From NCBI RefSeq assembly GCF_019218295.1, contig NZ_JAHUZF010000006.1, forward strand, positions 2,053,649-2,117,648: 64,000 bases of DNA, given 5' to 3'. The notes beneath the pieces were generated by a model that saw nothing but the letters and a program-made list of their open reading frames with translations, did no database searches and was not told the origin of the DNA. Position numbers and translations under genes: made by a program. This DNA is from Maritimibacter sp. DP1N21-5 (GTDB lineage Bacteria; Pseudomonadota; Alphaproteobacteria; Rhodobacterales; Rhodobacteraceae). Positions 1 to 64,000 of the stretch are shown here, piece after piece; the stretch's first letter is position 1; each line of letters starts with the position of its first letter.

Positions 1-1472
1 AAGATGTCGATCACCACGTCGCGGTGGAACTTCATCCGGAACTCGGTCGCGACCTTGGCGGCATGGACCACGGCCTCGGGATCGTCGCCGTTCACGTGGA
101 AGATCGGGGCCTCCACCATGAGCGCGATATCCGTGGGATAGGGCGAGGTGCGCGAGAAGCTCGGCGCGGTGGTGAAGCCGATCTGGTTGTTCACGACAAT
201 ATGGATCGTGCCGCCGGTGCGGTGGCCACGGATACCCGAGAGCTGGAGACATTCCGCCACCACGCCCTGCCCCGCGAAGGCCGCGTCGCCGTGGAGCAGC
301 ACCGGGATGACCGAGTGGTGCTCGGGATCGCCGAACTGGTCGCCCTTGGCCCGCGCCTTGCCCAGAACAACGGGGTTCACTGCTTCGAGGTGCGAGGGGT
401 TCGCAGTCAGCGACAGGTGGACCTTGTTGCCGTCGAACTCCCGGTCCGACGAGGCGCCGAGATGATATTTCACGTCACCCGACCCGTCCACATCCTCGGG
501 CTTGAAGCTGCCGCCCTGAAACTCGTTGAAGATTGCACGGTAGGGTTTGGACAGCACGTTGGCGAGAACCGAGAGACGGCCCCGGTGCGGCATGCCGATC
601 ACGACCTCTTTCGCGCCAAGGCTGCCGCCGCGCTTGATGATCTGCTCCATCGCGGGAATGAGCGCCTCGCCCCCGTCGAGACCGAAGCGCTTGGTCCCCA
701 TGTATTTGACATGGAGGAATTTCTCGAAACCCTCGGCTTCGACCAGCTTGTTCAGGATCGCGCGGCGGCCTTCGCGGGTGAAGGTGATTTCCTTGCCGTA
801 GCCTTCGATCCGCTCCTTGAGCCAGCCGGATTCCTCGGGGTTCGAGATGTGCATGTATTGCAGCGCGAAGGTGCCGCAATAGGTGCGCTTCACGATGTCG
901 ATGATTTGGCGCATCGAGGCGATCTGGAGCCCCAGAACGTTGTCGATGAAGATCGGGCGGTCCATGTCGGCTTCGGTGAAGCCGTAGCTCTTGGGGTCGA
1001 GCTCGGGGTGCGGGGTGTTGTCGCGCATGCCCAGCGGGTCGATGTCGGCGATCAGGTGGCCCCGGATCCGGTAGGCGCGGATGATCATTAGCGCGCGCAC
1101 AGAGTCCAGAACGGCGCGCTTCACGGCGTCCTCGCTCACGTCGACGTTGGACTTCTTGGCACCTTCCGCGATCTTCGCGGCCAGCGCGGCGGGGCGCGAC
1201 GGAAGGTCGGTCGGCCACTGCCCGTCCAGCGCATGGGTCAGATCGTCGTCAGGTTCCGGCGGCCAGTCGGCGCGCATCCAGGACGGCCCCTGCGCCTCTC
1301 GTTTGACGTCCACCTCGGTGTCGCCCAACTCGCGAAAGAACGCCTGCCAGGCTTCGTCGACCGACGAAGGGTCATTGGCGAACCGCGCGTAGAGCTGTTC
1401 GAGGTATTCGGCATTGTGCCCCTGCATGAAGGAAGAGGCGTGGTAGAGGTCGTTGGGGCTTTGGTCCGTCAT
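1..1472 (-). CDS. sucA: 2-oxoglutarate dehydrogenase E1 component, partial (C-terminus outside window)
   Basis: Thiamine-diphosphate-dependent E1 subunit of the 2-oxoglutarate dehydrogenase complex, which converts 2-oxoglutarate to succinyl-CoA in the TCA cycle. About 490 N-terminal residues are visible; the family is usually near 930-990, so the rest lies left of position 1. The start ATG at 1472 gives the typical opening MTDQSPNDLYHASSF. Family blocks visible on the minus strand include GMPHRGRLSVLANV, the cofactor-region motif GDAAFAGQG and NNQIGFTT. The gene follows sucD by 63 bp and belongs to the sucC-sucD-sucA operon typical of Rhodobacteraceae, where sucB and lpd normally follow. No frame disruption is seen. 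The assignment is very secure. Confidence 0.96.
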   Translation of the reverse strand, partial: MTDQSPNDLYHASSFMQGHNAEYLEQLYARFANDPSSVDEAWQAFFRELGDTEVDVKREAQGPSWMRADWPPEPDDDLTHALDGQWPTDLPSRPAALAAKIAEGAKKSNVDVSEDAVKRAVLDSVRALMIIRAYRIRGHLIADIDPLGMRDNTPHPELDPKSYGFTEADMDRPIFIDNVLGLQIASMRQIIDIVKRTYCGTFALQYMHISNPEESGWLKERIEGYGKEITFTREGRRAILNKLVEAEGFEKFLHVKYMGTKRFGLDGGEALIPAMEQIIKRGGSLGAKEVVIGMPHRGRLSVLANVLSKPYRAIFNEFQGGSFKPEDVDGSGDVKYHLGASSDREFDGNKVHLSLTANPSHLEAVNPVVLGKARAKGDQFGDPEHHSVIPVLLHGDAAFAGQGVVAECLQLSGIRGHRTGGTIHIVVNNQIGFTTAPSFSRTSPYPTDIALMVEAPIFHVNGDDPEAVVHAAKVATEFRMKFHRDVVIDI

Positions 1473-1535
1473 GGTGTCACCTGACAAAATGGGTATATGC
1501 GCGCCCGCGTCTAGCAGGCGCGCATGACGATTGTG

Positions 1536-2420
1536 TTAGCCTGCAATGGCTTTCTGCACGGCCTCGCCCAGCGTTGCCGGGCTGTCGGCCACCACGATGC
1601 CTGCCTTTTTCATGGCTTCGATCTTGGACTCCGCATCGCCCTTGCCGCCAGACACGATTGCGCCAGCGTGGCCCATGCGACGTCCGGGCGGTGCTGTGCG
1701 ACCGGCGATGAAGCCGGCGACCGGCTTCCAGCGGCCTTTCTTGCGCTGCTCGGCCAGGAACTCGGCGGCTTCTTCTTCGGCCGACCCACCGATTTCACCG
1801 ATCATGATGATCGAGGTGGTCTCGTCGTCGTCGAGGAACATGTCGAGCACGTCGATATGCTCGGTGCCCTTGATCGGGTCGCCGCCGATGCCGACCGCCG
1901 TGGATTGACCAAGGCCAATGTCCGAGGTCTGTTTCACGGCTTCATAGGTCAGCGTGCCCGAACGCGACACGACGCCAACCGAGCCACGCTTGTGGATATG
2001 GCCGGGCATGATGCCAATCTTGCAGGCGTCGGGCGTGATGACGCCAGGGCAGTTCGGGCCGATAAGCCGCGACTTGGAGTCCACCAGCGCGCGTTTGACC
2101 TTCATCATGTCGAGCACCGGTATGCCCTCGGTGATGCAGACGATCAGCTCCATCTCGGCGTCGATCGCTTCGAGGATCGAGTCCGCGGCGAAGGGCGGCG
2201 GCACGTAGATCACGCTCGCGTTGGCTTCGGTCTTGGCCTTCGCCTCGTGGACCGAGTCGTAGACCGGCAGGTTCAGGTGGGTCGAACCGCCTTTGCCGGG
2301 GGTCACGCCGCCGACCATCTTGGTGCCATAAGCGATGGCCTGTTCGGAGTGAAAGGTGCCCTGCGAGCCGGTGAAGCCCTGACAGATGACCTTGGTGTTT
2401 TCGTCGATGAGAATGGCCAT
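1536..2420 (-). CDS. sucD: succinyl-CoA synthetase (ADP-forming) alpha subunit
   Basis: Alpha subunit of succinate-CoA ligase, which makes ATP/GTP and succinate from succinyl-CoA in the TCA cycle. The 294-residue product is full length for the family. It has an N-terminal CoA-binding Rossmann domain ([15 protein letters not shown] near residues 17-31) and a C-terminal ligase domain with the GHAGAI motif that carries the phosphorylated histidine ([18 protein letters not shown]). The start ATG at 2420 lies 4 bp after the sucC stop, so the two subunits are probably translationally coupled. sucA follows in the same direction. Confidence 0.97.
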
Positions 2421-2424
2421 GTTC

Positions 2425-3618
2425 TTATCCTTTCACCGCTTTCACGATCTTCTCGGCACCGTCCGACAGGTTGTCGGCGGCGATGACGTTGAGACCGGAG
2501 TTCGCAATGATTTCCTTGCCCTTCTCGACGTTCGTGCCTTCTAGGCGCACAACGAGCGGGACCTGCAGGCCGACCTCTTTCACGGCGGCGATGACGCCTT
2601 CCGCGATCACGTCGCAGCGCATGATGCCGCCGAAGATGTTCACGAGGATGCCCTTCACGTTCGGGTCCGACGTGATGATCTTGAAGGCTTCCGTCACCTT
2701 CTCCTTCGTCGCACCACCGCCCACGTCGAGGAAGTTGGCGGGTTCCGCGCCGTAGAGCTTGATGATGTCCATCGTCGCCATGGCGAGGCCCGCGCCGTTC
2801 ACCATGCAGCCGATCTCACCATCGAGCGCAATGTAGTTCAGGTCGTATTTGGAGGCTTCGAGTTCCTTGGGGTCCTCTTCGGTCTCGTCGCGCAGGTTCG
2901 CGATGTCGGGCTGGCGATAGAGCGCGTTGCCGTCAAAGCCGAGCTTGGCGTCGAGAACCTTGAGATCGCCCTTGTCGGTCACGATCAGCGGGTTGATCTC
3001 GAGCATCTCCATGTCCTTCTCGACGAAGGCTTTGTAGAGCTGGCCCATGAGCGTGACGCACTGCTTGACCTGCGGACCCTTGAGGCCGAGGGAAAAGGCG
3101 ATGCGGCGGCCGTGGTAGGGCTGGTAGCCCGTGGCCGGATCCACGGAGAACGACAGGATTTTTTCGGGGGTCGACGCGGCGACCTCCTCGATGTCCATGC
3201 CGCCTTCCGTCGAGCAGACGAAAGAGATGCGGCTCGTCTGACGATCCACGAGGAGCGCGAGGTAGAGTTCCGTCTCGATGTCGGAGCCGGCTTCGATGTA
3301 GATGCGGTTCACCTGCTTGCCAGCCGGGCCGGTCTGATGCGTGACCAGCGTGCGGCCGAGCATCTTGCGGGCTTCTTCCGCGGCTTCTTCGACCGATTTG
3401 GCCAGGCGGACACCGCCCTTTTCGCCCGCGCTTTCTTCCTTGAAGTGGCCCTTGCCGCGGCCGCCGGCGTGGATCTGAGCCTTCACGACCCAAAGGGGGC
3501 CGTCCATCTCGCCCGCTTTGGTTTTCGCTTCTTCGGCTTTGAGAACCACGCGACCGTCGGAAACCGGAGCGCCATATTCGCGAAGGAGGGCCTTCGCCTG
3601 ATATTCATGGATGTTCAT
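2425..3618 (-). CDS. sucC: succinyl-CoA synthetase beta subunit
   Basis: ATP-grasp beta subunit of succinate-CoA ligase, carrying the nucleotide site and pairing with SucD. I chose the ATG at 3618 because it gives the universal opening [19 protein letters not shown] and a 397-residue protein, the normal length. A longer in-frame start at 3666 would add 16 unrelated residues. The ATP-grasp region contains [12 protein letters not shown] (around residue 45), and the C-terminal CoA-ligase domain contains [11 protein letters not shown] and [10 protein letters not shown]. It is the first gene of the suc operon. The paired TGTGATCACA elements lie about 110-140 bp upstream. Confidence 0.97.
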
Positions 3619-3724
3619 GAACTCGTCCCTGTGGTTAGCGTTCGGCGCCCAATTGCCATGCCGCAAGCCGCGTTGAAACGGTTTTTTCGGGGCTTGGCTG
3701 AAATAGGCCGATAATATCGCTAAC

Positions 3725-3756
3725 TGTGATCACACGCGCAAATCTTGTGATCACAA
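3725..3756 (-). promoter_or_regulatory. paired TGTGATCACA palindromes upstream of sucC
   Basis: Two perfect 10-bp palindromes TGTGATCACA lie at 3725-3734 and 3746-3755; the second extends to 12 bp, 3745-3756. Their centres are 21 bp apart, two helical turns. Read toward sucC, the spacer is AGATTTGCGCG. The same arrangement with spacer AGACATTTGCG occurs upstream of sdhC. This is most likely a two-site operator for a transcription factor controlling the TCA operons. A possible -10 box, TATTAT, lies just downstream in the suc direction. The regulator is not identified. Confidence 0.75.
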
Positions 3757-3784
3757 AGATGTTTTCAATCCCGGAAAGGCGAAA

Positions 3785-3803
3785 GGCGGGCCTCACGCCC
3801 GCC
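3785..3803 (-). terminator. hairpin downstream of the tetR gene
   Basis: A perfect 7-bp stem (GGCGGGC/GCCCGCC) with a 5-nt loop (CTCAC) lies 35 bp past the TetR stop codon. On the minus strand it is followed by a modest T-rich stretch. It probably ends tetR transcription before the suc promoter region. Confidence 0.55.
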
Positions 3804-3838
3804 TCCGGAATCGCACCATCCGCCGGAGTGGGGCGCGC

Positions 3839-4387
3839 TCATCGAGTCGCGCGAAGCCCTTCATAGACGAGGTCATAAGCGCGCCGCCGCCCCTCGGGAC
3901 CGATGTTGGGCGTGGTCGCCGCGGCGGCCAGCATGACGGCGAAGATCACCACGTCAGCTTCCCGCAGATCCGCCCGCACGAGTCCTTCCGAGACGGCACG
4001 GCGCACATGGGGCTTGAGCAGCGCATGGAACCGGTCGATGGCTTCGAGCAGCACGGGATCTTCCCGGCTTTGCGCGCGCACATAATCGGCGACCGGCGAA
4101 TAATGCACCATTTCATTGTAAAAGGTGGTCACCAGTTCGAAAATCGAAGCGCCCTCTTGCGGCAAACCCGCACTGACCGCTTCGAGTTTATTCAGGAACT
4201 GGTCCAGCATCTCGTTGATGAGCGCCCGGCGATCCGCGAAGTGCCGAAAAAATGTCGCTCTTCCAACGCCGGCACGCTGTGCAATGGTATCGAGAGGCGC
4301 ACCCACACCGCGTTCGAGAAAAATCTCGTCTGCCGCATTCAGGATCCGCAACCGGTTCTCGTTGAAATCGGCGCGTCTTTTCGTCAT
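3839..4387 (-). CDS. TetR/AcrR family transcriptional regulator
   Basis: Helix-turn-helix repressor of the TetR type, 182 residues from ATG 4387 (MTKRRADFNENRLRILNAAD). An upstream in-frame start at 4438 would add 17 residues unlike the family. The N-terminal HTH is clear: ILNAADEIFLERG, then PLDTIAQRAGVGRATFFRHF. The C-terminal ligand-binding domain is generic, so no ligand can be inferred. The gene stands alone between mdh and the suc operon. A perfect 12-bp palindrome 71-82 bp upstream of its start may be its own operator. Its targets are unknown, and nothing links it to the TCA genes beyond position. Confidence 0.88.
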   Translation of the reverse strand: MTKRRADFNENRLRILNAADEIFLERGVGAPLDTIAQRAGVGRATFFRHFADRRALINEMLDQFLNKLEAVSAGLPQEGASIFELVTTFYNEMVHYSPVADYVRAQSREDPVLLEAIDRFHALLKPHVRRAVSEGLVRADLREADVVIFAVMLAAAATTPNIGPEGRRRAYDLVYEGLRATR

Positions 4388-4457
4388 GTCTATCCCATCT
4401 CTTTGTCGGAATATGTGCCGCCCCTCTCCCAAAAACAAAAGGGCAAATTGTCACCGC

Positions 4458-4469
4458 TCACAGCTGTGA
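4458..4469. promoter_or_regulatory. palindrome upstream of tetR, candidate autoregulatory operator
   Basis: TCACAGCTGTGA is a perfect 12-bp palindrome in the short intergenic region upstream of the TetR gene. TetR-family proteins commonly bind such palindromes at their own promoter, so autoregulation is a reasonable inference. No second copy was seen. Confidence 0.35.
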
Positions 4470-4603
4470 CGCATCTATACCACAAATTAACCGAATAGGT
4501 GAGACCTGATTGTCCGCTTCTTCAAGGCAGGGGTTCGGCGGCGTATGGTGCGCCTGAACAGCTGGCGATGAAGCCTGGTTCTTTGCCATGAGGAAACGTA
4601 AAA

Positions 4604-4627
4604 GGGGCCGGCGTTTCCGCCAACCCC
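4604..4627 (-). terminator. rho-independent terminator of mdh
   Basis: An imperfect 10-bp stem (GGGGCCGGCG/CGCCAACCCC, two mismatches) with a 4-nt loop lies 25 bp beyond the mdh stop. On the minus strand it is followed by TTTTACG, as expected for an intrinsic terminator. Confidence 0.65.
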
Positions 4628-4651
4628 TGGAATGACAGGTCACGCCGTCGC

Positions 4652-5629
<978 letters not shown>

Positions 5630-5727
5630 TCAGGTTTACTGTCCCTGCGCTGCCTAGCCCCCTTCCCCGATCTGTTCAAGGGCGCGGCGATGCAGCATGG
5701 CCGTGTCGCGAGGGGTTGCGGCCAGAA

Positions 5728-6531
5728 ATGGTGGCGCTAAACCTCAAGTGGTCCAAGGGCTTCGGGGTGCGGCATACTGTGGAATACAACCTGACCTTCT
5801 TCGCCGTCGCCACGGTCGCCGTCGTCTTTGCCGGCGTTTCCAAGGGCGGCTTCGGGTCAGGAGCGGCCTTTGCGGCGACACCACTGCTCGCCCTGATTCT
5901 TGAACCGGGGCAGGCAGTTGGCCTGATGCTGCCGCTCCTCATGCTGATGGATGTGACGGCCCTGCGTCCCTATTGGCGCAAGTGGGACGGACGCGCGGCG
6001 GGGGTGTTCATCCTTGGCGCTGTGCCCGGGGTGGCGGTCGGGACGGCGGTCTATTCGCTCGCGAACCAGGATGTGTTCCGGCTCATGATCGGGGCGGTCG
6101 CGGTCGGCTTCGTGGCGTTTCAGCTCGCCCGGAAATACGGCCTTCTGCGTCCGGCGCGGCGCCCGATGGGCGATCTGGGCGGTGGCATTGCCGGGGCGGT
6201 CGGGGGGTTCACCAGCTTCGTGAGCCATGCAGGCGGCCCGCCCGCCGCGATCTTCCTGCTGTCGCGCGGGCTCGACAAGACGACCTATCAGGCGACCACG
6301 GTGCTCATGTTCTGGGCGATCAACCTGATGAAATTCGTGCCCTATGCGCTTCTGGGCATCTTCACCTGGGATACGCTCAAAGCCGACCTGATGCTTGTTC
6401 CTGCCGCCGTCGTCGGCGTTTGGCTCGGGGTCCGGGCGCACAACGTGATCCCTGAACGCCTCTACTTCACGATCACCTATGCACTTCTGCTTGCGACCGG
6501 AGGCAAGTTGATCTGGGATGCGCTGACCTGA
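5728..6531 (+). CDS. TauE/SafE family membrane permease (sulfite/organosulfonate exporter type)
   Basis: Inner-membrane protein of the TauE/SafE (DUF81) family, 267 residues from the ATG at 5728, with about eight hydrophobic segments. Family signatures include the glycine-rich first helix ending in GVSKGGFGSGAAF and a repeat-like second half beginning GGGIAGAVGGFTSFVSHAGGPP. Members export sulfite, sulfoacetate or other anions, but the substrate cannot be read from sequence. The start is uncertain: TTG at 5716 and GTG at 5779 are also in frame, and the GTG would place the start right at the first helix. It is divergent from mdh, and no partner genes are adjacent. Confidence 0.85.
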   Translation: MVALNLKWSKGFGVRHTVEYNLTFFAVATVAVVFAGVSKGGFGSGAAFAATPLLALILEPGQAVGLMLPLLMLMDVTALRPYWRKWDGRAAGVFILGAVPGVAVGTAVYSLANQDVFRLMIGAVAVGFVAFQLARKYGLLRPARRPMGDLGGGIAGAVGGFTSFVSHAGGPPAAIFLLSRGLDKTTYQATTVLMFWAINLMKFVPYALLGIFTWDTLKADLMLVPAAVVGVWLGVRAHNVIPERLYFTITYALLLATGGKLIWDALT

Positions 6532-6543
6532 GACGCGCCGGGG

Positions 6544-6849
6544 TCAGGTCGGCTGACCCGAGGCGACGGCCTCCTCGACCTCTTCCCAGGATTGCCCGGC
6601 AGCGATGATGCACATCTGTCCGTCGGGCAGCGTTACCGTGATGGTCCAGCTGCCAGAGATGTCGGAGGCAAAGGTTTCCACGACGCGATCGCCCTGCGCC
6701 ATGCCGATGGATTGCCGCGACTCGCCGAACCTGTCTGCAAGCTGGGTGAGCACCAATTCCCGGTCTGCGCATTGGTTCTGGGCAAGGACCGGCAGCGTCA
6801 TGGTGAGCACCGCGCCGATCCCAAGTGAGATAATCAGAGAACGTTTCAT
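6544..6849 (-). CDS. small exported protein of unknown function
   Basis: A 101-residue product starting at ATG 6849. It begins with a clear signal peptide (MKRSLIISLGIGAVLTMTLPVLAQ) with probable cleavage after the AQ near residue 24. The mature part has two cysteines (NQCADRELV and DGQMCIIAAG) that could form a disulfide, and it ends in an acidic helix (SWEEVEEAVASG). I do not recognise a named family, though small periplasmic proteins of this pattern recur in Rhodobacteraceae. The reading frame stays open far upstream, antisense to mcl2 and mch. Only this last part is believable, because the signal peptide starts cleanly here. Confidence 0.75.
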   Translation of the reverse strand: MKRSLIISLGIGAVLTMTLPVLAQNQCADRELVLTQLADRFGESRQSIGMAQGDRVVETFASDISGSWTITVTLPDGQMCIIAAGQSWEEVEEAVASGQPT

Positions 6850-7026
6850 GTCATCGCCCTTTCGTTCGGTGCCTTCATCATCGCGAACGAAGCGCGAAAA
6901 AGTGGTTAACTCGGCGAACGGCACCCCAAAGGCGTTGCCTATGCTGCGTCGCGGCAGAACAGGGCTTGCCAATTCATGCGCAGCCATGTTGTTTTGCGCA
7001 ACAAAATTGCCCAGAGGAAGAATCGA

Positions 7027-7878
7027 ATGACCCTGTCCCGTCCCGTGCGCTCCGTGCTCTACATCCCCGGCTCGAAGGAACGCGCGCTGGACAAGGCCCG
7101 GGGACTGGTCGCCGACGCGATCATCTTCGACCTCGAGGACGCGGTGACGCCCGACGCGAAGGACGATGCGCGCGAGACGCTGAAGGCGGAGCTTGCCAAG
7201 GGCGGCTTCGGCAACCGGATGAAGATCGTGCGGATCAACGGGTTCGACACCGACTGGGGCCGCGCGGATGCCGAGGCTTTCGCCGGGGCCGACATCGACG
7301 CCCTGCTCCTGCCCAAGGTGAACAGCGCCGCCGATCTCGACTCGCTGGCCGAGGTTTCGGGCGACACGCCGCTCTGGGCGATGATGGAGACGCCCGAGGG
7401 TGTGCTGAACGCCAAGTCCATCGCGGCGCACCCGCGTCTGCAAGGCATCGTCATGGGCACCAACGATCTGGTCAAGGAACTGGGCTGCCGGGTCACGCCC
7501 GACCGTTTCGCGCTCATGACCTCGCTGCAACTGGCGCTCCTCGCCGCGCGGGCGGCCGGCAAGGTCATCGTGGACGGGGTCTACAACGCCTTCAAGGACG
7601 ACGAGGGCCTGCGGGCGGAATGCGTCCAGGGCGTCGCCCTGGGCTTCGACGGCAAGACGCTGATCCACCCGGCGCAGCTCGACGTGACGAACGAGGTCTA
7701 TGCCCCGTCGGAGGCGGACCTCGACCTCGCACGCCGCCAGATCGCAGCTTTCGAGGAGACCGAGGCCTCGGGGCAGGGCGTCGCCGTCGTCGATGGAAAG
7801 ATCGTGGAGAATCTGCATATCGTGACGGCGAAAGCTCTGCTCGCCAAGGCAGAGGCCATCGCCAGCCTCGAAGGATAA
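7027..7878 (+). CDS. mcl2: (3S)-malyl-CoA thioesterase / CitE-like lyase family
   Basis: HpcH/HpaI-aldolase superfamily protein of 283 residues (start ATG 7027, preceded by AGAGGAAG). The opening RPVRSVLYIPGSKERALDKA and the motif IIFDLEDAVTPDAKDDAR (metal and CoA binding) are typical of the CitE/malyl-CoA lyase group. In Rhodobacter the shorter paralogue Mcl2 hydrolyses (3S)-malyl-CoA to malate and CoA in the ethylmalonyl-CoA pathway, and it lies near mch and sdh, as here. I therefore prefer thioesterase over lyase; the full lyase Mcl1 is longer (about 318 residues). It probably heads an operon with the NnrU gene, the DUF1737 gene and mch. An 8-bp palindrome TTGCGCAA at 6994-7001 sits just upstream. 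Confidence 0.85.
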   Translation: MTLSRPVRSVLYIPGSKERALDKARGLVADAIIFDLEDAVTPDAKDDARETLKAELAKGGFGNRMKIVRINGFDTDWGRADAEAFAGADIDALLLPKVNSAADLDSLAEVSGDTPLWAMMETPEGVLNAKSIAAHPRLQGIVMGTNDLVKELGCRVTPDRFALMTSLQLALLAARAAGKVIVDGVYNAFKDDEGLRAECVQGVALGFDGKTLIHPAQLDVTNEVYAPSEADLDLARRQIAAFEETEASGQGVAVVDGKIVENLHIVTAKALLAKAEAIASLEG

Positions 7879-7881
7879 GCC

Positions 7882-8427
7882 ATGATAGTGTTGATTTTGG
7901 GGGTGCTCCTGTGGTCGGGCGCCCATCTGTTCAAGCGCCTTGCGCCCGATGCGCGGGCGCGGATGGGCGACAAGGGGCGCGGGCTCGTGGCGCTTGCGTC
8001 CTTGGCCGGTATCGTTCTGATGGTCATCGGCTACCGGATGGCGGACGGTGCGGTGCACTGGGGCCGGACACCGGCGCTCGTCGGGATCAACAACCTGCTC
8101 GTGCTTCTCGCGGTCTATCTTTTCGCCGCCTCCGGCATGAAGACCTGGATCACGTCGAAGATCCGGCATCCCCAACTGACGGCGGTCAAGGCCTGGGCGC
8201 TCGCCCACCTGCTCGTGAACGGCGATGTTCCGTCTTACGTCCTCTTCGGCGGTCTCCTCGTCTGGGCCGTGCTCGAGGTCATCCTGATCAACCGCGCAGC
8301 CCGCCCCGCGAAAGCCACCGGACCCTTCCCGATGGGTAAGGAAATCGGCGCTGTGGTTGGCGCTGTGGTCGTCTTCGGGGTCATCGCCTGGGTGCACACC
8401 TGGCTTGGCTATCCAGTGTTCGGGTGA
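7882..8427 (+). CDS. NnrU family membrane protein
   Basis: A 181-residue inner-membrane protein with about five hydrophobic helices, beginning MIVLILGVLLWSGAHLFKRL. The pattern of the first helix and SGMKTWITSKIRHPQLTAVK fit the NnrU family, first described near denitrification genes but widespread without that role. It starts 3 bp after the mcl2 stop, so it is co-transcribed with the ethylmalonyl-CoA pathway genes. Its biochemical function is unknown, and the neighbourhood gives no direct clue. In Rhodobacter relatives the same gene sits between mcl2 and mch. Confidence 0.8.
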   Translation: MIVLILGVLLWSGAHLFKRLAPDARARMGDKGRGLVALASLAGIVLMVIGYRMADGAVHWGRTPALVGINNLLVLLAVYLFAASGMKTWITSKIRHPQLTAVKAWALAHLLVNGDVPSYVLFGGLLVWAVLEVILINRAARPAKATGPFPMGKEIGAVVGAVVVFGVIAWVHTWLGYPVFG

Positions 8428-8436
8428 GGTGACGTC

Positions 8437-8640
8437 GTGAAACTCTATCGCTTCCTGTCGGCCGACGACACGTCGGAATTCTGTCACAAGGTCACGGCCG
8501 CGCTCAACAAGGGCTGGGAACTCCACGGCTCGCCCACCTATGCCTTCGACGCCGCGAATGGCGTCATGCGCTGCGGCCAGGCGGTCACCAAGGACGCGCC
8601 GGGGGTCTATACCCCGGAGACAAAACTGGGAGAGCAATAG
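8437..8640 (+). CDS. DUF1737 domain protein
   Basis: A 67-residue soluble protein with a GTG start at 8437. It matches the short DUF1737 pattern: an N-terminal MKLYRFLSADDTSEFCHKVT, then LNKGWELHGSPTYAFD with the conserved GW..HG core. Function is unknown. It starts 9 bp after the NnrU gene, and its stop directly abuts the mch start, so it is embedded in the mcl2-mch operon. Confidence 0.8.
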   Translation: MKLYRFLSADDTSEFCHKVTAALNKGWELHGSPTYAFDAANGVMRCGQAVTKDAPGVYTPETKLGEQ

Positions 8641-9675
8641 GTGGCAAAAACCAATCCGGGCCGTTTCTTCGAGGATTACCGGGTGGGCGAGACCATCCGC
8701 CACGCGGTGCCGCGCACCCTGTCCGGTGGCGAGCGGGCGCTCTATCACGCGCTCTATCCTGCGCGTCATGCGCTTTATTCCTCGGATGAATTCGCGCGGG
8801 CCTCGGGGCTGGCGGCCTCGCCCATGGACGATCTGGCTGCCTTCCATGTGGTCTTCGGAAAATCGGTCCCTGACATCTCGCTCAATGCCGTCGCGAACCT
8901 CGGCTATGCCGAGGGGCGCTGGCGTGCACCCGTCTGGCCCGGCGATACCCTCGCCTCCGAGAGCGAGGTGATCGGCCTCAGGGAGAACTCGAACGGCAAG
9001 TCCGGCGTGGTCTATGTGCGCACGAAAGGCACAAACCAGCACGGCGACGTGGTCCTGGACTATGTGCGCTGGGTCATGGTGCGCAAGAAGAACCTCGATG
9101 CGCCCGCGCCCGAAACGGTCGTGCCGGATCTGGCCAAGGTCGTGCCGGCGTCAGAGCTGTGGATTCCCGAGGGGCTCGACTTTACGTCCTACGACTTCGC
9201 CCTTGCGGGCGAGCCGCACCGCTGGGGCGATTACGAGGTCGGCGAAACGATCGACCACGTGGACGGTGTCACGGTCGAGGAAGCCGAGCATATGCTCGCC
9301 ACGCGGCTCTGGCAGAACACGGCCAAGGTGCATTTCGACGCGACCAACCGCGAGGATGGCAAGCGGCTGATCTATGGCGGCCACGTGATCTCGATGGCGC
9401 GAGCGCTGTCCTTCAATGGCCTCGCCAATGCACAGATGATCATCGGTCTGAACGGCGGCGCCCATGCCAACCCCTGCTTTGCAGGCGACACGATCCGGGC
9501 TTGGAGCGAGGTGCTCGACAGGGCCGAGACGCCTGCCCCCGGTGTCGGCGCAATCCGGCTGCGGCTCGTCGCGGTCAAGGGCGACCATCGGGACTTCGCG
9601 CTGAAGGGCGACGACGGGAAATACCTGCCCCATGTGATGCTCGATCTTGACTATTGGGCGCTCATGCCGACCTGA
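8641..9675 (+). CDS. mch: mesaconyl-CoA (beta-methylmalyl-CoA) hydratase, double MaoC-like
   Basis: A 344-residue enzyme with two MaoC-like hot-dog domains (about residues 1-165 and 180-340). This is the length and architecture of Rhodobacter Mch, which hydrates mesaconyl-CoA to beta-methylmalyl-CoA in the ethylmalonyl-CoA pathway of acetate assimilation. The opening PGRFFEDYRVGETIRHAVPR and the second-domain VGETIDHVDGVTVEEAEHM are typical. The start is GTG at 8641, immediately after the preceding stop. Together with mcl2 it indicates acetyl-CoA assimilation without the glyoxylate shunt. Other pathway genes (ccr, ecm, mcd, mcl1) are not in this window. Confidence 0.9.
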   Translation: MAKTNPGRFFEDYRVGETIRHAVPRTLSGGERALYHALYPARHALYSSDEFARASGLAASPMDDLAAFHVVFGKSVPDISLNAVANLGYAEGRWRAPVWPGDTLASESEVIGLRENSNGKSGVVYVRTKGTNQHGDVVLDYVRWVMVRKKNLDAPAPETVVPDLAKVVPASELWIPEGLDFTSYDFALAGEPHRWGDYEVGETIDHVDGVTVEEAEHMLATRLWQNTAKVHFDATNREDGKRLIYGGHVISMARALSFNGLANAQMIIGLNGGAHANPCFAGDTIRAWSEVLDRAETPAPGVGAIRLRLVAVKGDHRDFALKGDDGKYLPHVMLDLDYWALMPT

Positions 9676-9682
9676 TTGCGTC

Positions 9683-10486
9683 ATGCGACGCGCGCTTGCC
9701 CTTGCCCTGATGCTTGGACCCTCGGCCCTCTGGGCGGAGGGGTCCAAGGTGGATTACACCTTTTCGAGGGAAATGGCGGCCCGACCCGTCACCGGCGGGG
9801 AAAGCCGCGTCAACTCCGATCCAGTGCTCGCCTATGTCGAGGCGAATGTCACCGAAACGCTCTATCACGAGCTGGCCCACGCGCTCATCGACGTGCTGGA
9901 CCTTCCGGTCTATGGGCCGGAAGAATTCGCCGCCGACATGTTCGCGATCGTCCTGATGAACCGGCTGCACGACGGTGCAACGGTTGGGGACATGGCGCGC
10001 GACGTAGGGCAGAACTACCGAATCTATGCCGAACATGCGGGCGACCATCCCGACGACCTTGCCCTGTGGGACGTTCATGGCCCGGACATGCAACGGTATT
10101 ACAACTTCGCCTGCCTGATGTACGGCGCCGACATTCAGGGGCGCGAGACGATGCTGGCTGAATTCGACCTGCCGGAAGAACGCGCCGAGACCTGCGAGGA
10201 CGAGTATCGCCTCGCCGCGCGAAGTTGGGGGGCGGTGCTCGACAGTCTGGCCACCGACGCGCCCGGGCAGTCGGTGCGCATCGACTGGGTGCTCAACGAA
10301 GGCGATCACCTGACCGACTTCGTCAAGGGCGAGGTCGCCCGTCTGAACGCGGCCATGGTGCTCCCCGAACCGGTGACGGTCAGCGTCATTCCCTGCGGAC
10401 AATCGAACGCCTTTTATGACCCGGACCCACGCGAGATCCTGATCTGCACCGAACTGGGCGAGGAACTGGCGGCGCTCGCGGAATAG
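9683..10486 (+). CDS. DUF4344 domain exported putative metallopeptidase
   Basis: A 267-residue protein starting at ATG 9683 with a short signal peptide (MRRALALALMLGPSALWAEG). It contains the zinc-peptidase motif HELAH, preceded by VTETLYHELAHALID, and later FAADMFAIVLMN, which could supply a third ligand. This matches the DUF4344 family of putative metallopeptidases. Four or more cysteines in the second half (FACLMYG, AETCEDE, IPCGQS, LICTELGEE) suggest disulfides in the periplasm. It starts 7 bp after the mch stop, so it may be co-transcribed with mch. The substrate is unknown. Confidence 0.78.
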   Translation: MRRALALALMLGPSALWAEGSKVDYTFSREMAARPVTGGESRVNSDPVLAYVEANVTETLYHELAHALIDVLDLPVYGPEEFAADMFAIVLMNRLHDGATVGDMARDVGQNYRIYAEHAGDHPDDLALWDVHGPDMQRYYNFACLMYGADIQGRETMLAEFDLPEERAETCEDEYRLAARSWGAVLDSLATDAPGQSVRIDWVLNEGDHLTDFVKGEVARLNAAMVLPEPVTVSVIPCGQSNAFYDPDPREILICTELGEELAALAE

Positions 10487-10598
10487 ACCGCGCCGGTCGC
10501 CGGGCATGGACCCTGCCCTGCGGTCCCGGACCCCGGGAAATCGTGATTTGTCCGCAGCATGCTGACTTTCGGCGAGGCAGCGTCCGCTGGCGCCCAAC

Positions 10599-10629
10599 TG
10601 TGATCACAAGACATTTGCGTGTGATCACA
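10599..10629 (+). promoter_or_regulatory. paired TGTGATCACA palindromes upstream of sdhC
   Basis: Two identical 10-bp palindromes lie at 10599-10608 and 10620-10629. Their centres are 21 bp apart and the spacer is AGACATTTGCG. The element is about 135-165 bp upstream of the sdhC ATG. Sequence, spacing and spacer (AGA...TTTGCG) match the element upstream of sucC in the same orientation relative to the gene. It is very probably the binding site of a shared regulator. The 278-bp region between the DUF4344 gene and sdhC shows no other feature. Confidence 0.75.
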
Positions 10630-10764
10630 ACACTTCGAAATCCGTGGTGTTAGCGCCTGTCAGCCCCATTTTTCCGTAATCCGCGCGTGACTCTCGCCCG
10701 CTCCCGGGTCTAAGACATGCCGCAATTGCACAAGCCTTCGCCAACTGCATCGAAAGGTCGCTTC

Positions 10765-11148
10765 ATGGCTGATGTGAACCCGCAGGGTCGCCCCCTTTCC
10801 CCCCACCTTCAGGTTTATAGCCTGCCGCTGAACGCGAAACTGTCGATCCTGCACCGGATCGCTGGCGCCGCGCTGAGCGTGACCGCCGTGCTGGTCGTCT
10901 GGTATTTCCTCGCGCTCGCCACCGGGCCGGAATATTTCGAAACCGCCAGCGCCGTGCTCACCTCGTGGTTCGGGGACATCGTGTTCTTCCTCTCGGCCTG
11001 CGGGCTGTGGTTCCACTTTGCGAACGGCGTGCGCCATCTCATCTGGGACACCGGCAGCTATTTCGGCGCCAAGACCACACAGCGTTCGGCGATCTTCGGT
11101 CTCGTCTTCGCCGTGATCATGGTCGCCATCACCGTCATCGTCGCGTAA
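10765..11148 (+). CDS. sdhC: succinate dehydrogenase cytochrome b556 subunit
   Basis: Membrane anchor of succinate dehydrogenase (complex II), 127 residues from ATG 10765. I chose this start because MADVNPQGRPLSPHLQVY is the usual opening; an upstream start at 10717 has no support. Three transmembrane helices are visible. The conserved HRIAG motif (about residues 31-35) lines the quinone site, and WFHFANGVRHLIWD carries the likely haem-ligand histidine. It is first in sdhCDAB, and sdhD follows after 11 bp with an in-between ribosome-binding site (GGGAGG). Confidence 0.95.
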   Translation: MADVNPQGRPLSPHLQVYSLPLNAKLSILHRIAGAALSVTAVLVVWYFLALATGPEYFETASAVLTSWFGDIVFFLSACGLWFHFANGVRHLIWDTGSYFGAKTTQRSAIFGLVFAVIMVAITVIVA

Positions 11149-11159
11149 GGGAGGACCTC

Positions 11160-11537
11160 ATGCGTTATCAGACCGACCGCTCGCGCGTCGAAGGACTTGG
11201 CTCGGCCAAGTCGGGCACGAAACATTTCTGGGAACAGCGTATCAGCTCGATTGCGCTCCTGTTCCTCGTACCGCTCTTCGTCTTCCCCTTCGCCTACAAC
11301 CTTGGCGACGGCTATGAAGAGGTTCTGGCGGCCTATTCGCATCCGGTGAACGCCGTGATCGCCGTCGCTTTTTTCATCACCACCTTCCTGCACCTGTTCC
11401 AAGGCTTGCAGGAGATCATCGCGGATTACGTCCACGGGCGGCGCGGCATGATCCTCATGATCGCGACGCGGCTGCTTTGCTCGCTCTTCGCTCTCGTCGG
11501 CATCTACGCCGTCATCAAAATTTCGCTCGGGGCCTGA
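11160..11537 (+). CDS. sdhD: succinate dehydrogenase hydrophobic membrane anchor subunit
   Basis: Second membrane anchor of complex II, 125 residues from ATG 11160 ([20 protein letters not shown]), preceded by GGGAGGACCTC. It has three hydrophobic helices. The [17 protein letters not shown] segment ahead of helix 1 is typical of alphaproteobacterial SdhD, and histidines in [19 protein letters not shown] are in the haem/quinone region. The frame is open further upstream inside sdhC, but the start here fits length and spacing. Confidence 0.94.
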
Positions 11538-11547
11538 GGGACGGACC

Positions 11548-13353
11548 ATGGCAGAATACGCATACGAAACGCATGAATATGACGTGGTCGTCGTGGGCGC
11601 CGGTGGCGCGGGCCTGCGCGCAACGCTGGGCATGGCCGAACAGGGGCTCAAGACCGCCTGCGTGACCAAGGTCTTTCCGACCCGCTCGCACACGGTTGCC
11701 GCGCAGGGCGGGATCGCCGCCTCGCTTGGCAACATGGGCCCGGACAGCTGGCAGTGGCATATGTACGACACCGTGAAGGGGTCGGACTGGCTGGGCGACA
11801 CGGACGCGATGGAATACCTCGCGCGTGAAGCGCCCGCGGCTGTGTATGAGCTCGAACACTACGGCGTGCCCTTCTCGCGCACCGAGGAAGGCAAGATCTA
11901 CCAGCGCCCCTTCGGCGGTCACACGACCGAGTTCGGCGAAGGCCCCGCGGTGCAGCGCACCTGTGCCGCCGCCGACCGCACCGGCCACGCGATCCTGCAC
12001 ACGCTCTACGGTCAGTCGCTGAAGAACAACGCCGAGTTCTACATCGAGTATTTCGCCATCGACCTGATCATGTCGGAGGACGGCGTCTGTCAGGGCGTGG
12101 TCTGCTGGAAACTGGACGACGGCACCTTCCACGTCTTCAACGCGAAGATGGTGGTCCTGGCGACTGGCGGCTATGGCCGCGCCTATTTCTCGGCCACCTC
12201 GGCGCACACCTGCACCGGCGACGGTGGCGGCATGGTGGCGCGCGCGGGCCTGCCGCTTCAGGACATGGAGTTCGTGCAGTTCCATCCGACCGGCATCTAC
12301 GGCTCCGGCTGTCTGATCACCGAAGGCGCGCGTGGCGAAGGTGGCTACCTCACCAACTCAGAAGGCGAGCGGTTCATGGAGCGCTATGCGCCCCACTACA
12401 AGGACCTTGCGCCGCGCGACTATGTCTCCCGCTGCATGACCATGGAGATACGCGAAGGCCGCGGTGTGGGCGAACATGGCGACCACATCCACCTCAACCT
12501 GTCGCACCTCCCCGCCGAAGCGCTGGCGGAACGTCTGCCGGGGATTTCGGAGTCTGCCAAGATTTTCGCGGGCGTCGACGTCACGAAGGAACCGATCCCG
12601 GTGCTGCCGACCGTGCACTACAACATGGGTGGCATCCCGACGAACTACTACGGCGAAGTGCTGAACCCGACCGAGGGCAACCAGAATGCCGTCGTTCCCG
12701 GCCTCATGGCCGTGGGCGAGGCGGGCTGTGCCTCGGTCCATGGCGCGAACCGGCTTGGGTCCAACTCGCTCATCGACCTCGTGGTCTTTGGCCGCGCCGC
12801 AGCGATCCGGGCGGGCAAGGTGGTCGATGCCTCCGCGGCGAACCCGAAGCTCAATCAGGCGTCGATCGACAAGGCCTTCGACCGTTTCGACGGGCTGCGC
12901 AATGCCAATGGCGGCACGCCGACCGCCGAACTCCGGCTCGAGATGCAAAAGACCATGCAGGCCGACGCCGCGGTGTTCCGGACCGACAAGACACTGGCCG
13001 AGGGGGTCGAGAAGATGACCGCCATCGCCGCCAAGATCGGCGACCTCAAGGTGACGGACCGCTCGCTCTTCTGGAACTCCGACCTCATGGAGACGCTGGA
13101 ACTCACGAACCTCATGCCGAACGCGCTTGCCACCATTCACGGAGCGGAAGCGCGCAAGGAAAGCCGTGGGGCCCATGCGTCGGAAGACCACGACAAGCGC
13201 GACGACGACAAATGGCGCGTGCACACGATTTCGCGCGTCGACGGGAACAAGGTGGACCTCACCTATCGTCCAGTTATCGTCGATCCGCTGACCACCGAAG
13301 ATCAGGGTGGGATTTCGCTCAAGACTATCGCGCCGAAAGCGCGGACGTTCTAA
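11548..13353 (+). CDS. sdhA: succinate dehydrogenase flavoprotein subunit
   Basis: Catalytic flavoprotein of complex II, oxidising succinate to fumarate; 601 residues, full length. The FAD Rossmann motif [15 protein letters not shown] lies near residue 15. The histidine for covalent FAD attachment is in [14 protein letters not shown]. The substrate-site segment [20 protein letters not shown] and [18 protein letters not shown] are intact. It follows sdhD by 10 bp and is followed by sdhB after 12 bp. Confidence 0.98.
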
Positions 13354-13365
13354 GGAGACACGTAG

Positions 13366-14145
13366 ATGGTTGAACTCGCACTCCCCAAGAACTCCCGGAT
13401 CCGAACCGGCAAGACCTGGCCAAAGCCCGCCGGCGCGACGAACGTCCGCAAGTTCATGATCTACCGCTGGACGCCCGACGATGGCGAAAACCCGCGGGTC
13501 GACACCTATTTCCTCGACATGGACAAATGCGGGCCGATGGTTCTGGACGCCCTCATCAAAATCAAGAATGAGATCGACCCGACGCTCACCTTCCGCCGCT
13601 CCTGCCGCGAAGGGATCTGCGGCTCATGCGCGATGAACATCGACGGGCGCAACCACCTCGCCTGTATCTTCGGGCTGGACGAGATCAAGGGCGATGTGAA
13701 GATCTATCCCCTGCCCCACATGCCCGTGGTGCGCGACCTCGTCCCCGATCTCACGCTCTTCTACGCGCAGCATGCCTCGATCATGCCGTGGCTCGAGACC
13801 AAGACGAACGCGCCGCAGAAGGAGTGGCGCCAGTCCATCGAAGACCGCAAGAAGCTTGACGGTCTTTATGAATGCGTTATGTGCGCGTCCTGCTCGACCG
13901 CCTGTCCGTCCTACTGGTGGAACCAGGATCGCTACCTCGGGCCGGCCGCGTTGCTCCATGCCTACCGCTGGATCATCGACTCGCGGGACGAGGCGACCGG
14001 CGAGCGTCTGGACGACCTCGAGGATCCGTTCAAGCTCTACCGCTGCCACACGATCATGAACTGCGCCGAGACCTGCCCCAAGGGGCTGAACCCGGCCAAG
14101 GCGATTGCCGAGATCAAGAAGATGATGGTGCAGCGCTCGATCTAA
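13366..14145 (+). CDS. sdhB: succinate dehydrogenase iron-sulfur subunit
   Basis: Electron-transfer subunit of complex II, 259 residues. All three cluster motifs are present: the [2Fe-2S] ligands in [15 protein letters not shown], the [4Fe-4S] ligands in [13 protein letters not shown], and the [3Fe-4S] ligands in [17 protein letters not shown]. It is the last gene of sdhCDAB and is followed 23 bp later by a strong intrinsic terminator. Confidence 0.98.
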
Positions 14146-14168
14146 GGCGAAAGCTCGGTTTCTTTCAG

Positions 14169-14205
14169 GGCCCCGTCGGCGCGACCGGCGGGGCCTTTTC
14201 CTTTT
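14169..14205 (+). terminator. rho-independent terminator of sdhCDAB
   Basis: An 11-bp stem (GGCCCCGTCGG paired with CCGGCGGGGCC, one G-T pair) with a 5-nt loop is followed by TTTTCCTTTT. It lies directly after sdhB and is the clearest intrinsic terminator in the window. Confidence 0.9.
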
Positions 14206-14261
14206 CGTTGCACGCGCGGGAGCCTCGCGGCATGGTTGCGCCATAGCGGCAGGAGCATGTC

Positions 14262-15695
14262 ATGCGTGGATCTTTGGGATTTCGGTTCTTCATCGTGGGC
14301 GTGCTGACGGTCCTCATGGTCATCCCCCTCATGCTCGCCTCCGAGGTGATCAATTCGCGCAAGAACTACTCCCGCGACGCGGTGCGCGAGGTCGGTCGGG
14401 AGTGGGGCGGCGAGCAGGTGCTGTCCGGCCCCATGCTGGTCCTGCCGGTGAGCGAAGAGGTTACGCGCGTGATCTCGGAACCCGTCATCGACGAAGAGAG
14501 CGGGGCGCAGCAGTTGGACGCGAACGGAAACCCCGTGACCCGGCCCCTGTCGCGGCTCGAACGGGTAACGCGCGACCCGATCCGACTACTGCCGGGCCGC
14601 TACGACGTCACGATGCGGACCGAGACCGAGATGCGTTACCGGGGCATCTTCAACGTCCCGGTCTACCGCGCCGCGGTGGGAATGGACTTCGATTTCCCGG
14701 TAGAGGCCGCCGAGACGGCGCTGGTCGGCCAAGAGGAAATCGACTGGGCGGGCGCGCGGCTCGTGGTCAACCTCACCTCGAACGCGGCGCTGCGCGGGGT
14801 GGCGACGCTGACCGGCGACGGCGCGGAGATCGCCATCGAACCCATCGCGAGCGGTGGTTATCTGGGCGGGATCGAGGCGGCAATCACGGATGTGCGCGCA
14901 ATCGACGGCTACCGGCTCGACCTTGGCCTGAACGGCGCGCAATACCTCCAGATCGTGCCAGTGGGGCGCAATACCGCTGTCACGATCGAAAGCGACTGGC
15001 CCCACCCCAGCTTCACGGGCGGCTTCCTGCCCGACGGATCGACCATCACCGACGCGGGCTTCGAGGCGACATGGACCATCCCGCACCTTGCCCGCACCTT
15101 GCCGCAGGTGAGCCGAGAGGATTTCACCGAAGCGATGCGCAGCAACATGGCCTTCGGCGTCGATTTCTACGAGCCGAACGACTTCTATCAAAAGGCCTAC
15201 CGCGCGGCGAAATACGGCATCCTCTTCATCGCGCTCACCTTCCTCACGGTTCTGCTCATCGATCGCAATACCACGCGCCCCGCGCACCCCGTACAATACG
15301 TGCTGATCGGTCTCGCGCAGACGGTCTTTGTCCTGCTCATGGTCGCCTATGCCGAGCAGATCGGCTTCACGGCGGCCTATGCGCTGTCGTCGGGGGCGAC
15401 GATCCTGCTCATCACGCTTTTTGGCTGGGTCGGGCTGAAGCTCGGGAGCCGCACACCGGTCCTTGGCGCTATGCTCCTGGTCGTCTACGCCGTGCTCTAT
15501 TTCATCCTGAAGAGCGCCGACTATGCACTTATCGCAGGCTCCACGCTCGCCTTCCTCGCTCTGGCAGCGACCATGTGGCTCACCCGGAACGAGGATTGGT
15601 ATGGGCCGGGCGAGCCGGGGGCCCGGCTTTTCAGGCGCGAGGCGAAACCGGTGCCGACTGCACCGCCACAGGCACCGGGAAGCCCGGCACCCTGA
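14262..15695 (+). CDS. creD: CreD family inner-membrane protein
   Basis: A 477-residue inner-membrane protein of the CreD (cell envelope integrity) family. One N-terminal transmembrane helix (FRFFIVGVLTVLMVIPLMLA) is followed by a large periplasmic domain (about residues 40-300) and then five or six C-terminal helices starting near KYGILFIALTFLTVLLI. The family signature SGPMLVLPV is near residue 55. In enterobacteria CreD belongs to the CreBC regulon and affects envelope stability; here no creBC genes are adjacent. Start ATG 14262, preceded by AGGAG. Confidence 0.88.
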   Translation: MRGSLGFRFFIVGVLTVLMVIPLMLASEVINSRKNYSRDAVREVGREWGGEQVLSGPMLVLPVSEEVTRVISEPVIDEESGAQQLDANGNPVTRPLSRLERVTRDPIRLLPGRYDVTMRTETEMRYRGIFNVPVYRAAVGMDFDFPVEAAETALVGQEEIDWAGARLVVNLTSNAALRGVATLTGDGAEIAIEPIASGGYLGGIEAAITDVRAIDGYRLDLGLNGAQYLQIVPVGRNTAVTIESDWPHPSFTGGFLPDGSTITDAGFEATWTIPHLARTLPQVSREDFTEAMRSNMAFGVDFYEPNDFYQKAYRAAKYGILFIALTFLTVLLIDRNTTRPAHPVQYVLIGLAQTVFVLLMVAYAEQIGFTAAYALSSGATILLITLFGWVGLKLGSRTPVLGAMLLVVYAVLYFILKSADYALIAGSTLAFLALAATMWLTRNEDWYGPGEPGARLFRREAKPVPTAPPQAPGSPAP

Positions 15696-15720
15696 CAGGG
15701 TCGGGACCCGGCCCTTCCGG

Positions 15721-18243
15721 TCACTCCCGCGCGCGCAGGACCTGCGCCGGACGGGCCGAGAGCGGGCGCAGGGAAAATCCGAGCCCGGCCAGAAGGGTAA
15801 GCGCGATGCCCCCCGCCACGATGGCGACGGCGGACACGGGTTCGAACACGAAGTCGGTGCGCATCACGAAGGTCGAGACCGCCCAGCCCGCCATGGCGCC
15901 CGCGAAAACCGCGACGATCCCGGCGGCCGCACCGAGGATCGCGGACCTGAGGGCGAAGTTTGCAAGGATCCGGCCACGAGGTGCCCCGAGCGTCTTCAGG
16001 ATCGCGGCCTCGTAGGTCCGGGCGCGCACACCGGCGGCGGCGGCCCCGATCAACACCACCGCTCCGGTGGCCAAGGTAACAAGCGCGCCATAGGTGACGG
16101 CGGCCGCGATGGTCGACATGAGGTCCGTCGCCCGTCCGATGGCATCCCGGACTGAGATCATCGTGATGTTGGGATAGGCCCGGGAAATATCGCGCAGAAG
16201 CGCCGCTTCGGCCTCCGGCTCGGCATAGATCGTGGCAAGCCAGGAATGCGGTGCACCAGCAAGGGCCGAGGGGTTCATCGTGATCGTGAAATTCATCGCG
16301 GCGGAAGAAAAATCGACATCCCGAAAGCTCGCCAGCGTTCCCGTGATCTCGCGTCCCAGGATGTTGATCGTCATCGTATCCCCGAGCGACAGACCGATTT
16401 CCTCGGCCTCTTCGGCCACGAAGCTGATGAGCGGCGGACCGTCATAGTCCTCGGCCCACCAGTCGCCTTCGGTGATCTCAGTGCGCGCGGGAAGGGCTGC
16501 GGCATAGGTCACGCCCCGGTCGCCGGTGACGATCCAGTGATCCCCGGCCACCTCGCGGGCGGGGCGCCCGTTGATTTCGGTGATGATGCCGCGCAGCATG
16601 GGCGCCGCGTCCATGCGACTGACAGCCGTGTCGCCGGTCACCCGGTCCCGGATCGCGTCGATCTGGTCGGGCTGAATGTCGACGACGAAGAAGCTCGGCG
16701 CGATGTCGGGCAGCTCGCGCGCAATCGAGCCGCGCAGATTGTTGTCCACCTGTCCCACGGCGGCCAGAACCGACAGCCCAAGTCCAAGCGAGAGGACCAC
16801 CGAAGCGGCCTCGTTCCCCGGTCCGCCGACCGAAGCGAGCGCCATGCGCAGGCTGGGCCGGCCACGCAAGGCTGGCCGACGGGCAAGCCGGCGCGACAGG
16901 CCACGCACCCCCTGCCCGGCCAGCACCAGAAGCAGAAAGGCCGCCGAAATCCCGAAAGCCGACCAGAGCGCAATCTCCGCCATGCCAGAAAAGAACGCGG
17001 CGCTCCCGACGAGCAGGCCGAGGAGGACCAAGGTGACGACGATCCAGAGCGGGCGCGGCCATCCTTCGGCCCCGAAGGCCGCGTCCCGAAAGAGCGCCGC
17101 GGCCCGGATGTTCTCGGATTTCGCGAGCGGCCAGAGGGTGAAGAGCGCGGCAGCGATCACACCATAGAGCGCGGCCTCGGCCAGCGGCCCGGGACGGATC
17201 GAAATATCGGCGGGGATCGGCAGGTTCGCCGTGATGATGGGCCCGGCGACAAGGGGAAGCAGTGCCCCGAGCACCAGCCCGATCAGAAGGCCGAACGCGG
17301 TGAGCACCCCGATCTGTAGCGCATAGGTCATCATGATCGTACTGCGCGCGGCGCCAAGCGTCTTCAGGGTCGCGATCACCTCGGTCTTGGTTTCGAGATA
17401 GGCGCGGACGGCGGCGGAAATGCCGACACCACCCACGGCGAGCCCGGCAAGCCCCACGAGAACGAGGAATGATCCCAGCCGGTCGATGAACTCGCTCACA
17501 CCGGGCGCGCCGTTGCGGGCATCCCGCCACCTGGGCGCCGAGCCGGCCATCGCGGCCTCGGTCCGGTCCTTCAACGCGCCCAAGGCGGTCCCTTCCGGCA
17601 GGCGAAGGCGATATTCCGCATCGAAAAGCGTGCCTTCGGCCAGAAGCCCGGAGGAGGCGAGCGCGGAGGTGAGCACGACCGTGGGCGGTCCGAAGTCAAA
17701 GCCGCCGCCGGCATTGTCGGGCGCGCGCACAAGTGCGGCGGACAGCCGGAAATCCTGCTCGCCGAGCCGGATCACGTCGCCGATCCCAAGCTCCAGCCGC
17801 GCGATGAGAAGCGGGTCGAGCACCGCACCGGGAAGCCCGTCGCGATCCCCGAGCGCCTCGTCGAGCGGAAGCGGCGGGTCAAGGACGACCTCCCCGTAGA
17901 TGGGCCAGGCGCCATCCACCGCCTTGACCTGCGTCAGGGCGCGGTCCGAACCATCCGGCAATGTCGCCATGGAGCGAAAGTCGATGACCTCGCCGACCTC
18001 CTCGGAAATCGAGGCCAGATAGCTCAGGTCCTCCGCGGAGGCGCGGCGATAGGTCAACTCCACGCTGGCATCGCCACCCAGAAGAACGGCCCCCTGTTCC
18101 CTGATCCCCGCTTCGATGCTGTCGCGCACCGATCCCACCGCGGCGATGGCCGCAACGCCCAGCGCAAGGCAGGCGAGGAAGACGCGAAAGCCCGACAGGC
18201 CCCCGCGCAGTTCACGGCGTGCGATCTTCCAGGCAATGGTCAT
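15721..18243 (-). CDS. ABC transporter permease, FtsX/YbbP type
   Basis: An 840-residue permease with an N-terminal helix (residues ~18-40), a periplasmic domain and two FtsX-type four-helix blocks, roughly residues 255-430 and 710-835. This is the layout of YbbP-like permeases, which with their ATPase are thought to act on envelope lipids or proteins rather than import solutes. ATG 18243 is chosen because it overlaps the ATPase stop by 4 bp (ATGA), showing translational coupling. The next gene upstream is a divergent tesA-like esterase. The tesA/ybbA/ybbP arrangement matches that of E. coli. Confidence 0.88.
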   Translation of the reverse strand: MTIAWKIARRELRGGLSGFRVFLACLALGVAAIAAVGSVRDSIEAGIREQGAVLLGGDASVELTYRRASAEDLSYLASISEEVGEVIDFRSMATLPDGSDRALTQVKAVDGAWPIYGEVVLDPPLPLDEALGDRDGLPGAVLDPLLIARLELGIGDVIRLGEQDFRLSAALVRAPDNAGGGFDFGPPTVVLTSALASSGLLAEGTLFDAEYRLRLPEGTALGALKDRTEAAMAGSAPRWRDARNGAPGVSEFIDRLGSFLVLVGLAGLAVGGVGISAAVRAYLETKTEVIATLKTLGAARSTIMMTYALQIGVLTAFGLLIGLVLGALLPLVAGPIITANLPIPADISIRPGPLAEAALYGVIAAALFTLWPLAKSENIRAAALFRDAAFGAEGWPRPLWIVVTLVLLGLLVGSAAFFSGMAEIALWSAFGISAAFLLLVLAGQGVRGLSRRLARRPALRGRPSLRMALASVGGPGNEAASVVLSLGLGLSVLAAVGQVDNNLRGSIARELPDIAPSFFVVDIQPDQIDAIRDRVTGDTAVSRMDAAPMLRGIITEINGRPAREVAGDHWIVTGDRGVTYAAALPARTEITEGDWWAEDYDGPPLISFVAEEAEEIGLSLGDTMTINILGREITGTLASFRDVDFSSAAMNFTITMNPSALAGAPHSWLATIYAEPEAEAALLRDISRAYPNITMISVRDAIGRATDLMSTIAAAVTYGALVTLATGAVVLIGAAAAGVRARTYEAAILKTLGAPRGRILANFALRSAILGAAAGIVAVFAGAMAGWAVSTFVMRTDFVFEPVSAVAIVAGGIALTLLAGLGFSLRPLSARPAQVLRARE

Positions 18244-18911
18244 GCGGCAAGCGCGCCGTCTTCGATGCGGATCACCCTGTCGCATCTTTCCGCAAGGTCG
18301 GGCGCGTGAGTGACGAGGACCAGGGTCGACCCGTGGCGGTCGCGCAGCCCGAAGAGAAGGTCCATGATCGCCTGCCCCGTCGTTCCGTCGAGATTTCCCG
18401 TGGGCTCATCCGCGAGAAGGATGTCCGGTCGTGTTACCGCAGCCCGCGCGAGCGCGACACGCTGCTGTTCGCCGCCCGACATCTGCGACGGATAATGCCC
18501 GGCCCGGTGCTCCAGACCCACTGCCGAAAGCTCCGCCTCGGCGCGGGCAAAGGCATCGGGCGCGCCGGCAAGTTCCAGCGGCGTTGCGACGTTTTCCAGA
18601 GCGGTCATCGTCGGAATAAGGTGGAAGGATTGGAAGACCACCCCCATATGATCCCTTCGAAAGCGGGCGAGCGCGTCTTCGTCCATCGGTCCAAGATCCC
18701 GGCCCAGTGCCGACACCCGACCCGATGTCGCGCGTTCCAACCCGCCCATGAGCATGAGGAGTGAGCTTTTGCCAGACCCGCTTGGCCCCGTGAGCCCGAC
18801 CGTTTCGCCCCGCCCGATGGACAGCGTAATGCCCCGCAGGATATCCACCGGCCCGGCATTGCCCATGAGGCTGAGGTCGACCCCTGAGAGATCAAGAACG
18901 GTTTGGGTCAT
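18240..18911 (-). CDS. ABC transporter ATP-binding protein, YbbA/LolD type
   Basis: A 223-residue ATPase of the MacB/LolD/YbbA group. It has Walker [10 protein letters not shown] (about residues 42-50), a Q-loop in [18 protein letters not shown], signature [13 protein letters not shown] and Walker [13 protein letters not shown] followed by the H-loop VTHAPDLAE. The ATG at 18911 gives the normal family length; an upstream start at 19028 would overlap the divergent esterase. It shares a 4-bp overlap with the permease gene. It is expected to work with that permease as a mechanotransmission-type transporter. Confidence 0.92.
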
Positions 18912-18981
18912 GGGCGGGGTCCTTCGGCGTCTTCGCTCATGGGCATGTAAGCCTGCCGCGAGCATATCCAAGGGGCTGTTA

Positions 18982-19608
18982 ATGCTTCCTTTCCTCGTGT
19001 TGCCTTCCTTCGCGGATCCCGTCCGCATCCTCGCCTTCGGGGACAGCCTGACACAGGGCTATGGCCTGCCCCAGAACCAGGGGCTCGTGCCCGTGCTGGA
19101 AGGCTGGTTGCGCGCGAGGGATGCCGAGGTGAACGTGGTCAATGCGGGCGTGTCGGGCGATACCACCACCGGGGGACTGGGACGGCTCGACTGGTCGCTG
19201 ACCGAGGATATCGACGCCGTCATCGTGGCGCTTGGCGGCAACGACCTCCTGCGGGGCACGCCGCCCGGGACGGTGGAAGGCAACCTCGACAAGATCCTTC
19301 AGAAGATCGGCGACCGGGGCCTGCCTGTCCTGCTGGTGGGATACAAGGCGACGCCGAACTACGGCCCGGACTACAAGACCGCCTTCGACGCGCTCTATCC
19401 GCGGCTGGCTGAACGGCATGACGCGATCTTCTTTCCCTATGTCTTCGAGGGCATGGCCGAGGCCGTGGCAACCGGAACCGTGACGCAGGAGGATCTCTTG
19501 CAAAGCGACGGCATCCATCCCAATGCGACCGGTGTCCGGCTCAACGTCGATGCCATGGGGCCCAGCGTGCTGTCGCTCTATGAAGCCGCGCGCGCGATGT
19601 CCGACTAG
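18982..19608 (+). CDS. SGNH/GDSL arylesterase, TesA-like
   Basis: A 208-residue secreted SGNH hydrolase starting at ATG 18982, with a short hydrophobic leader (MLPFLVLPSFADPV). The four SGNH blocks are present: GDSLTQGYG with the nucleophilic serine, the block I-II glycine in NAGVSGDTTTGG, the asparagine in LGGNDLLRG, and the catalytic Asp-His in SDGIHPN. These enzymes hydrolyse thioesters, aryl esters and lysophospholipids in the periplasm. It is divergent from the ybbAP-like genes, as tesA is in E. coli. Its stop codon overlaps the stop of the convergent DUF4198 gene (19605-19608). Confidence 0.92.
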   Translation: MLPFLVLPSFADPVRILAFGDSLTQGYGLPQNQGLVPVLEGWLRARDAEVNVVNAGVSGDTTTGGLGRLDWSLTEDIDAVIVALGGNDLLRGTPPGTVEGNLDKILQKIGDRGLPVLLVGYKATPNYGPDYKTAFDALYPRLAERHDAIFFPYVFEGMAEAVATGTVTQEDLLQSDGIHPNATGVRLNVDAMGPSVLSLYEAARAMSD

Positions 19609-20405
19609 GGCGTGCTGAAAGTCAGGTTGGCCCAGGCCGAATGCCACACCGGCCCAGCATCGGGGTCGTCGTTGCCGGTATCCTCCATGACCACGGCGTC
19701 GACCATGTATTCGGTCGAGGGAGCCATCGGGATAACCGCCAGCCCCGTCTCGTCGGTGCGATAGAAGCTCTGGGTGATCTCGCCCGACGGACCCCGGGCG
19801 AAAACCTCGACCTGCGCCTCCGCACGGGGTGCGCCATCATAGAGGACCTGCACTGGCATGCCGCCCGAAAGATCGTCTGTAAAGGGATTGAGCCCCGCGA
19901 CGATCTCGTGGTGAAGCCCCACGGCGAGGTCCGTTCCGGCACCATCCCCGACGGCGACGAGTGACTTGGCGTAGCGCGTGTAGGCCTCGCGAAAGGCAAG
20001 CTCGGGAAGACCGCGCTGCGCATGACGTTCAAGGACGTCGCCCAGATCCTTGTGCGCGACGAACCTCTCGAACAACTCCCGCTCGCGGTAGGTCAGGTCG
20101 TGGTTGGCGGTTTCGTGAATGACGATGGCGAGGCCTTCTTGGGGAGCCGGCATGTCGAGCGCAGGGATGTCCCCGATGCGCCCCTCGACAGGGGCGGTCC
20201 GATCCCCCATCCTCACCTCGAACCGCGCGAACTTGCCGGGGAAGTAGCTTTGCGCCGCTCCCCTGAAGTCCTGTCCGACGCGCAGGTCGGCGATGATCGC
20301 ATCCCCAGTGGCGACCGTATAGTCACGTGGGGCAATCCAGAACTCGTGCGCATGGGCGACGCGGGCCAAGCAGAGGCAAGTCAGCAGAATGGTCGCAAAA
20401 CGCAT
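19605..20405 (-). CDS. DUF4198 domain exported protein, putative metal-uptake component
   Basis: A 266-residue exported protein from ATG 20405, with signal peptide MRFATILLTCLCLARVAHA and a mature N-terminus HEFWIAPRDYTV. The His-Glu-Phe-Trp start after the signal is the hallmark of DUF4198 proteins, linked to nickel or cobalt uptake in other bacteria. The C-terminal half resembles an immunoglobulin-like (CNA-B/transthyretin) fold (GMPVQVLYDGAPRAEAQVEVF). It is divergent from a HupE/UreJ-like gene 37 bp away. A shared role in transition-metal handling is inferred from that pairing. Confidence 0.8.
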   Translation of the reverse strand: MRFATILLTCLCLARVAHAHEFWIAPRDYTVATGDAIIADLRVGQDFRGAAQSYFPGKFARFEVRMGDRTAPVEGRIGDIPALDMPAPQEGLAIVIHETANHDLTYRERELFERFVAHKDLGDVLERHAQRGLPELAFREAYTRYAKSLVAVGDGAGTDLAVGLHHEIVAGLNPFTDDLSGGMPVQVLYDGAPRAEAQVEVFARGPSGEITQSFYRTDETGLAVIPMAPSTEYMVDAVVMEDTGNDDPDAGPVWHSAWANLTFSTP

Positions 20406-20442
20406 GGTGTTTCCTGGCTGTTCGTCGTCTGGCAGCGTCGCT

Positions 20443-21636
20443 ATGGATCCGCGGAAGTCAACCGCCGTGCCGCCCACTTGCGCGAAAGTGACGGCGGCCT
20501 GGGTCCTGGTGCTCGCGGTCGTCGCCTGTCTTTGCGCAGCACAGGCACGGGCGCATGAGGTTCAGCCCGCCATCGCCGATGTCACCGTCTCCGAAGGCCG
20601 GGTCGATGTGACCGTCATCCTCAATGGCGAGGCGATTGCGGCGGGCATCGACCTGTCGTCGATCACCGACACCAACGATGCCCCCAACGCCGCTGACTAC
20701 GACGTCTTGCGCGCCCTTCCCCCCGCTGACTTCGCCGCGCGGTTTCGCGACGGCTGGGATGAGTTTGCCGCTGGGCTCGGGCTGCGCGCCGGGGAAGTGC
20801 CGCTCGACGCCGAGCTTTTGTCGGTCGAAACCGAACCCGGAGAGGCCGACAGCCTGCCCCGCCAGACCCGCGTCCTGTGGACCGCCGCGCTGCCAGTGGG
20901 GGATGCCCCCGGCGGCGGGGACGGGGTCAGTTTCGCCTGGGACGAACGCTATGGCCCCGTCATCCTGAGGCAGATCGTGGAACCCGAGCCGGAGAGCGAA
21001 GACCCCTATGCTGCTTTCCTCAATCCCGGTCAGCGGTCCGAGGAGATGCCGCGAACCGGGACCGCGAGGCTTGGCACCGGGGCGGCGATCCTGAACTATA
21101 TTTCTATCGGCTATACGCATATATTACCGAAGGGTCTCGATCATATACTCTTCGTGCTGGGGCTCTTTTTCTTTTCGCTGCAAATGCGCCCGCTGGTCAC
21201 GCAGATCACCGCCTTTACCGTCGCGCACACCCTGACGCTTGCCTTGGCGACGCTGGGGATCGTGCGCATACCCGCCTCTGTCGTCGAGCCGCTCATTGCC
21301 CTGTCCATCGCCTATATCGCCATCGAGAACATCGTCCGGCCGAGGTTGACCGGCGTCCGGATCGCCGTGGTCTTTGCCTTCGGCCTGCTCCACGGCGTGG
21401 GCTTTGCCTCTGTCCTGAGCGACATAGGCCTGTCGTCGGGCCGCTTCGTGATCAGCCTCATTTCCTTCAACGTGGGCGTGGAACTCGGACAACTGAGCGT
21501 CGTCCTCGCCGCCTATCTGGGTCTCGGCATCTGGTTCGGGTCGAAGGCATGGTATCGCTCGGCCATCGTCATACCCATGTCATCTGTCATCGGGATCATC
21601 GGGCTCTGGTGGACCATCGAAAGAGTGATTCTCTGA
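20443..21636 (+). CDS. HupE/UreJ-like membrane protein with N-terminal periplasmic domain
   Basis: A 397-residue protein. A leader helix near residues 18-36 (VTAAWVLVLAVVACLCAAQARA) is followed by a mature HEVQPAIADV and a periplasmic domain of about 180 residues. The C-terminal membrane domain has the HupE/UreJ motif HILPKGLDHILFVLGLFFF and LLHGVGFASVL. HupE/UreJ proteins are nickel/cobalt permeases; this long form with a periplasmic domain is common next to DUF4198 proteins. I chose ATG 20443 because the earlier in-frame start at 20389 overlaps the divergent gene. Substrate metal is not determined. Confidence 0.8.
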   Translation: MDPRKSTAVPPTCAKVTAAWVLVLAVVACLCAAQARAHEVQPAIADVTVSEGRVDVTVILNGEAIAAGIDLSSITDTNDAPNAADYDVLRALPPADFAARFRDGWDEFAAGLGLRAGEVPLDAELLSVETEPGEADSLPRQTRVLWTAALPVGDAPGGGDGVSFAWDERYGPVILRQIVEPEPESEDPYAAFLNPGQRSEEMPRTGTARLGTGAAILNYISIGYTHILPKGLDHILFVLGLFFFSLQMRPLVTQITAFTVAHTLTLALATLGIVRIPASVVEPLIALSIAYIAIENIVRPRLTGVRIAVVFAFGLLHGVGFASVLSDIGLSSGRFVISLISFNVGVELGQLSVVLAAYLGLGIWFGSKAWYRSAIVIPMSSVIGIIGLWWTIERVIL

Positions 21637-21660
21637 GGCGTTTTTCGCATCCGTGCGAGA

Positions 21661-21678
21661 GGTAAGGTTATCCTTACC
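21661..21678. promoter_or_regulatory. inverted repeat GGTAAGG/CCTTACC between hupE-like and luxR-like genes
   Basis: A perfect 7-bp inverted repeat with a 4-nt TTAT spacer lies 24 bp after the HupE-like stop. The 250-bp gap before the LuxR-type gene also contains ACCTATAG (21676-21683) and, about 110 bp later, its inverse CTATAGGT near 21795. The repeat lacks a T-tract, so a regulator site is as likely as a terminator. No other gene is visible in this gap. Confidence 0.35.
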
Positions 21679-21886
21679 TATAGCGCCCGCCCTCCTGTCC
21701 GGTTTGTTGCATTTTACAAACCCGTTCGCGGTCCGGGGTGAAATAACCACGCCAGCCCGCGACGGAATTCTCCAGAACGCAGTATTCCTATCCCTATAGG
21801 TAGGTGCCTCCCTGCCACCAAGACGTGTAAGGCAGTCTGTGAATTCGCGCTCACAAGCGGGCGAAATATTCGTGGGGGCAGGTTAG

Positions 21887-22498
21887 TTGAGAGTTCTGGT
21901 CGCAACCGAGCGGGCATTGGTCAGGGACAAGATCACCGAAGCCTGCGCCTCCGTCGAGCCCCTGTCCGCAGACTTCCTGACAGACCGCCGGAGCCTAGAA
22001 CATCACATGGCGAAGGACGGGGCCGCGGTCGATACGATCCTGATCGACGGCGATCTGCCCTCGGCTGCCGGTGCCGACACGTTGGCCGGCCTTGTCGAGA
22101 AACTGTCCCGGGTCCCCGTCGCGGTTCTCGTGTCTCCCGACATCGGGAGGGGATTTGCCCGCAAGCTCGCTCTGGCCGGAGCGGCAGGGATATTTCCCTC
22201 CGACATGACAGCGCATGCCCTCGGGTATTCCCTTCTTGCCATCACGCCGTCGAAGACCATCTGGATCGCGGAACTCGCCCCCCTTCCGCAGAGCGAAAGG
22301 AAGGACCGGCTATCCGAACGGGAATTCCAGGTGCTCGTGGGGATCTGCGAAGGCCTTCAGAACAAGGAAATCGCCCACGGCTTCGAGATTCAGGAAGTCA
22401 CGGTGAAGATGCACGTGCGGTCAATCATTCGCAAACTGGGGGCCCGCAATCGCACCCATGCGGCGATGATCGCGATCGACCGCGGCCTGATCGGTTAA
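21887..22498 (+). CDS. LuxR/NarL-type response regulator with degenerate receiver domain
   Basis: A 203-residue regulator with a TTG start at 21887 (MRVLVATERALVRDKITEAC). The N-terminal half has the length and pattern of a receiver domain, with a plausible phospho-acceptor aspartate in ILIDGDLPSA (Asp54). The usual acidic pair near residue 8 and the conserved lysine near residue 105 are missing (AAGIFPSD), so normal phosphorylation is doubtful. The C-terminal HTH (LSEREFQVLVGICEGLQNKEIA, then VTVKMHVRSIIRKLGARNRTHA) is a complete GerE/LuxR domain. It is orphan: no histidine kinase is adjacent. Targets are unknown. It converges on tamB with overlapping ends. Confidence 0.88.
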   Translation: MRVLVATERALVRDKITEACASVEPLSADFLTDRRSLEHHMAKDGAAVDTILIDGDLPSAAGADTLAGLVEKLSRVPVAVLVSPDIGRGFARKLALAGAAGIFPSDMTAHALGYSLLAITPSKTIWIAELAPLPQSERKDRLSEREFQVLVGICEGLQNKEIAHGFEIQEVTVKMHVRSIIRKLGARNRTHAAMIAIDRGLIG

Positions 22499-25400
22499 TA
22501 ATCTCTTTCGAAATATATCCCCAGCGTGGTGTTCCCGTCGGTCCCGACCGAGCCTCGCGCGGTCAGATTCGGCGTCAGATCAAGGTTGATGTTCACCTCG
22601 GCTGTGCCGTCCGCGCCGACTTCGACCCCGGTATAGACGTTCTCGGAGATATAGGTCCCGGCCCGCACCGCGAGCGCTCCGTCATCGTTGGTCCCGACGT
22701 CCAGATCGGACAGCGAGAAACCTTGACGCAGGTTCCCGATCACGCCCGCGCCCGAGCGCCCCGACAGCGTGGCGACGCCGTTGGCCAGGCGCAGCGCCTG
22801 CAATGGCGAAATGTCGGCGACGGAGCGACCGAAGATCAGCCGGGACAGGATCTCGTCCTCGGGCAGGTCAGGCGTCGAGGCGAAGGTCACATCGGGGCTG
22901 GTGGCAAAGCCTTCGAGGATGATCTGGATCGACACCTCGTCCACCGTCGTCTGGGCCACCACGCGGATGTAAGGATTGAAGTCGCCCTGCAGGGTCGCCG
23001 AGGCCTCGGTCAGGTCGAGCCGGTTCCCCAGAAGCTGGAGCCGGCCCCGGATGAGTGACAATGCTCCTTGTGGCACGACATTCTGCGTCGTGCCACCGAT
23101 CCGGAGCTGGCCACCGAGTTCGGCATCGAGCCCGCGGCCCCTGATGAACACCTGATTGGGCGCGTTGAGCGTGATGTCGAGGTTGTAGGACGCCCCGCCT
23201 CCACTGCCCGACGCGGTGTCGAGCTTGTTCGCCCGCGCCCGCGTCGCCCGCACGGCGGCGGGTTCGTTCACATGGCGCAGGCCCTCGAGGTCTCCGGCCA
23301 CGCCGAAGCCCGAGGAGGGAATTCGGATTTCCACGGTGCCGGCACTGATCGTGCCTGCGATTGTCGCCCCGCCGGTGAGCGGCCCGGAGACGGTCAGTTG
23401 CCCCGAAATCGCGGTGTCGTAAAGCGCAGGGTCGGTCAGACCCACGTTCTGAAGTCGCACGACCAGATCGCCCGAATAACCGTTCGACAAAGACACCGGC
23501 CCCGCGACTTCGATCCGGCCGCCGGAGGACACGGCGGCCGCCGCTTCGACCCTTGCGCTGCCGTTGCCGAGGGTGACGTTCACCGCGAGGCCCTGGAGCG
23601 CAACCCGGAGGTTGGGCAGCGCCACGTTCGACGCGGGCACGTTCACCGACCCCGACAGCGAGGTCAGCGCAAGCGGGCCGTTCAGCCCCAGTTCGAAGCG
23701 CGCCATCCCGTCGATGGTATTGGGCGAGATGAAACTATTGGCCAAAGCGAGCGGTGCGGTGCCGTCGATCGACAGGTTCGCGGTCGACACATCCGAGGCG
23801 ACGGTTCCGTTTACGGCCACGGTCATCCCGCCGGGTCCGGTGCCCGAAATGTCCACGCTGTAGTTGTCGGCACTCAGAACCGCCTCGCCGCTGGCGCTGA
23901 AGGCGCCGGGAAGTCCCGGGACGAGGATCCCCACGTTGTTCAGTCGCGCGTCGAAATCCACCGTCGACGTGCCACCAGCGGAATTGCCCGTCGCGTTCAC
24001 GCTAAGTTCGGGGGTGGTCGCGACCAGCCGGTTCACGATGATCGTTCCGTCCGCGTCGCGCGCGATATCGAAATCGACCGACGAGGCCCCACCGATGAGT
24101 CGGTCCACCTCACCCATTCCAAGGCCAAGGTTCGCGCCCTTGGCGGATCCGGTCACCGCGACGGCCTGTGTCCTGAGGTCGCCCGAGGCATTCGCGACAA
24201 AGTCGAGACCGCCCGAGAGGTCTTGACCCGCCAACCCTGAATAGGGCGCGAGGTTCGTGAGCGCCGCGACCACATCCGCGGTCACCGGACCGATCCCGTC
24301 GCGGGTGTTCTCCGCCGTCGCCTGTATCGTCGCATCGAGGCCCCCGGGACCGGTCGCGGTGGCATCGACGGCCCAGGTCCGGCCGGTCTGCACCGCGCTG
24401 CCCACCAGAAGGACCTGCCCGGTCAGCCTCGGATCGACCCGGCTGGCGTCCGGCAGGTCGATACGGGCCTCGACGCGGCTCCCGTCGCTGCGAAGTTCGC
24501 CCGAAACGTCGGCCCCTACGCCCGGCGCAGCGAGGGTGAAGCGGCTGATCCTTGTGCGCTCCTGATCCCGGTCCACCGCTATGGCCAGCGTCGACCTGCC
24601 ATTGAGCAGCCCGTCAAGAATTTCGATTCCGAGGTCGAGGTCCCGCGTTTCGCCTTCGATGATCAGATCGAAGGGCCCCCCGGGCACGGCGACATTGCCT
24701 GCGATCCCAAGGTCGGCCGCGCCGGCAAGCTCGAGGTTTGCGAGCGGTGCGAACCGGGCAAGGTCGCCCGCCTGCAACCGCAGATCGAGGTCCGCCAGCA
24801 GGTCCAGCTTCTCGACATCCGTATCGAGTGTCACGTCGCCCGTCAGACCGTAGTCCGGCCCCGCGATGGCCACATCGGTGAAGCGGAAGGGCGAATTGTC
24901 GCCCTTCGCGATCCGGAAGCTCCCGTTGATCGCACCACCGATCACCTCGGTCAGCACCTCGTCGGCAAGCGCGATGCCGCCCGCCGAAACCGACACGTTG
25001 CCGTTCACGCTGGGACGCGCCTCGCCGCCGCCGGGCGACAACCGACCGGCTCCCGCGACCGACAGGGACTCGAGTTGGTTCCCGTCGCGCTCGAAGCCCG
25101 ACACCTCGGCCGAACCGGTCCAGCGTTCGCCACGCAGCACGTCATAGTCGAACCTCACACGGGCGGCGTCGACATAGGTCTCGGCGCCGGACAGGGGCAG
25201 AAGGACCGGGCTGCCGTCCGCCTTGACAAGATCGCCGACAAGGTTCGCGCGTTCCGGCCAACCGCGCGCGTTCACCGCGACGTTGCCCGAAAGCTCCAGA
25301 ACCTCGGTCTTGACGAATAGATCCCGGATGCGGGTCGTGCCATTCGGGAAACGTGCGCCTTCGGCATGGAGAACCGAGGACTCCCCGAAGAAGTCGCGAT

Positions 25401-26271
25401 ACTGCTCGTCGAATAGCGGCCGCAGGTCGCCCGAAAGGTCGGCCGCAAAGCCAGTGCGCCGTCGGGTTTCGCCGCCCTGCTGTTCCTCGATCTGTTCGAT
25501 GCTGACCTGCCCCGCGACCCGCTGCTGGCCCTCCGTCGCCAGGATGATGTTGGCGGTGAAATCGGACAGCGGATCGTTGCCTTCGACGGTCAGGTCGATA
25601 TCGGGCTCACCGGGGAGGCCGATCAGGGTGGCGGCGATGCCGCCGGGCCCTTCGTGAAGCGCGAGATCGAGCGCGAGCACGCGGGTTTCGTTGGAATAGC
25701 TCACATCGAGCGCAAGCTCGCCTTCACTTCCATCCGTTCGGGTAACGCCGATCTGCGCCTCGCCCGCACCGTTCGCGAGGTTGCCGGACCCTTCGAGCGT
25801 GAATTCGACCTCTTCGCCCAGGATCGGCTCACCCAGAATGACCCGTTCCGCCGCGATACGCCCGATGTCGATGGAGACCGGAAGATCCGGCAGCGTGAAG
25901 TCCGAGGCCTCAGCAGAAGGACCACTGTCGGTCTGCGGCAGGCGGCTGACGTCAATCTCCGTCGCGGCGAGTTCTCGCACCTCGAACCGACCGGCGAGCA
26001 CCGCCGCGCGGTTCCAGTTCAGCGTGACCCCCGCCAGACGCAGCCAGACGCCATCCTCGTCGGCAAATGTCATCTCGGCCATGGTCGCTTCCCGCGACAG
26101 CGCGCCGGAAAACCCCGTAACGGTGACCTGTGTCCCCGCACTCGACAGCGTGTCCTGCAGGAAACGCTCGATGCGCGACTTGTCCTCGGCTTCCTGCGTG
26201 GTTTCTTCCTGAGCCAGAGCGGTCAGGGGCAGAACGGTGAGCAGGGCGAGAAGGGAGAGGAACCGGCGCAT
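22495..26271 (-). CDS. tamB: translocation and assembly module subunit TamB
   Basis: A 1258-residue AsmA-like inner-membrane protein with an N-terminal leader (MRRFLSLLALLTVLPLTALA). A long repetitive beta-rich body forms the periplasm-spanning lipid groove, and the C-terminal DUF490/TamB domain contains QVFIRGRGLDAELGGQLRIGG and ends in LGIYFERDY. With TamA it supports outer-membrane assembly and probably anterograde phospholipid transport. Its ATG at 26271 overlaps the tamA stop by 1 bp (TGATG), so the pair is translationally coupled. Its 3' end overlaps the convergent luxR-type gene by 4 bp. Confidence 0.93.
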   Translation of the reverse strand: MRRFLSLLALLTVLPLTALAQEETTQEAEDKSRIERFLQDTLSSAGTQVTVTGFSGALSREATMAEMTFADEDGVWLRLAGVTLNWNRAAVLAGRFEVRELAATEIDVSRLPQTDSGPSAEASDFTLPDLPVSIDIGRIAAERVILGEPILGEEVEFTLEGSGNLANGAGEAQIGVTRTDGSEGELALDVSYSNETRVLALDLALHEGPGGIAATLIGLPGEPDIDLTVEGNDPLSDFTANIILATEGQQRVAGQVSIEQIEEQQGGETRRRTGFAADLSGDLRPLFDEQYRDFFGESSVLHAEGARFPNGTTRIRDLFVKTEVLELSGNVAVNARGWPERANLVGDLVKADGSPVLLPLSGAETYVDAARVRFDYDVLRGERWTGSAEVSGFERDGNQLESLSVAGAGRLSPGGGEARPSVNGNVSVSAGGIALADEVLTEVIGGAINGSFRIAKGDNSPFRFTDVAIAGPDYGLTGDVTLDTDVEKLDLLADLDLRLQAGDLARFAPLANLELAGAADLGIAGNVAVPGGPFDLIIEGETRDLDLGIEILDGLLNGRSTLAIAVDRDQERTRISRFTLAAPGVGADVSGELRSDGSRVEARIDLPDASRVDPRLTGQVLLVGSAVQTGRTWAVDATATGPGGLDATIQATAENTRDGIGPVTADVVAALTNLAPYSGLAGQDLSGGLDFVANASGDLRTQAVAVTGSAKGANLGLGMGEVDRLIGGASSVDFDIARDADGTIIVNRLVATTPELSVNATGNSAGGTSTVDFDARLNNVGILVPGLPGAFSASGEAVLSADNYSVDISGTGPGGMTVAVNGTVASDVSTANLSIDGTAPLALANSFISPNTIDGMARFELGLNGPLALTSLSGSVNVPASNVALPNLRVALQGLAVNVTLGNGSARVEAAAAVSSGGRIEVAGPVSLSNGYSGDLVVRLQNVGLTDPALYDTAISGQLTVSGPLTGGATIAGTISAGTVEIRIPSSGFGVAGDLEGLRHVNEPAAVRATRARANKLDTASGSGGGASYNLDITLNAPNQVFIRGRGLDAELGGQLRIGGTTQNVVPQGALSLIRGRLQLLGNRLDLTEASATLQGDFNPYIRVVAQTTVDEVSIQIILEGFATSPDVTFASTPDLPEDEILSRLIFGRSVADISPLQALRLANGVATLSGRSGAGVIGNLRQGFSLSDLDVGTNDDGALAVRAGTYISENVYTGVEVGADGTAEVNINLDLTPNLTARGSVGTDGNTTLGIYFERDY

Positions 26272-28088
26272 CAGAAGCTTTGCCCGATGCCGACATAAAT
26301 CTGGATCTTGCGGAAAAACGACGTGGCGGGCGGCCCGTTGGTCACAGGAATGCCAACGTCGAGCCGTATGGGCCCAAGCCCGGTATCATAGCGCACGCCG
26401 ATTCCGGCCCCCGAGTGCCACGCGTTGTTCGCATCGAAAAAGCTCGTCGCGCCAAGGTAGCCGACATCGAAGAACCCCACGACGCCGATCTTGTCGGTAA
26501 CACCGTAGCGCGCTTCGAACTGTCCGCCGACGAACGCCTGCCCGCCAATCCGCTGGCCGCCGCCCGCCGGGAACGAAAGCGACTGGTAGGGCTGGCCACG
26601 CACGGTGCCGCCGCCGCCGGAATAGAACAGGTATTCCGGATGCGTGTTGGCCGGGCTCGGCCCGATCACCGTGCCGGCCACAGCCCGCGCCGCGAGGACG
26701 AAATTGTCGTCTTCGACGAACCCCCGGTAGATACGCGCGTCAACCGTCGCCCAGCCGCCGGGGCCGTTGGTGAAGTCGAAGAACGGCTCCACTTCCCCCG
26801 CGAGATAGAAACCCCGCTTGGCGTCGAGCGGATCGTCGCGCCGGTCCCAGGTGAGTGTCGCGGGCAACCGGACGATCGAGAAGTTGCGCGTGCCCTGACT
26901 GTCGGTCACGCGGCTGAACATGTAGCCTGCGCCGATGGTGCCGGTGAGCGTGTCGGAGAAATACCGCGTCACACCGGCCTCGCCTGCCGCCTGCCAGGCC
27001 GTGAAGGTCGGCTCGCGCAGCATGTCGGCCGTTGCAAGGATATAGGCGTCGTTGTCGGTCCCGAAGGCCGCCGGCACATCGAGCCGCGCGGCGAGTTCGA
27101 CGTCCAGATTGCCAAGCCCCGGCGTGATCCCCGAGAGCGAGGCATCGAAGCGGAAGCGTTCTGCCCCACCAAGCAGGTTGCGGTGCATCCAGTAGCCCGA
27201 GACCCCGACGCCTTCGAGCGAGGAGACCTCGGCACCGAAGCCGTAGCGGCGCGGCGCCATGTCGTCGAGGGACAGGAGGATCGGCATCGTATCGCCGGGA
27301 CCGAGCGGCCCTTCCTCCATCGCAACGGACGCGAAAGCCCCGGTGCGGCGCAGCCGCTCCGCCGCGCGCTCCAGTTCGGAGGGCGAAAAGACCTCGCCCG
27401 TCGGCAACCCCGCGATGCGCTGGATCCGATCCGATCGCACGTAGCTGGGCGTCACCTGCCGAAGCTGACCGAAGCGCACGAGGGGGCCGGGGTCGATCCA
27501 GATCCGCGCGCGCAGACGGGCGGTCGCATGGTTCGCCGCGAGGTCCTGATCCGACACTTCGGCCTTGGCCCGGCCAGCCTCACGCCAGTCGTCGACCGCC
27601 TGTTGCGCCGCATCGCGGATCACGCTCGCCCGCGCGACCTCGCCCGCCGCGTATCCGTCGGCTTGAACCGATCCGCGCGGCAGGGGTTGCACGATGGCTT
27701 CGGAGAAGAAGAACTGACGTCCCGGGTTCACCGACACGTCGATGCGCCGGACCTGACGCGGCAGGTCATAGGTCGCAAGCGTGGCCGCCTCGACCCCGTC
27801 CACGCGCACATTGATCACACCACCGTAGTAGCCTTCGGCATAAAGCGTGTTGAGGAGACGCTCGTATTCGGCCAGCGAGGTCGCGACCAGATCGCGCGCA
27901 TCGGTCCGCTCTTCCGCCTCGGAGGCCAGAAGGAGCGAGGCGCCGCGCAGCGTTTCCTCGAGGTCCTCGTCGCCGCCGGCGACGGTGAAATTCAATTGAT
28001 CCAATGCCTTGGCCGGAACCGGGCCGAGGGCGAGAACTGCGGCCAGAAAGGCTGGCCGCAAACCGTTGAACTGAAATATGAGCCCCAT
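26271..28088 (-). CDS. tamA: outer-membrane assembly protein TamA (BamA/Omp85 family)
   Basis: A 605-residue Omp85 protein with a signal sequence (about residues 10-29, ending PAKALDQLNF). POTRA-like domains span about residues 30-270 (for example GYYGGVINVRVDGVEAATL). The C-terminal 16-strand barrel domain includes FRFDASLSGI and ends in VGIGQSF with a terminal phenylalanine for Bam recognition. The barrel motif GGGGTVRGQPYQSLSF is the conserved loop-6 (V/I)RG(F/Y) region. It partners with TamB encoded immediately downstream. Confidence 0.93.
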   Translation of the reverse strand: MGLIFQFNGLRPAFLAAVLALGPVPAKALDQLNFTVAGGDEDLEETLRGASLLLASEAEERTDARDLVATSLAEYERLLNTLYAEGYYGGVINVRVDGVEAATLATYDLPRQVRRIDVSVNPGRQFFFSEAIVQPLPRGSVQADGYAAGEVARASVIRDAAQQAVDDWREAGRAKAEVSDQDLAANHATARLRARIWIDPGPLVRFGQLRQVTPSYVRSDRIQRIAGLPTGEVFSPSELERAAERLRRTGAFASVAMEEGPLGPGDTMPILLSLDDMAPRRYGFGAEVSSLEGVGVSGYWMHRNLLGGAERFRFDASLSGITPGLGNLDVELAARLDVPAAFGTDNDAYILATADMLREPTFTAWQAAGEAGVTRYFSDTLTGTIGAGYMFSRVTDSQGTRNFSIVRLPATLTWDRRDDPLDAKRGFYLAGEVEPFFDFTNGPGGWATVDARIYRGFVEDDNFVLAARAVAGTVIGPSPANTHPEYLFYSGGGGTVRGQPYQSLSFPAGGGQRIGGQAFVGGQFEARYGVTDKIGVVGFFDVGYLGATSFFDANNAWHSGAGIGVRYDTGLGPIRLDVGIPVTNGPPATSFFRKIQIYVGIGQSF

Positions 28089-28212
28089 CTAGGCGCGGAT
28101 CCCCAGGTTCGCGTTGCTCGAATTGCCACCAAGGGTAGCGGCATGCGGACGCAGGTGCCACCGCATTCTGACAACGCGTCTCATTTGTGAACGGTTCCGC
28201 CGACGAGGGCTC

Positions 28213-28290
28213 TCGCCCCGCGCTGCGCGCGGGGCGACCGGTGTGGGGGGCGCTGCCCCCCACACCCCCCGGGATATTTATGGACCAGAG
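28213..28290. repeat. GC-rich double-hairpin intergenic repeat (copy 1)
   Basis: Two perfect 11-bp stem-loops stand in tandem between tamA and nadC: TCGCCCCGCGC/GCGCGGGGCGA (28213-28237, loop TGC) and GTGTGGGGGGC/GCCCCCCACAC (28241-28265, loop GCT). They are followed by a C-run and GGGATATTTATGGACCAGAG. The module shares its layout (G-run hairpin, C-run, ATATTT) with the element at 41763-41800 in opposite orientation. It looks like a dispersed intergenic repeat of the Rhodobacteraceae type and may also act as a bidirectional terminator. The remainder of the 220-bp gap holds the tamA upstream region. Confidence 0.6.
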
Positions 28291-28308
28291 AAGTGGACGG
28301 GGGTCGGC

Positions 28309-29157
28309 CTAGAAATCCAGCCCTAGGTCGAGCGTCTTGGCCGAGTGGGTGAGAGCGCCGGACGAGATGTAATCGACGCCAGTGGCGGCAACCTCGGCGA
28401 CGCGACCCAGCTTCATGTTGCCGGAGGCTTCGAGGACAACCTTGCCAGCGGTCAGCTCCACGGCTTTGGCGAGCATGGGCGTGTCCATGTTGTCCAACAG
28501 GACGTTATCGGCGCCGCCGACGTCCAGCACGATGGCCAGTTGTTCGAGGGTGTCGACCTCGATCTCGACCTTCATCATATGCGACGCAACGGCCTGCGCG
28601 GCTTCCAGCACCGCCTTCACGCCGCCCGCCGCTGCGATGTGGTTGTCCTTGATCAGGATGGCGTCCGACAGCGAATAGCGGTGGTTGAAGCCGCCGCCGT
28701 GGAGGACCGCTTGTTTCTCGACCAGCCGCAGACCCGGCGTGGTCTTGCGCGTGCAGGTGATGCGCGTCGCGGTGCCCTTGGTTTCGGCCACGAAAGCGGC
28801 TGTCAGCGTGGCGATGCCCGAGAGTCGCCCCGCGAAATTGAGCGCGACCCGTTCACCCGAGAGGATCGAGGCCGCCCGCCCCCGGATGCGCATGAGCGTC
28901 GTGCCGGGAAGGACCGGGGTGCCATCAGGCACCAGCGTCTCGATCTCGAGCGCCGGGTCGACGAGGCGAAAGGCGATCTCGGCCACCTGCATGCCCGACA
29001 CCACCCCGGGCTCGCGGGCGTTGATCGCCGCGTCATAGGTTGTGGCCGGCGGGATCACCGCGCGGGTCGTGACGTCGCCATAGGTCCCCAGATCCTCCAT
29101 GAGCGCGGCGCGGATCATGGGTTCTAAAATGAGGTCGGGGAGCGTGGAAAAACTCAT
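28309..29157 (-). CDS. nadC: nicotinate-nucleotide pyrophosphorylase (carboxylating)
   Basis: Quinolinate phosphoribosyltransferase, the third step of de novo NAD synthesis, giving nicotinate mononucleotide from quinolinate and PRPP. 282 residues, normal length. Conserved blocks include EDLGTYGDVTTRAVIP, the substrate-binding CTRKTTPGLRLVEKQAV and GGGFNHRYSLSDAILIKDNH. The start ATG at 29157 overlaps the nadB stop by 4 bp. It is last in nadA-nadB-nadC. Confidence 0.97.
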   Translation of the reverse strand: MSFSTLPDLILEPMIRAALMEDLGTYGDVTTRAVIPPATTYDAAINAREPGVVSGMQVAEIAFRLVDPALEIETLVPDGTPVLPGTTLMRIRGRAASILSGERVALNFAGRLSGIATLTAAFVAETKGTATRITCTRKTTPGLRLVEKQAVLHGGGFNHRYSLSDAILIKDNHIAAAGGVKAVLEAAQAVASHMMKVEIEVDTLEQLAIVLDVGGADNVLLDNMDTPMLAKAVELTAGKVVLEASGNMKLGRVAEVAATGVDYISSGALTHSAKTLDLGLDF

Positions 29158-30719
29158 GCCATCTCCTTGGCAACGTGGTCGCGGATCGCCATGGCCTCGG
29201 CCAGCGTGATCTTGGTCCGGGCCGCCATGGCCGGGTCGGGGTTCGGGAAATCGTCGCGGAAATGCCCACCCCGGCTTTCTTCGCGCTGGAGCGCAGCGGC
29301 GGCGATGAGCGTCGCCGTGGCCGTCATGTTGCGCATGGTCTCAGACCGGGACGCAGCTTCGAGGTCGTCGATGATCTTCAGGGCCTCGCGCAGCCCGGTT
29401 CGGGTGCGGCGCACGCCGACCTTGGCCGTCATCGTGTTCCGAAGGTCCTGAACCGCGGCCTCGTCCACGTCTTCTCCCCCCTTGGGAAACTGAATCTCGA
29501 GCTCCGGCGCCGAGGGGACAGCTTCCAGCGTGGCGGCCATATCCTCGGCCGCCTTCTTGCCATAGACGAGCGCTTCGAGGAGCCCGTTGGACGCAAGCCG
29601 GTTCGCTCCGTGAAGCCCGGTCGACGAGGCTTCGCCGCAGACCCAGAGCCGGTCGAGCGACGAACGTCCGTGATCGTCCGTGTCCACCCCGCCCATGTGG
29701 TAATGCGCGGCGACCGCGACCGGGATCGGGTTTGCCACCGGGTCGAAGCCTGCGCGCACGCAGGCCTCGGCCACCGCCGGGAACCGCGTCAGCACCTCGT
29801 CGCCCAGCGCGTCGCGTGTGTCGAGCATCGGGCGCTTGCCGGCCTGCGATTGCTTGAAGATCGCACGGGCCACGATGTCGCGCGGCGCAAGCTCGGCGTC
29901 GGGGTGCTCTTCGAGCATGAAGCGCTCGCCGTCCTTGTTGACGAGGGTCGCCCCTTCGCCCCGGAGCGCCTCGGTCGCGAGCGGCATCGGGTCTTCGCCC
30001 ATGTCGATGGCGGTCGGGTGGAACTGGACGAACTCGGGATCGGCGATGACCGCACCGGCCCGCGCCGCGAAGCCGATCACCTGCCCCCGGATACGCGGCG
30101 GGTTCGTCGTATGAGCATAGAGCCCGCCGGACCCGCCACCTGCGAGCAATACGGCGGGCGTTTCGATCAGTACGGGGCCGGAGGCGGGATCGGTGTGGCG
30201 CACCCAGACGCCGGTGACGCGGTTTCCTTCGGTCTGCAGACCGGTTGCCAGCGCGCTCTCGATCACTTGGACCGAGGGTGTCGCACGGACCTTGGCGACC
30301 AGCGTTTCCATGATCTGCTTGCCGGCCTGATCGCCCTTGACCCGGACCACGCGGGCAGTGGAATGGGCGGCCTCGCGGCTCATCACGTAGCCGCCTTCCG
30401 GCGTGCGGTCGAAAGGCGTGCCAAGGTCGGTGAGGTCGAGGATGTGTTCGGCGGCATGGCTCGTAACCATCGCGGCGACCTGCGCATCGACCGTCCCCGC
30501 GCCCGCGGTCACGGTATCGGCGGCATGGGCGGCAGGGCTGTCGGTGGCCGCCATGGCCGCCGCCACACCGCCCTGCGCCCAGGCCGACGAAGCGCCTTCA
30601 CCCAGGCGTTCGGGCGAAATCATCACCACGGGCCTCGGCGCGAGCGAAAGCGCCGCATAGAGCGCGCCCAGACCTGCGCCCACGATGACCACACGGTCCG
30701 TCTTCACACTGGCGGCCAT
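29154..30719 (-). CDS. nadB: L-aspartate oxidase
   Basis: FAD enzyme that oxidises L-aspartate to iminoaspartate, the first step of de novo NAD synthesis. 521 residues. The N-terminal FAD motif VIVGAGLGALYAALSL and the loop GEGASSAWAQGGVAAAM are clear. The active-site region HYHMGGVDTDDHGRSSLDRL and the GLHGANRLASNGLLEAL block place it in the SdhA/NadB superfamily, and neighbours nadA and nadC settle the choice. It starts 30 bp after nadA and overlaps nadC by 4 bp. Confidence 0.96.
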   Translation of the reverse strand: MAASVKTDRVVIVGAGLGALYAALSLAPRPVVMISPERLGEGASSAWAQGGVAAAMAATDSPAAHAADTVTAGAGTVDAQVAAMVTSHAAEHILDLTDLGTPFDRTPEGGYVMSREAAHSTARVVRVKGDQAGKQIMETLVAKVRATPSVQVIESALATGLQTEGNRVTGVWVRHTDPASGPVLIETPAVLLAGGGSGGLYAHTTNPPRIRGQVIGFAARAGAVIADPEFVQFHPTAIDMGEDPMPLATEALRGEGATLVNKDGERFMLEEHPDAELAPRDIVARAIFKQSQAGKRPMLDTRDALGDEVLTRFPAVAEACVRAGFDPVANPIPVAVAAHYHMGGVDTDDHGRSSLDRLWVCGEASSTGLHGANRLASNGLLEALVYGKKAAEDMAATLEAVPSAPELEIQFPKGGEDVDEAAVQDLRNTMTAKVGVRRTRTGLREALKIIDDLEAASRSETMRNMTATATLIAAAALQREESRGGHFRDDFPNPDPAMAARTKITLAEAMAIRDHVAKEMA

Positions 30720-30749
30720 GCGCCCCTCCCTCGTTCCCCCGAAGGGCGC

Positions 30750-31802
30750 CTAGATGCCCAGCTTTCTGGACAGGTCGATCATCCGTTCGACCGCGACCCG
30801 CGCCTTTTCCGCCACGACCGGGTCCACATGGACCTCGGCCTCGCCGGCGTGAAGTGACCAAAGGATCTTCTCCAGTGTGATCTTCTTCATGTAGGGGCAC
30901 ATGTTGCAGGGGCCGACGAAATCCACCTCGGGCAACTCGTCGGAGATGTTCGACGCCATGGAGCATTCGGTGACGAGAAGCGCCTGCTTCGGTTTGCGCT
31001 CGCGCACGAAGTTGATGATGCCGCTGGTCGATCCCGCGAAGTCGCTTTCGTCCACGACCTCCGGCGGGCACTCGGGGTGCGCGATGATCGTTGTGTCGGG
31101 GTTCCACTTGCGGTAGTCGCGCAGGTCCTGCGCCGTGAAGCGTTCATGGACCACGCAGGAGCCGTTCCACCAGACGATGGTCTTCTCGGGCACCTGCCGC
31201 GCAACGTTCTGTGCGAGGTATTGGTCGGGGGCCATGATGACCGTTTCCTCGGGCAGCGCGCGCACGATGGCGGCGGCGTTGGACGAGGTGCAGCAGATGT
31301 CCGAGGCGGCTTTTTCCTCGGCGGTGGTGTTCACATAGGTGACGACGGGGGCGCCCGGGTATTTTGCACGCATCTCGGCAATGCCCGCCGCCCCGATCGA
31401 ATTGGCCAGCGAACAGCCCGCTTCCATGTCCGGGATCAGCACGCGCTTGGCCGGGTTCAGGATCTTCGAAGTCTCGGCCATGAAATGCACGCCGCATTGC
31501 ACGATGGTGTCGGCCTCGACCTCGGTCGCCTTGATGGCGAGCTGGAGGCTGTCGCCCACGAAATCCGCGACCCCGTGGTAGATGTCGGGCGTCATGTAGT
31601 TATGCGCGAGGATGACCGCGTTCTTCTCTTTCTTGAGACGGTTGATCGCGGCGACATAGGGCGCGGCGCGGACCCAGTCCGGCGGTGCCACAACCCGGTC
31701 CATGTTCGCGTAGAGGTCCTTCATTTCCTCCGCGAGCTCCGGGTTCGGCGCGAGGTCATAGGCCTCGGCCAGTTCGTGCCGCATGGTGCGAAAATCGAGC
31801 AT
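30750..31802 (-). CDS. nadA: quinolinate synthase A
   Basis: Iron-sulfur enzyme condensing iminoaspartate with dihydroxyacetone phosphate to quinolinate. With the ATG at 31802 (MLDFRTMRHELAEAY) it is 350 residues. In-frame ATGs at 31814 and 31817 and a start at 31838 would add up to 12 residues, so the exact start is uncertain. The three [4Fe-4S] ligands are visible: VQCGVHFMAET, LVTECSMASN and GPCNMCPYMKK. The substrate-binding start ILAHNYMTPDIY is intact. It is the first gene of nadABC. Confidence 0.96.
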   Translation of the reverse strand: MLDFRTMRHELAEAYDLAPNPELAEEMKDLYANMDRVVAPPDWVRAAPYVAAINRLKKEKNAVILAHNYMTPDIYHGVADFVGDSLQLAIKATEVEADTIVQCGVHFMAETSKILNPAKRVLIPDMEAGCSLANSIGAAGIAEMRAKYPGAPVVTYVNTTAEEKAASDICCTSSNAAAIVRALPEETVIMAPDQYLAQNVARQVPEKTIVWWNGSCVVHERFTAQDLRDYRKWNPDTTIIAHPECPPEVVDESDFAGSTSGIINFVRERKPKQALLVTECSMASNISDELPEVDFVGPCNMCPYMKKITLEKILWSLHAGEAEVHVDPVVAEKARVAVERMIDLSRKLGI

Positions 31803-31934
31803 GTCGCCCCCCATCATTACGACCCCTGTCCGGGTCATATCGGCCCGTTCAATCAGGTTGCCCGCAAAGCTGCAAGATAAACCGTTGTTTTCGCGGGCAA
31901 TTGGGTCTGAATTGCTGACCTTTATGTGGGGGTT

Positions 31935-31961
31935 CGGGGCCGGTTTTCAAGTCCGGCCCCG
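31935..31961 (-). terminator. hairpin downstream of the aminotransferase gene
   Basis: A perfect 9-bp stem CGGGGCCGG/CCGGCCCCG with a 9-nt loop lies 11 bp after the aminotransferase stop (minus strand). The T-tract is poor, so termination may be inefficient. It separates the aminotransferase from the nadA promoter region (31839-31934). Confidence 0.5.
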
Positions 31962-31971
31962 CAGGTGTCGC

Positions 31972-33342
31972 CTATCCCAGAACGGTTTGAACCGCCTTGG
32001 CGGTTTTCTGGGCGATCTCGTCGGCCTCTGCTTCGGTCAGGCAGAAGGGCGGCGCGAAACCGAGGATATCGCCCTGCGGCATGGCGCGTCCGATGACACC
32101 CTCTTTCAGGAGCGCGGCCGCCACGTTCGGCCCGACCTTTTCGCTGGCGTCGAAAAACGTCCGCGTTTCCGGGTCCTTCACGAATTCGACCGCGCAGAGC
32201 AGCCCCTCACCCCGCACGTCGCCGACATGTGGGTGATCGCCCAGCACCGATTTCAGCGCAGCCTTGAAATAGGCGCCGACCTTTCCGGCGTTCTCGACCA
32301 GGTTGAGTTTGTCGATGAGCTCGAGGTTCGCAACCCCCGCCGCCGCCCCGATAGGATGCGCGGAATAGGTCCAGCCGTGGCCGATGGGGCCGTTTTCACC
32401 CGTGCCCTGCTCCAGAACCTTCCACATCTTGTCCGACACGATCGACCCCGACAGCGGCGCGTAAGCCGAGGTCAGACCCTTGGCGATGGTGATGAGGTCG
32501 GGCTTCATCCCGTAGTGGTCCGAACCGAACATGGAGCCCAACCGCCCGAAACCGGTGACGACCTCATCCGCGATGAGCAGGATGTCGTGCTTGTCGAGCA
32601 CGGTCTGGATCGCGGCCCAGTAGCCTTCGGGCGGTGGAACCAGCCCCCCGGTGCCCAGCGCGGGCTCGCCGATGAAGGCCGCGATCTTGTCCGCCCCTTC
32701 CCGCGCAATGAGCGCCTCAAGTTCCTCCACGCAATGCGCCACGAAATCCGCCTCGGTCATGTCGTGGTTCGGACGGCGATAGTAATAGGGTGCCTCGGTG
32801 TGGATCACCTGGGACAGAGGCAGGTCGAATTTCTTGTGGAACAGCTCGAGCCCGGTCAGCGACCCGGTCATCAGGCCCGAGCCGTGATAGCCGCGCCAGC
32901 GCGAAATGATCTTCTTCTTCTCGGGGCGTCCGAGGATGTTGTTGTAATACCAGACGAGCTTGATATTCGTCTCGTTCGCGTCCGACCCGGAAAGCCCGAA
33001 GTAAACCTTCGACATATGTTTCGGCGCACGGTCGAGCACCATCTTGGCAAGCGTGATGGAGGCTTCGGTGCCATGCCCGACATAGGCGTGGTAGTAGGCC
33101 AGTTCCTTCGCCTGTTTCGCGATCGCCTCGGTGATCTCCGGCCGGCCGTAGCCCACGTTCACGCAATAAAGCCCGGCAAAGGCGTCGAGCAGGCGGTTGC
33201 CGTCGCGGTCGGTGATGTGCACACCTTCGCCGCCCGTGATGATCCGGTTCGGCGCATCGCCCCGGGCGAAGTCGGCGAGATGGGTCGAGGGATGGAAGAA
33301 ATTCTCGCGGTCCCAGCGGTCGAGTTGGTCGTTGTTGAGCAT
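31972..33342 (-). CDS. class III aminotransferase (DoeD/omega-transaminase type)
   Basis: PLP-dependent class III aminotransferase of 456 residues; ATG 33342 gives the natural opening MLNNDQLDRWDRENFFHPST. The PLP lysine is in LITIAKGLTSAYAPL, and the cofactor-phosphate contact region is FGLSGSDANETNIKLVW. The aspartate-containing ILLIADEVVTGFGRLG block is intact. This subgroup includes beta-alanine/GABA/putrescine and diaminobutyrate transaminases, so substrate cannot be fixed by sequence. Neighbours resemble doeC, doeX and doeA of ectoine degradation, where DoeD transaminates 2,4-diaminobutyrate to aspartate semialdehyde. A doeD role is my preferred inference. Confidence 0.88.
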   Translation of the reverse strand: MLNNDQLDRWDRENFFHPSTHLADFARGDAPNRIITGGEGVHITDRDGNRLLDAFAGLYCVNVGYGRPEITEAIAKQAKELAYYHAYVGHGTEASITLAKMVLDRAPKHMSKVYFGLSGSDANETNIKLVWYYNNILGRPEKKKIISRWRGYHGSGLMTGSLTGLELFHKKFDLPLSQVIHTEAPYYYRRPNHDMTEADFVAHCVEELEALIAREGADKIAAFIGEPALGTGGLVPPPEGYWAAIQTVLDKHDILLIADEVVTGFGRLGSMFGSDHYGMKPDLITIAKGLTSAYAPLSGSIVSDKMWKVLEQGTGENGPIGHGWTYSAHPIGAAAGVANLELIDKLNLVENAGKVGAYFKAALKSVLGDHPHVGDVRGEGLLCAVEFVKDPETRTFFDASEKVGPNVAAALLKEGVIGRAMPQGDILGFAPPFCLTEAEADEIAQKTAKAVQTVLG

Positions 33343-33452
33343 TGTCTTGTCCTGTTTGTTGTCCTGACCTGCGTAATGCAGGCTTGTCCTTTTCAAATAT
33401 TATCGCCGCATTCTTGGGTGTCAGAGCTGGCTTTCCTTGTCGTGATCCAACA

Positions 33453-34928
33453 TCACGCCCAATCGCGGCAGACGTATTTGATCTCCATGAACTCCTCCAT
33501 GCCGCGCCGCGCGCCTTCCCGCCCCAGCCCCGACTGCTTGGTCCCGCCGAAGGGGATCGGCGCGCCAGTGACCTTGGTGCGGTTCACGGCGACCATGCCG
33601 TATTGGAGCGCACGGCTCAGCCGGTAGATCCGGCGCGGATCGGTGGCGTGGACGTAAGCGACAAGCCCGTATTCCGTGTCGTTCGCGCGCATCACGACTT
33701 CCTCTTCCGTGTCGAAGGGCGTGATCGCGGCCACAGGACCGAAGGTTTCCTCCCGCATAATCGCCGCCGTGTCCGGCACGTCCCGAAGGACCGTCGGCGC
33801 ATAGAAGAGGTCCCCCTGCGCCAACCGCTTGCCGCCAATCACCAGCTTCGCGCCCTCCTCGAGCGCGTCGGCCACATGCTCCTCCTGCTTCTCCACGGCG
33901 CGCGCGTTCATCAGCGGGCCGATGTCCGGGTCGTCCATGCCCCGCCCGACGGTGAGCGCCTTGGTCGCCTCGGTGAACTTCGCCACGAAGCTGTCGTAGA
34001 CGGAGCGTTCGACATAGATCCGGTTCGCTCCCAGACAATCCTGCCCCGAGGTCGCCCATTTGGCTTTCATGACCTCGACGACCGCCTCGTCCAGATCGGC
34101 ATCGGCAAAGACGATCACCGGCGCATGGCCGCCCAGTTCCATGACGAGTTTCTTCACCGTGCCGGCGCACTGACCATAAAGAAGCCGCCCGACCTCGGTC
34201 GAGCCGGTGAAGGACAGCGCCCGCACTCGGGTGTCCTGCGTCCAAGGTTCGACCACCGTGGGCGCATGACCCGTGACCACGTTGAACACGCCCGCCGGCA
34301 CACCGGCACGCTCGGCCAGTTCCGCGAGCGCCAGCGCGGAGAACGGCGTCTCGTGGCTGGGGTGTGCGACCACGGTCGCGCCGGCCGCCAATGCCGCCGC
34401 TGCCTTGCGGGTCAGCATGGCCGCCGGGAAATTCCATGGCGTGATCAGCGCGACAACGCCCACGGGCTCCAGCCAAAGCTCGACTTCGGCGTCGTGCAGA
34501 TGCGAGGTCACGCCCTCGATGTTCGGGCGCTTGGCTTCCTCGGCATAGAACTCCACGAAAGAGGCGGCATAGTCGATCTCGCCCCGCGCCTCGGAAATCG
34601 GCTTGCCCTGTTCGAGCACCATGATCCGGGCGAGGTCTTCCTTGTGCATGAGCATCAGGTCGAACCAGCGCCGCAGAATGGCGGAGCGTTCCTGTGGCAG
34701 CATCATCGACCAGCCCGCAAAAGCGGCCTGCGCCGCATCCACGGCGCCGGTTGCGTCCGACGCGTTCATCTGGGCCACCTCGCCCAGAAAGGCGCCGGTC
34801 GCGGGGTCGGTGACGTTGAACGTCGCCCCATCACTCGCCGCGCACCACTTGCCTCCGATATAGGCGAAGCTCCGCAAGAGCCGCTTGTCGGTTATGTCCA
34901 CCTTGGACGGGATCGCCGTGTCGAGCAT
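33453..34928 (-). CDS. NAD(P)-dependent semialdehyde dehydrogenase (GabD/DoeC type)
   Basis: Aldehyde dehydrogenase superfamily member of 491 residues, close in pattern to succinate-semialdehyde dehydrogenases. The cofactor-binding ITPWNFPAAMLTRKAAAALA, the NAD loop FTGSTEVGRLLY, the catalytic glutamate in VMELGGHAPVIV and the catalytic cysteine in SGQDCLGANRIYV are all present. In the doe pathway DoeC oxidises aspartate semialdehyde to aspartate. Alternatively it oxidises succinate semialdehyde from GABA or putrescine. It lies 110 bp upstream of the aminotransferase in the same direction and next to the Lrp-type regulator, so the three probably form one regulated unit. Confidence 0.88.
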   Translation of the reverse strand: MLDTAIPSKVDITDKRLLRSFAYIGGKWCAASDGATFNVTDPATGAFLGEVAQMNASDATGAVDAAQAAFAGWSMMLPQERSAILRRWFDLMLMHKEDLARIMVLEQGKPISEARGEIDYAASFVEFYAEEAKRPNIEGVTSHLHDAEVELWLEPVGVVALITPWNFPAAMLTRKAAAALAAGATVVAHPSHETPFSALALAELAERAGVPAGVFNVVTGHAPTVVEPWTQDTRVRALSFTGSTEVGRLLYGQCAGTVKKLVMELGGHAPVIVFADADLDEAVVEVMKAKWATSGQDCLGANRIYVERSVYDSFVAKFTEATKALTVGRGMDDPDIGPLMNARAVEKQEEHVADALEEGAKLVIGGKRLAQGDLFYAPTVLRDVPDTAAIMREETFGPVAAITPFDTEEEVVMRANDTEYGLVAYVHATDPRRIYRLSRALQYGMVAVNRTKVTGAPIPFGGTKQSGLGREGARRGMEEFMEIKYVCRDWA

Positions 34929-35029
34929 GTCGTCGCCTCCTGTTCGCTGGGTCCAGAATGACGGCTGAACAAGGAAGGCGAGGCCGAAAATGACCGCCGC
35001 CGGAGAATATTCCTCTCCCCGCCGTGACC

Positions 35030-35521
35030 TTACGAAGAGGAATCCTCTCCCGCGATCAGCCCGAGCGGCGGCACACCACCGCCCTTGACCGGCTTCGTCA
35101 CGATGTAGGTGAAGTAGCGCGCGAGCCCAATCCGTGCGTCCAGCATCGCGTCGATCAGACGTTGATAGGCGTCGATATCCGTCGTCACGACCTGGCAGAG
35201 GTAATCGAAGCCCCCACCCAACGCCCAGCAGTTGACCACCTCGTCATAGCGCCCCACGGCATCTTCGAAGATGCGAAAGGTCGCCGCCGTGTGATCCGCC
35301 AGTTCGCAGGCCACAAAGACCGTCACAGAGGGCCCCAGCTTGCGCAGGTCGAAGCGCGCGCCGTAGCCCGCGATGACGCCGGCCTTCTCAAGCCGTTTCA
35401 GCCGGTTCCAGCAGGGCGTCGGCGACAGCCCTACGGCGTCGGCGAGCGCCGCCTTGGTGATCCGCCCGTCACGGGCGAGCACCTTCAGGATCGCGAGGTC
35501 AGTCTTGTCGAGCGCATGCAT
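35030..35521 (-). CDS. Lrp/AsnC family regulator (DoeX-like)
   Basis: A 163-residue Lrp/AsnC regulator from ATG 35521 (MHALDKTDLAILKVLARDGR). The HTH is ITKAALADAVGLSPTPCWNRLKRLEKAGVI, and the C-terminal RAM domain (about residues 70-150) should bind an amino-acid-like effector and mediate oligomerisation. It is divergent from the ectoine-hydrolase-like gene across 97 bp. The doe clusters of Halomonas and the asnC-eutD clusters of Ruegeria have an Lrp-type regulator in the same position. It probably controls both flanking units; the intergenic region is the natural place for its operator. Confidence 0.92.
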   Translation of the reverse strand: MHALDKTDLAILKVLARDGRITKAALADAVGLSPTPCWNRLKRLEKAGVIAGYGARFDLRKLGPSVTVFVACELADHTAATFRIFEDAVGRYDEVVNCWALGGGFDYLCQVVTTDIDAYQRLIDAMLDARIGLARYFTYIVTKPVKGGGVPPLGLIAGEDSSS

Positions 35522-35618
35522 GCTATCCTTGTAGGGCCGCGCCCGGACCTGGGAAAGCCCATTGAAGTCAGGAAGTTTTCCAGCCACCGTCACCAAAGCA
35601 CCAGAGCCGGAGGCCGCC

Positions 35619-36803
35619 ATGCCCATCGAACACGCCCATTTCACTCAAGCCGAGTTTGACCGCCGCATCGCGCTCACCCGCGCGTCGATGGAAGCCGCCG
35701 GAATCGACGTGCTCTTCATCACGAACCCGTCGAACATGAACTACCTCACCGGCTATGACGGCTGGTCTTTCTATGTCCACCAGGGCGTGATCCTGACGAT
35801 GGAGGGCGACCCGATCTGGTGGGGGCGTCTGATGGACGGCAACGGCGCGCGGCGCACGGTCTGGATGGAAGACGACCACATCATCACCTACGCCGACCGC
35901 TATATTCAGGCCTCCGACATTCACCCGATGGAGGATCTCGCGTCGCACCTGCGCATCATGGGGTTCGGCGACCAGCGTATCGGCGTCGAGATGGAGACCT
36001 ATTTCTTCACCGCCCGCGCCTTTGCCGTTCTGGCCGAGGGGCTGCCGGATGCGACCATGGTCGACGCGACGACGCTCGTGAACTGGGTGCGGCTTATCAA
36101 GTCGGACGAAGAGCTTCGCTTCATGCGCCGCGCCGCCCGGATTTCCGAGCTTGTCATTGGCCGCGCCATGGAGCTGGCCGAGCCCGGCATGAAGAAACAC
36201 GACCTGGTGGGCGAGCTTTACAAGACCTCGGTGCAGGGCGAAGAGGACAGTTGGGGCGACTACCCGGCCATCGTGCCCATGGTGCCCTCGGGCATCGACG
36301 CCACAGCACCTCATCTGACGTGGAACGGCGAGGCCCTGAAGAAGAACGAGGCGACCTTCATCGAGCAATCCGGCTGCTACCGCCGTTATCACGCGCCGCT
36401 CTGCCGCTCGATCTATTTCGGCAAGCCGCCCAAGCACATGACCGACGCGGCAGAGGCACTGACCGCCGGCCTCAATGCCGGGATCGAGGTCGCCCGTGCC
36501 GGCAACCGCGCCTGTGACATCGCGCGGGCGCTGGACGTGGAGCTTCTGAAGGTCGGCATCGAACGTCCCGCGCGCTGCGGCTATGCCGTGGGCCTGTCCT
36601 ATCCGCCGGACTGGGGCGAACACACCGTCAGCCTGCGCGCCTTCGACGAAACCGTGCTCGAACCCGGCATGACCTTCCACTTCATGCCGGGCCTCTGGAT
36701 GGACGACTGGGGGATCGAGACGACCGAGACCATCCTTATCACCGAGGACGGGCCGGCCGAGCCCCTGTGCAACGTCGAACGCAAGCTCTTCATCAAGGAC
36801 TGA
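35619..36803 (+). CDS. ectoine hydrolase-like M24 family enzyme (DoeA/EutD)
   Basis: A 394-residue protein of the M24 (creatinase/aminopeptidase P) fold; start ATG 35619, preceded by GGAGG. It matches what I know of DoeA/EutD very closely: TNPSNMNYLTGYDGWSFYVH, SYPPDWGEHTVSLR and MTFHFMPGLWMDDWGIETTE all have near-identical counterparts in Halomonas DoeA. DoeA opens the ectoine ring to N-acetyl-diaminobutyrate. Like other non-peptidase M24 members, it does not show the full set of peptidase metal ligands. No doeB (deacetylase) lies in the window, and a dipeptide transporter follows, so the true substrate might be a related cyclic or peptide-like amide. The adjacent Lrp-type gene supports the doe link. 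Confidence 0.8.
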   Translation: MPIEHAHFTQAEFDRRIALTRASMEAAGIDVLFITNPSNMNYLTGYDGWSFYVHQGVILTMEGDPIWWGRLMDGNGARRTVWMEDDHIITYADRYIQASDIHPMEDLASHLRIMGFGDQRIGVEMETYFFTARAFAVLAEGLPDATMVDATTLVNWVRLIKSDEELRFMRRAARISELVIGRAMELAEPGMKKHDLVGELYKTSVQGEEDSWGDYPAIVPMVPSGIDATAPHLTWNGEALKKNEATFIEQSGCYRRYHAPLCRSIYFGKPPKHMTDAAEALTAGLNAGIEVARAGNRACDIARALDVELLKVGIERPARCGYAVGLSYPPDWGEHTVSLRAFDETVLEPGMTFHFMPGLWMDDWGIETTETILITEDGPAEPLCNVERKLFIKD

Positions 36804-36824
36804 GGGCCGGCACCACACGATCCA

Positions 36825-36844
36825 GGCGGCCCCGACGGGCCGCC
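36825..36844 (+). terminator. hairpin after the ectoine hydrolase-like gene
   Basis: A perfect 8-bp stem GGCGGCCC/GGGCCGCC with a CGAC loop lies 21 bp after the stop and is followed by AATTTCCCCAATTT. It probably separates this gene from the dpp operon. The rest of the 301-bp gap before dppA has no gene; it should contain the dppA promoter, but no clear boxes could be assigned. Confidence 0.6.
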
Positions 36845-37104
36845 AATTTCCCCAATTTAACCATATAGATATCCCCGTCGCACGCACCTTTGACCGACCG
36901 ATAAAAGTTTCCGTCGCGAAAGGGTTGCAATGCGCGCCTGATGCGTCCAAGAATTTGATCATAAGGGGCGCAAGACCCCGACTGACAGGGAGAACGATTT
37001 TCGGCCCGCCGCGAGGCGGGCGGTCGCCGTTATGGCGCCGCCGGGCCGGGACACTCCCGAGGCAAGACGCCATCCGAGCCCAGAGACCCAAAAGGGAGTA
37101 TTTC

Positions 37105-38679
37105 ATGTCTCTTATCAAAACGCTGAAAGCCGCCGGGGTCATGGCCCTACTGGCCGGCACCGCCTCGGCACAATCGACGCTAGTCTATTGCTCCGAAGGT
37201 TCGCCCGAAGGCTTCGACCCCGCGCTCTACACGGCCGGCACCACCTTCGACGCCTCGTCGCATCCGGTCTACAACCGCCTCGTCGAGTTCGAAGTCGGCA
37301 CCACCAACGTCATTCCGGGCCTCGCGGAAAGCTGGGAAACTTCGGAAGACGGCATGGAAGTGACCTTCACCCTGCGTCCGGGCGTGAAGTTCCACACCAC
37401 TGACTATTTCACGCCAACGCGCGATTTCAACGCCGACGACGTGATCTATACGTTCGAACGCCAGATGGTCGCCGACACCGGCCCCTGGGAATATTTCGAA
37501 GGCATGTCGATGCCCGACCTGATCTCGTCCATCGAGAAGGTCGACGACATGACGGTCAAGTTCGTCCTGACCCGCCCCGAAGCGCCCTTCGTCGCCAACC
37601 TCGCGATGGACTTCGCCTCGATCCAGTCGGCTGAATACGCTGCCGCGATGGACGAAGCCGGCACGCCCGAGATGCTGAACCAGCAACCCATCGGCACCGG
37701 TCCCTTCACCTTCGTCGCCTACCAGAAGGACGCCGTGATCCGTTACGCCAAGAACCAGGAATACTGGAACGAAGGCCTGCCGAAGGTCGACAACCTCGTC
37801 TTCGCAATCACGCCCGATGCCTCGGTCCGCTACCAGAAGCTCACCGCGGGCGAATGCCACGTGATGCCCTATCCGAACCCCGCCGACATTCAGGCGATGA
37901 AGGATGACGAGAACATCAACGTGATGGAGCAGGAAGGCCTCAACGTCGGCTACCTCGCCTACAACACGCAGCAGGCACCCTTCGACAACCCGGATGTGCG
38001 CAAGGCGCTCAACATGGCGATCGACAAACAGGCGATCATCGACGTGGTGTTCCAGGGCTCGGGTCAGGCGGCCAAGAACCCGATCCCGCCGACCATGTGG
38101 TCCTACAACGACGCGGTCGAGGACGACGCCTATGATCCGGAAGCCGCCAAGGCCATGCTGGAAGAGGCCGGTGTCACCGACTTGTCCATGAAGATCTGGG
38201 CCATGCCGGTGCAGCGTCCCTACAACCCCAACGCCCGCCGCATGGCCGAGCTGATCCAGGAGGATTTCTCGCAGGTTGGCGTCGAGGTCGAGATCGTGTC
38301 CTACGAATGGGGCGAATACCTCGAACGCTCCTCGGCCGTGGATCGTGACGGTGCCGTTCTGCTGGGCTGGACCGGCGACAACGGCGACCCGGACAACTTC
38401 CTCGCCGTGCTCCTCGGCTGTGACGGTGTTGGCGGCTCGAACCGCGCCCAGTGGTGCTATGAGCCCTTCCAGGAAGTGATCGAAGAGGCCAAGGTCCTTC
38501 CGACGCAGGAAGAGCGCGCGCCGCTTTACGAAGAGGCTCAGGTCATCTTCAAGGAGCAAGCGCCCTGGGCCACGATCGCGCATTCGGTCGTCTTCATGCC
38601 GATGCGTCCCGAGGTCGAAGGCTACAAGGTGCACCCGCTCGGCGGCCACATCTTCACCGAAGTGTCCATCGCGGAATAA
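37105..38679 (+). CDS. dppA: dipeptide-type ABC transporter, periplasmic binding protein
   Basis: Extracytoplasmic solute-binding protein of family 5, 524 residues from ATG 37105, with signal peptide MSLIKTLKAAGVMALLAGTASA. The mature start QSTLVYCSEGSPEGFDPALY and blocks such as LTRPEAPFVANLAMDFASI and MPVQRPYNPNARRMAE are strikingly similar to E. coli DppA, including the dipeptide-binding region. It is followed by a stem-loop and then by the enzyme and membrane genes, a layout that favours higher expression of the binding protein. Substrate is probably di- or tripeptides, perhaps proline-containing given the adjacent peptidase. Confidence 0.9.
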   Translation: MSLIKTLKAAGVMALLAGTASAQSTLVYCSEGSPEGFDPALYTAGTTFDASSHPVYNRLVEFEVGTTNVIPGLAESWETSEDGMEVTFTLRPGVKFHTTDYFTPTRDFNADDVIYTFERQMVADTGPWEYFEGMSMPDLISSIEKVDDMTVKFVLTRPEAPFVANLAMDFASIQSAEYAAAMDEAGTPEMLNQQPIGTGPFTFVAYQKDAVIRYAKNQEYWNEGLPKVDNLVFAITPDASVRYQKLTAGECHVMPYPNPADIQAMKDDENINVMEQEGLNVGYLAYNTQQAPFDNPDVRKALNMAIDKQAIIDVVFQGSGQAAKNPIPPTMWSYNDAVEDDAYDPEAAKAMLEEAGVTDLSMKIWAMPVQRPYNPNARRMAELIQEDFSQVGVEVEIVSYEWGEYLERSSAVDRDGAVLLGWTGDNGDPDNFLAVLLGCDGVGGSNRAQWCYEPFQEVIEEAKVLPTQEERAPLYEEAQVIFKEQAPWATIAHSVVFMPMRPEVEGYKVHPLGGHIFTEVSIAE

Positions 38680-38690
38680 ACACATCGGTC

Positions 38691-38713
38691 GGGGCCGCGT
38701 TCCTCGCGGCCCC
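38691..38713 (+). terminator. stem-loop between dppA and downstream operon genes
   Basis: A perfect 9-bp stem GGGGCCGCG/CGCGGCCCC with a TTCCT loop lies 12 bp after the dppA stop. There is only a weak pyrimidine tract after it. Such intercistronic hairpins commonly protect the binding-protein mRNA 3' end or attenuate read-through. Confidence 0.5.
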
Positions 38714-38735
38714 TTCCTCGCCGGAAAGGCACCTC

Positions 38736-39824
38736 ATGGACCGTTTTGCCGAGTACCGCGCCGCCGCCAGGGCGCTTGGCACCGACGCCGTCGCCCTCGT
38801 CCCGGGCGCGAATTTCGTTCGCATGATGGGGCAGGATTTTTCCACCTCCGAACGCCCCACCCTGATCGTCGTTCCGGTCGAAGGCACGCCCGCCGCGATC
38901 ATGCCGAACCTCGAGCTGTCCTCTTTTGCACAGCTGAATTTCCCCGGCGAGGTCTTCGACTGGCGCGACCAGGATGGTTATGACGCCGCATTTGCCGCCC
39001 TCGCCGCGCATCTGCCGCTCTCCTCGCTCGCGGTCGAAGGCCAGACGATGCGCGTCTTCGTTCATCACGCGCTTGCAAAGGCCTATCCCGGGCTCGCCAT
39101 CACCGACGGCGAGCGCGCGATTTCCGGCCTGCGCCTTGTGAAGACCGCCGACGATATCGCCCGCATGACTCGCGCGATCCGGATTTCCGAGGCCGCGCTT
39201 GGCGAGGTGCTCGCCGACGTTCGCGTGGGCATGACCGAGCGCGAGGTTGAAGCCCGGCTCATCGCCGCGCAATTCGCCCACGGGGCCGAAGGCATGGCCT
39301 TCTCGCCCATCGTGGCCGCCAACACCAACTCCGCACTCCCTCACGCCCACGCGCGCGACTATGCGCTTCAAACCGGCGATGCGCTCCTCATCGACTTCGG
39401 CGCGCAATGGGGCGGGTTCTGCGCCGACATCACGCGCACGGTCTTTGTCGGTCACGCGACCGACCACCAGGCCGCCGTCTACCAGACTGTCTACGACGCC
39501 GTGGAAGCCGGCCTTGCGGTCACGACGGCGGGCGTCACGGCGCATGAGATCGACGACGCGGTGCAGAGCGTCCTCGAAGCCTCGTCCTGGCCCGACCGGA
39601 TCCGCACCAAGACAGGGCACGGGCTGGGCCGGCAAGTGCACGAAGAACCCTACGTCATGCGTGGAAATCACCAGAAACTGCCCGCCGGGGCGGTTTACAC
39701 CAACGAACCGGGCCTTTACGACACCGCCGAATTCGGCATCCGGATCGAGGACGACGTGCTTGTCACCGACACCGGCTACCGGCTTCTGACGACCTTCCCC
39801 AAAACCCTGACAGTGGTGGGCTGA
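38736..39824 (+). CDS. M24 family Xaa-Pro peptidase
   Basis: A 362-residue aminopeptidase-P/prolidase-like enzyme. The N-terminal creatinase-type domain covers about residues 1-130. The catalytic domain has the metal-ligand series of true M24 peptidases: IDFGAQWGGFCADITRTVF (two aspartates), HGLGRQVHEEPYV (histidine), TNEPGLYD (glutamate) and FGIRIEDDVLVTD (glutamate). Active dinuclear metal peptidase is therefore likely, cleaving Xaa-Pro bonds. Its stop overlaps the dppB start (TGATG), so it is translationally coupled to the transporter and probably processes the imported peptide. Confidence 0.88.
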   Translation: MDRFAEYRAAARALGTDAVALVPGANFVRMMGQDFSTSERPTLIVVPVEGTPAAIMPNLELSSFAQLNFPGEVFDWRDQDGYDAAFAALAAHLPLSSLAVEGQTMRVFVHHALAKAYPGLAITDGERAISGLRLVKTADDIARMTRAIRISEAALGEVLADVRVGMTEREVEARLIAAQFAHGAEGMAFSPIVAANTNSALPHAHARDYALQTGDALLIDFGAQWGGFCADITRTVFVGHATDHQAAVYQTVYDAVEAGLAVTTAGVTAHEIDDAVQSVLEASSWPDRIRTKTGHGLGRQVHEEPYVMRGNHQKLPAGAVYTNEPGLYDTAEFGIRIEDDVLVTDTGYRLLTTFPKTLTVVG

Positions 39825-40831
39825 TGCTACGATATTTCCTGTCGCGCCTCCTGACCTTCGTCCCGACCTTCATCGGGGTGACGATCATCTCCTTCGCCTT
39901 TATCCGCGTGCTGCCGGGTGATCCGATCATCGTGATGGCGGGGGAACGCGGCATGACCGAGGAACGCTACCAGGCGCTGTCCGAGCAATTCGGCTTCGAC
40001 CGTCCGCTCTATGTCCAGTTCTGGGATTTCTTCACCGGCGTGCTTCGGGGCGACCTTGGAGAAAGCTATGTGACCAAGCGTCCGGTCTGGGACGAGTTCT
40101 TCGCACTCTTCCCGGCGACGCTCGAGCTGTCGCTCGTCGCCATCATCCTCGCCATCCTTCTCGGCATCCCGGCGGGCGTGATCGCGGCGGTGAACCGGGG
40201 CAAGTTCTTCGACCGCGCGCTGATGTCCTCGGCCCTCGTCGGCTACTCCATGCCGATCTTCTGGTGGGCGCTTCTGCTCATCATCGTCTTCTCCGGCAAC
40301 CTGGGCTGGACGCCGGTCTCGGGCCGGATCGACCTGCTTTACTACTTCGAGGCCAAGACCGGCTTCATGCTGATCGACAGCCTACTGTCAGGACAGGACG
40401 GCGCCTTCACCTCCGCCGTGCGTCACCTGATCCTGCCGTCGATCGTGCTGGCCACCATCCCGCTTGCCGTCATCGCGCGCCAGACACGGTCGGCCATGCT
40501 CGAGGTGCTGGGCGAGGACTATATCCGCACCGCCAAGGCGAAAGGACTCGCGCCGACCCGCGTCAACGGCGTTCATGCGCTCCGCAACGCCATGATCCCG
40601 GTCATCACCGTGATCGGGCTCTCGGTGGGCACGCTGCTCGCCGGCGCGATCCTGACCGAGACGATCTTTTCCTGGCCGGGCATCGGCAAGTGGATGGTCG
40701 ACAGCATCTTTCGCCGCGACTACCCGGTCGTTCAGGGCGGCCTGCTCCTCGTCGCGCTCATCGTCATGATCGTGAACCTGATCGTGGACATGCTCTACGG
40801 TCTCATCAATCCCAAGATCCGGAAACGCTGA
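39824..40831 (+). CDS. dppB: dipeptide-type ABC transporter permease
   Basis: A 335-residue inner-membrane permease of the DppB/OppB family with about six helices. It opens with LRYFLSRLLTFVPTFIGVTIISF. The EAA loop typical of binding-protein-dependent permeases appears in EDYIRTAKAKGLAPTRVNGV. It overlaps both neighbours by 1 bp (TGATG at 39822-39826 and at 40829-40833), showing tight coupling with the peptidase and dppC. Confidence 0.94.
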   Translation: MLRYFLSRLLTFVPTFIGVTIISFAFIRVLPGDPIIVMAGERGMTEERYQALSEQFGFDRPLYVQFWDFFTGVLRGDLGESYVTKRPVWDEFFALFPATLELSLVAIILAILLGIPAGVIAAVNRGKFFDRALMSSALVGYSMPIFWWALLLIIVFSGNLGWTPVSGRIDLLYYFEAKTGFMLIDSLLSGQDGAFTSAVRHLILPSIVLATIPLAVIARQTRSAMLEVLGEDYIRTAKAKGLAPTRVNGVHALRNAMIPVITVIGLSVGTLLAGAILTETIFSWPGIGKWMVDSIFRRDYPVVQGGLLLVALIVMIVNLIVDMLYGLINPKIRKR

Positions 40832-41730
40832 TGCTGAACGTATCCACCCTGACCGACGCGCCGAAACGCCCCGGACGCATGAAGGAGTTCTGGCGTTATT
40901 TCCGCGAAAACCGTGGCGCGGTGATCGGGATGTATGTCTTCGTCTTCTTCACGCTGATCGCCATCTTCGCCCCGCTCATCGCCCCCTTCGACCCCTCGGC
41001 CCAGAACCGGGGCGCGACGCTCGTCCCGCCCTTCTGGCAGGACGGCGGCTCGATCACCTACCTCTTGGGCACCGACCCGCTCGGCCGCGACATCCTTTCG
41101 CGCCTCATCCACGGCGCGCGTTATTCCTTCTTCGTCGGGGCCATGGTCGTGGTCATCGCCGCCTCCGTCGGCATCCTCGTCGGCCTCATCGCGGGCTTCG
41201 CGCCGCGCTGGCTCGACACGATCATCATGCGGGTGATGGATATCATCCTGTCGATCCCCTCGCTCCTCCTCGCCCTCGTGCTCGTGGCGATCCTCGGCCC
41301 TTCGCTCTTCAACGCGATGATCGCCATCGCGGTCGTGCTGCAACCTCATTACGTCCGTCTCACCCGCGCCGCCGTCATGTCCGAGCTCTCCAAGGACTAT
41401 GTGGTCTCGGCCCGCGTCGCCGGCGCGAAGCTCCCGCGCCTGATGTTCATCACCGTGCTCCCCAATTGCCTCGCCCCGATCATCGTGCAGGCGGCGCTTT
41501 CCTTCTCCAACGCGATCCTCGATGTGGCCGCGCTTGGCTTTCTCGGTATGGGCGCCCAGCCCCCGACGCCGGAATGGGGCACGATGCTGGCCGAGGCACG
41601 CGAGTTCATCCTGCGCGCCTGGTGGGTCGTGACTTTCCCCGGCCTCGCCATCCTGATCACCGTGCTCTCCATCAACCTGATGGGCGACGGCCTGCGCGAC
41701 GCGCTCGATCCGAAACTGAAACGGAGCTGA
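40831..41730 (+). CDS. dppC: dipeptide-type ABC transporter permease
   Basis: A 299-residue permease of the DppC/OppC family, ATG 40831. The N-terminal OppC motif FWRYFRENRGAVIGMYVFVF precedes helix 1. LLGTDPLGRDILSRLIHGAR is the signature after it, and the EAA loop is in KDYVVSARVAGAKLPRLMF. It pairs with DppB to form the channel. The frame is open far upstream inside dppB, but the overlap start fits the family. Confidence 0.94.
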   Translation: MLNVSTLTDAPKRPGRMKEFWRYFRENRGAVIGMYVFVFFTLIAIFAPLIAPFDPSAQNRGATLVPPFWQDGGSITYLLGTDPLGRDILSRLIHGARYSFFVGAMVVVIAASVGILVGLIAGFAPRWLDTIIMRVMDIILSIPSLLLALVLVAILGPSLFNAMIAIAVVLQPHYVRLTRAAVMSELSKDYVVSARVAGAKLPRLMFITVLPNCLAPIIVQAALSFSNAILDVAALGFLGMGAQPPTPEWGTMLAEAREFILRAWWVVTFPGLAILITVLSINLMGDGLRDALDPKLKRS

Positions 41731-41762
41731 GACGATGAAGCCTTCTCCCTTTCATCTTTCCG

Positions 41763-41800
41763 AAAATATGCTGGGGGGTCCGGGGGGCAAAGCCCCCCGG
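41763..41800. repeat. GC-rich hairpin intergenic repeat (copy 2) inside the dpp operon
   Basis: AAAATATGCTGGGGGGTCCGG leads into a perfect 9-bp stem CCGGGGGGC/GCCCCCCGG (41780-41800) with an AAA loop. Read on the opposite strand it has the same order as the element at 28241-28281: a hairpin, a C-run, then an ATATTT-like tail. It lies between dppC and dppD and splits an otherwise tightly packed operon by 126 bp. It is probably a mobile or dispersed intergenic repeat inserted into the operon. Confidence 0.55.
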
Positions 41801-41856
41801 CGGATCGGCCCGGCGCCAGCCGGGGCTAGACCCCGCACGACCAACGGAGGCCCCCT

Positions 41857-42831
41857 ATGACCCTCCTCTCCATCAGGAACCTCACCGTCGACTTCGACAC
41901 CGCCGGTGGTGCCTTCCGCGCTGTGGACAGCGTCGACATTTCGGTCGATCAAGGCGACGTGCTGGCCATCGTGGGCGAATCCGGCTCCGGCAAATCCGTC
42001 TCCATGCTCGCCGCGATGGGCCTTCTTCCCTGGACCGCAACCATCACGGCGGACGAGATGAGCTTTGACGGCCGAGACCTGCGCGGTATGTCCGCGCGCG
42101 AGCGCCGCAAGGTCATCGGCCGCGACATGTCGATGATCTTTCAGGAGCCGATGTCCTCGCTCAACCCCTGCTTCACGGTCGGCTTCCAGATCAAGGAGGC
42201 GCTCAAGACCCACCTTGATCTCGACCGCGCCGGGCGTCAGCGCCGCGCGGTGGAACTGCTCGACCTTGTGGGCATCCCCGACCCGGAACGGAGGCTGAAA
42301 GCGTTCCCGCACCAGCTCTCCGGGGGCATGTCCCAGCGCGTCATGATCGCCATGGCATTGGCCTGCAAGCCGCGCCTCCTGATCGCGGACGAGCCGACCA
42401 CGGCGCTCGACGTCACCATCCAGGCCCAGATCCTCGACCTGCTCACGGACCTGCAGAAGGAAACCCGGATGGGCCTCATCCTGATCACCCACGACATGGG
42501 CGTGGTGGCCGAGACGGCGCAGCGCGTGCAGGTGCAATATGCCGGGCAGAAGGTCGAGGAACAACCGGTGCGCTCGCTCTTCGCAGATCCGCACCATCCC
42601 TATACTTCGGCACTCCTTGCCGCCCTGCCCGAACGGGCGACAGAGCGGCATCTGCCGACCATCCCGGGTGTGGTCCCGGGACAATACGATCGGCCCAGGG
42701 GCTGTCTCTTCTCGCCCCGTTGCCAGTTCGCAGACGACCTCTGCCGCAACACGCCGCCGCCCGTGCAGCCGCCCGAGCTTGGCCTCGCCCGCTGCCACTA
42801 TCCCCTGACGAAGAAGGAGGACGCGGCATGA
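41857..42831 (+). CDS. dppD: dipeptide-type ABC transporter ATP-binding protein
   Basis: A 324-residue OppD/DppD ATPase. It has Walker [10 protein letters not shown], signature [15 protein letters not shown], Walker [13 protein letters not shown] and H-loop [10 protein letters not shown]. The C-terminal oligopeptide-transporter extension with a cysteine cluster is present ([15 protein letters not shown]...ARCHY), as in family members that bind an iron-sulfur cluster. It overlaps dppF by 4 bp. Confidence 0.94.
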
Positions 42832-43778
42832 ATGCTGTCGTGACCGCCACGCATCTCGCCCGCCACTACGAGGTCGGCGGCGGGATGTTTCGCAAAACCG
42901 GCACGGTGCGCGCGCTGTCGGAGGCGACCTTCTCGATCGAGGCCGGCAAGACGCTCGCCGTCGTCGGGGAATCCGGCTGCGGAAAATCGACCCTCGCCCG
43001 CCTCGTCACGCTGATCGAGGAGCCGACCGCCGGAGAGCTCACCATCGACGGCATGGCCGCGACGCCCGACAACTGGGACAAGCTGCGACAGTCGGTGCAG
43101 ATCGTGTTCCAGGACCCCTATGGCTCGCTCAACCTGCGCCATCGGGTCGGCGCGATCCTTGAGGAGCCGCTGAAGATCAACCGGCCGAAGATGTCCGCCA
43201 AGGAGCGGCAAGAGAAAGCGCGCGAGATGATGGCGCTCGTGGGTTTGCGCCCCGAACACTACGACCGCTTTCCGCATATGTTCTCGGGCGGGCAGCGGCA
43301 GCGGATCGCCGTGGCGCGGGCGCTCATGCTCGAACCGAAGCTCCTCGTGCTCGATGAACCCGTCTCGGCGCTCGACCTGTCGATCCAGTCGCAGGTGTTG
43401 AACCTGCTTCTCGACCTGCAGGAACGCCTCGACCTTGCTTATCTTTTCATCTCCCACGACCTCTCGGTGGTGCGTCACGTGGCCGACGACGTCGTGGTGA
43501 TGTATCTGGGCCGCCCGGTGGAATTCGGCTCGAAAGACAGTGTCTTCGCCCATCCGCGTCATCCCTATACCAAGGCGCTCCTCTCGGCGACGCCCTCGAC
43601 CGAACCCAACCCCGAGAAGAAGCGGATCAAGCTCGAGGGCGAATTGCCCTCGCCGCTTTCGGTGCCCGAAGGCTGCCCGTTCGCGCCCCGCTGCTGGAAG
43701 GCGCAGGACAAGTGCCGGGCCGAAAGACCCGAGCTGATGGGCGAGCCACATCCCGCTGCCTGCTGGTTCCCGGAATAG
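42828..43778 (+). CDS. dppF: dipeptide-type ABC transporter ATP-binding protein
   Basis: A 316-residue OppF/DppF ATPase from ATG 42828, overlapping the dppD stop (ATGA). It has Walker A GESGCGKST, signature FSGGQRQRIAVARAL, Walker B LLVLDEPVSALD and H-loop ISHDLSVVRH. The C-terminal cysteine cluster (EGCPFAPRCWKAQDKC...AACWF) is complete. It is the last gene of the operon; its stop is 1 bp from the rhaK remnant on the other strand. Confidence 0.94.
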   Translation: MNAVVTATHLARHYEVGGGMFRKTGTVRALSEATFSIEAGKTLAVVGESGCGKSTLARLVTLIEEPTAGELTIDGMAATPDNWDKLRQSVQIVFQDPYGSLNLRHRVGAILEEPLKINRPKMSAKERQEKAREMMALVGLRPEHYDRFPHMFSGGQRQRIAVARALMLEPKLLVLDEPVSALDLSIQSQVLNLLLDLQERLDLAYLFISHDLSVVRHVADDVVVMYLGRPVEFGSKDSVFAHPRHPYTKALLSATPSTEPNPEKKRIKLEGELPSPLSVPEGCPFAPRCWKAQDKCRAERPELMGEPHPAACWFPE

Positions 43779-43779
43779 C

Positions 43780-44345
43780 TCAGTCCTTTTCGGGCGCACC
43801 GACCCGCGCACGCCAAGCCTCGCATAGGCGCGCAGGTCGGAGAGGTTCTGCGGCGGATCGACCGGCACACTGCGTTGCGGCAGCGCCTACGGATCCGCCA
43901 GAAGCGCGGCCCCGATACTGGTGCCGGTCGCGGAATGGGACAGGCGCACCTGTCGCCCGGCGACCGCCGCGAGCACCGCGAGGAAAAGGACGTTTCGGGC
44001 GAAGGGACCTTCCACGACGCTGGGACCATCCGCGCCGATGATCCCCAGGCATTCGGCCGTCATGAGCGCCAGATACCATTACCGGGCAACGCTCTTTTCG
44101 CCCGGTGTCATGCCCTGTTCGCTCCAACCTCCGCTGTGTCCCGGGAAGGGTCCGGAGCCGGGTTCGACCGAGGGCCGGAGGAACAGGTGCTCCCCGGCGA
44201 CCCGCGTCACGTCCTCGGGCGACGGCGTCGCCGTCTCGCCCTTCCGCCTCACGTATTCGCGTCCGCCCATGAAGCGCGCGCTCGGGGTCGGATCGTCCAG
44301 CCCGTTCACGTTGATCAGCGTATCCCGCGCCGGGTTGAGCCGGAT
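43780..44345 (-). pseudogene. rhaK: rhaK-like FGGY carbohydrate kinase remnant
   Basis: Remains of the C-terminal part of a rhamnulokinase-like FGGY kinase, spread over several frames. Recognisable pieces, read toward the kinase C-terminus, are DDPTPSARFMGGREYVRR (near 44270-44320), VEGPFARNVLF (near 43990) with SATGTSIGAALLAD (near 43900), and AWRARVGAPEKD at the very end (43780). Stops at 44079 and 43887 and at least three frame changes prevent a functional product. The N-terminal half is missing altogether, and the fragment joins directly to a rhaS remnant. No catalytic enzyme can be made from this. Confidence 0.75.
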
Positions 44346-44779
44346 GGGCGAGGTCGATCGGGTTCCAGATCGCGAAGGGCTTGGACGCCCCGCTGTCGAT
44401 GGCGCCAGCCATTTCGGACGGAAGGCCAAGGCCGGTCACGTTCACCTGCCCCACCTTGCCCGCGTCTTCCACCGCGCGCGCGGCGGCGACGATGCCCACC
44501 GAGGTCGGCGCGATGATGGCGTCGAAATCCGGGTAGGTCCTGCATCAGGCCGGTGGCTTCGCGACAGGATTTGTCCGCAAGGTCGTCACCATAGACGGTG
44601 CCCACGACTTCGATGCCCTCGTAGTTGTCCATCACCTTGTTCATCTCTTCAATCCAGATGTTCTGGTTCGTCGAGGTGGTGGTGGCGGACAGCACCGCGA
44701 CCTGACCGCCATCGGGCAGCTCATCTGCTGCGAGCTTCATGATCATGTTCCCGATCAGCGCGTTGGACGACGGGTGAGA
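44346..44779 (-). pseudogene. rhaS: rhaS-like rhamnose ABC transporter binding-protein remnant
   Basis: The middle of a rhamnose-type (LsrB/RhaS) periplasmic binding protein survives: SNALIGNMIMKLAADELPDG, then VVGTVYGDDLADKSCREATG, then, after a frameshift, GIVAAARAVEDAGKVGQVNV and GASKPFAIWNPIDL. The break at 44539-44540 is explained by a single extra G, since removing it restores QTYPDFDAIIAPT. Both the signal-peptide region and the C-terminus are gone, and the end runs straight into rhaK sequence. In intact loci rhaT, P, Q and U lie between them, so an internal deletion removed those genes. Confidence 0.78.
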
Positions 44780-45265
44780 AAGGACCCGCTGACCGGCGAC
44801 ACGGTCGAAGTCCTCTGGGTCAAGGGATCGGGCGGCGATGTCGGCTCGATCAAGATGGACGGTTTCGCGACGCTCTTCGTGGACAAGCTGAATGCGCTGA
44901 AGGGCCTTTGTCGCGGGGTCGAGCTTGAGGACGAGATGGTCGGCTATCCTGTCCACCCGCTATTTCCTTGTCTCGCGCTGGAAGGTGCCGAAGTCGGCAT
45001 CCGGGTCAACGAGGTCAATCCCGACGCGGTCCTGCGCGACTCCAAGATCTGGGAGGGCGAATGGCTCGACCAGCGCGCGTCGACCTATGGCACCGACAAG
45101 AAGGGACTCGAGGAAATATATCGCAACCGGTCGATGCTCAAGCGCTCGGTCCTGCCCGAAGACATTGCGGAAGCCGCCTACTGTTACGCGGCCGACGCTT
45201 CGGCTAAGTCGACGGGCAATATCGTGAACGTCGACGCGGGCAAGAAGGAAGCCTTCACCCGCTGA
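44774..45265 (+). pseudogene. rhaD: rhaD-like rhamnulose-phosphate aldolase/dehydrogenase with internal deletion
   Basis: A 163-codon open frame joins two distant parts of the bifunctional RhaD (normally around 700 residues). The N-terminal aldolase piece is KDPLTGDTVEVLWVKGSGGD through GVELEDEMVGY, and the C-terminal short-chain-dehydrogenase piece is IRVNEVNPDAVLRDSKIWEG through AKSTGNIVNVDAGKKEAFTR. The join, around residues 58-68, lacks some 500 residues including the aldolase metal site and the dehydrogenase Rossmann core. The 5' end is also truncated at the boundary with the rhaS remnant. The frame happens to be open but cannot encode the enzyme. It is transcribed divergently from rhaS/rhaK, as in rhizobial rha loci. 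Confidence 0.78.
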
Positions 45266-45287
45266 CCCGGCGAACATGTCATCGGTC

Positions 45288-45307
45288 GGGGGCGCAGCAC
45301 CGCCCCC
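45288..45307 (+). terminator. hairpin between rhaD remnant and lldD
   Basis: A 7-bp stem GGGGGCG/CGCCCCC with a CAGCAC loop lies 22 bp after the rhaD remnant and 22 bp before lldD. There is no T-tract, so it is more likely an mRNA-processing or stability element than a terminator. Confidence 0.35.
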
Positions 45308-45328
45308 GGACAAGCGGAGGGAACGCGC

Positions 45329-46474
45329 ATGCGTCTGGCGCAGTGCCACAATTTTCACGATTTCCGGCAGCTCGCCAAGCGCCGCCTGCCGGGACCGATC
45401 TTCAACTACATCGACGGCGGCGCGGACGACGAGGTGACGCTCCGGCGCAACTCGGCGGCCTTCGACACCGTCGATCTCGTGCCCCATGTGCTCCGGGGCA
45501 CGCCCGAGGTCGATCTGTCGGTCGAGGTCATGGGCCAGAAGCTCGCCCTGCCCTTCTACCTCTCGCCCACCGCGCTCCAGCGGCTCTTTCACCATGACGG
45601 CGAACGCGCGGTCGCGGCCGCGGCGGGAAAATACGGCACCATGTTCGGCGTGTCGTCGCTTGGCACCGTGAGCCTTGAGGAGCTGCGGCGCAAACACGAC
45701 AATCCGCAGGTCTATCAGTTCTATTTCCACAAGGACCGGGGCCTCAACCGCGCGATGATGCAGCGGGCCAAGGACGCCGGCGTGAACGTCATGATGCTCA
45801 CTGTCGACAGCATGACCGGCGGCAATCGCGAGCGTGACAAACGGACGGGGTTCTCGATCCCCTTCAAGCTCACATTGGGCGGCATGGCACAATTCGCGGT
45901 GAAGCCGGCCTGGGGGATCAACTACGTCACCCACGAGAAATTCGCGCTGCCCCAGCTTGACGAACATGTCGACATGGGCGGCGGCACCATGTCGATCGGG
46001 CGCTATTTTACCGAGATGCTCGATCCCACGATGAACTGGGACGACCTGGCGGAAATGGTCTCGGACTGGGGCGGAAAATTCTGCCTCAAGGGCGTCATCC
46101 ATCCCGACGATGCAGCCCGCGCAGCCGAGGCCGGCTGTGACGCGGTGATCCTGTCGAACCACGGTGGACGGCAGCTGGACGGGTCCATTGCGCCCTTCGA
46201 AGCGCTCGAAGGCATTGTGGATCAGGTGGGCGACAGGCTCGAGGTGATCATGGACTCCGGCATCCAGCGCGGCACCCACATCGTCAAGGCGCTGGCCATG
46301 GGAGCGAAAGCCGTTGGGATCGGTCGGGGATACCTCTTTCCCCTCGCCGCGGCCGGGCAGGCCGGGGTTGAACGGATGGTCGGCCTCCTGAAGGACGAGG
46401 TCGAACGGGACATGCGCCTGATGGGCGTCTCGAAGGTCGCGGATCTGAGCCGCGACATGCTGCGCAAACGATAA
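45329..46474 (+). CDS. lldD: L-lactate dehydrogenase (FMN, LldD-type alpha-hydroxy-acid oxidase family)
   Basis: A full-length 381-residue FMN-dependent alpha-hydroxy-acid dehydrogenase. The FMN-binding opening LPGPIFNYIDGGADDEVTLR, FYLSPTALQRLFHHDGE, the lysine-containing FCLKGVIHPDDAARA, the catalytic SNHGGRQLDGS and the phosphate-binding MGAKAVGIGRGYLFPLA are all intact. It oxidises L-lactate to pyruvate, probably feeding electrons to the quinone pool. In rhamnose breakdown RhaD converts lactaldehyde to lactate, so an lldD between rhaD and rhaI would finish the pathway. Here all the surrounding rha genes are broken while this one is not, so it may have been kept for lactate use. Confidence 0.9.
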   Translation: MRLAQCHNFHDFRQLAKRRLPGPIFNYIDGGADDEVTLRRNSAAFDTVDLVPHVLRGTPEVDLSVEVMGQKLALPFYLSPTALQRLFHHDGERAVAAAAGKYGTMFGVSSLGTVSLEELRRKHDNPQVYQFYFHKDRGLNRAMMQRAKDAGVNVMMLTVDSMTGGNRERDKRTGFSIPFKLTLGGMAQFAVKPAWGINYVTHEKFALPQLDEHVDMGGGTMSIGRYFTEMLDPTMNWDDLAEMVSDWGGKFCLKGVIHPDDAARAAEAGCDAVILSNHGGRQLDGSIAPFEALEGIVDQVGDRLEVIMDSGIQRGTHIVKALAMGAKAVGIGRGYLFPLAAAGQAGVERMVGLLKDEVERDMRLMGVSKVADLSRDMLRKR

Positions 46475-46502
46475 TCGCCGGCCCCGCCGGCAGGGAGACG
46501 AG

Positions 46503-47728
46503 ATGAGCTACAGTTCCGCAAAGGACGCCTTCGCCGAATGGGGCGTGGACACCGAAGCCGCTATGGACGCGCTGGGGCAGATCCCGATTTCGGTGCACTG
46601 CTGGCAGGGTGACGACGTCGTCGGCTTCGAGAAAAAGAGCGGCTCCTCCGGCGGCGGCATCCAGGCAACCGGCACCCATCCGGGCCGCGCCCGCACCCCG
46701 GACGAGCTTCGCGCCGACCTCGAATTCGGCTACGGCATGATCCCGGGTAGGCACGGGCTGAACCTTCACGCCTCTACCTCGACACCGTGGAGGCACCCGA
46801 CCGAGACGAGATCGGGTTCCGCCATTTCACGCCCTGGGTCGACTGTGCCCGCGATCAGGGGATCGGGCTCGACTTCAACCCGACGTTCTTCGCCCACGCC
46901 AAGGCCGACGATAACCTGACCCTGAGCCACCCGGACAAGGGCATCCGCGACTTCTGGAACGAACATGGCACATGCTGTCGCGACATCGCCGCACAGATGA
47001 GGGCCGCCCAAGGCACGCCTGCGGTCAACAACATCCGGCTGCCGGACGGGTAGGGACAACCCGGTCGACCGCATGACGGCATGCCGGCGACTTGAAGCCT
47101 CGCTCGACGCGATGTTCGCGCCGGAACACGACAAGGCGCATCTGCTCGATGCCGTGGAATCCAAGCTCTTCGGGATCGGGGTCGAAGCCATGACCGTCGA
47201 TTGCCACGAGTTCTACATATGCTACGCGATCCCCAAGGGCACGCTCCTGTGCCTCGACATGGGTCACTTCCATCCGACCGAGAACATCGCCGACAAACAT
47301 TCCGCCGTGGCCCTGTCGGTGGACGAGCTCCTGCTCCATGTCTCGGGACCTATGCGTTGGGATTCCGATCACGTCGTCCATCTGGACGATGCGATCCGCG
47401 CCATGGCGCAAGAGCTGGTCTTCGGCGACCTTCTGGGCCGGACCCGCATCGGGCTCGACTTCTTCGACGCTACAATCAGCCGGACGGCCGCCTGGGTCAT
47501 CGGCGTGCGCAACATGCAATAGGCGCTCCTGATGCCGCAGACCCGCCTCAAGGCCGCAGAAGAAGCGCTCGACTTCACCACCGGCTCGTTCTGACCGAGG
47601 AGCTGAAGGATCTGCCCTTCAGCGCGGTCTGGGCCGAGTTCTGCGCGCGAAACGACCGTCCGACCGGCAAGGCATTGACCGGGGAACTGGACGGGTATCA
47701 GGCGAAGGTGTCAGCTCGGGGCGCCTGA
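46503..47728 (+). pseudogene. rhaI: rhaI-like L-rhamnose isomerase, multiply frameshifted
   Basis: The whole length of an L-rhamnose isomerase (about 400-430 residues) can be followed but only by changing frame. It starts MSYSSAKDAFAEWGVDTEAA and QIPISVHCWQGDDVVGFE. A frameshift near 46770 leads to LDTVEAPDRDEIGF and GIGLDFNPTFFAHAKADD. A second near 47050 leads to ACRRLEASLDAMFA, VDCHEFYICYAIPKGTLLC and the metal-binding GHFHPTENIADKH. A TAG follows RNMQ at 47519-47521, and another frameshift near 47580 leads to LVLTEELKDLPFSAVW to the end. At least three indels and one nonsense change make it inactive. Metal-site residues are still recognisable, suggesting recent decay. Confidence 0.85.
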
Positions 47729-47750
47729 CGGACGAGTGCATTGGCAAGCC

Positions 47751-48644
47751 CTAACCGACGAGGGCCTGGCGCAGCGCCGGAATGTCGTCGAGCACGCAGT
47801 CGACAAAGGCCGCGATACGCGGCGACCGGCGCAGGTCGGATGGCGTCAGCAGATACCAACTGCGGGTCAACTCCGGGACCGGCGGCAAGACCTGAACCAG
47901 ACTGTCCTCGGCATCTCCCAATGTGGTCGGCAGCGGCGCGACGCCGACACCCGCTTTCACCGACGACACGACGCCGAGAATACTTGAACTGCGGCTGACG
48001 ATACGCGCGCCGGGCACGGCCGACGGCAGCCAGATGGCGACGCGATGCGACTTCATGATGCCATCGAAGCCGATCAGAGCATGCGCCGACAGGTCCGGGA
48101 TGCTTCCCGGGCGGCCATGCCGCTGAACATAGCTCTTGCTGGCATAGATGGCCCAGACCGAGTCGCAGATCTTTCGTCCGACAAGGGTCTCGTCCACCGG
48201 CCCGCCGGACCGGAACGCGACATCAGCCTCTCCCTTGGTCAGATCCAGATAGCGGTCGCTGGTAACGAATTCCACGGAGAGGTCGGGATAGAGGGCATGG
48301 AACCGGTCGAGCAGGCCCGTCGCAACGATGCGCGGCACCGTCGGCTCCGGGCAGGTCAGGCGAATACGTCCCTTGAGATCGAGCTTCAGAGCAATGATCT
48401 TGCGCTCCAGACAATCGACGGCACCCTCGACAGCCATGACCTCGTCGAGAAGCGCCTCGCCCATTTCCGAGAGCTGGTATCCCGCCGGATATCTCTTCAC
48501 GAGGGTGAGCCCGATGCGTCGCTCGAGCTCGTGAAGCCTGCGATGCACTGTCGACTGATTAACGCCAAGCGCCTTCGCAGCGGACAGTGTGCTACCCTGT
48601 CGCGAAACGGCAATGAGGTGGCGCAGATCGTTCCAGTCGAACAT
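47751..48644 (-). CDS. LysR family transcriptional regulator
   Basis: A 297-residue LysR regulator from ATG 48644 (MFDWNDLRHLIAVSRQGSTL). The HTH is LSAAKALGVNQSTVHRRLHELERRIG. The C-terminal effector domain is of the short type, ending QALVG. It is divergent from a cupin gene across 103 bp, the classic layout for a LysR regulator and its target. A small inverted repeat, GTGTCGAACAC (48701-48711), lies in the gap and could be part of a binding site. It converges with the rhaI remnant. The effector is unknown. Confidence 0.92.
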   Translation of the reverse strand: MFDWNDLRHLIAVSRQGSTLSAAKALGVNQSTVHRRLHELERRIGLTLVKRYPAGYQLSEMGEALLDEVMAVEGAVDCLERKIIALKLDLKGRIRLTCPEPTVPRIVATGLLDRFHALYPDLSVEFVTSDRYLDLTKGEADVAFRSGGPVDETLVGRKICDSVWAIYASKSYVQRHGRPGSIPDLSAHALIGFDGIMKSHRVAIWLPSAVPGARIVSRSSSILGVVSSVKAGVGVAPLPTTLGDAEDSLVQVLPPVPELTRSWYLLTPSDLRRSPRIAAFVDCVLDDIPALRQALVG

Positions 48645-48747
48645 GCCGATCACTATGCAGTTTTGCGCGGCGCTTTCGCAGACTTGCTGCTGCCGCCGGG
48701 GTGTCGAACACAGTAGCCTCCCAAAAATAGCAAAGGGAGATGGCCAA

Positions 48748-49161
48748 ATGCACGAAAAATCAGATGTCGTCACCATGACGGCCGCACTGACGGTCGGCGT
48801 CACACGCACCGCTCAGGACCGAGGGATGGCAAAGCTCACGCCCCTGCACCGGGAAATGGTGCAAGGGATGCCTCTAGCGGAAGATCAGGAAATCAGGGTC
48901 CTGTTTGCCACCCTGTCACCCGGAGATGTCACACCCTACCATTCGCATCGCCATCCCGTGACGGTCTACATGCTCGAAGGCACGTTCACACTCGACCTCG
49001 ACGGTCGCGATCCGGTTGATATCGAAGCCGGGCAGGTCTTCGTCGAACCTTCGGGCATCAATATGACGGGCCGCAACACGCGTGATGTTCCTGCCCGGAT
49101 GGCCTTGTTCTATGTCTGCGAACCCGACGAACCCTTCGCCGACCCTGCGGGCACCCGGTGA
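48748..49161 (+). CDS. small cupin domain protein
   Basis: A 137-residue single-domain cupin, ATG 48748. The conserved metal-binding motif 1 is LSPGDVTPYHSHRHPVTVYMLEG (two histidines and later residues), followed by motif 2 within VFVEPSGINMTGRN, where the usual histidine is replaced by asparagine. It has no signal peptide. Many such cupins bind or sense small molecules rather than catalyse. Divergence from a LysR gene suggests it is the regulated target. Confidence 0.85.
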   Translation: MHEKSDVVTMTAALTVGVTRTAQDRGMAKLTPLHREMVQGMPLAEDQEIRVLFATLSPGDVTPYHSHRHPVTVYMLEGTFTLDLDGRDPVDIEAGQVFVEPSGINMTGRNTRDVPARMALFYVCEPDEPFADPAGTR

Positions 49162-49243
49162 ACCCGAGATAGGCATAGAGGCTTCTCTTCGCCATTTTCT
49201 CCACTTGGGGGACTGGAGATAGGGAGTGCGGATGATTGAAAAG

Positions 49244-49262
49244 TGGCGCGCTGGGGAGGATT
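49244..49262 (-). mobile_element. attachment site: tRNA 3'-end fragment
   Basis: Read on the minus strand, AATCCTCCCCAGCGCGCCA fits exactly positions 58-76 of a tRNA: T-loop A58-A59-T60-C61, T-stem 3' strand, acceptor strand CCAGCGC, discriminator G73 and CCA. Identity to a tRNA stops at position 58, where TTCG should precede but does not. This is the pattern left when an element integrates into the 3' end of a tRNA gene. The orientation implies that the intact tRNA, possibly tRNA-Arg, lies to the right, beyond the window. The base pattern was read by eye. Confidence 0.65.
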
Positions 49263-49297
49263 GCCACCGGGCCTTGTTTTCAATGGGTTGTGGATTT

Positions 49298-49352
49298 CTT
49301 AGACAAACCCGGGGTGTTGAAAATCAAAGGCTTACAAGGGCGATTGTCTAAG
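49298..49352. repeat. 9-bp inverted repeat next to the attachment site
   Basis: CTTAGACAA (49298-49306) is inverted exactly as TTGTCTAAG (49344-49352) with 37 bp between. It lies 36 bp inside the island from the tRNA fragment. It could be a recombinase or excisionase arm site, or a long hairpin. Confidence 0.4.
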
Positions 49353-49530
49353 CTCTTGGGCCCAAAAGTTGTCAAGCTCGTTCGCACACCCCCTCAAATT
49401 TTTTCTTCGCGCGATATCGCACGCCATCAGGTTAGAAGTTGATAAAGATAATCACGGAAACTTCCTATTGCCATTTTCATCCGATTCGCTCATAAACAAA
49501 TCAACACAAACGCCATCACGGATTTTGCAC

Positions 49531-49719
49531 ATGAAGAAGATCTATCGCGACTACCGCGCTCTTTGCGCGACCGAAGGCTTCGCTCTGCTCAGCATCGAGA
49601 CCGACCGCAAACACTGCCGCCTCCGTTTTGAAGCCGGCTTCGTCACTGCTCCGAGTTCCCCCTCGGATCAGCGCAACATGAAACACGTTCGCAGCGCCAT
49701 TCGCCGCCTGCACGCCTGA
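49531..49719 (+). CDS. small basic protein of unknown function
   Basis: A 62-residue basic protein (MKKIYRDYRALCATEGFALL...). The segments KHCRLRFEAGFVTAPSSPSDQRN and RSAIRRLHA resemble short phage- or plasmid-borne proteins with a HicA-like beta-strand pattern (GF, H/R, RF..G.V..P..PSD). I cannot assign a family firmly, and the catalytic histidine expected in HicA is not clearly placed. It is 13 bp upstream of the next gene in the same direction. No obvious antitoxin gene is adjacent. Confidence 0.6.
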   Translation: MKKIYRDYRALCATEGFALLSIETDRKHCRLRFEAGFVTAPSSPSDQRNMKHVRSAIRRLHA

Positions 49720-49732
49720 GAGGAAGACACCA

Positions 49733-50680
49733 ATGGACCTTGAGACCGCCGAAGAACGTCGGGACGCCTGCGCGGAAATGCAGTTCGAATACAATGGCGA
49801 CCATCATTACTGGGACTATGCCCAGTGGATCGCCGAAATCCTACACAACGCCCTCGAACATGTGGAAGGGCTGGTCGGGGTCGGCAATGCGGCCGCCCCC
49901 TTGCGCCAGCTCGTGGAACCAGTCGCAGCCATTGAAGGCATCGAACATGCGACCTGGCGAGAGGTTATGGAAGACGTGTTTTCTGCTGGCACGGTTTGGC
50001 CAGTCGGACAGCGTTTCCAATGTGCCCTGCAATACGGCATGTTTGGTGTAACTCCGGCGGCAATTGCCACCGCGGATCGAGCCGAGTGGATTGAGCATTT
50101 GGTTGCCGACGTGTCGGCCTTCGCGTCGCGCAGTGACGTCCGATCCCTCGAGACTTCGGATAACCCGATCATCCGGATCGCCAACCTTGCTGCGTCTCGC
50201 TATGCGCTCGATACCGTTCGCGGCGAGGTGGATACGCTGTCGATGGCGATCCTCGGCCGTGTGTCCGAAGGCCGAGTGCGCAACCTGATGAGCGGTGCCG
50301 ACGCACAGCTTGAGCGCGGTCCCAATGGCGGCGTGATGGCGGTAAGCGCCTTGGCTTGGCTGATGAAGCGCAAGGAGTTCCTGCGGTCGATTTGGGCCGA
50401 CGAAGATAAGGACGAGACGGAAGAGACCAACTTGCCGGTCGACCTCGAAAAGATTATCTTCGTGCCGGTTGCGCGGGACGGCTCCATGTTCGGCCCCGAC
50501 CTGAAGCGGGGCGGTCGTTACCAGATCGGTGCAAAGGGCGAAGAACAGCATTTCGACACCTTCTACGAAGCCCTTGAATCCTTGAACGCCATGTCGACCC
50601 CACGCTGGCGGCGGCCCAACGAACTCGGCCACTGGGGCATCGTGAGCGGCGTGTCCTGGCAGCGCATCGCGCGGCCCTGA
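49733..50680 (+). CDS. unknown protein, possible internal helix-turn-helix
   Basis: A 315-residue soluble protein that I do not recognise. The start ATG 49733 follows an AGAGGAAG ribosome-binding site. The N-terminal half is helical and rich in aromatic and acidic residues (EYNGDHHYWDYAQWIAEILH). Residues about 170-215 (LSMAILGRVSEGRVRNLMSG) could form a helix-turn-helix. The C-terminal part (FVPVARDGSMFGPDLKRGGRYQIG, WGIVSGVSWQRI) looks like a small beta domain. There is no signal peptide or membrane segment. It sits near the start of the island, next to a GIY-YIG/exonuclease gene. Confidence 0.7.
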   Translation: MDLETAEERRDACAEMQFEYNGDHHYWDYAQWIAEILHNALEHVEGLVGVGNAAAPLRQLVEPVAAIEGIEHATWREVMEDVFSAGTVWPVGQRFQCALQYGMFGVTPAAIATADRAEWIEHLVADVSAFASRSDVRSLETSDNPIIRIANLAASRYALDTVRGEVDTLSMAILGRVSEGRVRNLMSGADAQLERGPNGGVMAVSALAWLMKRKEFLRSIWADEDKDETEETNLPVDLEKIIFVPVARDGSMFGPDLKRGGRYQIGAKGEEQHFDTFYEALESLNAMSTPRWRRPNELGHWGIVSGVSWQRIARP

Positions 50681-50712
50681 CCCAAAAGACCTACACTTGG
50701 CACGAGTTAAAA

Positions 50713-51876
50713 ATGACCCTCTACCCAACCCCCGAACAGGTTCTTGAAGCCTTGCTATCCGCGCCGCATGGCCGCACCAAGGACGCGCCCGAAGATAGCC
50801 GCGGCGTCTATGGCCTCGTCGATCACTTTGGCGACTTGCGCTATATCGGCTCGACCAGCTCCGCTGCCGAGAACCTGCGCAAGCGCATCCATGCACGGCA
50901 CCGCACCGGGTCTGAGACCACCAGTCACTATTTCTCGCGGATGTATAACACCGGCCGGATGTGGCGTGATCGGAATGATCCTGCCACAAAAGCGGACGGA
51001 GACGTGGCGAAGCGCCTCCGGAATGCGTTCATCGCCGAATATTGCCGCGCGGTCTGGGTGCCTCTGCCAGATGACGCGGACATCCCCGGAATCGAGCAGG
51101 CGGTCCTTGCAATGGCTCCGAGCGAGTGTGTCGCCTGGAACCGGCGTGGCATGTTCGAGTATGATGAGCCACGCGACCTTGTGGACACGATTATCAGGTC
51201 CCTGAGGTTCTCGACCGCCGAGATGGACGCGATCAACCGACAGAATGACAGGTTCCATGGCAAGCTCATTGCGCCCGTCGCGCCAACTGTTCCTGCCTTT
51301 CCTGCGGGCGCTTTCGACTTCTTCGCGCTGGACGTCGAGACAGCGAACAATGACCGCGCAAGCATCTGCCAGATCGGCATTGCCTGCGTGAGGCCGGATC
51401 GGTCCATCGAGACATGGGTGACCTACGTTGATCCTGAGACTACGGACTGGTCATGCTCATTTGTGCACGGGATCAATGCCGCCACAGTTCGGGGCGCACC
51501 GCGGTTTGACGATGTGCTCCCGATCCTCGCAAAAGCACTCGATGGACGTCCCGTGTATCAACATTCCGGCTTCGATCGTTCCGCGATGACGGCAGCCTGT
51601 TCTGCATCAGGCATCACGATGCCTGAGTGGTAATGGCGCGACAGCGTGCAGGTCGCCCGCAAGGCTTGGCCTGAACTCAAAGGGAACGGGGGCCACGGCC
51701 TCTCGTCGTTGAAGTCCTACCTTGGCCTGTCATTCAAGCACCATGATGCCGGTGAAGATGCACGAGCTTCGGCGGAGATTGTCATCCTCGCGGAAAGCGG
51801 GAGCAAAGAGGCTGTGCCCGGTGCGACGGCACCGACTGACTTTCACCTGATCGATGAGGAGGATACCCTCACCTGA
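50713..51876 (+). pseudogene. GIY-YIG plus DEDD 3'-5' exonuclease fusion, interrupted by an in-frame stop
   Basis: The first 306 codons carry a GIY-YIG-like module (RGVYGLVDHFGDLRYIGSTS, about residues 30-50, then a basic helix NLRKRIHARHRTG). An exonuclease domain starts at FFALDVETANNDRASICQIG (Exo I). A TAA at 51631-51633 follows MPEW. The same frame then continues without gap as WRDSVQVARKAWPELKGNGG and ends KHHDAGEDARASAEIVILAE, which holds the Exo III His/Asp motif. The truncated product would lack Exo III and be inactive as an exonuclease. A single nonsense change is the simplest explanation; sequencing error or read-through cannot be excluded. Homologues resemble DnaQ/epsilon-like exonucleases found in islands. 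Confidence 0.75.
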
Positions 51877-52029
51877 AGCCGAACCTCGGGCGGGGTGGCT
51901 GCGTATCTAAAGGTCTGGCATTCTCTCAGACAGGGCACCGACGCAAAGTAAAGGCTTGTGCCCAACAAGTAGAGATTGCCGACCGTCAACGTATTTGATT
52001 TCTTAAAGAAAATATAAGGGAGGCAGCGG

Positions 52030-55000
52030 GTGTCGTTTTTTGAGCAGCCGATTTTGAATTCACCATATTTCGTGCCCGAGCAGCATTGGGAACTTGATGA
52101 CGACGGGCGGCCGACGGACCGCATCATCACCACGCGCCGCCGGTCCGACCTCGTGTCGGCGATGCCAAAGTCGAAAAGTGTAAGCGGCGGATCACAATCC
52201 GAGATGGAGCTGAGCAAAGCAGGACTCGGAGGGTTGGATGCGACCTACAACGTGACCGAATTTGTCAACGAAATGCGTTCGCAGGTCGACAGTTGGCGCC
52301 AGCTGCCAAATCCGAACCACTGGCAAGTGTCGCCGATCACTCAACGGCTGCTCCAGCATTGGCGGACGATCCAAAAGGACGAAAACCAGGTCATCAGACC
52401 GTTCTTTTGCCAACTCGAGGCCGTGGAGACGGCGATCTGGCTTGCCGAAGTCGCGCCCAAGCTGGGGCCGCGCGGCAAACAGGTGAAGTCGAAACTCGAG
52501 ACTGCCAACAACGCCGCAAACCCGGACCTGTTCCGCGTGGCGATGAAGCTCGCTACCGGGGCCGGCAAGACGACGGTCATGGCCATGCTGATCGCGTGGC
52601 AGACCCTGAACGCGGTGCGTAGCCCGAACTCCAAGACCTTCTCGCGAAGTTTTCTTATCGTCACCCCCGGGATCACGATCAAGGATCGGCTACGGGTGCT
52701 CCTGCCCAACGATCCCGAGAATTACTACGAGCGGATCAATTTGGTGCCTGCGGATCTGATGCAGGACATGCAGCGCGCGAAAATCGTCCTGACCAACTAT
52801 CACGCCTTCAAACTGCGCGAGCGGCTGTCTTTGGCAAAGGGCACGCGCGCTGCTCTCGAAGGTCATGGCGACACTGTGACGACGCTGGAAACCGAGGGGC
52901 AGATGCTTCAACGCGTCATGCCCGATCTCATGGGGCTCGGCTCGATCAACGTGATCAACGACGAAGCTCACCATTGTTACCGGGAAAAGCCCAACGCCGA
53001 AAAGGCGAAGCTGACCGGCGATGAACGCAAAGAGGCTGAAGAAAATGCCGAGGCTGCGCGGCTCTGGATTTCGGGCCTCGAAGCCGCGAAGCGCAAGGTC
53101 GGCATCCAGACAGTCTACGACCTGTCGGCCACGCCGTTCTTTCTGTCCGGCTCCGGATGGGTCGAAGGGTCGCTCTTCCCTTGGGTGATTTCCGACTTCT
53201 CGTTGATGGACGCCATCGAATGCGGGATCGTGAAGCTCCCCCGCGTTCCGGTCGCCGACAACCTTCCCGGTCAGCCCGAGCCGCTCTATCGGAACCTATG
53301 GGACGCGATTGGCAAGAAGATGCCAAAGAAGTCCAAAGGCGCAAAGCCCGATCCGCAGAAGCTTCCGCTCGAGTTGAAGACAGCTGTCGATGCGCTCTAC
53401 GGCCACTACAAGAAGACCTTTGAACTGTGGGAGAAAGAAGGGGTCGGAATCCCCCCGGTCTTCATCATCGTCTGCAACAACACGACGAACTCGGAACTCC
53501 TTCGCGACTATGTGGCGGGATATGAGGTCGAAGATGAAAACGGCGTGATCGAAACGATCTCGGGCAAGTGCGAACTTTTCTCCAACTTTTCAACCGAGGG
53601 TGAAAGACTGACCCGCCCGCGCTCTGTCCTGATCGACAGCGCAACACTCGAGGCTGGTGGCGACATCGACAAGGCGTTCCGCGACGCCCATGAGGAGGAA
53701 ATCGAGGCCTTCCGGCGGGAGCAAGCCGTGCGCAGCGACTCCGCCGACGCCCTCACCGATGCGGATATCCTGCGCGAAGTCATGAACACCGTCGGCAAGA
53801 AGGGCCGTTTGGGCGAGCAGGTGCGTTGCGTCGTTTCCGTGTCGATGCTGACCGAGGGTTGGGATGCAAACAACGTCACGCATATCCTTGGGCTTCGCGC
53901 TTTCGGCACCAAGTTGATCTGCGAACAGGTCATCGGCCGCGCCCTGCGGCGGCTGTCCTATGACATCGACCCCGAGAGCAAGCTTTTCCGCACCGAATAT
54001 GCCGACGTCATGGGCATCGACGGTCTGAACTTCTCGGATCAGGCCCGGATCGCTCCGCCCCAGCCGCCGCGCGACGTGGTCAACGTGCGCGCGATCTCGC
54101 CCGAGCGGGACCACCTCGAAATCACCTTCCCGCGGGTCAATGGCTATGTCGCAGACCTGCCTTCGGATCGGCTGGACGTCGACTTCAGCGGCATGGAGCC
54201 CTATGTGTTATCGCCGGAAAAGGTCTCGGCCACCGTCGTCACCATGCAAGGGATCGTGGGCCAGACCGAAGTCCTGAACCTCGATTACCTCGATACGACC
54301 CGGCAATCGACGATCGCCTATCACGTCGCCAAACACATGGTGTTCGAGAAACTGCGCGATGCCAACGCAGCGCCCCGGATGCACCTGATCCCTGCGGCCA
54401 AGCGGATCGTTATGCAGTGGCTCACCGAGGGTCACTTGGTCTGCACCGGCGACACCAAGCCCGCGCAACTGCTTTACCGGGAAATCGCAGACGAGGTTTG
54501 CGACCTGATCTTTGGCGCGCTGATCGATAAGCCCGGCGGGGACAAGATTATGCGCGCCGTGCTCGCCCCCTACAATCCGACCGGATCGACCTTGGGCGTC
54601 AACTTCAACACCACCAAGGCCTCCCGCTTCGCGCCGCGACCGGACAAGAGCCACATCAACTGGATCATCACGGACAGCGACTGGGAAGATAAGCTCGCCG
54701 CGCGGATCGAGGAACATCCCCGCGTGATCTCCTACGCCAAGAACCACAACCTCGGGTTGGAAGTGCCTTACGTCATGGAGGCCGAGCCGCGCATGTATCG
54801 GCCCGACTTCCTGATCCGCCTCGACACGCCGGAGCCGACCACGCTGGTGATCGAGGTGAAAGGCTACCGCGGCAAGGACGCCCACCTGAAGGCCGAGACA
54901 ATCCGCCACAAATGGGTGCCCGCCGTGAACCGGATCGGCACCTATGGCCGCTGGGGGTTCGCCGAGCTTCGCGATGCGCATGACTTCGGCCCAGCCCTCA

Positions 55001-55041
55001 ATGCCGCAATCGACGAGATGTTGGGGGAGGTGCCCGCATGA
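52030..55041 (+). CDS. type III-like restriction endonuclease subunit (helicase-nuclease, BPTD_3080-type)
   Basis: A 1003-residue superfamily-2 helicase fused to a nuclease, as in Res subunits. Walker A (KLATGAGKTTVMAML) lies near residue 176, the DEAH box (INDEAHHCYREK) near 311 and motif III-like DLSATPFF near 366. Helicase motifs V-VI appear in SMLTEGWDANNVTHILG and CEQVIGRALRRLSY. Near residue 923, MYRPDFLIRLDTPEPTTLVI followed by EVKGYRGKDAHL is a PD-(D/E)xK nuclease core. It uses a GTG start at 52030 after a strong AAGGGAGG. It overlaps the DUF4268 gene by 4 bp. It should cut DNA in an ATP-dependent manner in concert with the methyltransferase downstream. Confidence 0.88.
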   Translation: MSFFEQPILNSPYFVPEQHWELDDDGRPTDRIITTRRRSDLVSAMPKSKSVSGGSQSEMELSKAGLGGLDATYNVTEFVNEMRSQVDSWRQLPNPNHWQVSPITQRLLQHWRTIQKDENQVIRPFFCQLEAVETAIWLAEVAPKLGPRGKQVKSKLETANNAANPDLFRVAMKLATGAGKTTVMAMLIAWQTLNAVRSPNSKTFSRSFLIVTPGITIKDRLRVLLPNDPENYYERINLVPADLMQDMQRAKIVLTNYHAFKLRERLSLAKGTRAALEGHGDTVTTLETEGQMLQRVMPDLMGLGSINVINDEAHHCYREKPNAEKAKLTGDERKEAEENAEAARLWISGLEAAKRKVGIQTVYDLSATPFFLSGSGWVEGSLFPWVISDFSLMDAIECGIVKLPRVPVADNLPGQPEPLYRNLWDAIGKKMPKKSKGAKPDPQKLPLELKTAVDALYGHYKKTFELWEKEGVGIPPVFIIVCNNTTNSELLRDYVAGYEVEDENGVIETISGKCELFSNFSTEGERLTRPRSVLIDSATLEAGGDIDKAFRDAHEEEIEAFRREQAVRSDSADALTDADILREVMNTVGKKGRLGEQVRCVVSVSMLTEGWDANNVTHILGLRAFGTKLICEQVIGRALRRLSYDIDPESKLFRTEYADVMGIDGLNFSDQARIAPPQPPRDVVNVRAISPERDHLEITFPRVNGYVADLPSDRLDVDFSGMEPYVLSPEKVSATVVTMQGIVGQTEVLNLDYLDTTRQSTIAYHVAKHMVFEKLRDANAAPRMHLIPAAKRIVMQWLTEGHLVCTGDTKPAQLLYREIADEVCDLIFGALIDKPGGDKIMRAVLAPYNPTGSTLGVNFNTTKASRFAPRPDKSHINWIITDSDWEDKLAARIEEHPRVISYAKNHNLGLEVPYVMEAEPRMYRPDFLIRLDTPEPTTLVIEVKGYRGKDAHLKAETIRHKWVPAVNRIGTYGRWGFAELRDAHDFGPALNAAIDEMLGEVPA

Positions 55042-55961
55042 CCGACGTTCAGTTTGGCCGCCTCGTCGACCTGCCGCTGCGTGACGCGTGGAAGCACGAG
55101 GCGCACCAGTTCACCCCATGGCTTGCCCAGAACATCGACCACCTGGCGGCAGCCATCGGCGTAACGCTCGAATTGACCGGAACCGAAGTTGCGGTGGAGA
55201 GCTTCTCTGCCGACATCCTTGCCCGTAATCCGGTGGACGACACGGTGGTGCTGATCGAGAACCAGTTGGAGGCGACGGACCACACCCACCTGGGCCAGAT
55301 CATGACTTACCTCGCGGGGCTTGAGGCGCAGACCGTGGTCTGGATCGCTCCCAGCTTTCGCGAGCCGCATCTCGCGGCAATTCGGTGGTTGAACGAACAC
55401 ACCGCCGACGGGTTTTCGTTCTTTGCCGTCAAAGCCCGTGTTGTGCGGATCGGGGACAGTCCCTTTGCCCCGATCTTCGAGGTGGTCGAGAAGCCGAATG
55501 ATTGGCAGCGAAAAGTTCAGGTTCAGACCCAGCCTGAGCGCAGCGCCCTCTCCAAACTTCGGGCAGACTTCTGGGCCGGGCTTATCGAAGCCCATCCCGA
55601 CCTGTTGGACCGCGGGTTCAGACCCAGCGCAACGTCGAGTGTTTGGCTGCCGACGGCAGTGCCGAAGCTGGTGATCGGACTCTATGTGGCAGGCAAAACC
55701 TGCGGGATCTACCTTCGAAGCGACGCGACTACGGGTAGTGAAGGGCTGGGGGACGTCATTGCCCCTGCGCTGTCCAGTTTATCCACAATGTTGAGTGTTC
55801 CGGCGGGCATCCCGAGCGAGGCCGGTTGGTATCTGCCGGACCGCATCGCTTATCCGCTCAAGGACAGCGATCACTGGCCCGACATCTGGGCATGGATGGC
55901 CCGCCGGGTCGAAGATTACAGCGCGGCGATTGCCGACTTTGCCGCAGGACAAGACCTATGA
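55038..55961 (+). CDS. DUF4268 domain protein, putative nuclease-fold accessory of R-M system
   Basis: A 307-residue protein. The N-terminal part (ESFSADILARNPVDDTVVLIENQLEATDHTHLGQ) has the D...E-x-Q pattern of a PD-(D/E)xK-like nuclease fold. The C-terminal half (QPERSALSKLRADFWAGLIE onward) matches DUF4268, frequent in restriction loci. It starts inside the res stop (ATGA overlap) and its own stop overlaps the mod start in the same way, so the three genes are tightly coupled. Its role is undefined: it may help in DNA recognition or cleavage. Codon and base usage is somewhat more AT-rich in its second half. Confidence 0.8.
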   Translation: MTDVQFGRLVDLPLRDAWKHEAHQFTPWLAQNIDHLAAAIGVTLELTGTEVAVESFSADILARNPVDDTVVLIENQLEATDHTHLGQIMTYLAGLEAQTVVWIAPSFREPHLAAIRWLNEHTADGFSFFAVKARVVRIGDSPFAPIFEVVEKPNDWQRKVQVQTQPERSALSKLRADFWAGLIEAHPDLLDRGFRPSATSSVWLPTAVPKLVIGLYVAGKTCGIYLRSDATTGSEGLGDVIAPALSSLSTMLSVPAGIPSEAGWYLPDRIAYPLKDSDHWPDIWAWMARRVEDYSAAIADFAAGQDL

Positions 55962-58783
55962 CCACCAACAAAACCCCGATCCAGCCCATCACCCACGAAG
56001 ACACCCGCGTGAACATTCCCACGCCCGAGCTTGCGCCGATGATGGACCCGGAGGACGCCAAGCCCATCAAGGTGGCCTATGACCGGCGCAACCCGGACCT
56101 CGACCCGCAGTTGATCTGGCGCGGGAAGGACATCGATCAAGCCGCCGTCACGGTGGACGCGCCGCCGATCTACTTGCAGGAGCAGGTGCATCCCAAGGCG
56201 ATCATCGAGGATCTGCGCGCGGGCGGGAAGCGGAATGGCGAGGGCGCAGGTGCGGACCTGTTCGACCACTTCGGGATCACGGATGACGACCGCGAGGCCG
56301 AGATCGAGTTCTACCGGCACCAGAAGAAATGGTCGAACCGGATGATCCTGGGCGACGGGTTGCAGGTCATGGCGTCGCTGGCCGAGCGCGAGGGGCTGAA
56401 GGGTCAGGTGCAGGCGATCTACATCGACCCGCCCTATGGCATCAAGTTCAACTCGAATTTCCAGTGGAGCACGCAGTCGCGCGATGTGAAGGACGGGAAA
56501 CTGGAGCACCTGACCCGCGAGCCCGAGCAGGTGAAGGCCTTTCGCGACACCTGGCGCGACGGCATCCATTCCTACCTGCAATACCTGCGCGACCGGCTGG
56601 TGGTGGCGCGGGACCTGCTGACCGAAAGCGGGTCCTGCTTCGTCCAGATCGGAGACGAGAACGTCCACCGGGTGCGGGCGCTGATGGATGAGGTCTTTGG
56701 GGAGGAGAATTTTGTCAGCCAGATCACGGCAAAAAAGACCACCAGCGAAGGCAGCAGTTTGCTTGGCTCAACGGCGGACTTCATCGTTTGGTATGCAAAG
56801 AACGCCAAACAAGCCAAGTATCGCGCCGTTCTGCAAACCCGCTCCGAAAACGCGGAATCCCGATATTCATCTGAGAATGAAGATGGCCGAAACTACAGAA
56901 CAGACAACCTTACCAGTTCAAGGAGTGCTGGAAGTGGAGATGTCCGCCAAGTTTGGATAAATGGTCAACGCTTTACGCCGGGCAACGGGACATTCAAGAC
57001 GACCTTGCCGGGACTCCAGAAATTGCGAATGGCTGATCGGTTGGACATCAGCCGCGGGGGCAAGCTGAACTATCGGCGTTTTGCAGATGATTACGGTTAT
57101 GCTCCCGCTTCCAATTTGTGGACAGATATTAGTGGGGCTGTTCAATCTCGCTCAGATCCCAAAATTTACGTTGTCCAAACGAGCACCACAATTATCGCTC
57201 GCTGTCTCCTCATGACCACCGATCCCGGCGACCTCGTGCTCGATCCCACCTGCGGCTCCGGCACCACCGCCTATGTGGCCGAGCAATGGGGGCGGCGCTG
57301 GATCACCATCGACACCTCCCGCGTGGCGCTGGCCCTTGCCCGTGCGCGGATCATGGGGGCGAAATACCCTTGGTATCTGCTTGCCGACAGCACCGAAGGC
57401 CAGCGGAAAGAGGCCGAGGTCACCCGCTCGGCCCCCGCCACCACGCCGACCTACAACGACATCCGCCACGGCTTCGTCTACGACCGCGTGCCGCATATCA
57501 CGCTGAAATCCATCGCCAACAACACCGAGATCGACACGATCTGGGACACCCTGCAACCGGCGGTCGAAGACGCGCGCGCGGCGCTGAACACCGCCCTTTC
57601 CGGCCACCCCACCCCCTTCACCGTCGAGACCGGCGGCCGGGCGGGCAAGAAAATCGACTTCACCGCAAGCGGCGAGGTCACGCTGCCCAGCGGAGAGACG
57701 GCCCCGGCGGGCGGCTTCATGGAATGGGAAATCCCGCGCAAGGCCCCCGACGACTGGCCGCAAGCCGCGAAATCGGCGCTCGACCGCTTCTGGACCGCCC
57801 GGATCGCCCGACAGACCGAGATCGACAAATCCATCGCCGCCAAGGCCGACTTCGAATTCCTCTACGACAAGCCCTTCGAGGACAAGAAACGCGTCCGCGT
57901 GGCGGGGCCCTTCACAGTCGAAAGCCTCTCGCCCCACCGCACGCAGGCGGTCGATGAGCATGGCGAGTTGATCGAGGAACACGACGCCGCCACCGGCCAG
58001 CGGGCCCCCGGCGCGCAGGAGGCCGACAACTACCGCGCCGCGATCCTCGAAAACCTGACCAAGGCCGGGGTGCAGCAGCAGGACAAGGCGGACAGGATCG
58101 CCTTTACCTCGCTCACCGCCTGGCCCGGCGAATGGCTCGCCGCCGAGGGGCGGTATCTGGAGGGCGACACCGAACGCCGCGCGGGCATCTTCATCGGCCC
58201 GGAATACGGCACCGTGCAACGCGCCGACCTCGTCGCCGCCGCGCGCGAGGCCGCGGACGCAGGCTTCGACATCGTCATCGCCTGCGCCTTCAACTTCGAC
58301 GCCCATACCGCCGAGTTCCGCAAATTGGGCCGCATCCCCGTTCTGCACGCGCGGATGAACCCGGACCTCCACATGGCGGGCGACCTGAAGGCCGGGGGCG
58401 GCAACCTCTTCGTGGTCTTCGGCGAGCCGGACATCCGCGTGAAGTCCGAGGGCGACACGTTCCGGATCGAGCTTCTGGGCGTCGACATCTTCAAGCCCGC
58501 GACGGGCGAAGTGGTGTCGAGCGAGCCCCACGACATCGCCTGCTGGTTCATCGACACGGACTACAACGAAGAGTCGTTCTTCGTCCGCCACGCCTACTTC
58601 CCGGGAGCCGACATCCCCTACAAACAGCTCAAGACGACGCTGAAAGGGGAAGTGGACGAGGACGCCTGGGAGTCGCTGAAGCGAACGGTTTCGCGGCCTT
58701 TTGCGCGGCCCAAATCAGGGCGCGTGGCGGTGAAGGTCATCAACCACCTCGGGGATGAGGTGATGAAGGTGTTGGGGGTTTAG
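55958..58783 (+). CDS. type III-like DNA methyltransferase (Mod), beta class
   Basis: A 941-residue adenine-N6 or cytosine-N4 methyltransferase from ATG 55958. The catalytic motif IV is YIDPPYGIKFNSNF (residues 155-168), and the AdoMet-binding motif I DPTCGSGTTAYVAEQWG lies around 429-445, so the order is beta class as in type III Mod proteins. The region between them (about residues 248-418) should contain the target-recognition domain and is AT-richer than the flanks. The C-terminal 450 residues are larger than in classical Mod and resemble the partner of BPTD_3080-type Res proteins. It is coupled to the DUF4268 gene by a 4-bp overlap. Confidence 0.88.
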   Translation: MTTNKTPIQPITHEDTRVNIPTPELAPMMDPEDAKPIKVAYDRRNPDLDPQLIWRGKDIDQAAVTVDAPPIYLQEQVHPKAIIEDLRAGGKRNGEGAGADLFDHFGITDDDREAEIEFYRHQKKWSNRMILGDGLQVMASLAEREGLKGQVQAIYIDPPYGIKFNSNFQWSTQSRDVKDGKLEHLTREPEQVKAFRDTWRDGIHSYLQYLRDRLVVARDLLTESGSCFVQIGDENVHRVRALMDEVFGEENFVSQITAKKTTSEGSSLLGSTADFIVWYAKNAKQAKYRAVLQTRSENAESRYSSENEDGRNYRTDNLTSSRSAGSGDVRQVWINGQRFTPGNGTFKTTLPGLQKLRMADRLDISRGGKLNYRRFADDYGYAPASNLWTDISGAVQSRSDPKIYVVQTSTTIIARCLLMTTDPGDLVLDPTCGSGTTAYVAEQWGRRWITIDTSRVALALARARIMGAKYPWYLLADSTEGQRKEAEVTRSAPATTPTYNDIRHGFVYDRVPHITLKSIANNTEIDTIWDTLQPAVEDARAALNTALSGHPTPFTVETGGRAGKKIDFTASGEVTLPSGETAPAGGFMEWEIPRKAPDDWPQAAKSALDRFWTARIARQTEIDKSIAAKADFEFLYDKPFEDKKRVRVAGPFTVESLSPHRTQAVDEHGELIEEHDAATGQRAPGAQEADNYRAAILENLTKAGVQQQDKADRIAFTSLTAWPGEWLAAEGRYLEGDTERRAGIFIGPEYGTVQRADLVAAAREAADAGFDIVIACAFNFDAHTAEFRKLGRIPVLHARMNPDLHMAGDLKAGGGNLFVVFGEPDIRVKSEGDTFRIELLGVDIFKPATGEVVSSEPHDIACWFIDTDYNEESFFVRHAYFPGADIPYKQLKTTLKGEVDEDAWESLKRTVSRPFARPKSGRVAVKVINHLGDEVMKVLGV

Positions 58784-58785
58784 GG

Positions 58786-59082
58786 ATGGGAAAGGGAGGT
58801 TATCTCGGAGGCTCATCACTCGTGTATACCGGTCAGTCGAAGAAATTCGACTTTGAGCAACGGTCGCCTAAAAAGAAGAGGAAGAAACCTGCTGTCCTCA
58901 CGCCCGGTTTGAATCTTCTATCTCCAGAAGAAAGGCGTGAAATTCTGCGGAAAGTGAGGGTTTCCCGACATCTTTCCGACGAGCGCAAAGCAAAGAAGGA
59001 GCAAATTGAAAAAGAACGAAAGAGGCAGGCATTCGAAAAGTTCGTCAGCGACCTCAAGAAACGGGACAACAATGATCAGTGA
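58786..59082 (+). CDS. small highly charged protein in the R-M operon
   Basis: A 98-residue protein starting 2 bp after the mod stop. It is very rich in lysine and arginine: KKKRKKPAVLTPG in the middle, then a long charged helix LSPEERREILRKVRVSRHLS to the C-terminus, likely a coiled coil. It has no recognised family. Its base composition is distinctly lower in GC than mod. Tight spacing suggests co-expression with the restriction operon; a nucleic-acid-binding role would fit the charge. Confidence 0.65.
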   Translation: MGKGGYLGGSSLVYTGQSKKFDFEQRSPKKKRKKPAVLTPGLNLLSPEERREILRKVRVSRHLSDERKAKKEQIEKERKRQAFEKFVSDLKKRDNNDQ

Positions 59083-59127
59083 AAAACCACATAAGCCCGG
59101 TCGCTCGATCCAGGTTGGGGTCATATA

Positions 59128-59739
59128 GTGAGAAACGGCCGCAACAGCGATGGACAGCCACATGTCGTGAAATTGCTCCCTGAAATGCCAATGAGCAAGA
59201 TCATGAGGCTGTGGCAAAATGCGATCGAGATAACAGCTGGGCGACGCGGAGGCGCAGCACGCTCTGACGCAAGCAAGGTCTTAGTTGCGATAAGAAAAGA
59301 ATGGGATCGGCGCAGGGTCAAGGGACCGAGGCCCGACGACTTCTTCAATTGGCCAAACACCGAAGCCCCCACTGGAATGGGTAAGCTCTCAACCGAAGGC
59401 TGGCTCCAAGAAGGGCTTTTGAAATACATGGGCTATCAAGTTGGGTCGACGGGCGGAAGAAGCACGCCTGTCAGGCGCAGAATTTTGGAAGAGATCTTTG
59501 AAGGTTCACTGCCGCCAGTGTTTGAACCACAATACATGGCGAAGTGGGGTCCCCCAGAATCTCCTCTGAGGTTGCAGCAGATGGCTGAAACCCTTGCTTC
59601 ATTTGCACGCAATTCAAAAAGGCGACTTCAACCAAATATGGCTGGAGCTATCCGCGATTGGGAAGCCGACCTGTATTTTCTGTATGAGCAGTATTACTTG
59701 GATCGGTTTCACTTCGGTTGGCCATCAAGCGACCTGTAG
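59128..59739 (+). CDS. unknown protein between mod and helicase
   Basis: A 203-residue soluble protein with GTG start at 59128; ATGs at 59185 and 59191 are possible alternatives, and the true start is not certain. I recognise no domain. The sequence is basic in its first third (KIMRLWQNAIEITAGRRGGA, RKEWDRRRVKGP), followed by GWLQEGLLKYMGYQVGSTGG and an aromatic C-terminus (YFLYEQYYLDRFHFGW). It is AT-richer than the surroundings. It lies 45 bp after the charged small gene and 9 bp before the helicase, in the same operon. It may be a specificity or regulatory component. Confidence 0.65.
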   Translation: MRNGRNSDGQPHVVKLLPEMPMSKIMRLWQNAIEITAGRRGGAARSDASKVLVAIRKEWDRRRVKGPRPDDFFNWPNTEAPTGMGKLSTEGWLQEGLLKYMGYQVGSTGGRSTPVRRRILEEIFEGSLPPVFEPQYMAKWGPPESPLRLQQMAETLASFARNSKRRLQPNMAGAIRDWEADLYFLYEQYYLDRFHFGWPSSDL

Positions 59740-59748
59740 AGCTGCACT

Positions 59749-61752
59749 ATGACCCACCGAATCGCCGACACCTTCTATGACGCTCTGAACAAGCTCACTG
59801 ATCAGGAGCAAAAAGCCGTGAAGGCGACGGCCTTCGACTTCCAGCAGGACCCGACCCTGCCGGGGTTTCAAATGCACCGGGTCGACCGTGCCCGCGATCC
59901 GAATTTCTGGACGGCGCGGGTGAGCCGGGACATCCGGATGGTGATCCACAAGAAGGACGGCGATACGCTGCTGGCCTGGGTGGGCCACCATGACGACGCC
60001 TATCGCTGGGCCGAAACGCGGCGGATCGAGGCGCATCCAAAAACCGGCGTTGTGCAGATCGTCGAGGCGCGCGAAAGCGTCGAGGACATCGTCGTTCAGC
60101 GCTACGTCGAAGAGGCGGTCAGGATGCCCCGGCTTTTCGCCGGCGAGCATGACGACACGCTACTTTCATGGGGCGTGCCCGCGGATTGGCTCGACACGGT
60201 GCGCGATGCGACCGAGGATACCATCCTCGACATCGCCCACCGTTTGCCCGGCGAAGCGGCGGATGCGCTGCTGGCGGCCGCCACCGGATCGCGCCCCGAA
60301 CCCGTCTCGGTCGTCGAAGAAGATCAGGATCCCTGGCAGCACCCAGACTCGCTGCGTCGCTTCCGGGTCGTGGAGAACCTCGATGAATTGCGCGCGGCGT
60401 TGGATGCGCCTTGGGAAAAGTGGTCGGTCTTCCTCCACCCAGCTCAGAGCGAATTCGTGGATCGGGACTTCAACGGTCCGGCTCGGGTGATCGGATCGGC
60501 CGGCACCGGCAAGACCGTCGTTGCCCTGCATCGGGCCGCTCGTCTGGCAAAAGACCCGGAGGCACGCGTTCTCCTGACGACGTTCAACCGTCGGCTTGCG
60601 CGCGCCTTGTGTGACAAGGTGCCTCTGATCGCGGATCGCGACACGCAGCACCGGATCCATGTCGAAGCCCTCGGGCCGCTTATCAGCCGGCTCCACGCCG
60701 AAACCTTTGGTCAGAGCGATCTCATCGACGAGGAAACGCTTAGGGGCATGCTGGTTGATGCTGCGACGTCGTTGGGCGTGCAGGCTGACCCCGACTTCCT
60801 CTTCGACGAATGGTCTTTGGTGGTGGACGCTTGGGCCGTGCCGGACGCTGACGCCTATCGCGGTCTGCCCCGGCTCGGCCGCAAGGTGCGCATGGCGGCT
60901 TCACGACGGGATGCGCTTTGGGCGGTCTTCGCTCAGGTTCGCGAAGACCTCGAGGCGCGCGCATTGAAAACCGAAGCTCAGTTGGCTCACGAGCTTCGAT
61001 CGGCAGATGCGTTCCCATTTACCCATGCCCTCGTCGATGAGGCTCAAGACATCTCTGTCGCAGAACTCCTTTTGCTGGGCGCATGTTTGAGTGCCCCGCA
61101 AAACGGATTATTCTTTGCAGGCGACATCGGCCAACGGATCTTCCGCGCACCCTTCCCATGGTCAGCAGCAGGCGTCGAAGTCAGGGGGCGATCAAGGAGC
61201 CTGAAGGTCAACTATCGGACGTCTCATCAGATACGCCTGCGAAGCGACCTCCTCCTGCCTGAAACTCTGGTCGAAGCCGACGGGTCGGAAGAGACCCGCC
61301 TGGGCGTCACGTCGGTTTTCGATGGTCCCGTCCCAACAATACGCGCATTCAGCGATCGGGCATCGGAGACGGAGGCGCTCGTGCACTGGGTCAATGGACT
61401 TACGTCGAGCGGGATATCCAATGCTGAAATCGCCTTGTTGGTTCGTCGCGACTCACTGGCATCCGCGCTGTCGGAACGATTGAACGGCGCGGCGGTCATC
61501 ATGCCCATGCACGATGCCAAAGGGTCCGAATTCAAAGCGGTCGCGATACCGTTCCTCGATCATGACGTTCTGCCGGATGAAGCCCGCTTGCTGGCTGCAA
61601 GAGATGAGGGCCAGCTCGATGAAGTCATGAGCACAGAGCGGCATCTTTTGTATGTCGCGGCGACACGGGCGCGGGACCACCTGTGGATGTCCGGCACCGA
61701 GCCCCTGTCCGAATTCCTCTCGGATTTGCTGAACGTTAGCAGTTCAGGATGA
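59749..61752 (+). CDS. UvrD/Rep-type helicase with N-terminal RelE-like domain
   Basis: A 667-residue fusion. Residues 1-95 (MTHRIADTFYDALNKLTDQE, then MHRVDRARDPNFWTARVSRD and IRMVIHKKDGDTLLAWVGHH) have the pattern of a RelE/ParE-like toxin fold. Residues about 240-667 form a superfamily-1 helicase: Walker A IGSAGTGKTVVALHRAA near residue 248, the Walker B region HALVDEAQDISVAELLLLG, motif III-like LFFAGDIGQRI, motif IV LKVNYRTSHQIRLRSDLL, and motif VI LLYVAATRARDHLW. It starts 9 bp after the previous gene. This fused form is typical of defence islands. The domain could sense or bind ribosomes or nucleic acids, or be a vestigial fold. Confidence 0.85.
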   Translation: MTHRIADTFYDALNKLTDQEQKAVKATAFDFQQDPTLPGFQMHRVDRARDPNFWTARVSRDIRMVIHKKDGDTLLAWVGHHDDAYRWAETRRIEAHPKTGVVQIVEARESVEDIVVQRYVEEAVRMPRLFAGEHDDTLLSWGVPADWLDTVRDATEDTILDIAHRLPGEAADALLAAATGSRPEPVSVVEEDQDPWQHPDSLRRFRVVENLDELRAALDAPWEKWSVFLHPAQSEFVDRDFNGPARVIGSAGTGKTVVALHRAARLAKDPEARVLLTTFNRRLARALCDKVPLIADRDTQHRIHVEALGPLISRLHAETFGQSDLIDEETLRGMLVDAATSLGVQADPDFLFDEWSLVVDAWAVPDADAYRGLPRLGRKVRMAASRRDALWAVFAQVREDLEARALKTEAQLAHELRSADAFPFTHALVDEAQDISVAELLLLGACLSAPQNGLFFAGDIGQRIFRAPFPWSAAGVEVRGRSRSLKVNYRTSHQIRLRSDLLLPETLVEADGSEETRLGVTSVFDGPVPTIRAFSDRASETEALVHWVNGLTSSGISNAEIALLVRRDSLASALSERLNGAAVIMPMHDAKGSEFKAVAIPFLDHDVLPDEARLLAARDEGQLDEVMSTERHLLYVAATRARDHLWMSGTEPLSEFLSDLLNVSSSG

Positions 61753-61841
61753 GCATCGTCCCCCCATAAGGGAGGCGCGTGGCCAAACTTTTGGACCACG
61801 CGCATTCTTCCCTACGTCCCCAGAGCCGTCCGAGGAACGGG

Positions 61842-61868
61842 CGGTAACACCCGGTAATATCGTTACCG
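61842..61868. promoter_or_regulatory. operator-like repeats upstream of the kfrA-like gene
   Basis: CGGTAAC (61842-61848) and CGGTAA (61852-61857) are followed by the inverse TTACCG (61863-61868). CGGTAATATCGTTACCG is a 17-bp near-palindrome with 6-bp arms, ending 18 bp before the ATG. KfrA-type proteins repress their own promoters through such repeats, so an autoregulatory operator is likely. Confidence 0.5.
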
Positions 61869-61886
61869 ACCGGCTGGAGATGTTAC

Positions 61887-62543
61887 ATGACCAAGCACGA
61901 TCCGACGGTCGGAAAGAACGCCGAGACGACCACCGACTTCGAAACCCGCGTTGAAGCGGCGTTCTTCGAGTTCATCGGTAAGAACGGTGGCAAAATGCCC
62001 ACCAACAGTCAGCTGAACGAGATCGTCGGCACATCCATGTCGCGCCTCTGCCCGCTTACGCGGCGGCTGAAAGAAAAGCACATGGCTCGCGAGACCAAGC
62101 TTTCGGCGATGTCCGACGTGCCGGACGAGATCCGTGTGGCGCATGAACGGCTTCTGACCGATCTGTGGATCATGACACGCGACCTCCAGAACGCCGAGCT
62201 CGTCGAGATGAAGAAGGCCCTTCAACTGCAACGTCGCGATCATCGTGCCGAAATCGATGACTTCGAGACGATCATCCTCGACCTTGAGACTCTGCTCGAT
62301 GTCACGCAGGGCCACAACGCAGCAGCCACGCAGAAGATAAGCGAACTTGAAGCGCAGGCCGCCGATCTGAAAGCCCAGCTTGCGGAAGCGAATGTGCGCC
62401 AGTCGGAACGCCAGTCGCTTCTCGACGAACTAAAGGCTGCGCTTGGAACCCCGGCACGCACAAAACCCGCGTCCGCCAGAAAGTCTGCCGCCAAGCCCGC
62501 AGAAGACGATGAACCCGAGACACTGGAACTTCCGTTCAAATGA
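61887..62543 (+). CDS. KfrA-like DNA-binding coiled-coil protein
   Basis: A 218-residue protein. The N-terminal 60 residues (RVEAAFFEFIGKNGGKMPTN, QLNEIVGTSMSRLCPLTRRL) fit the KfrA_N helix-turn-helix. The rest is a long alpha-helical coiled coil (about residues 90-190: KKALQLQRRDHRAEIDDFET and LEAQAADLKAQLAEANVRQS) with a disordered alanine/lysine-rich end. KfrA proteins are plasmid-borne regulators and accessory factors of partition. Its presence with a Mob gene suggests plasmid or mobilisable-element ancestry. It converges on the mob gene, with ends 1 bp apart. Confidence 0.72.
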   Translation: MTKHDPTVGKNAETTTDFETRVEAAFFEFIGKNGGKMPTNSQLNEIVGTSMSRLCPLTRRLKEKHMARETKLSAMSDVPDEIRVAHERLLTDLWIMTRDLQNAELVEMKKALQLQRRDHRAEIDDFETIILDLETLLDVTQGHNAAATQKISELEAQAADLKAQLAEANVRQSERQSLLDELKAALGTPARTKPASARKSAAKPAEDDEPETLELPFK

Positions 62544-62544
62544 C

Positions 62545-64000
62545 TTACTGGGTCAGCTGCCGCTGCGTATTTTTCACCCTGATGCGGAGCGGGTCCGGCT
62601 CTTGATCGGTGAACTTCCGCGCCTGCTCCGGATCGGTCCCGAGCTTTGGATGATGGCGGCCCGTTTCCAGATTGAAGCCACGCAGCGCGGCGGTGGCCTC
62701 GATAGCGTCTGACGCACGACGATACCGCGCTGAAAGCGCCGCGTCCTGCTCTGCGGTGAGGAGCGCAGCGTCGAGAGTCGGCCGGTAGAGCTCGCGGAGC
62801 CGAAGGTTCGGCTGTGCCTGGAAAAACGCGTCGACTTCTTTCTGCGTTGCCGTGTCGCGGATTTTGATTGCACCAGGGAAATTGTTGCCCGTGTAACGTT
62901 CAGGGTTAATACCCCGCATCATGTGCTTAAGCGCGATCGCATCGTGCCCGTTGAGCTCCTTGTCGACAGCCCAGAGAACCTGGGCCTCAACCCGGTTGCG
63001 GGCCGCTTCCTTTTGCAGTTCCCTGCCCATGATAAAGGTCCTGCGCGCGAAGCCGAGCAGCCAGTCGTAAGCCGGTTTCACGATGCTCCAAAGGCCTGCG
63101 CGCTCAGCTTTGTCGGTTGATGCATTCGGTCCGTTCTTCAGACGGTCCGGATGCTCTCGCGACTCCGGCGCATAGACGATCTCTTCAGCGTCAAGCGCTT
63201 CGATGCCGCGTTCCATGCCGCGCATGTAAGCTGCTGCCGCCTCGCGTTCCTGCATTGCGGCGTCGCGATCCCTCTGCGCCGCGAGCCGGTCACGCTGAGC
63301 CTCATTCCTGTGGCGCGCTGCGGTCGCCTCGGCCCGCTCCGCCCGGCGTCTGACTTCGTCTGCCTCAGCCATCATCTGCTTTGCGACTTCACGCCCGCGC
63401 GCCGCCGAAGTGTTCTTTCGCTTGATGACGTCTTCACCCTTCTTCAACTTCTGCCGGTTGTCGGCAGCCCGGCGTTCACCGCGGTGAAGATCGATCTCGT
63501 AGACGTCGGCATACATCGCGACCCGATCCTGAAAGAGCTCATAGCTGCGCTTGCGCCATAGGTGCTCTTCGCCGTCCGGATCTTTCGATGTCTCGTATTC
63601 GACCTGGCCGAAGAGCCGATGCTGGGAATGGCTCAACATTGGTGCCTTGGTGCGCCGCTCTTCGTGCTCCGGCGCTATGACGAAGTGAATATGCGGCGTC
63701 TTCTCGTCGAGGTCCGCTCGCGCATAGAGCACTTCGCGTCCGAACTCGGCCTTCAGATAACCCGTGGCGAAGGTCAGGAAATCCTCGACCTTGGCGTCAT
63801 CCCAGATGCCATCCGTGTCGATGAAGAACTCGTGGGATGCACTCAGAACGCCTTGGGTCCATGGCTTCGTGTACTTTGGATCCCACGGCCAGCCAACAAG
63901 CTCTGCAAGTTCATGTTTGTCGTCACCTGCGCCCTCGAGCGCTTTCTCAAGCTCCCTGCGCTTTGCCGTTTGCCGCGACTTTCTGAAGGACTCGAGACGC
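62545..64000 (-). CDS. Mob/Pre-type relaxase (mobilisation protein), partial (N-terminus outside window)
   Basis: The C-terminal 484 residues of a mobilisation/plasmid-recombination protein are visible; the frame stays open to the right edge, so the start lies beyond 64000. The histidine motif DLDEKTPHIHFVIAPEHEE (near 63690-63720) is the metal-binding HxH of Mob_Pre (MobV-like) relaxases. LVGWPWDPKYTKPW and GYLKAEFGREVLYARADL are visible upstream. The middle is a long charged coiled coil (RRRAERAEATAARHRNEAQR). Such proteins nick DNA at oriT. No oriT could be recognised. This marks the region as mobilisable. Confidence 0.85.
   Translation of the reverse strand, partial: RLESFRKSRQTAKRRELEKALEGAGDDKHELAELVGWPWDPKYTKPWTQGVLSASHEFFIDTDGIWDDAKVEDFLTFATGYLKAEFGREVLYARADLDEKTPHIHFVIAPEHEERRTKAPMLSHSQHRLFGQVEYETSKDPDGEEHLWRKRSYELFQDRVAMYADVYEIDLHRGERRAADNRQKLKKGEDVIKRKNTSAARGREVAKQMMAEADEVRRRAERAEATAARHRNEAQRDRLAAQRDRDAAMQEREAAAAYMRGMERGIEALDAEEIVYAPESREHPDRLKNGPNASTDKAERAGLWSIVKPAYDWLLGFARRTFIMGRELQKEAARNRVEAQVLWAVDKELNGHDAIALKHMMRGINPERYTGNNFPGAIKIRDTATQKEVDAFFQAQPNLRLRELYRPTLDAALLTAEQDAALSARYRRASDAIEATAALRGFNLETGRHHPKLGTDPEQARKFTDQEPDPLRIRVKNTQRQLTQ

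Follow-up and report, generated by a model that had tools for sequence, protein, structure and literature searches.

AkgR of Rhodobacter sphaeroides, a regulator reportedly described by Imam, Noguera and Donohue in mBio in 2015, is presumably RSP_0981. In one report, AkgR is called an activator and GTGATCAC is among its binding sites (PMC6365646), and in another suc and sdh are predicted targets of RSP_0981 (PMC4344238). That suc and sdh are controlled by AkgR is already published for R. sphaeroides. GTGATCAC is also the site of PS417_07240, a GntR regulator from Pseudomonas simiae that is 32% identical to AkgR, and here the same 8-bp palindrome is located shortly before the regulator's own gene. 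PS417_07240 differs, however, in controlling deoxyribonate catabolism, and the passage on it mentions one palindrome and no pair (PMC6365646). CceR, a LacI family protein of central carbon metabolism, is also given as a predicted regulator of sdh and mdh in R. sphaeroides, with a predicted motif of the GTT-N6-8-AAC type (PMC4344238), unlike the element studied here (TGTGATCACA).

We analysed a 64,000-nucleotide stretch of the genome of Maritimibacter sp. DP1N21-5, referred to as the window, which holds the operons sucCDA and sdhCDAB. The features considered are the following, the last one being located outside the window.

1–1472, minus strand: sucA, oxoglutarate dehydrogenase E1, truncated by the window edge (named from the first-pass annotation and its place in the operon)
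1536–2420, minus strand: sucD, succinyl-CoA synthetase alpha subunit (Pfam CoA_binding and Ligase_CoA)
2425–3618, minus strand: sucC, succinyl-CoA synthetase beta subunit (Pfam ATP-grasp_2 and Ligase_CoA)
3725–3734, minus strand: predicted proximal AkgR site of the suc pair, exact decamer, with the sucC start codon 107 bp on
3746–3755, minus strand (gene sense): predicted distal AkgR site of the suc pair, exact decamer
3839–4387, minus strand: TetR-family gene flanked by mdh and the suc pair (Pfam TetR_N)
10599–10608, plus strand: predicted distal AkgR site of the sdh pair, exact decamer
10620–10629, plus strand: predicted proximal AkgR site of the sdh pair, exact decamer, with the sdhC start codon 135 bp on
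10687–10716, plus strand: predicted sdh core promoter, -35 GTGACT at 10687–10692, -10 TAAGAC at 10711–10716, spacer 18, start near 10723
10765–11148, plus strand: sdhC (Pfam Sdh_cyt)
11160–11537, plus strand: sdhD (Pfam Sdh_cyt and CybS)
11548–13353, plus strand: sdhA, open reading frame named from its sequence and place in the operon
13366–14145, plus strand: sdhB, open reading frame named in the same way
C4:192587–193255, minus strand: putative akgR ortholog on another contig (Pfam GntR and FCD domains)

An exact search for TGTGATCACA-N11-TGTGATCACA found the pair upstream of sucC and sdhC only, which confirms the first-pass annotation's claim of two identical 10-letter sites at both TCA operons. 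Both pairs have a gap of 11 bp and a centre-to-centre distance of 21 bp, as it had stated, and all four copies contain the GTGATCAC palindrome. Its claim that further copies are lacking is true of the window, where a search allowing one mismatch gave none beyond the four exact copies (chance expectation 1.08 single sites), but not for the 3.86-Mb genome, which has eight exact decamers, i.e., the four window copies plus another four that stand singly. Of the latter, L002, L003, and L008 lie within long open frames that look PuuD-like, Nudix-like, and TsaE-like by eye; the fourth is L001. The exact pair occurs at suc and sdh only in this genome. With up to two mismatches, the 12-mer TTGTGATCACAA has 53 matches there vs 7 for the reversed control, and one of the 53 (C4:193262–193273) is directly upstream of the akgR ortholog. 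A CceR-like 14-mer has a single match in the window (4449–4462, three mismatches), which is at chance level.

The TGTGA/TCACA letters of the decamer resemble the half-sites of CRP, whose site pattern is TGTGA-N6-TCACA. In TGTGATCACA, however, the half-sites abut instead of being 6 bp apart, and a CRP site is rejected on this spacing. No CRP analogue is predicted in R. sphaeroides (PMC4344238), and a CRP/FNR-type factor is given practically no chance of being the regulator. The same is the case for the protein encoded by the TetR gene adjoining the suc pair. Although only 84 bp separate this gene from the distal suc site, on the same strand, it is preceded by a different palindrome, and a TetR homolog was found in none of the 109 sucC loci that contain the pair and extend at least 900 bp upstream, so that TetR is rejected for the family.

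The paired element is family-wide in Rhodobacteraceae. The exact pair is present in 187 of 295 genomes, while the reversed control pattern is found in none of the 295. We retrieved 154 pairs in 149 loci (sets of 30 and 119, in which one species may occur twice), with 123 located before sucC, 27 before sdhC, one before sucA, and three at locus edges. The first-pass annotation had suggested a search of relatives, and in these the pair is seen family-wide at suc and sdh rather than lacking from these promoters or abundant at random sites. It had also suggested that two dimers bind the same helix face, and the spacing of two helical turns is conserved: the gap is 11 bp in 147 of 150 exact pairs and 10 bp in three. 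The proximal suc site is found at a family median of 108 bp from the sucC start codon (107 bp here). Among sdhC promoters of genomes with an AkgR ortholog, 116 of 121 have the pair (gap 11 in 102, gap 10 in 14) and five lack it. The underlying set of 130 sdhC promoters, i.e., 30 loci plus 100 hand-picked from the best-scoring matches, is biased by this picking toward SdhC proteins like that of Maritimibacter, and four of its loci (G048, G059, G160, and G032) have no start codon at their beginning. Outside the family, a search of 285 genomes gave a single pair, which precedes a gene for a GntR/FCD protein with 31% identity to AkgR; as the gap was fixed at 11 bp, this search misses pairs with a 10-bp gap such as that of the family genome G055.

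The binding factor is very probably AkgR, the GntR/FCD activator already described. A non-CRP factor of GntR, MarR or similar type had been proposed from the sequence, and this is supported by the literature, by co-occurrence in the 295 genomes, by the site at the akgR promoter and by the one linkage outside the family. The first-pass annotation had neither named the factor nor recognised it as already described. Based on synteny and within-family similarity, the gene on contig C4 appears to be the ortholog of RSP_0981. Its best solved relative is McbR of Escherichia coli (4p9f, E 1.2e-21, residues 25–218), which has a role different from that of AkgR. In many relatives akgR is located a few kb from suc and sdh, as seen in 18 genomes chosen by eye with both features listed on one contig, whereas in Maritimibacter it is on another contig.

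As to which regulator co-occurs with the pair, the answer is the AkgR ortholog. Where a genome has a strong ortholog (best E < 1e-60 against query B, an AkgR ortholog), the exact pair is present in 182 of 265 cases; where it has none, in 5 of 30 (Fisher p 4e-8, uncorrected for phylogeny). The genome lists behind the ortholog, sdhC promoter and paralog counts were transcribed from result tables. Among genomes without the exact pair, we looked for near pairs in all 25 that have no strong AkgR and in the first 55 of the 83 that have one; counted among the matches listed and irrespective of gene context, they were present in 52 of the 55 and in 3 of the 25. No near pair was found among the matches listed for the other 3 of these 55 genomes, and the near matches of one more AkgR genome, G155, look chance-like by their letters. 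A counter-case is formed by seven genomes that carry exact or credible near pairs but have no strong match to AkgR. Four of these are 73–77% complete (G264, G033, G273, and G096), while G019, G256, and G114 are 91, 93, and 100% complete, respectively.

An AkgR paralog (group A, C6:1780773–1781429) might also bind the pair, alone or together with AkgR (group B). It shares the GntR/FCD architecture and has a recognition helix that is similar by eye, and the exact pair is somewhat commoner where A occurs beside B (107 of 144 genomes) than with B only (75 of 121; p 0.03). Yet these 75 genomes keep the exact pair without paralog A, which disfavours it as sole regulator, and the four genomes with A and no strong B are evenly split between presence and absence of the pair. 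We therefore consider a role of the paralog at the pair unlikely, and AkgR remains the preferred regulator.

Scans with the E. coli consensus gave no promoter at sdh or suc. The predicted sdh promoter has its GTGAC of the -35 at an offset of 62.5 from the centre of the proximal site, which is within the main cluster of the relatives, and its -35/-10 spacer is 18 as compared to 16 in most relatives. Relative to the predicted start, the sdh site centres would be at about -98 and -119. The distance from the pair to the -35 at sdhC varies across relatives in helical-turn steps. For suc, de novo motif discovery aimed at the -10 yielded no convergent promoter motif, the best one being ATCGCAGCA-like with scattered positions; CTATAC occurs nine times in the sucC promoter set, eight times at offsets 73.5–75.5 and once at 63.5.

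We propose that each pair serves as the operator of two AkgR dimers, which would sit on one face of the DNA as the sites are two helical turns apart. Bound well upstream of the core promoter, the dimers may activate sucCDA and sdhCDAB at a distance in a class I style, either by contact with RNA polymerase, by bending of the phased A/T tracts that separate the operator from the promoter, or by both. Repressors are frequent among GntR/FCD proteins, and AkgR on the pair could in principle repress suc and sdh; with the pairs far upstream of the predicted promoter and AkgR termed an activator in PMC6365646, we find this very unlikely.

As each copy is self-complementary, the two copies of a pair could also pair together and form a 10-bp RNA hairpin. 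Positions 1 (C) and 10 (G), the outer ones, show covariation between the two copies (odds ratio 10.8, p 1e-4, ignoring phylogeny), and of 143 mismatched positions 46 are matched across copies and 16 within one copy. The inner position pair shows no significant association, though (p 0.19), and the nearly invariant 8-bp core gives no compensatory evidence. The pairs at sdh furthermore precede the predicted promoter, which places them outside its transcript, and the geometry matches DNA helical turns. The hairpin is thus disfavoured and regarded as highly improbable, while dimer binding alone is an insufficient explanation for the covariation of positions 1 and 10.

Of the akgR orthologs, 13 of 29 have a site with at most one mismatch immediately ahead of the start codon, and 16 show none by the start assignment used. 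The 29 are the best-scoring 30 loci of the 277 genomes with a match, less L232, which has no open reading frame. In Maritimibacter the single site overlaps the predicted -10 of akgR, and AkgR therefore probably represses its own gene.

Taken jointly, we are confident that the pairs are two-dimer AkgR operators for distant activation of suc and sdh, with probable akgR autorepression. A more detailed joint reading, to which we give an even chance, is a tandem operator for two dimers 21 bp apart, kept throughout Rhodobacteraceae ≈90–120 bp upstream of the start, with whole-turn promoter distances and phased A/T tracts, plus autorepression of a possibly leaderless akgR from a single site over the -10. 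A literature title search for a GntR operator at sdhC gave nothing relevant, and a search for the TGTGATCACA string gave, judged from the listing, one bacterial paper only, on Sphingobium (PMC12724174). The sdh operator-promoter geometry and the predicted akgR autorepression site are possibly novel.

The analysis names the probable regulator of a promoter element present in most of the Rhodobacteraceae genomes examined, and provides an exact sequence rule by which TCA-cycle control can be predicted from a genome. Rhodobacteraceae are important in marine carbon cycling. The one-turn steps in operator-promoter distance represent a natural experiment on the mode of action of a GntR/FCD activator, and if the proposed mechanism is true, AkgR would be a model of how proteins of the GntR/FCD type activate over long range in a face-dependent manner.

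The four decamers that the first-pass annotation had placed before sucC (3725-3734 and 3746-3755) and sdhC (10599-10608 and 10620-10629) were confirmed, with an 11-bp gap between the two copies of TGTGATCACA in both pairs. Its claim that the window holds no other copies also stands, as further matches with up to one mismatch were absent there. The genome of DP1N21-5 contains four additional single decamers, three of them within long open frames (frames read by eye) and one unassigned, while the pair is confined to suc and sdh.

The pair is a real and strongly conserved element. TGTGATCACA-N6-16-TGTGATCACA is present in 187 of 295 Rhodobacteraceae genomes, and the reversed control pattern matched none of the 295. 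The 149 loci fetched from these genomes and from the listed named-genome stretches hold 154 pairs: 123 before sucC, 27 before sdhC and four others, of which three lie no more than 150 bp from the edge of their locus and one, in L162, lies between mdh and sucA. This last locus (about 1-1500, from an AT-rich Rhodobacteraceae MAG) reads mdh, pair, sucA with no intervening sucCD, and the operator thus stayed with the operon. The pair keeps a tight distance to the start codon: before sucC the median is 108 bp, with quartiles at 106 and 111, and before sdhC it is 136 bp. The gap is 11 bp in 147 of 150 pairs and 10 bp in three. The named-genome scan gave at least 119 stretches with the pair, mostly titled Rhodobacteraceae or Rhodobacterales. 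The exceptions (L087, Maritalea; L090, Robiginitomaculum; L118; L146, Nocardioides; L164) were taken as mislabelled or unplaced relatives because their SucC is 88-92% identical to that of DP1N21-5. Rhodobacteraceae-like sucC and the pair in the records titled Maritalea, Robiginitomaculum and Nocardioides suggest mislabelling or contamination.

The mdh side of the suc operator and a distant part of the window contain the following genes:

3839-4387, minus strand, TetR-family gene, an insertion that separates mdh from the suc operator
28309-31838, minus strand, putative NAD biosynthesis cluster (nadC, nadB, nadA), read by eye

No homolog of the TetR gene was found in any of the 109 family sucC loci examined. 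A perfect palindrome, TCACAGCTGTGA, precedes it at 4458-4469, with the same half-sites in everted order.

The proposed factor for the pair is AkgR, a GntR/FCD regulator that we take to be RSP_0981. Two of the 12 GntR-domain matches in the DP1N21-5 genome, none of which falls within the window, are close relatives of each other:

C4:192587-193255, GntR and FCD domains, AkgR ortholog (group B)
C6:1780773-1781429, GntR/FCD paralog of AkgR (group A), patchier in the family than group B

Group B was matched with E below 1e-60 (a strong match) in 265/295 family genomes and is present in 16/16 named genomes. Among 18 genomes chosen by eye as listing group B and the pair on one contig, the two are 5-18 kb apart in 13 and 118 kb to 2.4 Mb apart in five; the 13 fit the RSP numbering, which places akgR near suc and sdh.

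Exact pairs occur in 182/265 genomes where group B has a strong match, 3/12 where the match is weak and 2/18 where there is none (strong versus rest, Fisher p 4e-8, phylogeny ignored). An exact pair is absent from 108 genomes; a search of 80 of these at up to three mismatches found a near pair in 52/55 with AkgR versus 3/25 without, and the reversed control matched 1/80; by their letters, the near matches of G155 (AkgR present) and G209 (AkgR absent) look like chance. Against this association, three of the 55 AkgR genomes have no near pair, and seven genomes without a strong match have exact or credible near pairs (completeness 73-77% in four, 91% in G019, 93% in G256 and 100% in G114). Group A is dispensable for the pair, since 75/121 genomes with group B alone retain it in exact form (107/144 with both).

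Outside the family, the N11 pair (up to two mismatches) was found in 1/285 alphaproteobacterial genomes, G440, between a TonB-dependent receptor (as read) and a gene of GntR/FCD type that shares 31% identity with AkgR. Though a single case, this locus gives independent support by again tying the palindrome to the AkgR protein subfamily. Two or three GTGATCAC-like sites form an apparent array between these genes (L405, about 990-1250). The pair is very probably the AkgR operator.

Among 130 sampled sdhC promoters, the pair (up to four mismatches) occurs in 116/121 with AkgR and 3/9 without. Decamer positions 1 and 10 account for 130 of 143 mismatches, which defines GTGATCAC as the core; these outer positions covary between the copies (p 1e-4), for which shared ancestry may account. 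GTGAC, likely the -35 element, occurs 114 times 3' of the pair against 15.7 expected from shuffles, and in 107/119 sdhC promoters having the pair. Its offset from the centre of the proximal copy (n=105) is 61.5-64.5 in 87, 52.5-53.5 in two, 72.5-75.5 in 12 and 82.5-85.5 in four; all 18 promoters outside the main cluster share its phase, a fit that 0/100,000 uniform draws reproduced (phylogeny ignored). A TA-containing -10 follows at a single spacing in 82/105. The window has:

10687 (start), GTGACT, predicted -35 of sdh, offset 62.5

Its predicted -10 is two bases farther from the -35 than in most relatives. Assuming a start about 7 bp past the -10, the sdh pair would be centred near -98 and -119. 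A/T content is periodic at ~10 bp over some 50 bp 3' of the pair in both promoter sets (best periods 9.5 and 10.25), attained by 0/1000 column shuffles and 0/500 per-sequence shuffles, with about a tenth of that power upstream.

In 13/29 akgR orthologs, including that of DP1N21-5, the assigned start codon follows 2-8 bp after the end of a site with no more than one mismatch, and all 13 have TTGAC 17-19 bp 5' of the site; no comparable site was found in the other 16 under our start assignment. The site would overlap the -10 of akgR, possibly a leaderless gene, and this position predicts autorepression by AkgR.

Published work names RSP_0981, a GntR regulator, as predicted controller of suc, sdh and oxoglutarate dehydrogenase (PMC4344238). 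That AkgR controls suc and sdh has already been published; what may be new is the tandem architecture of the pair, stepped by helical turns, and the autoregulatory site of akgR.
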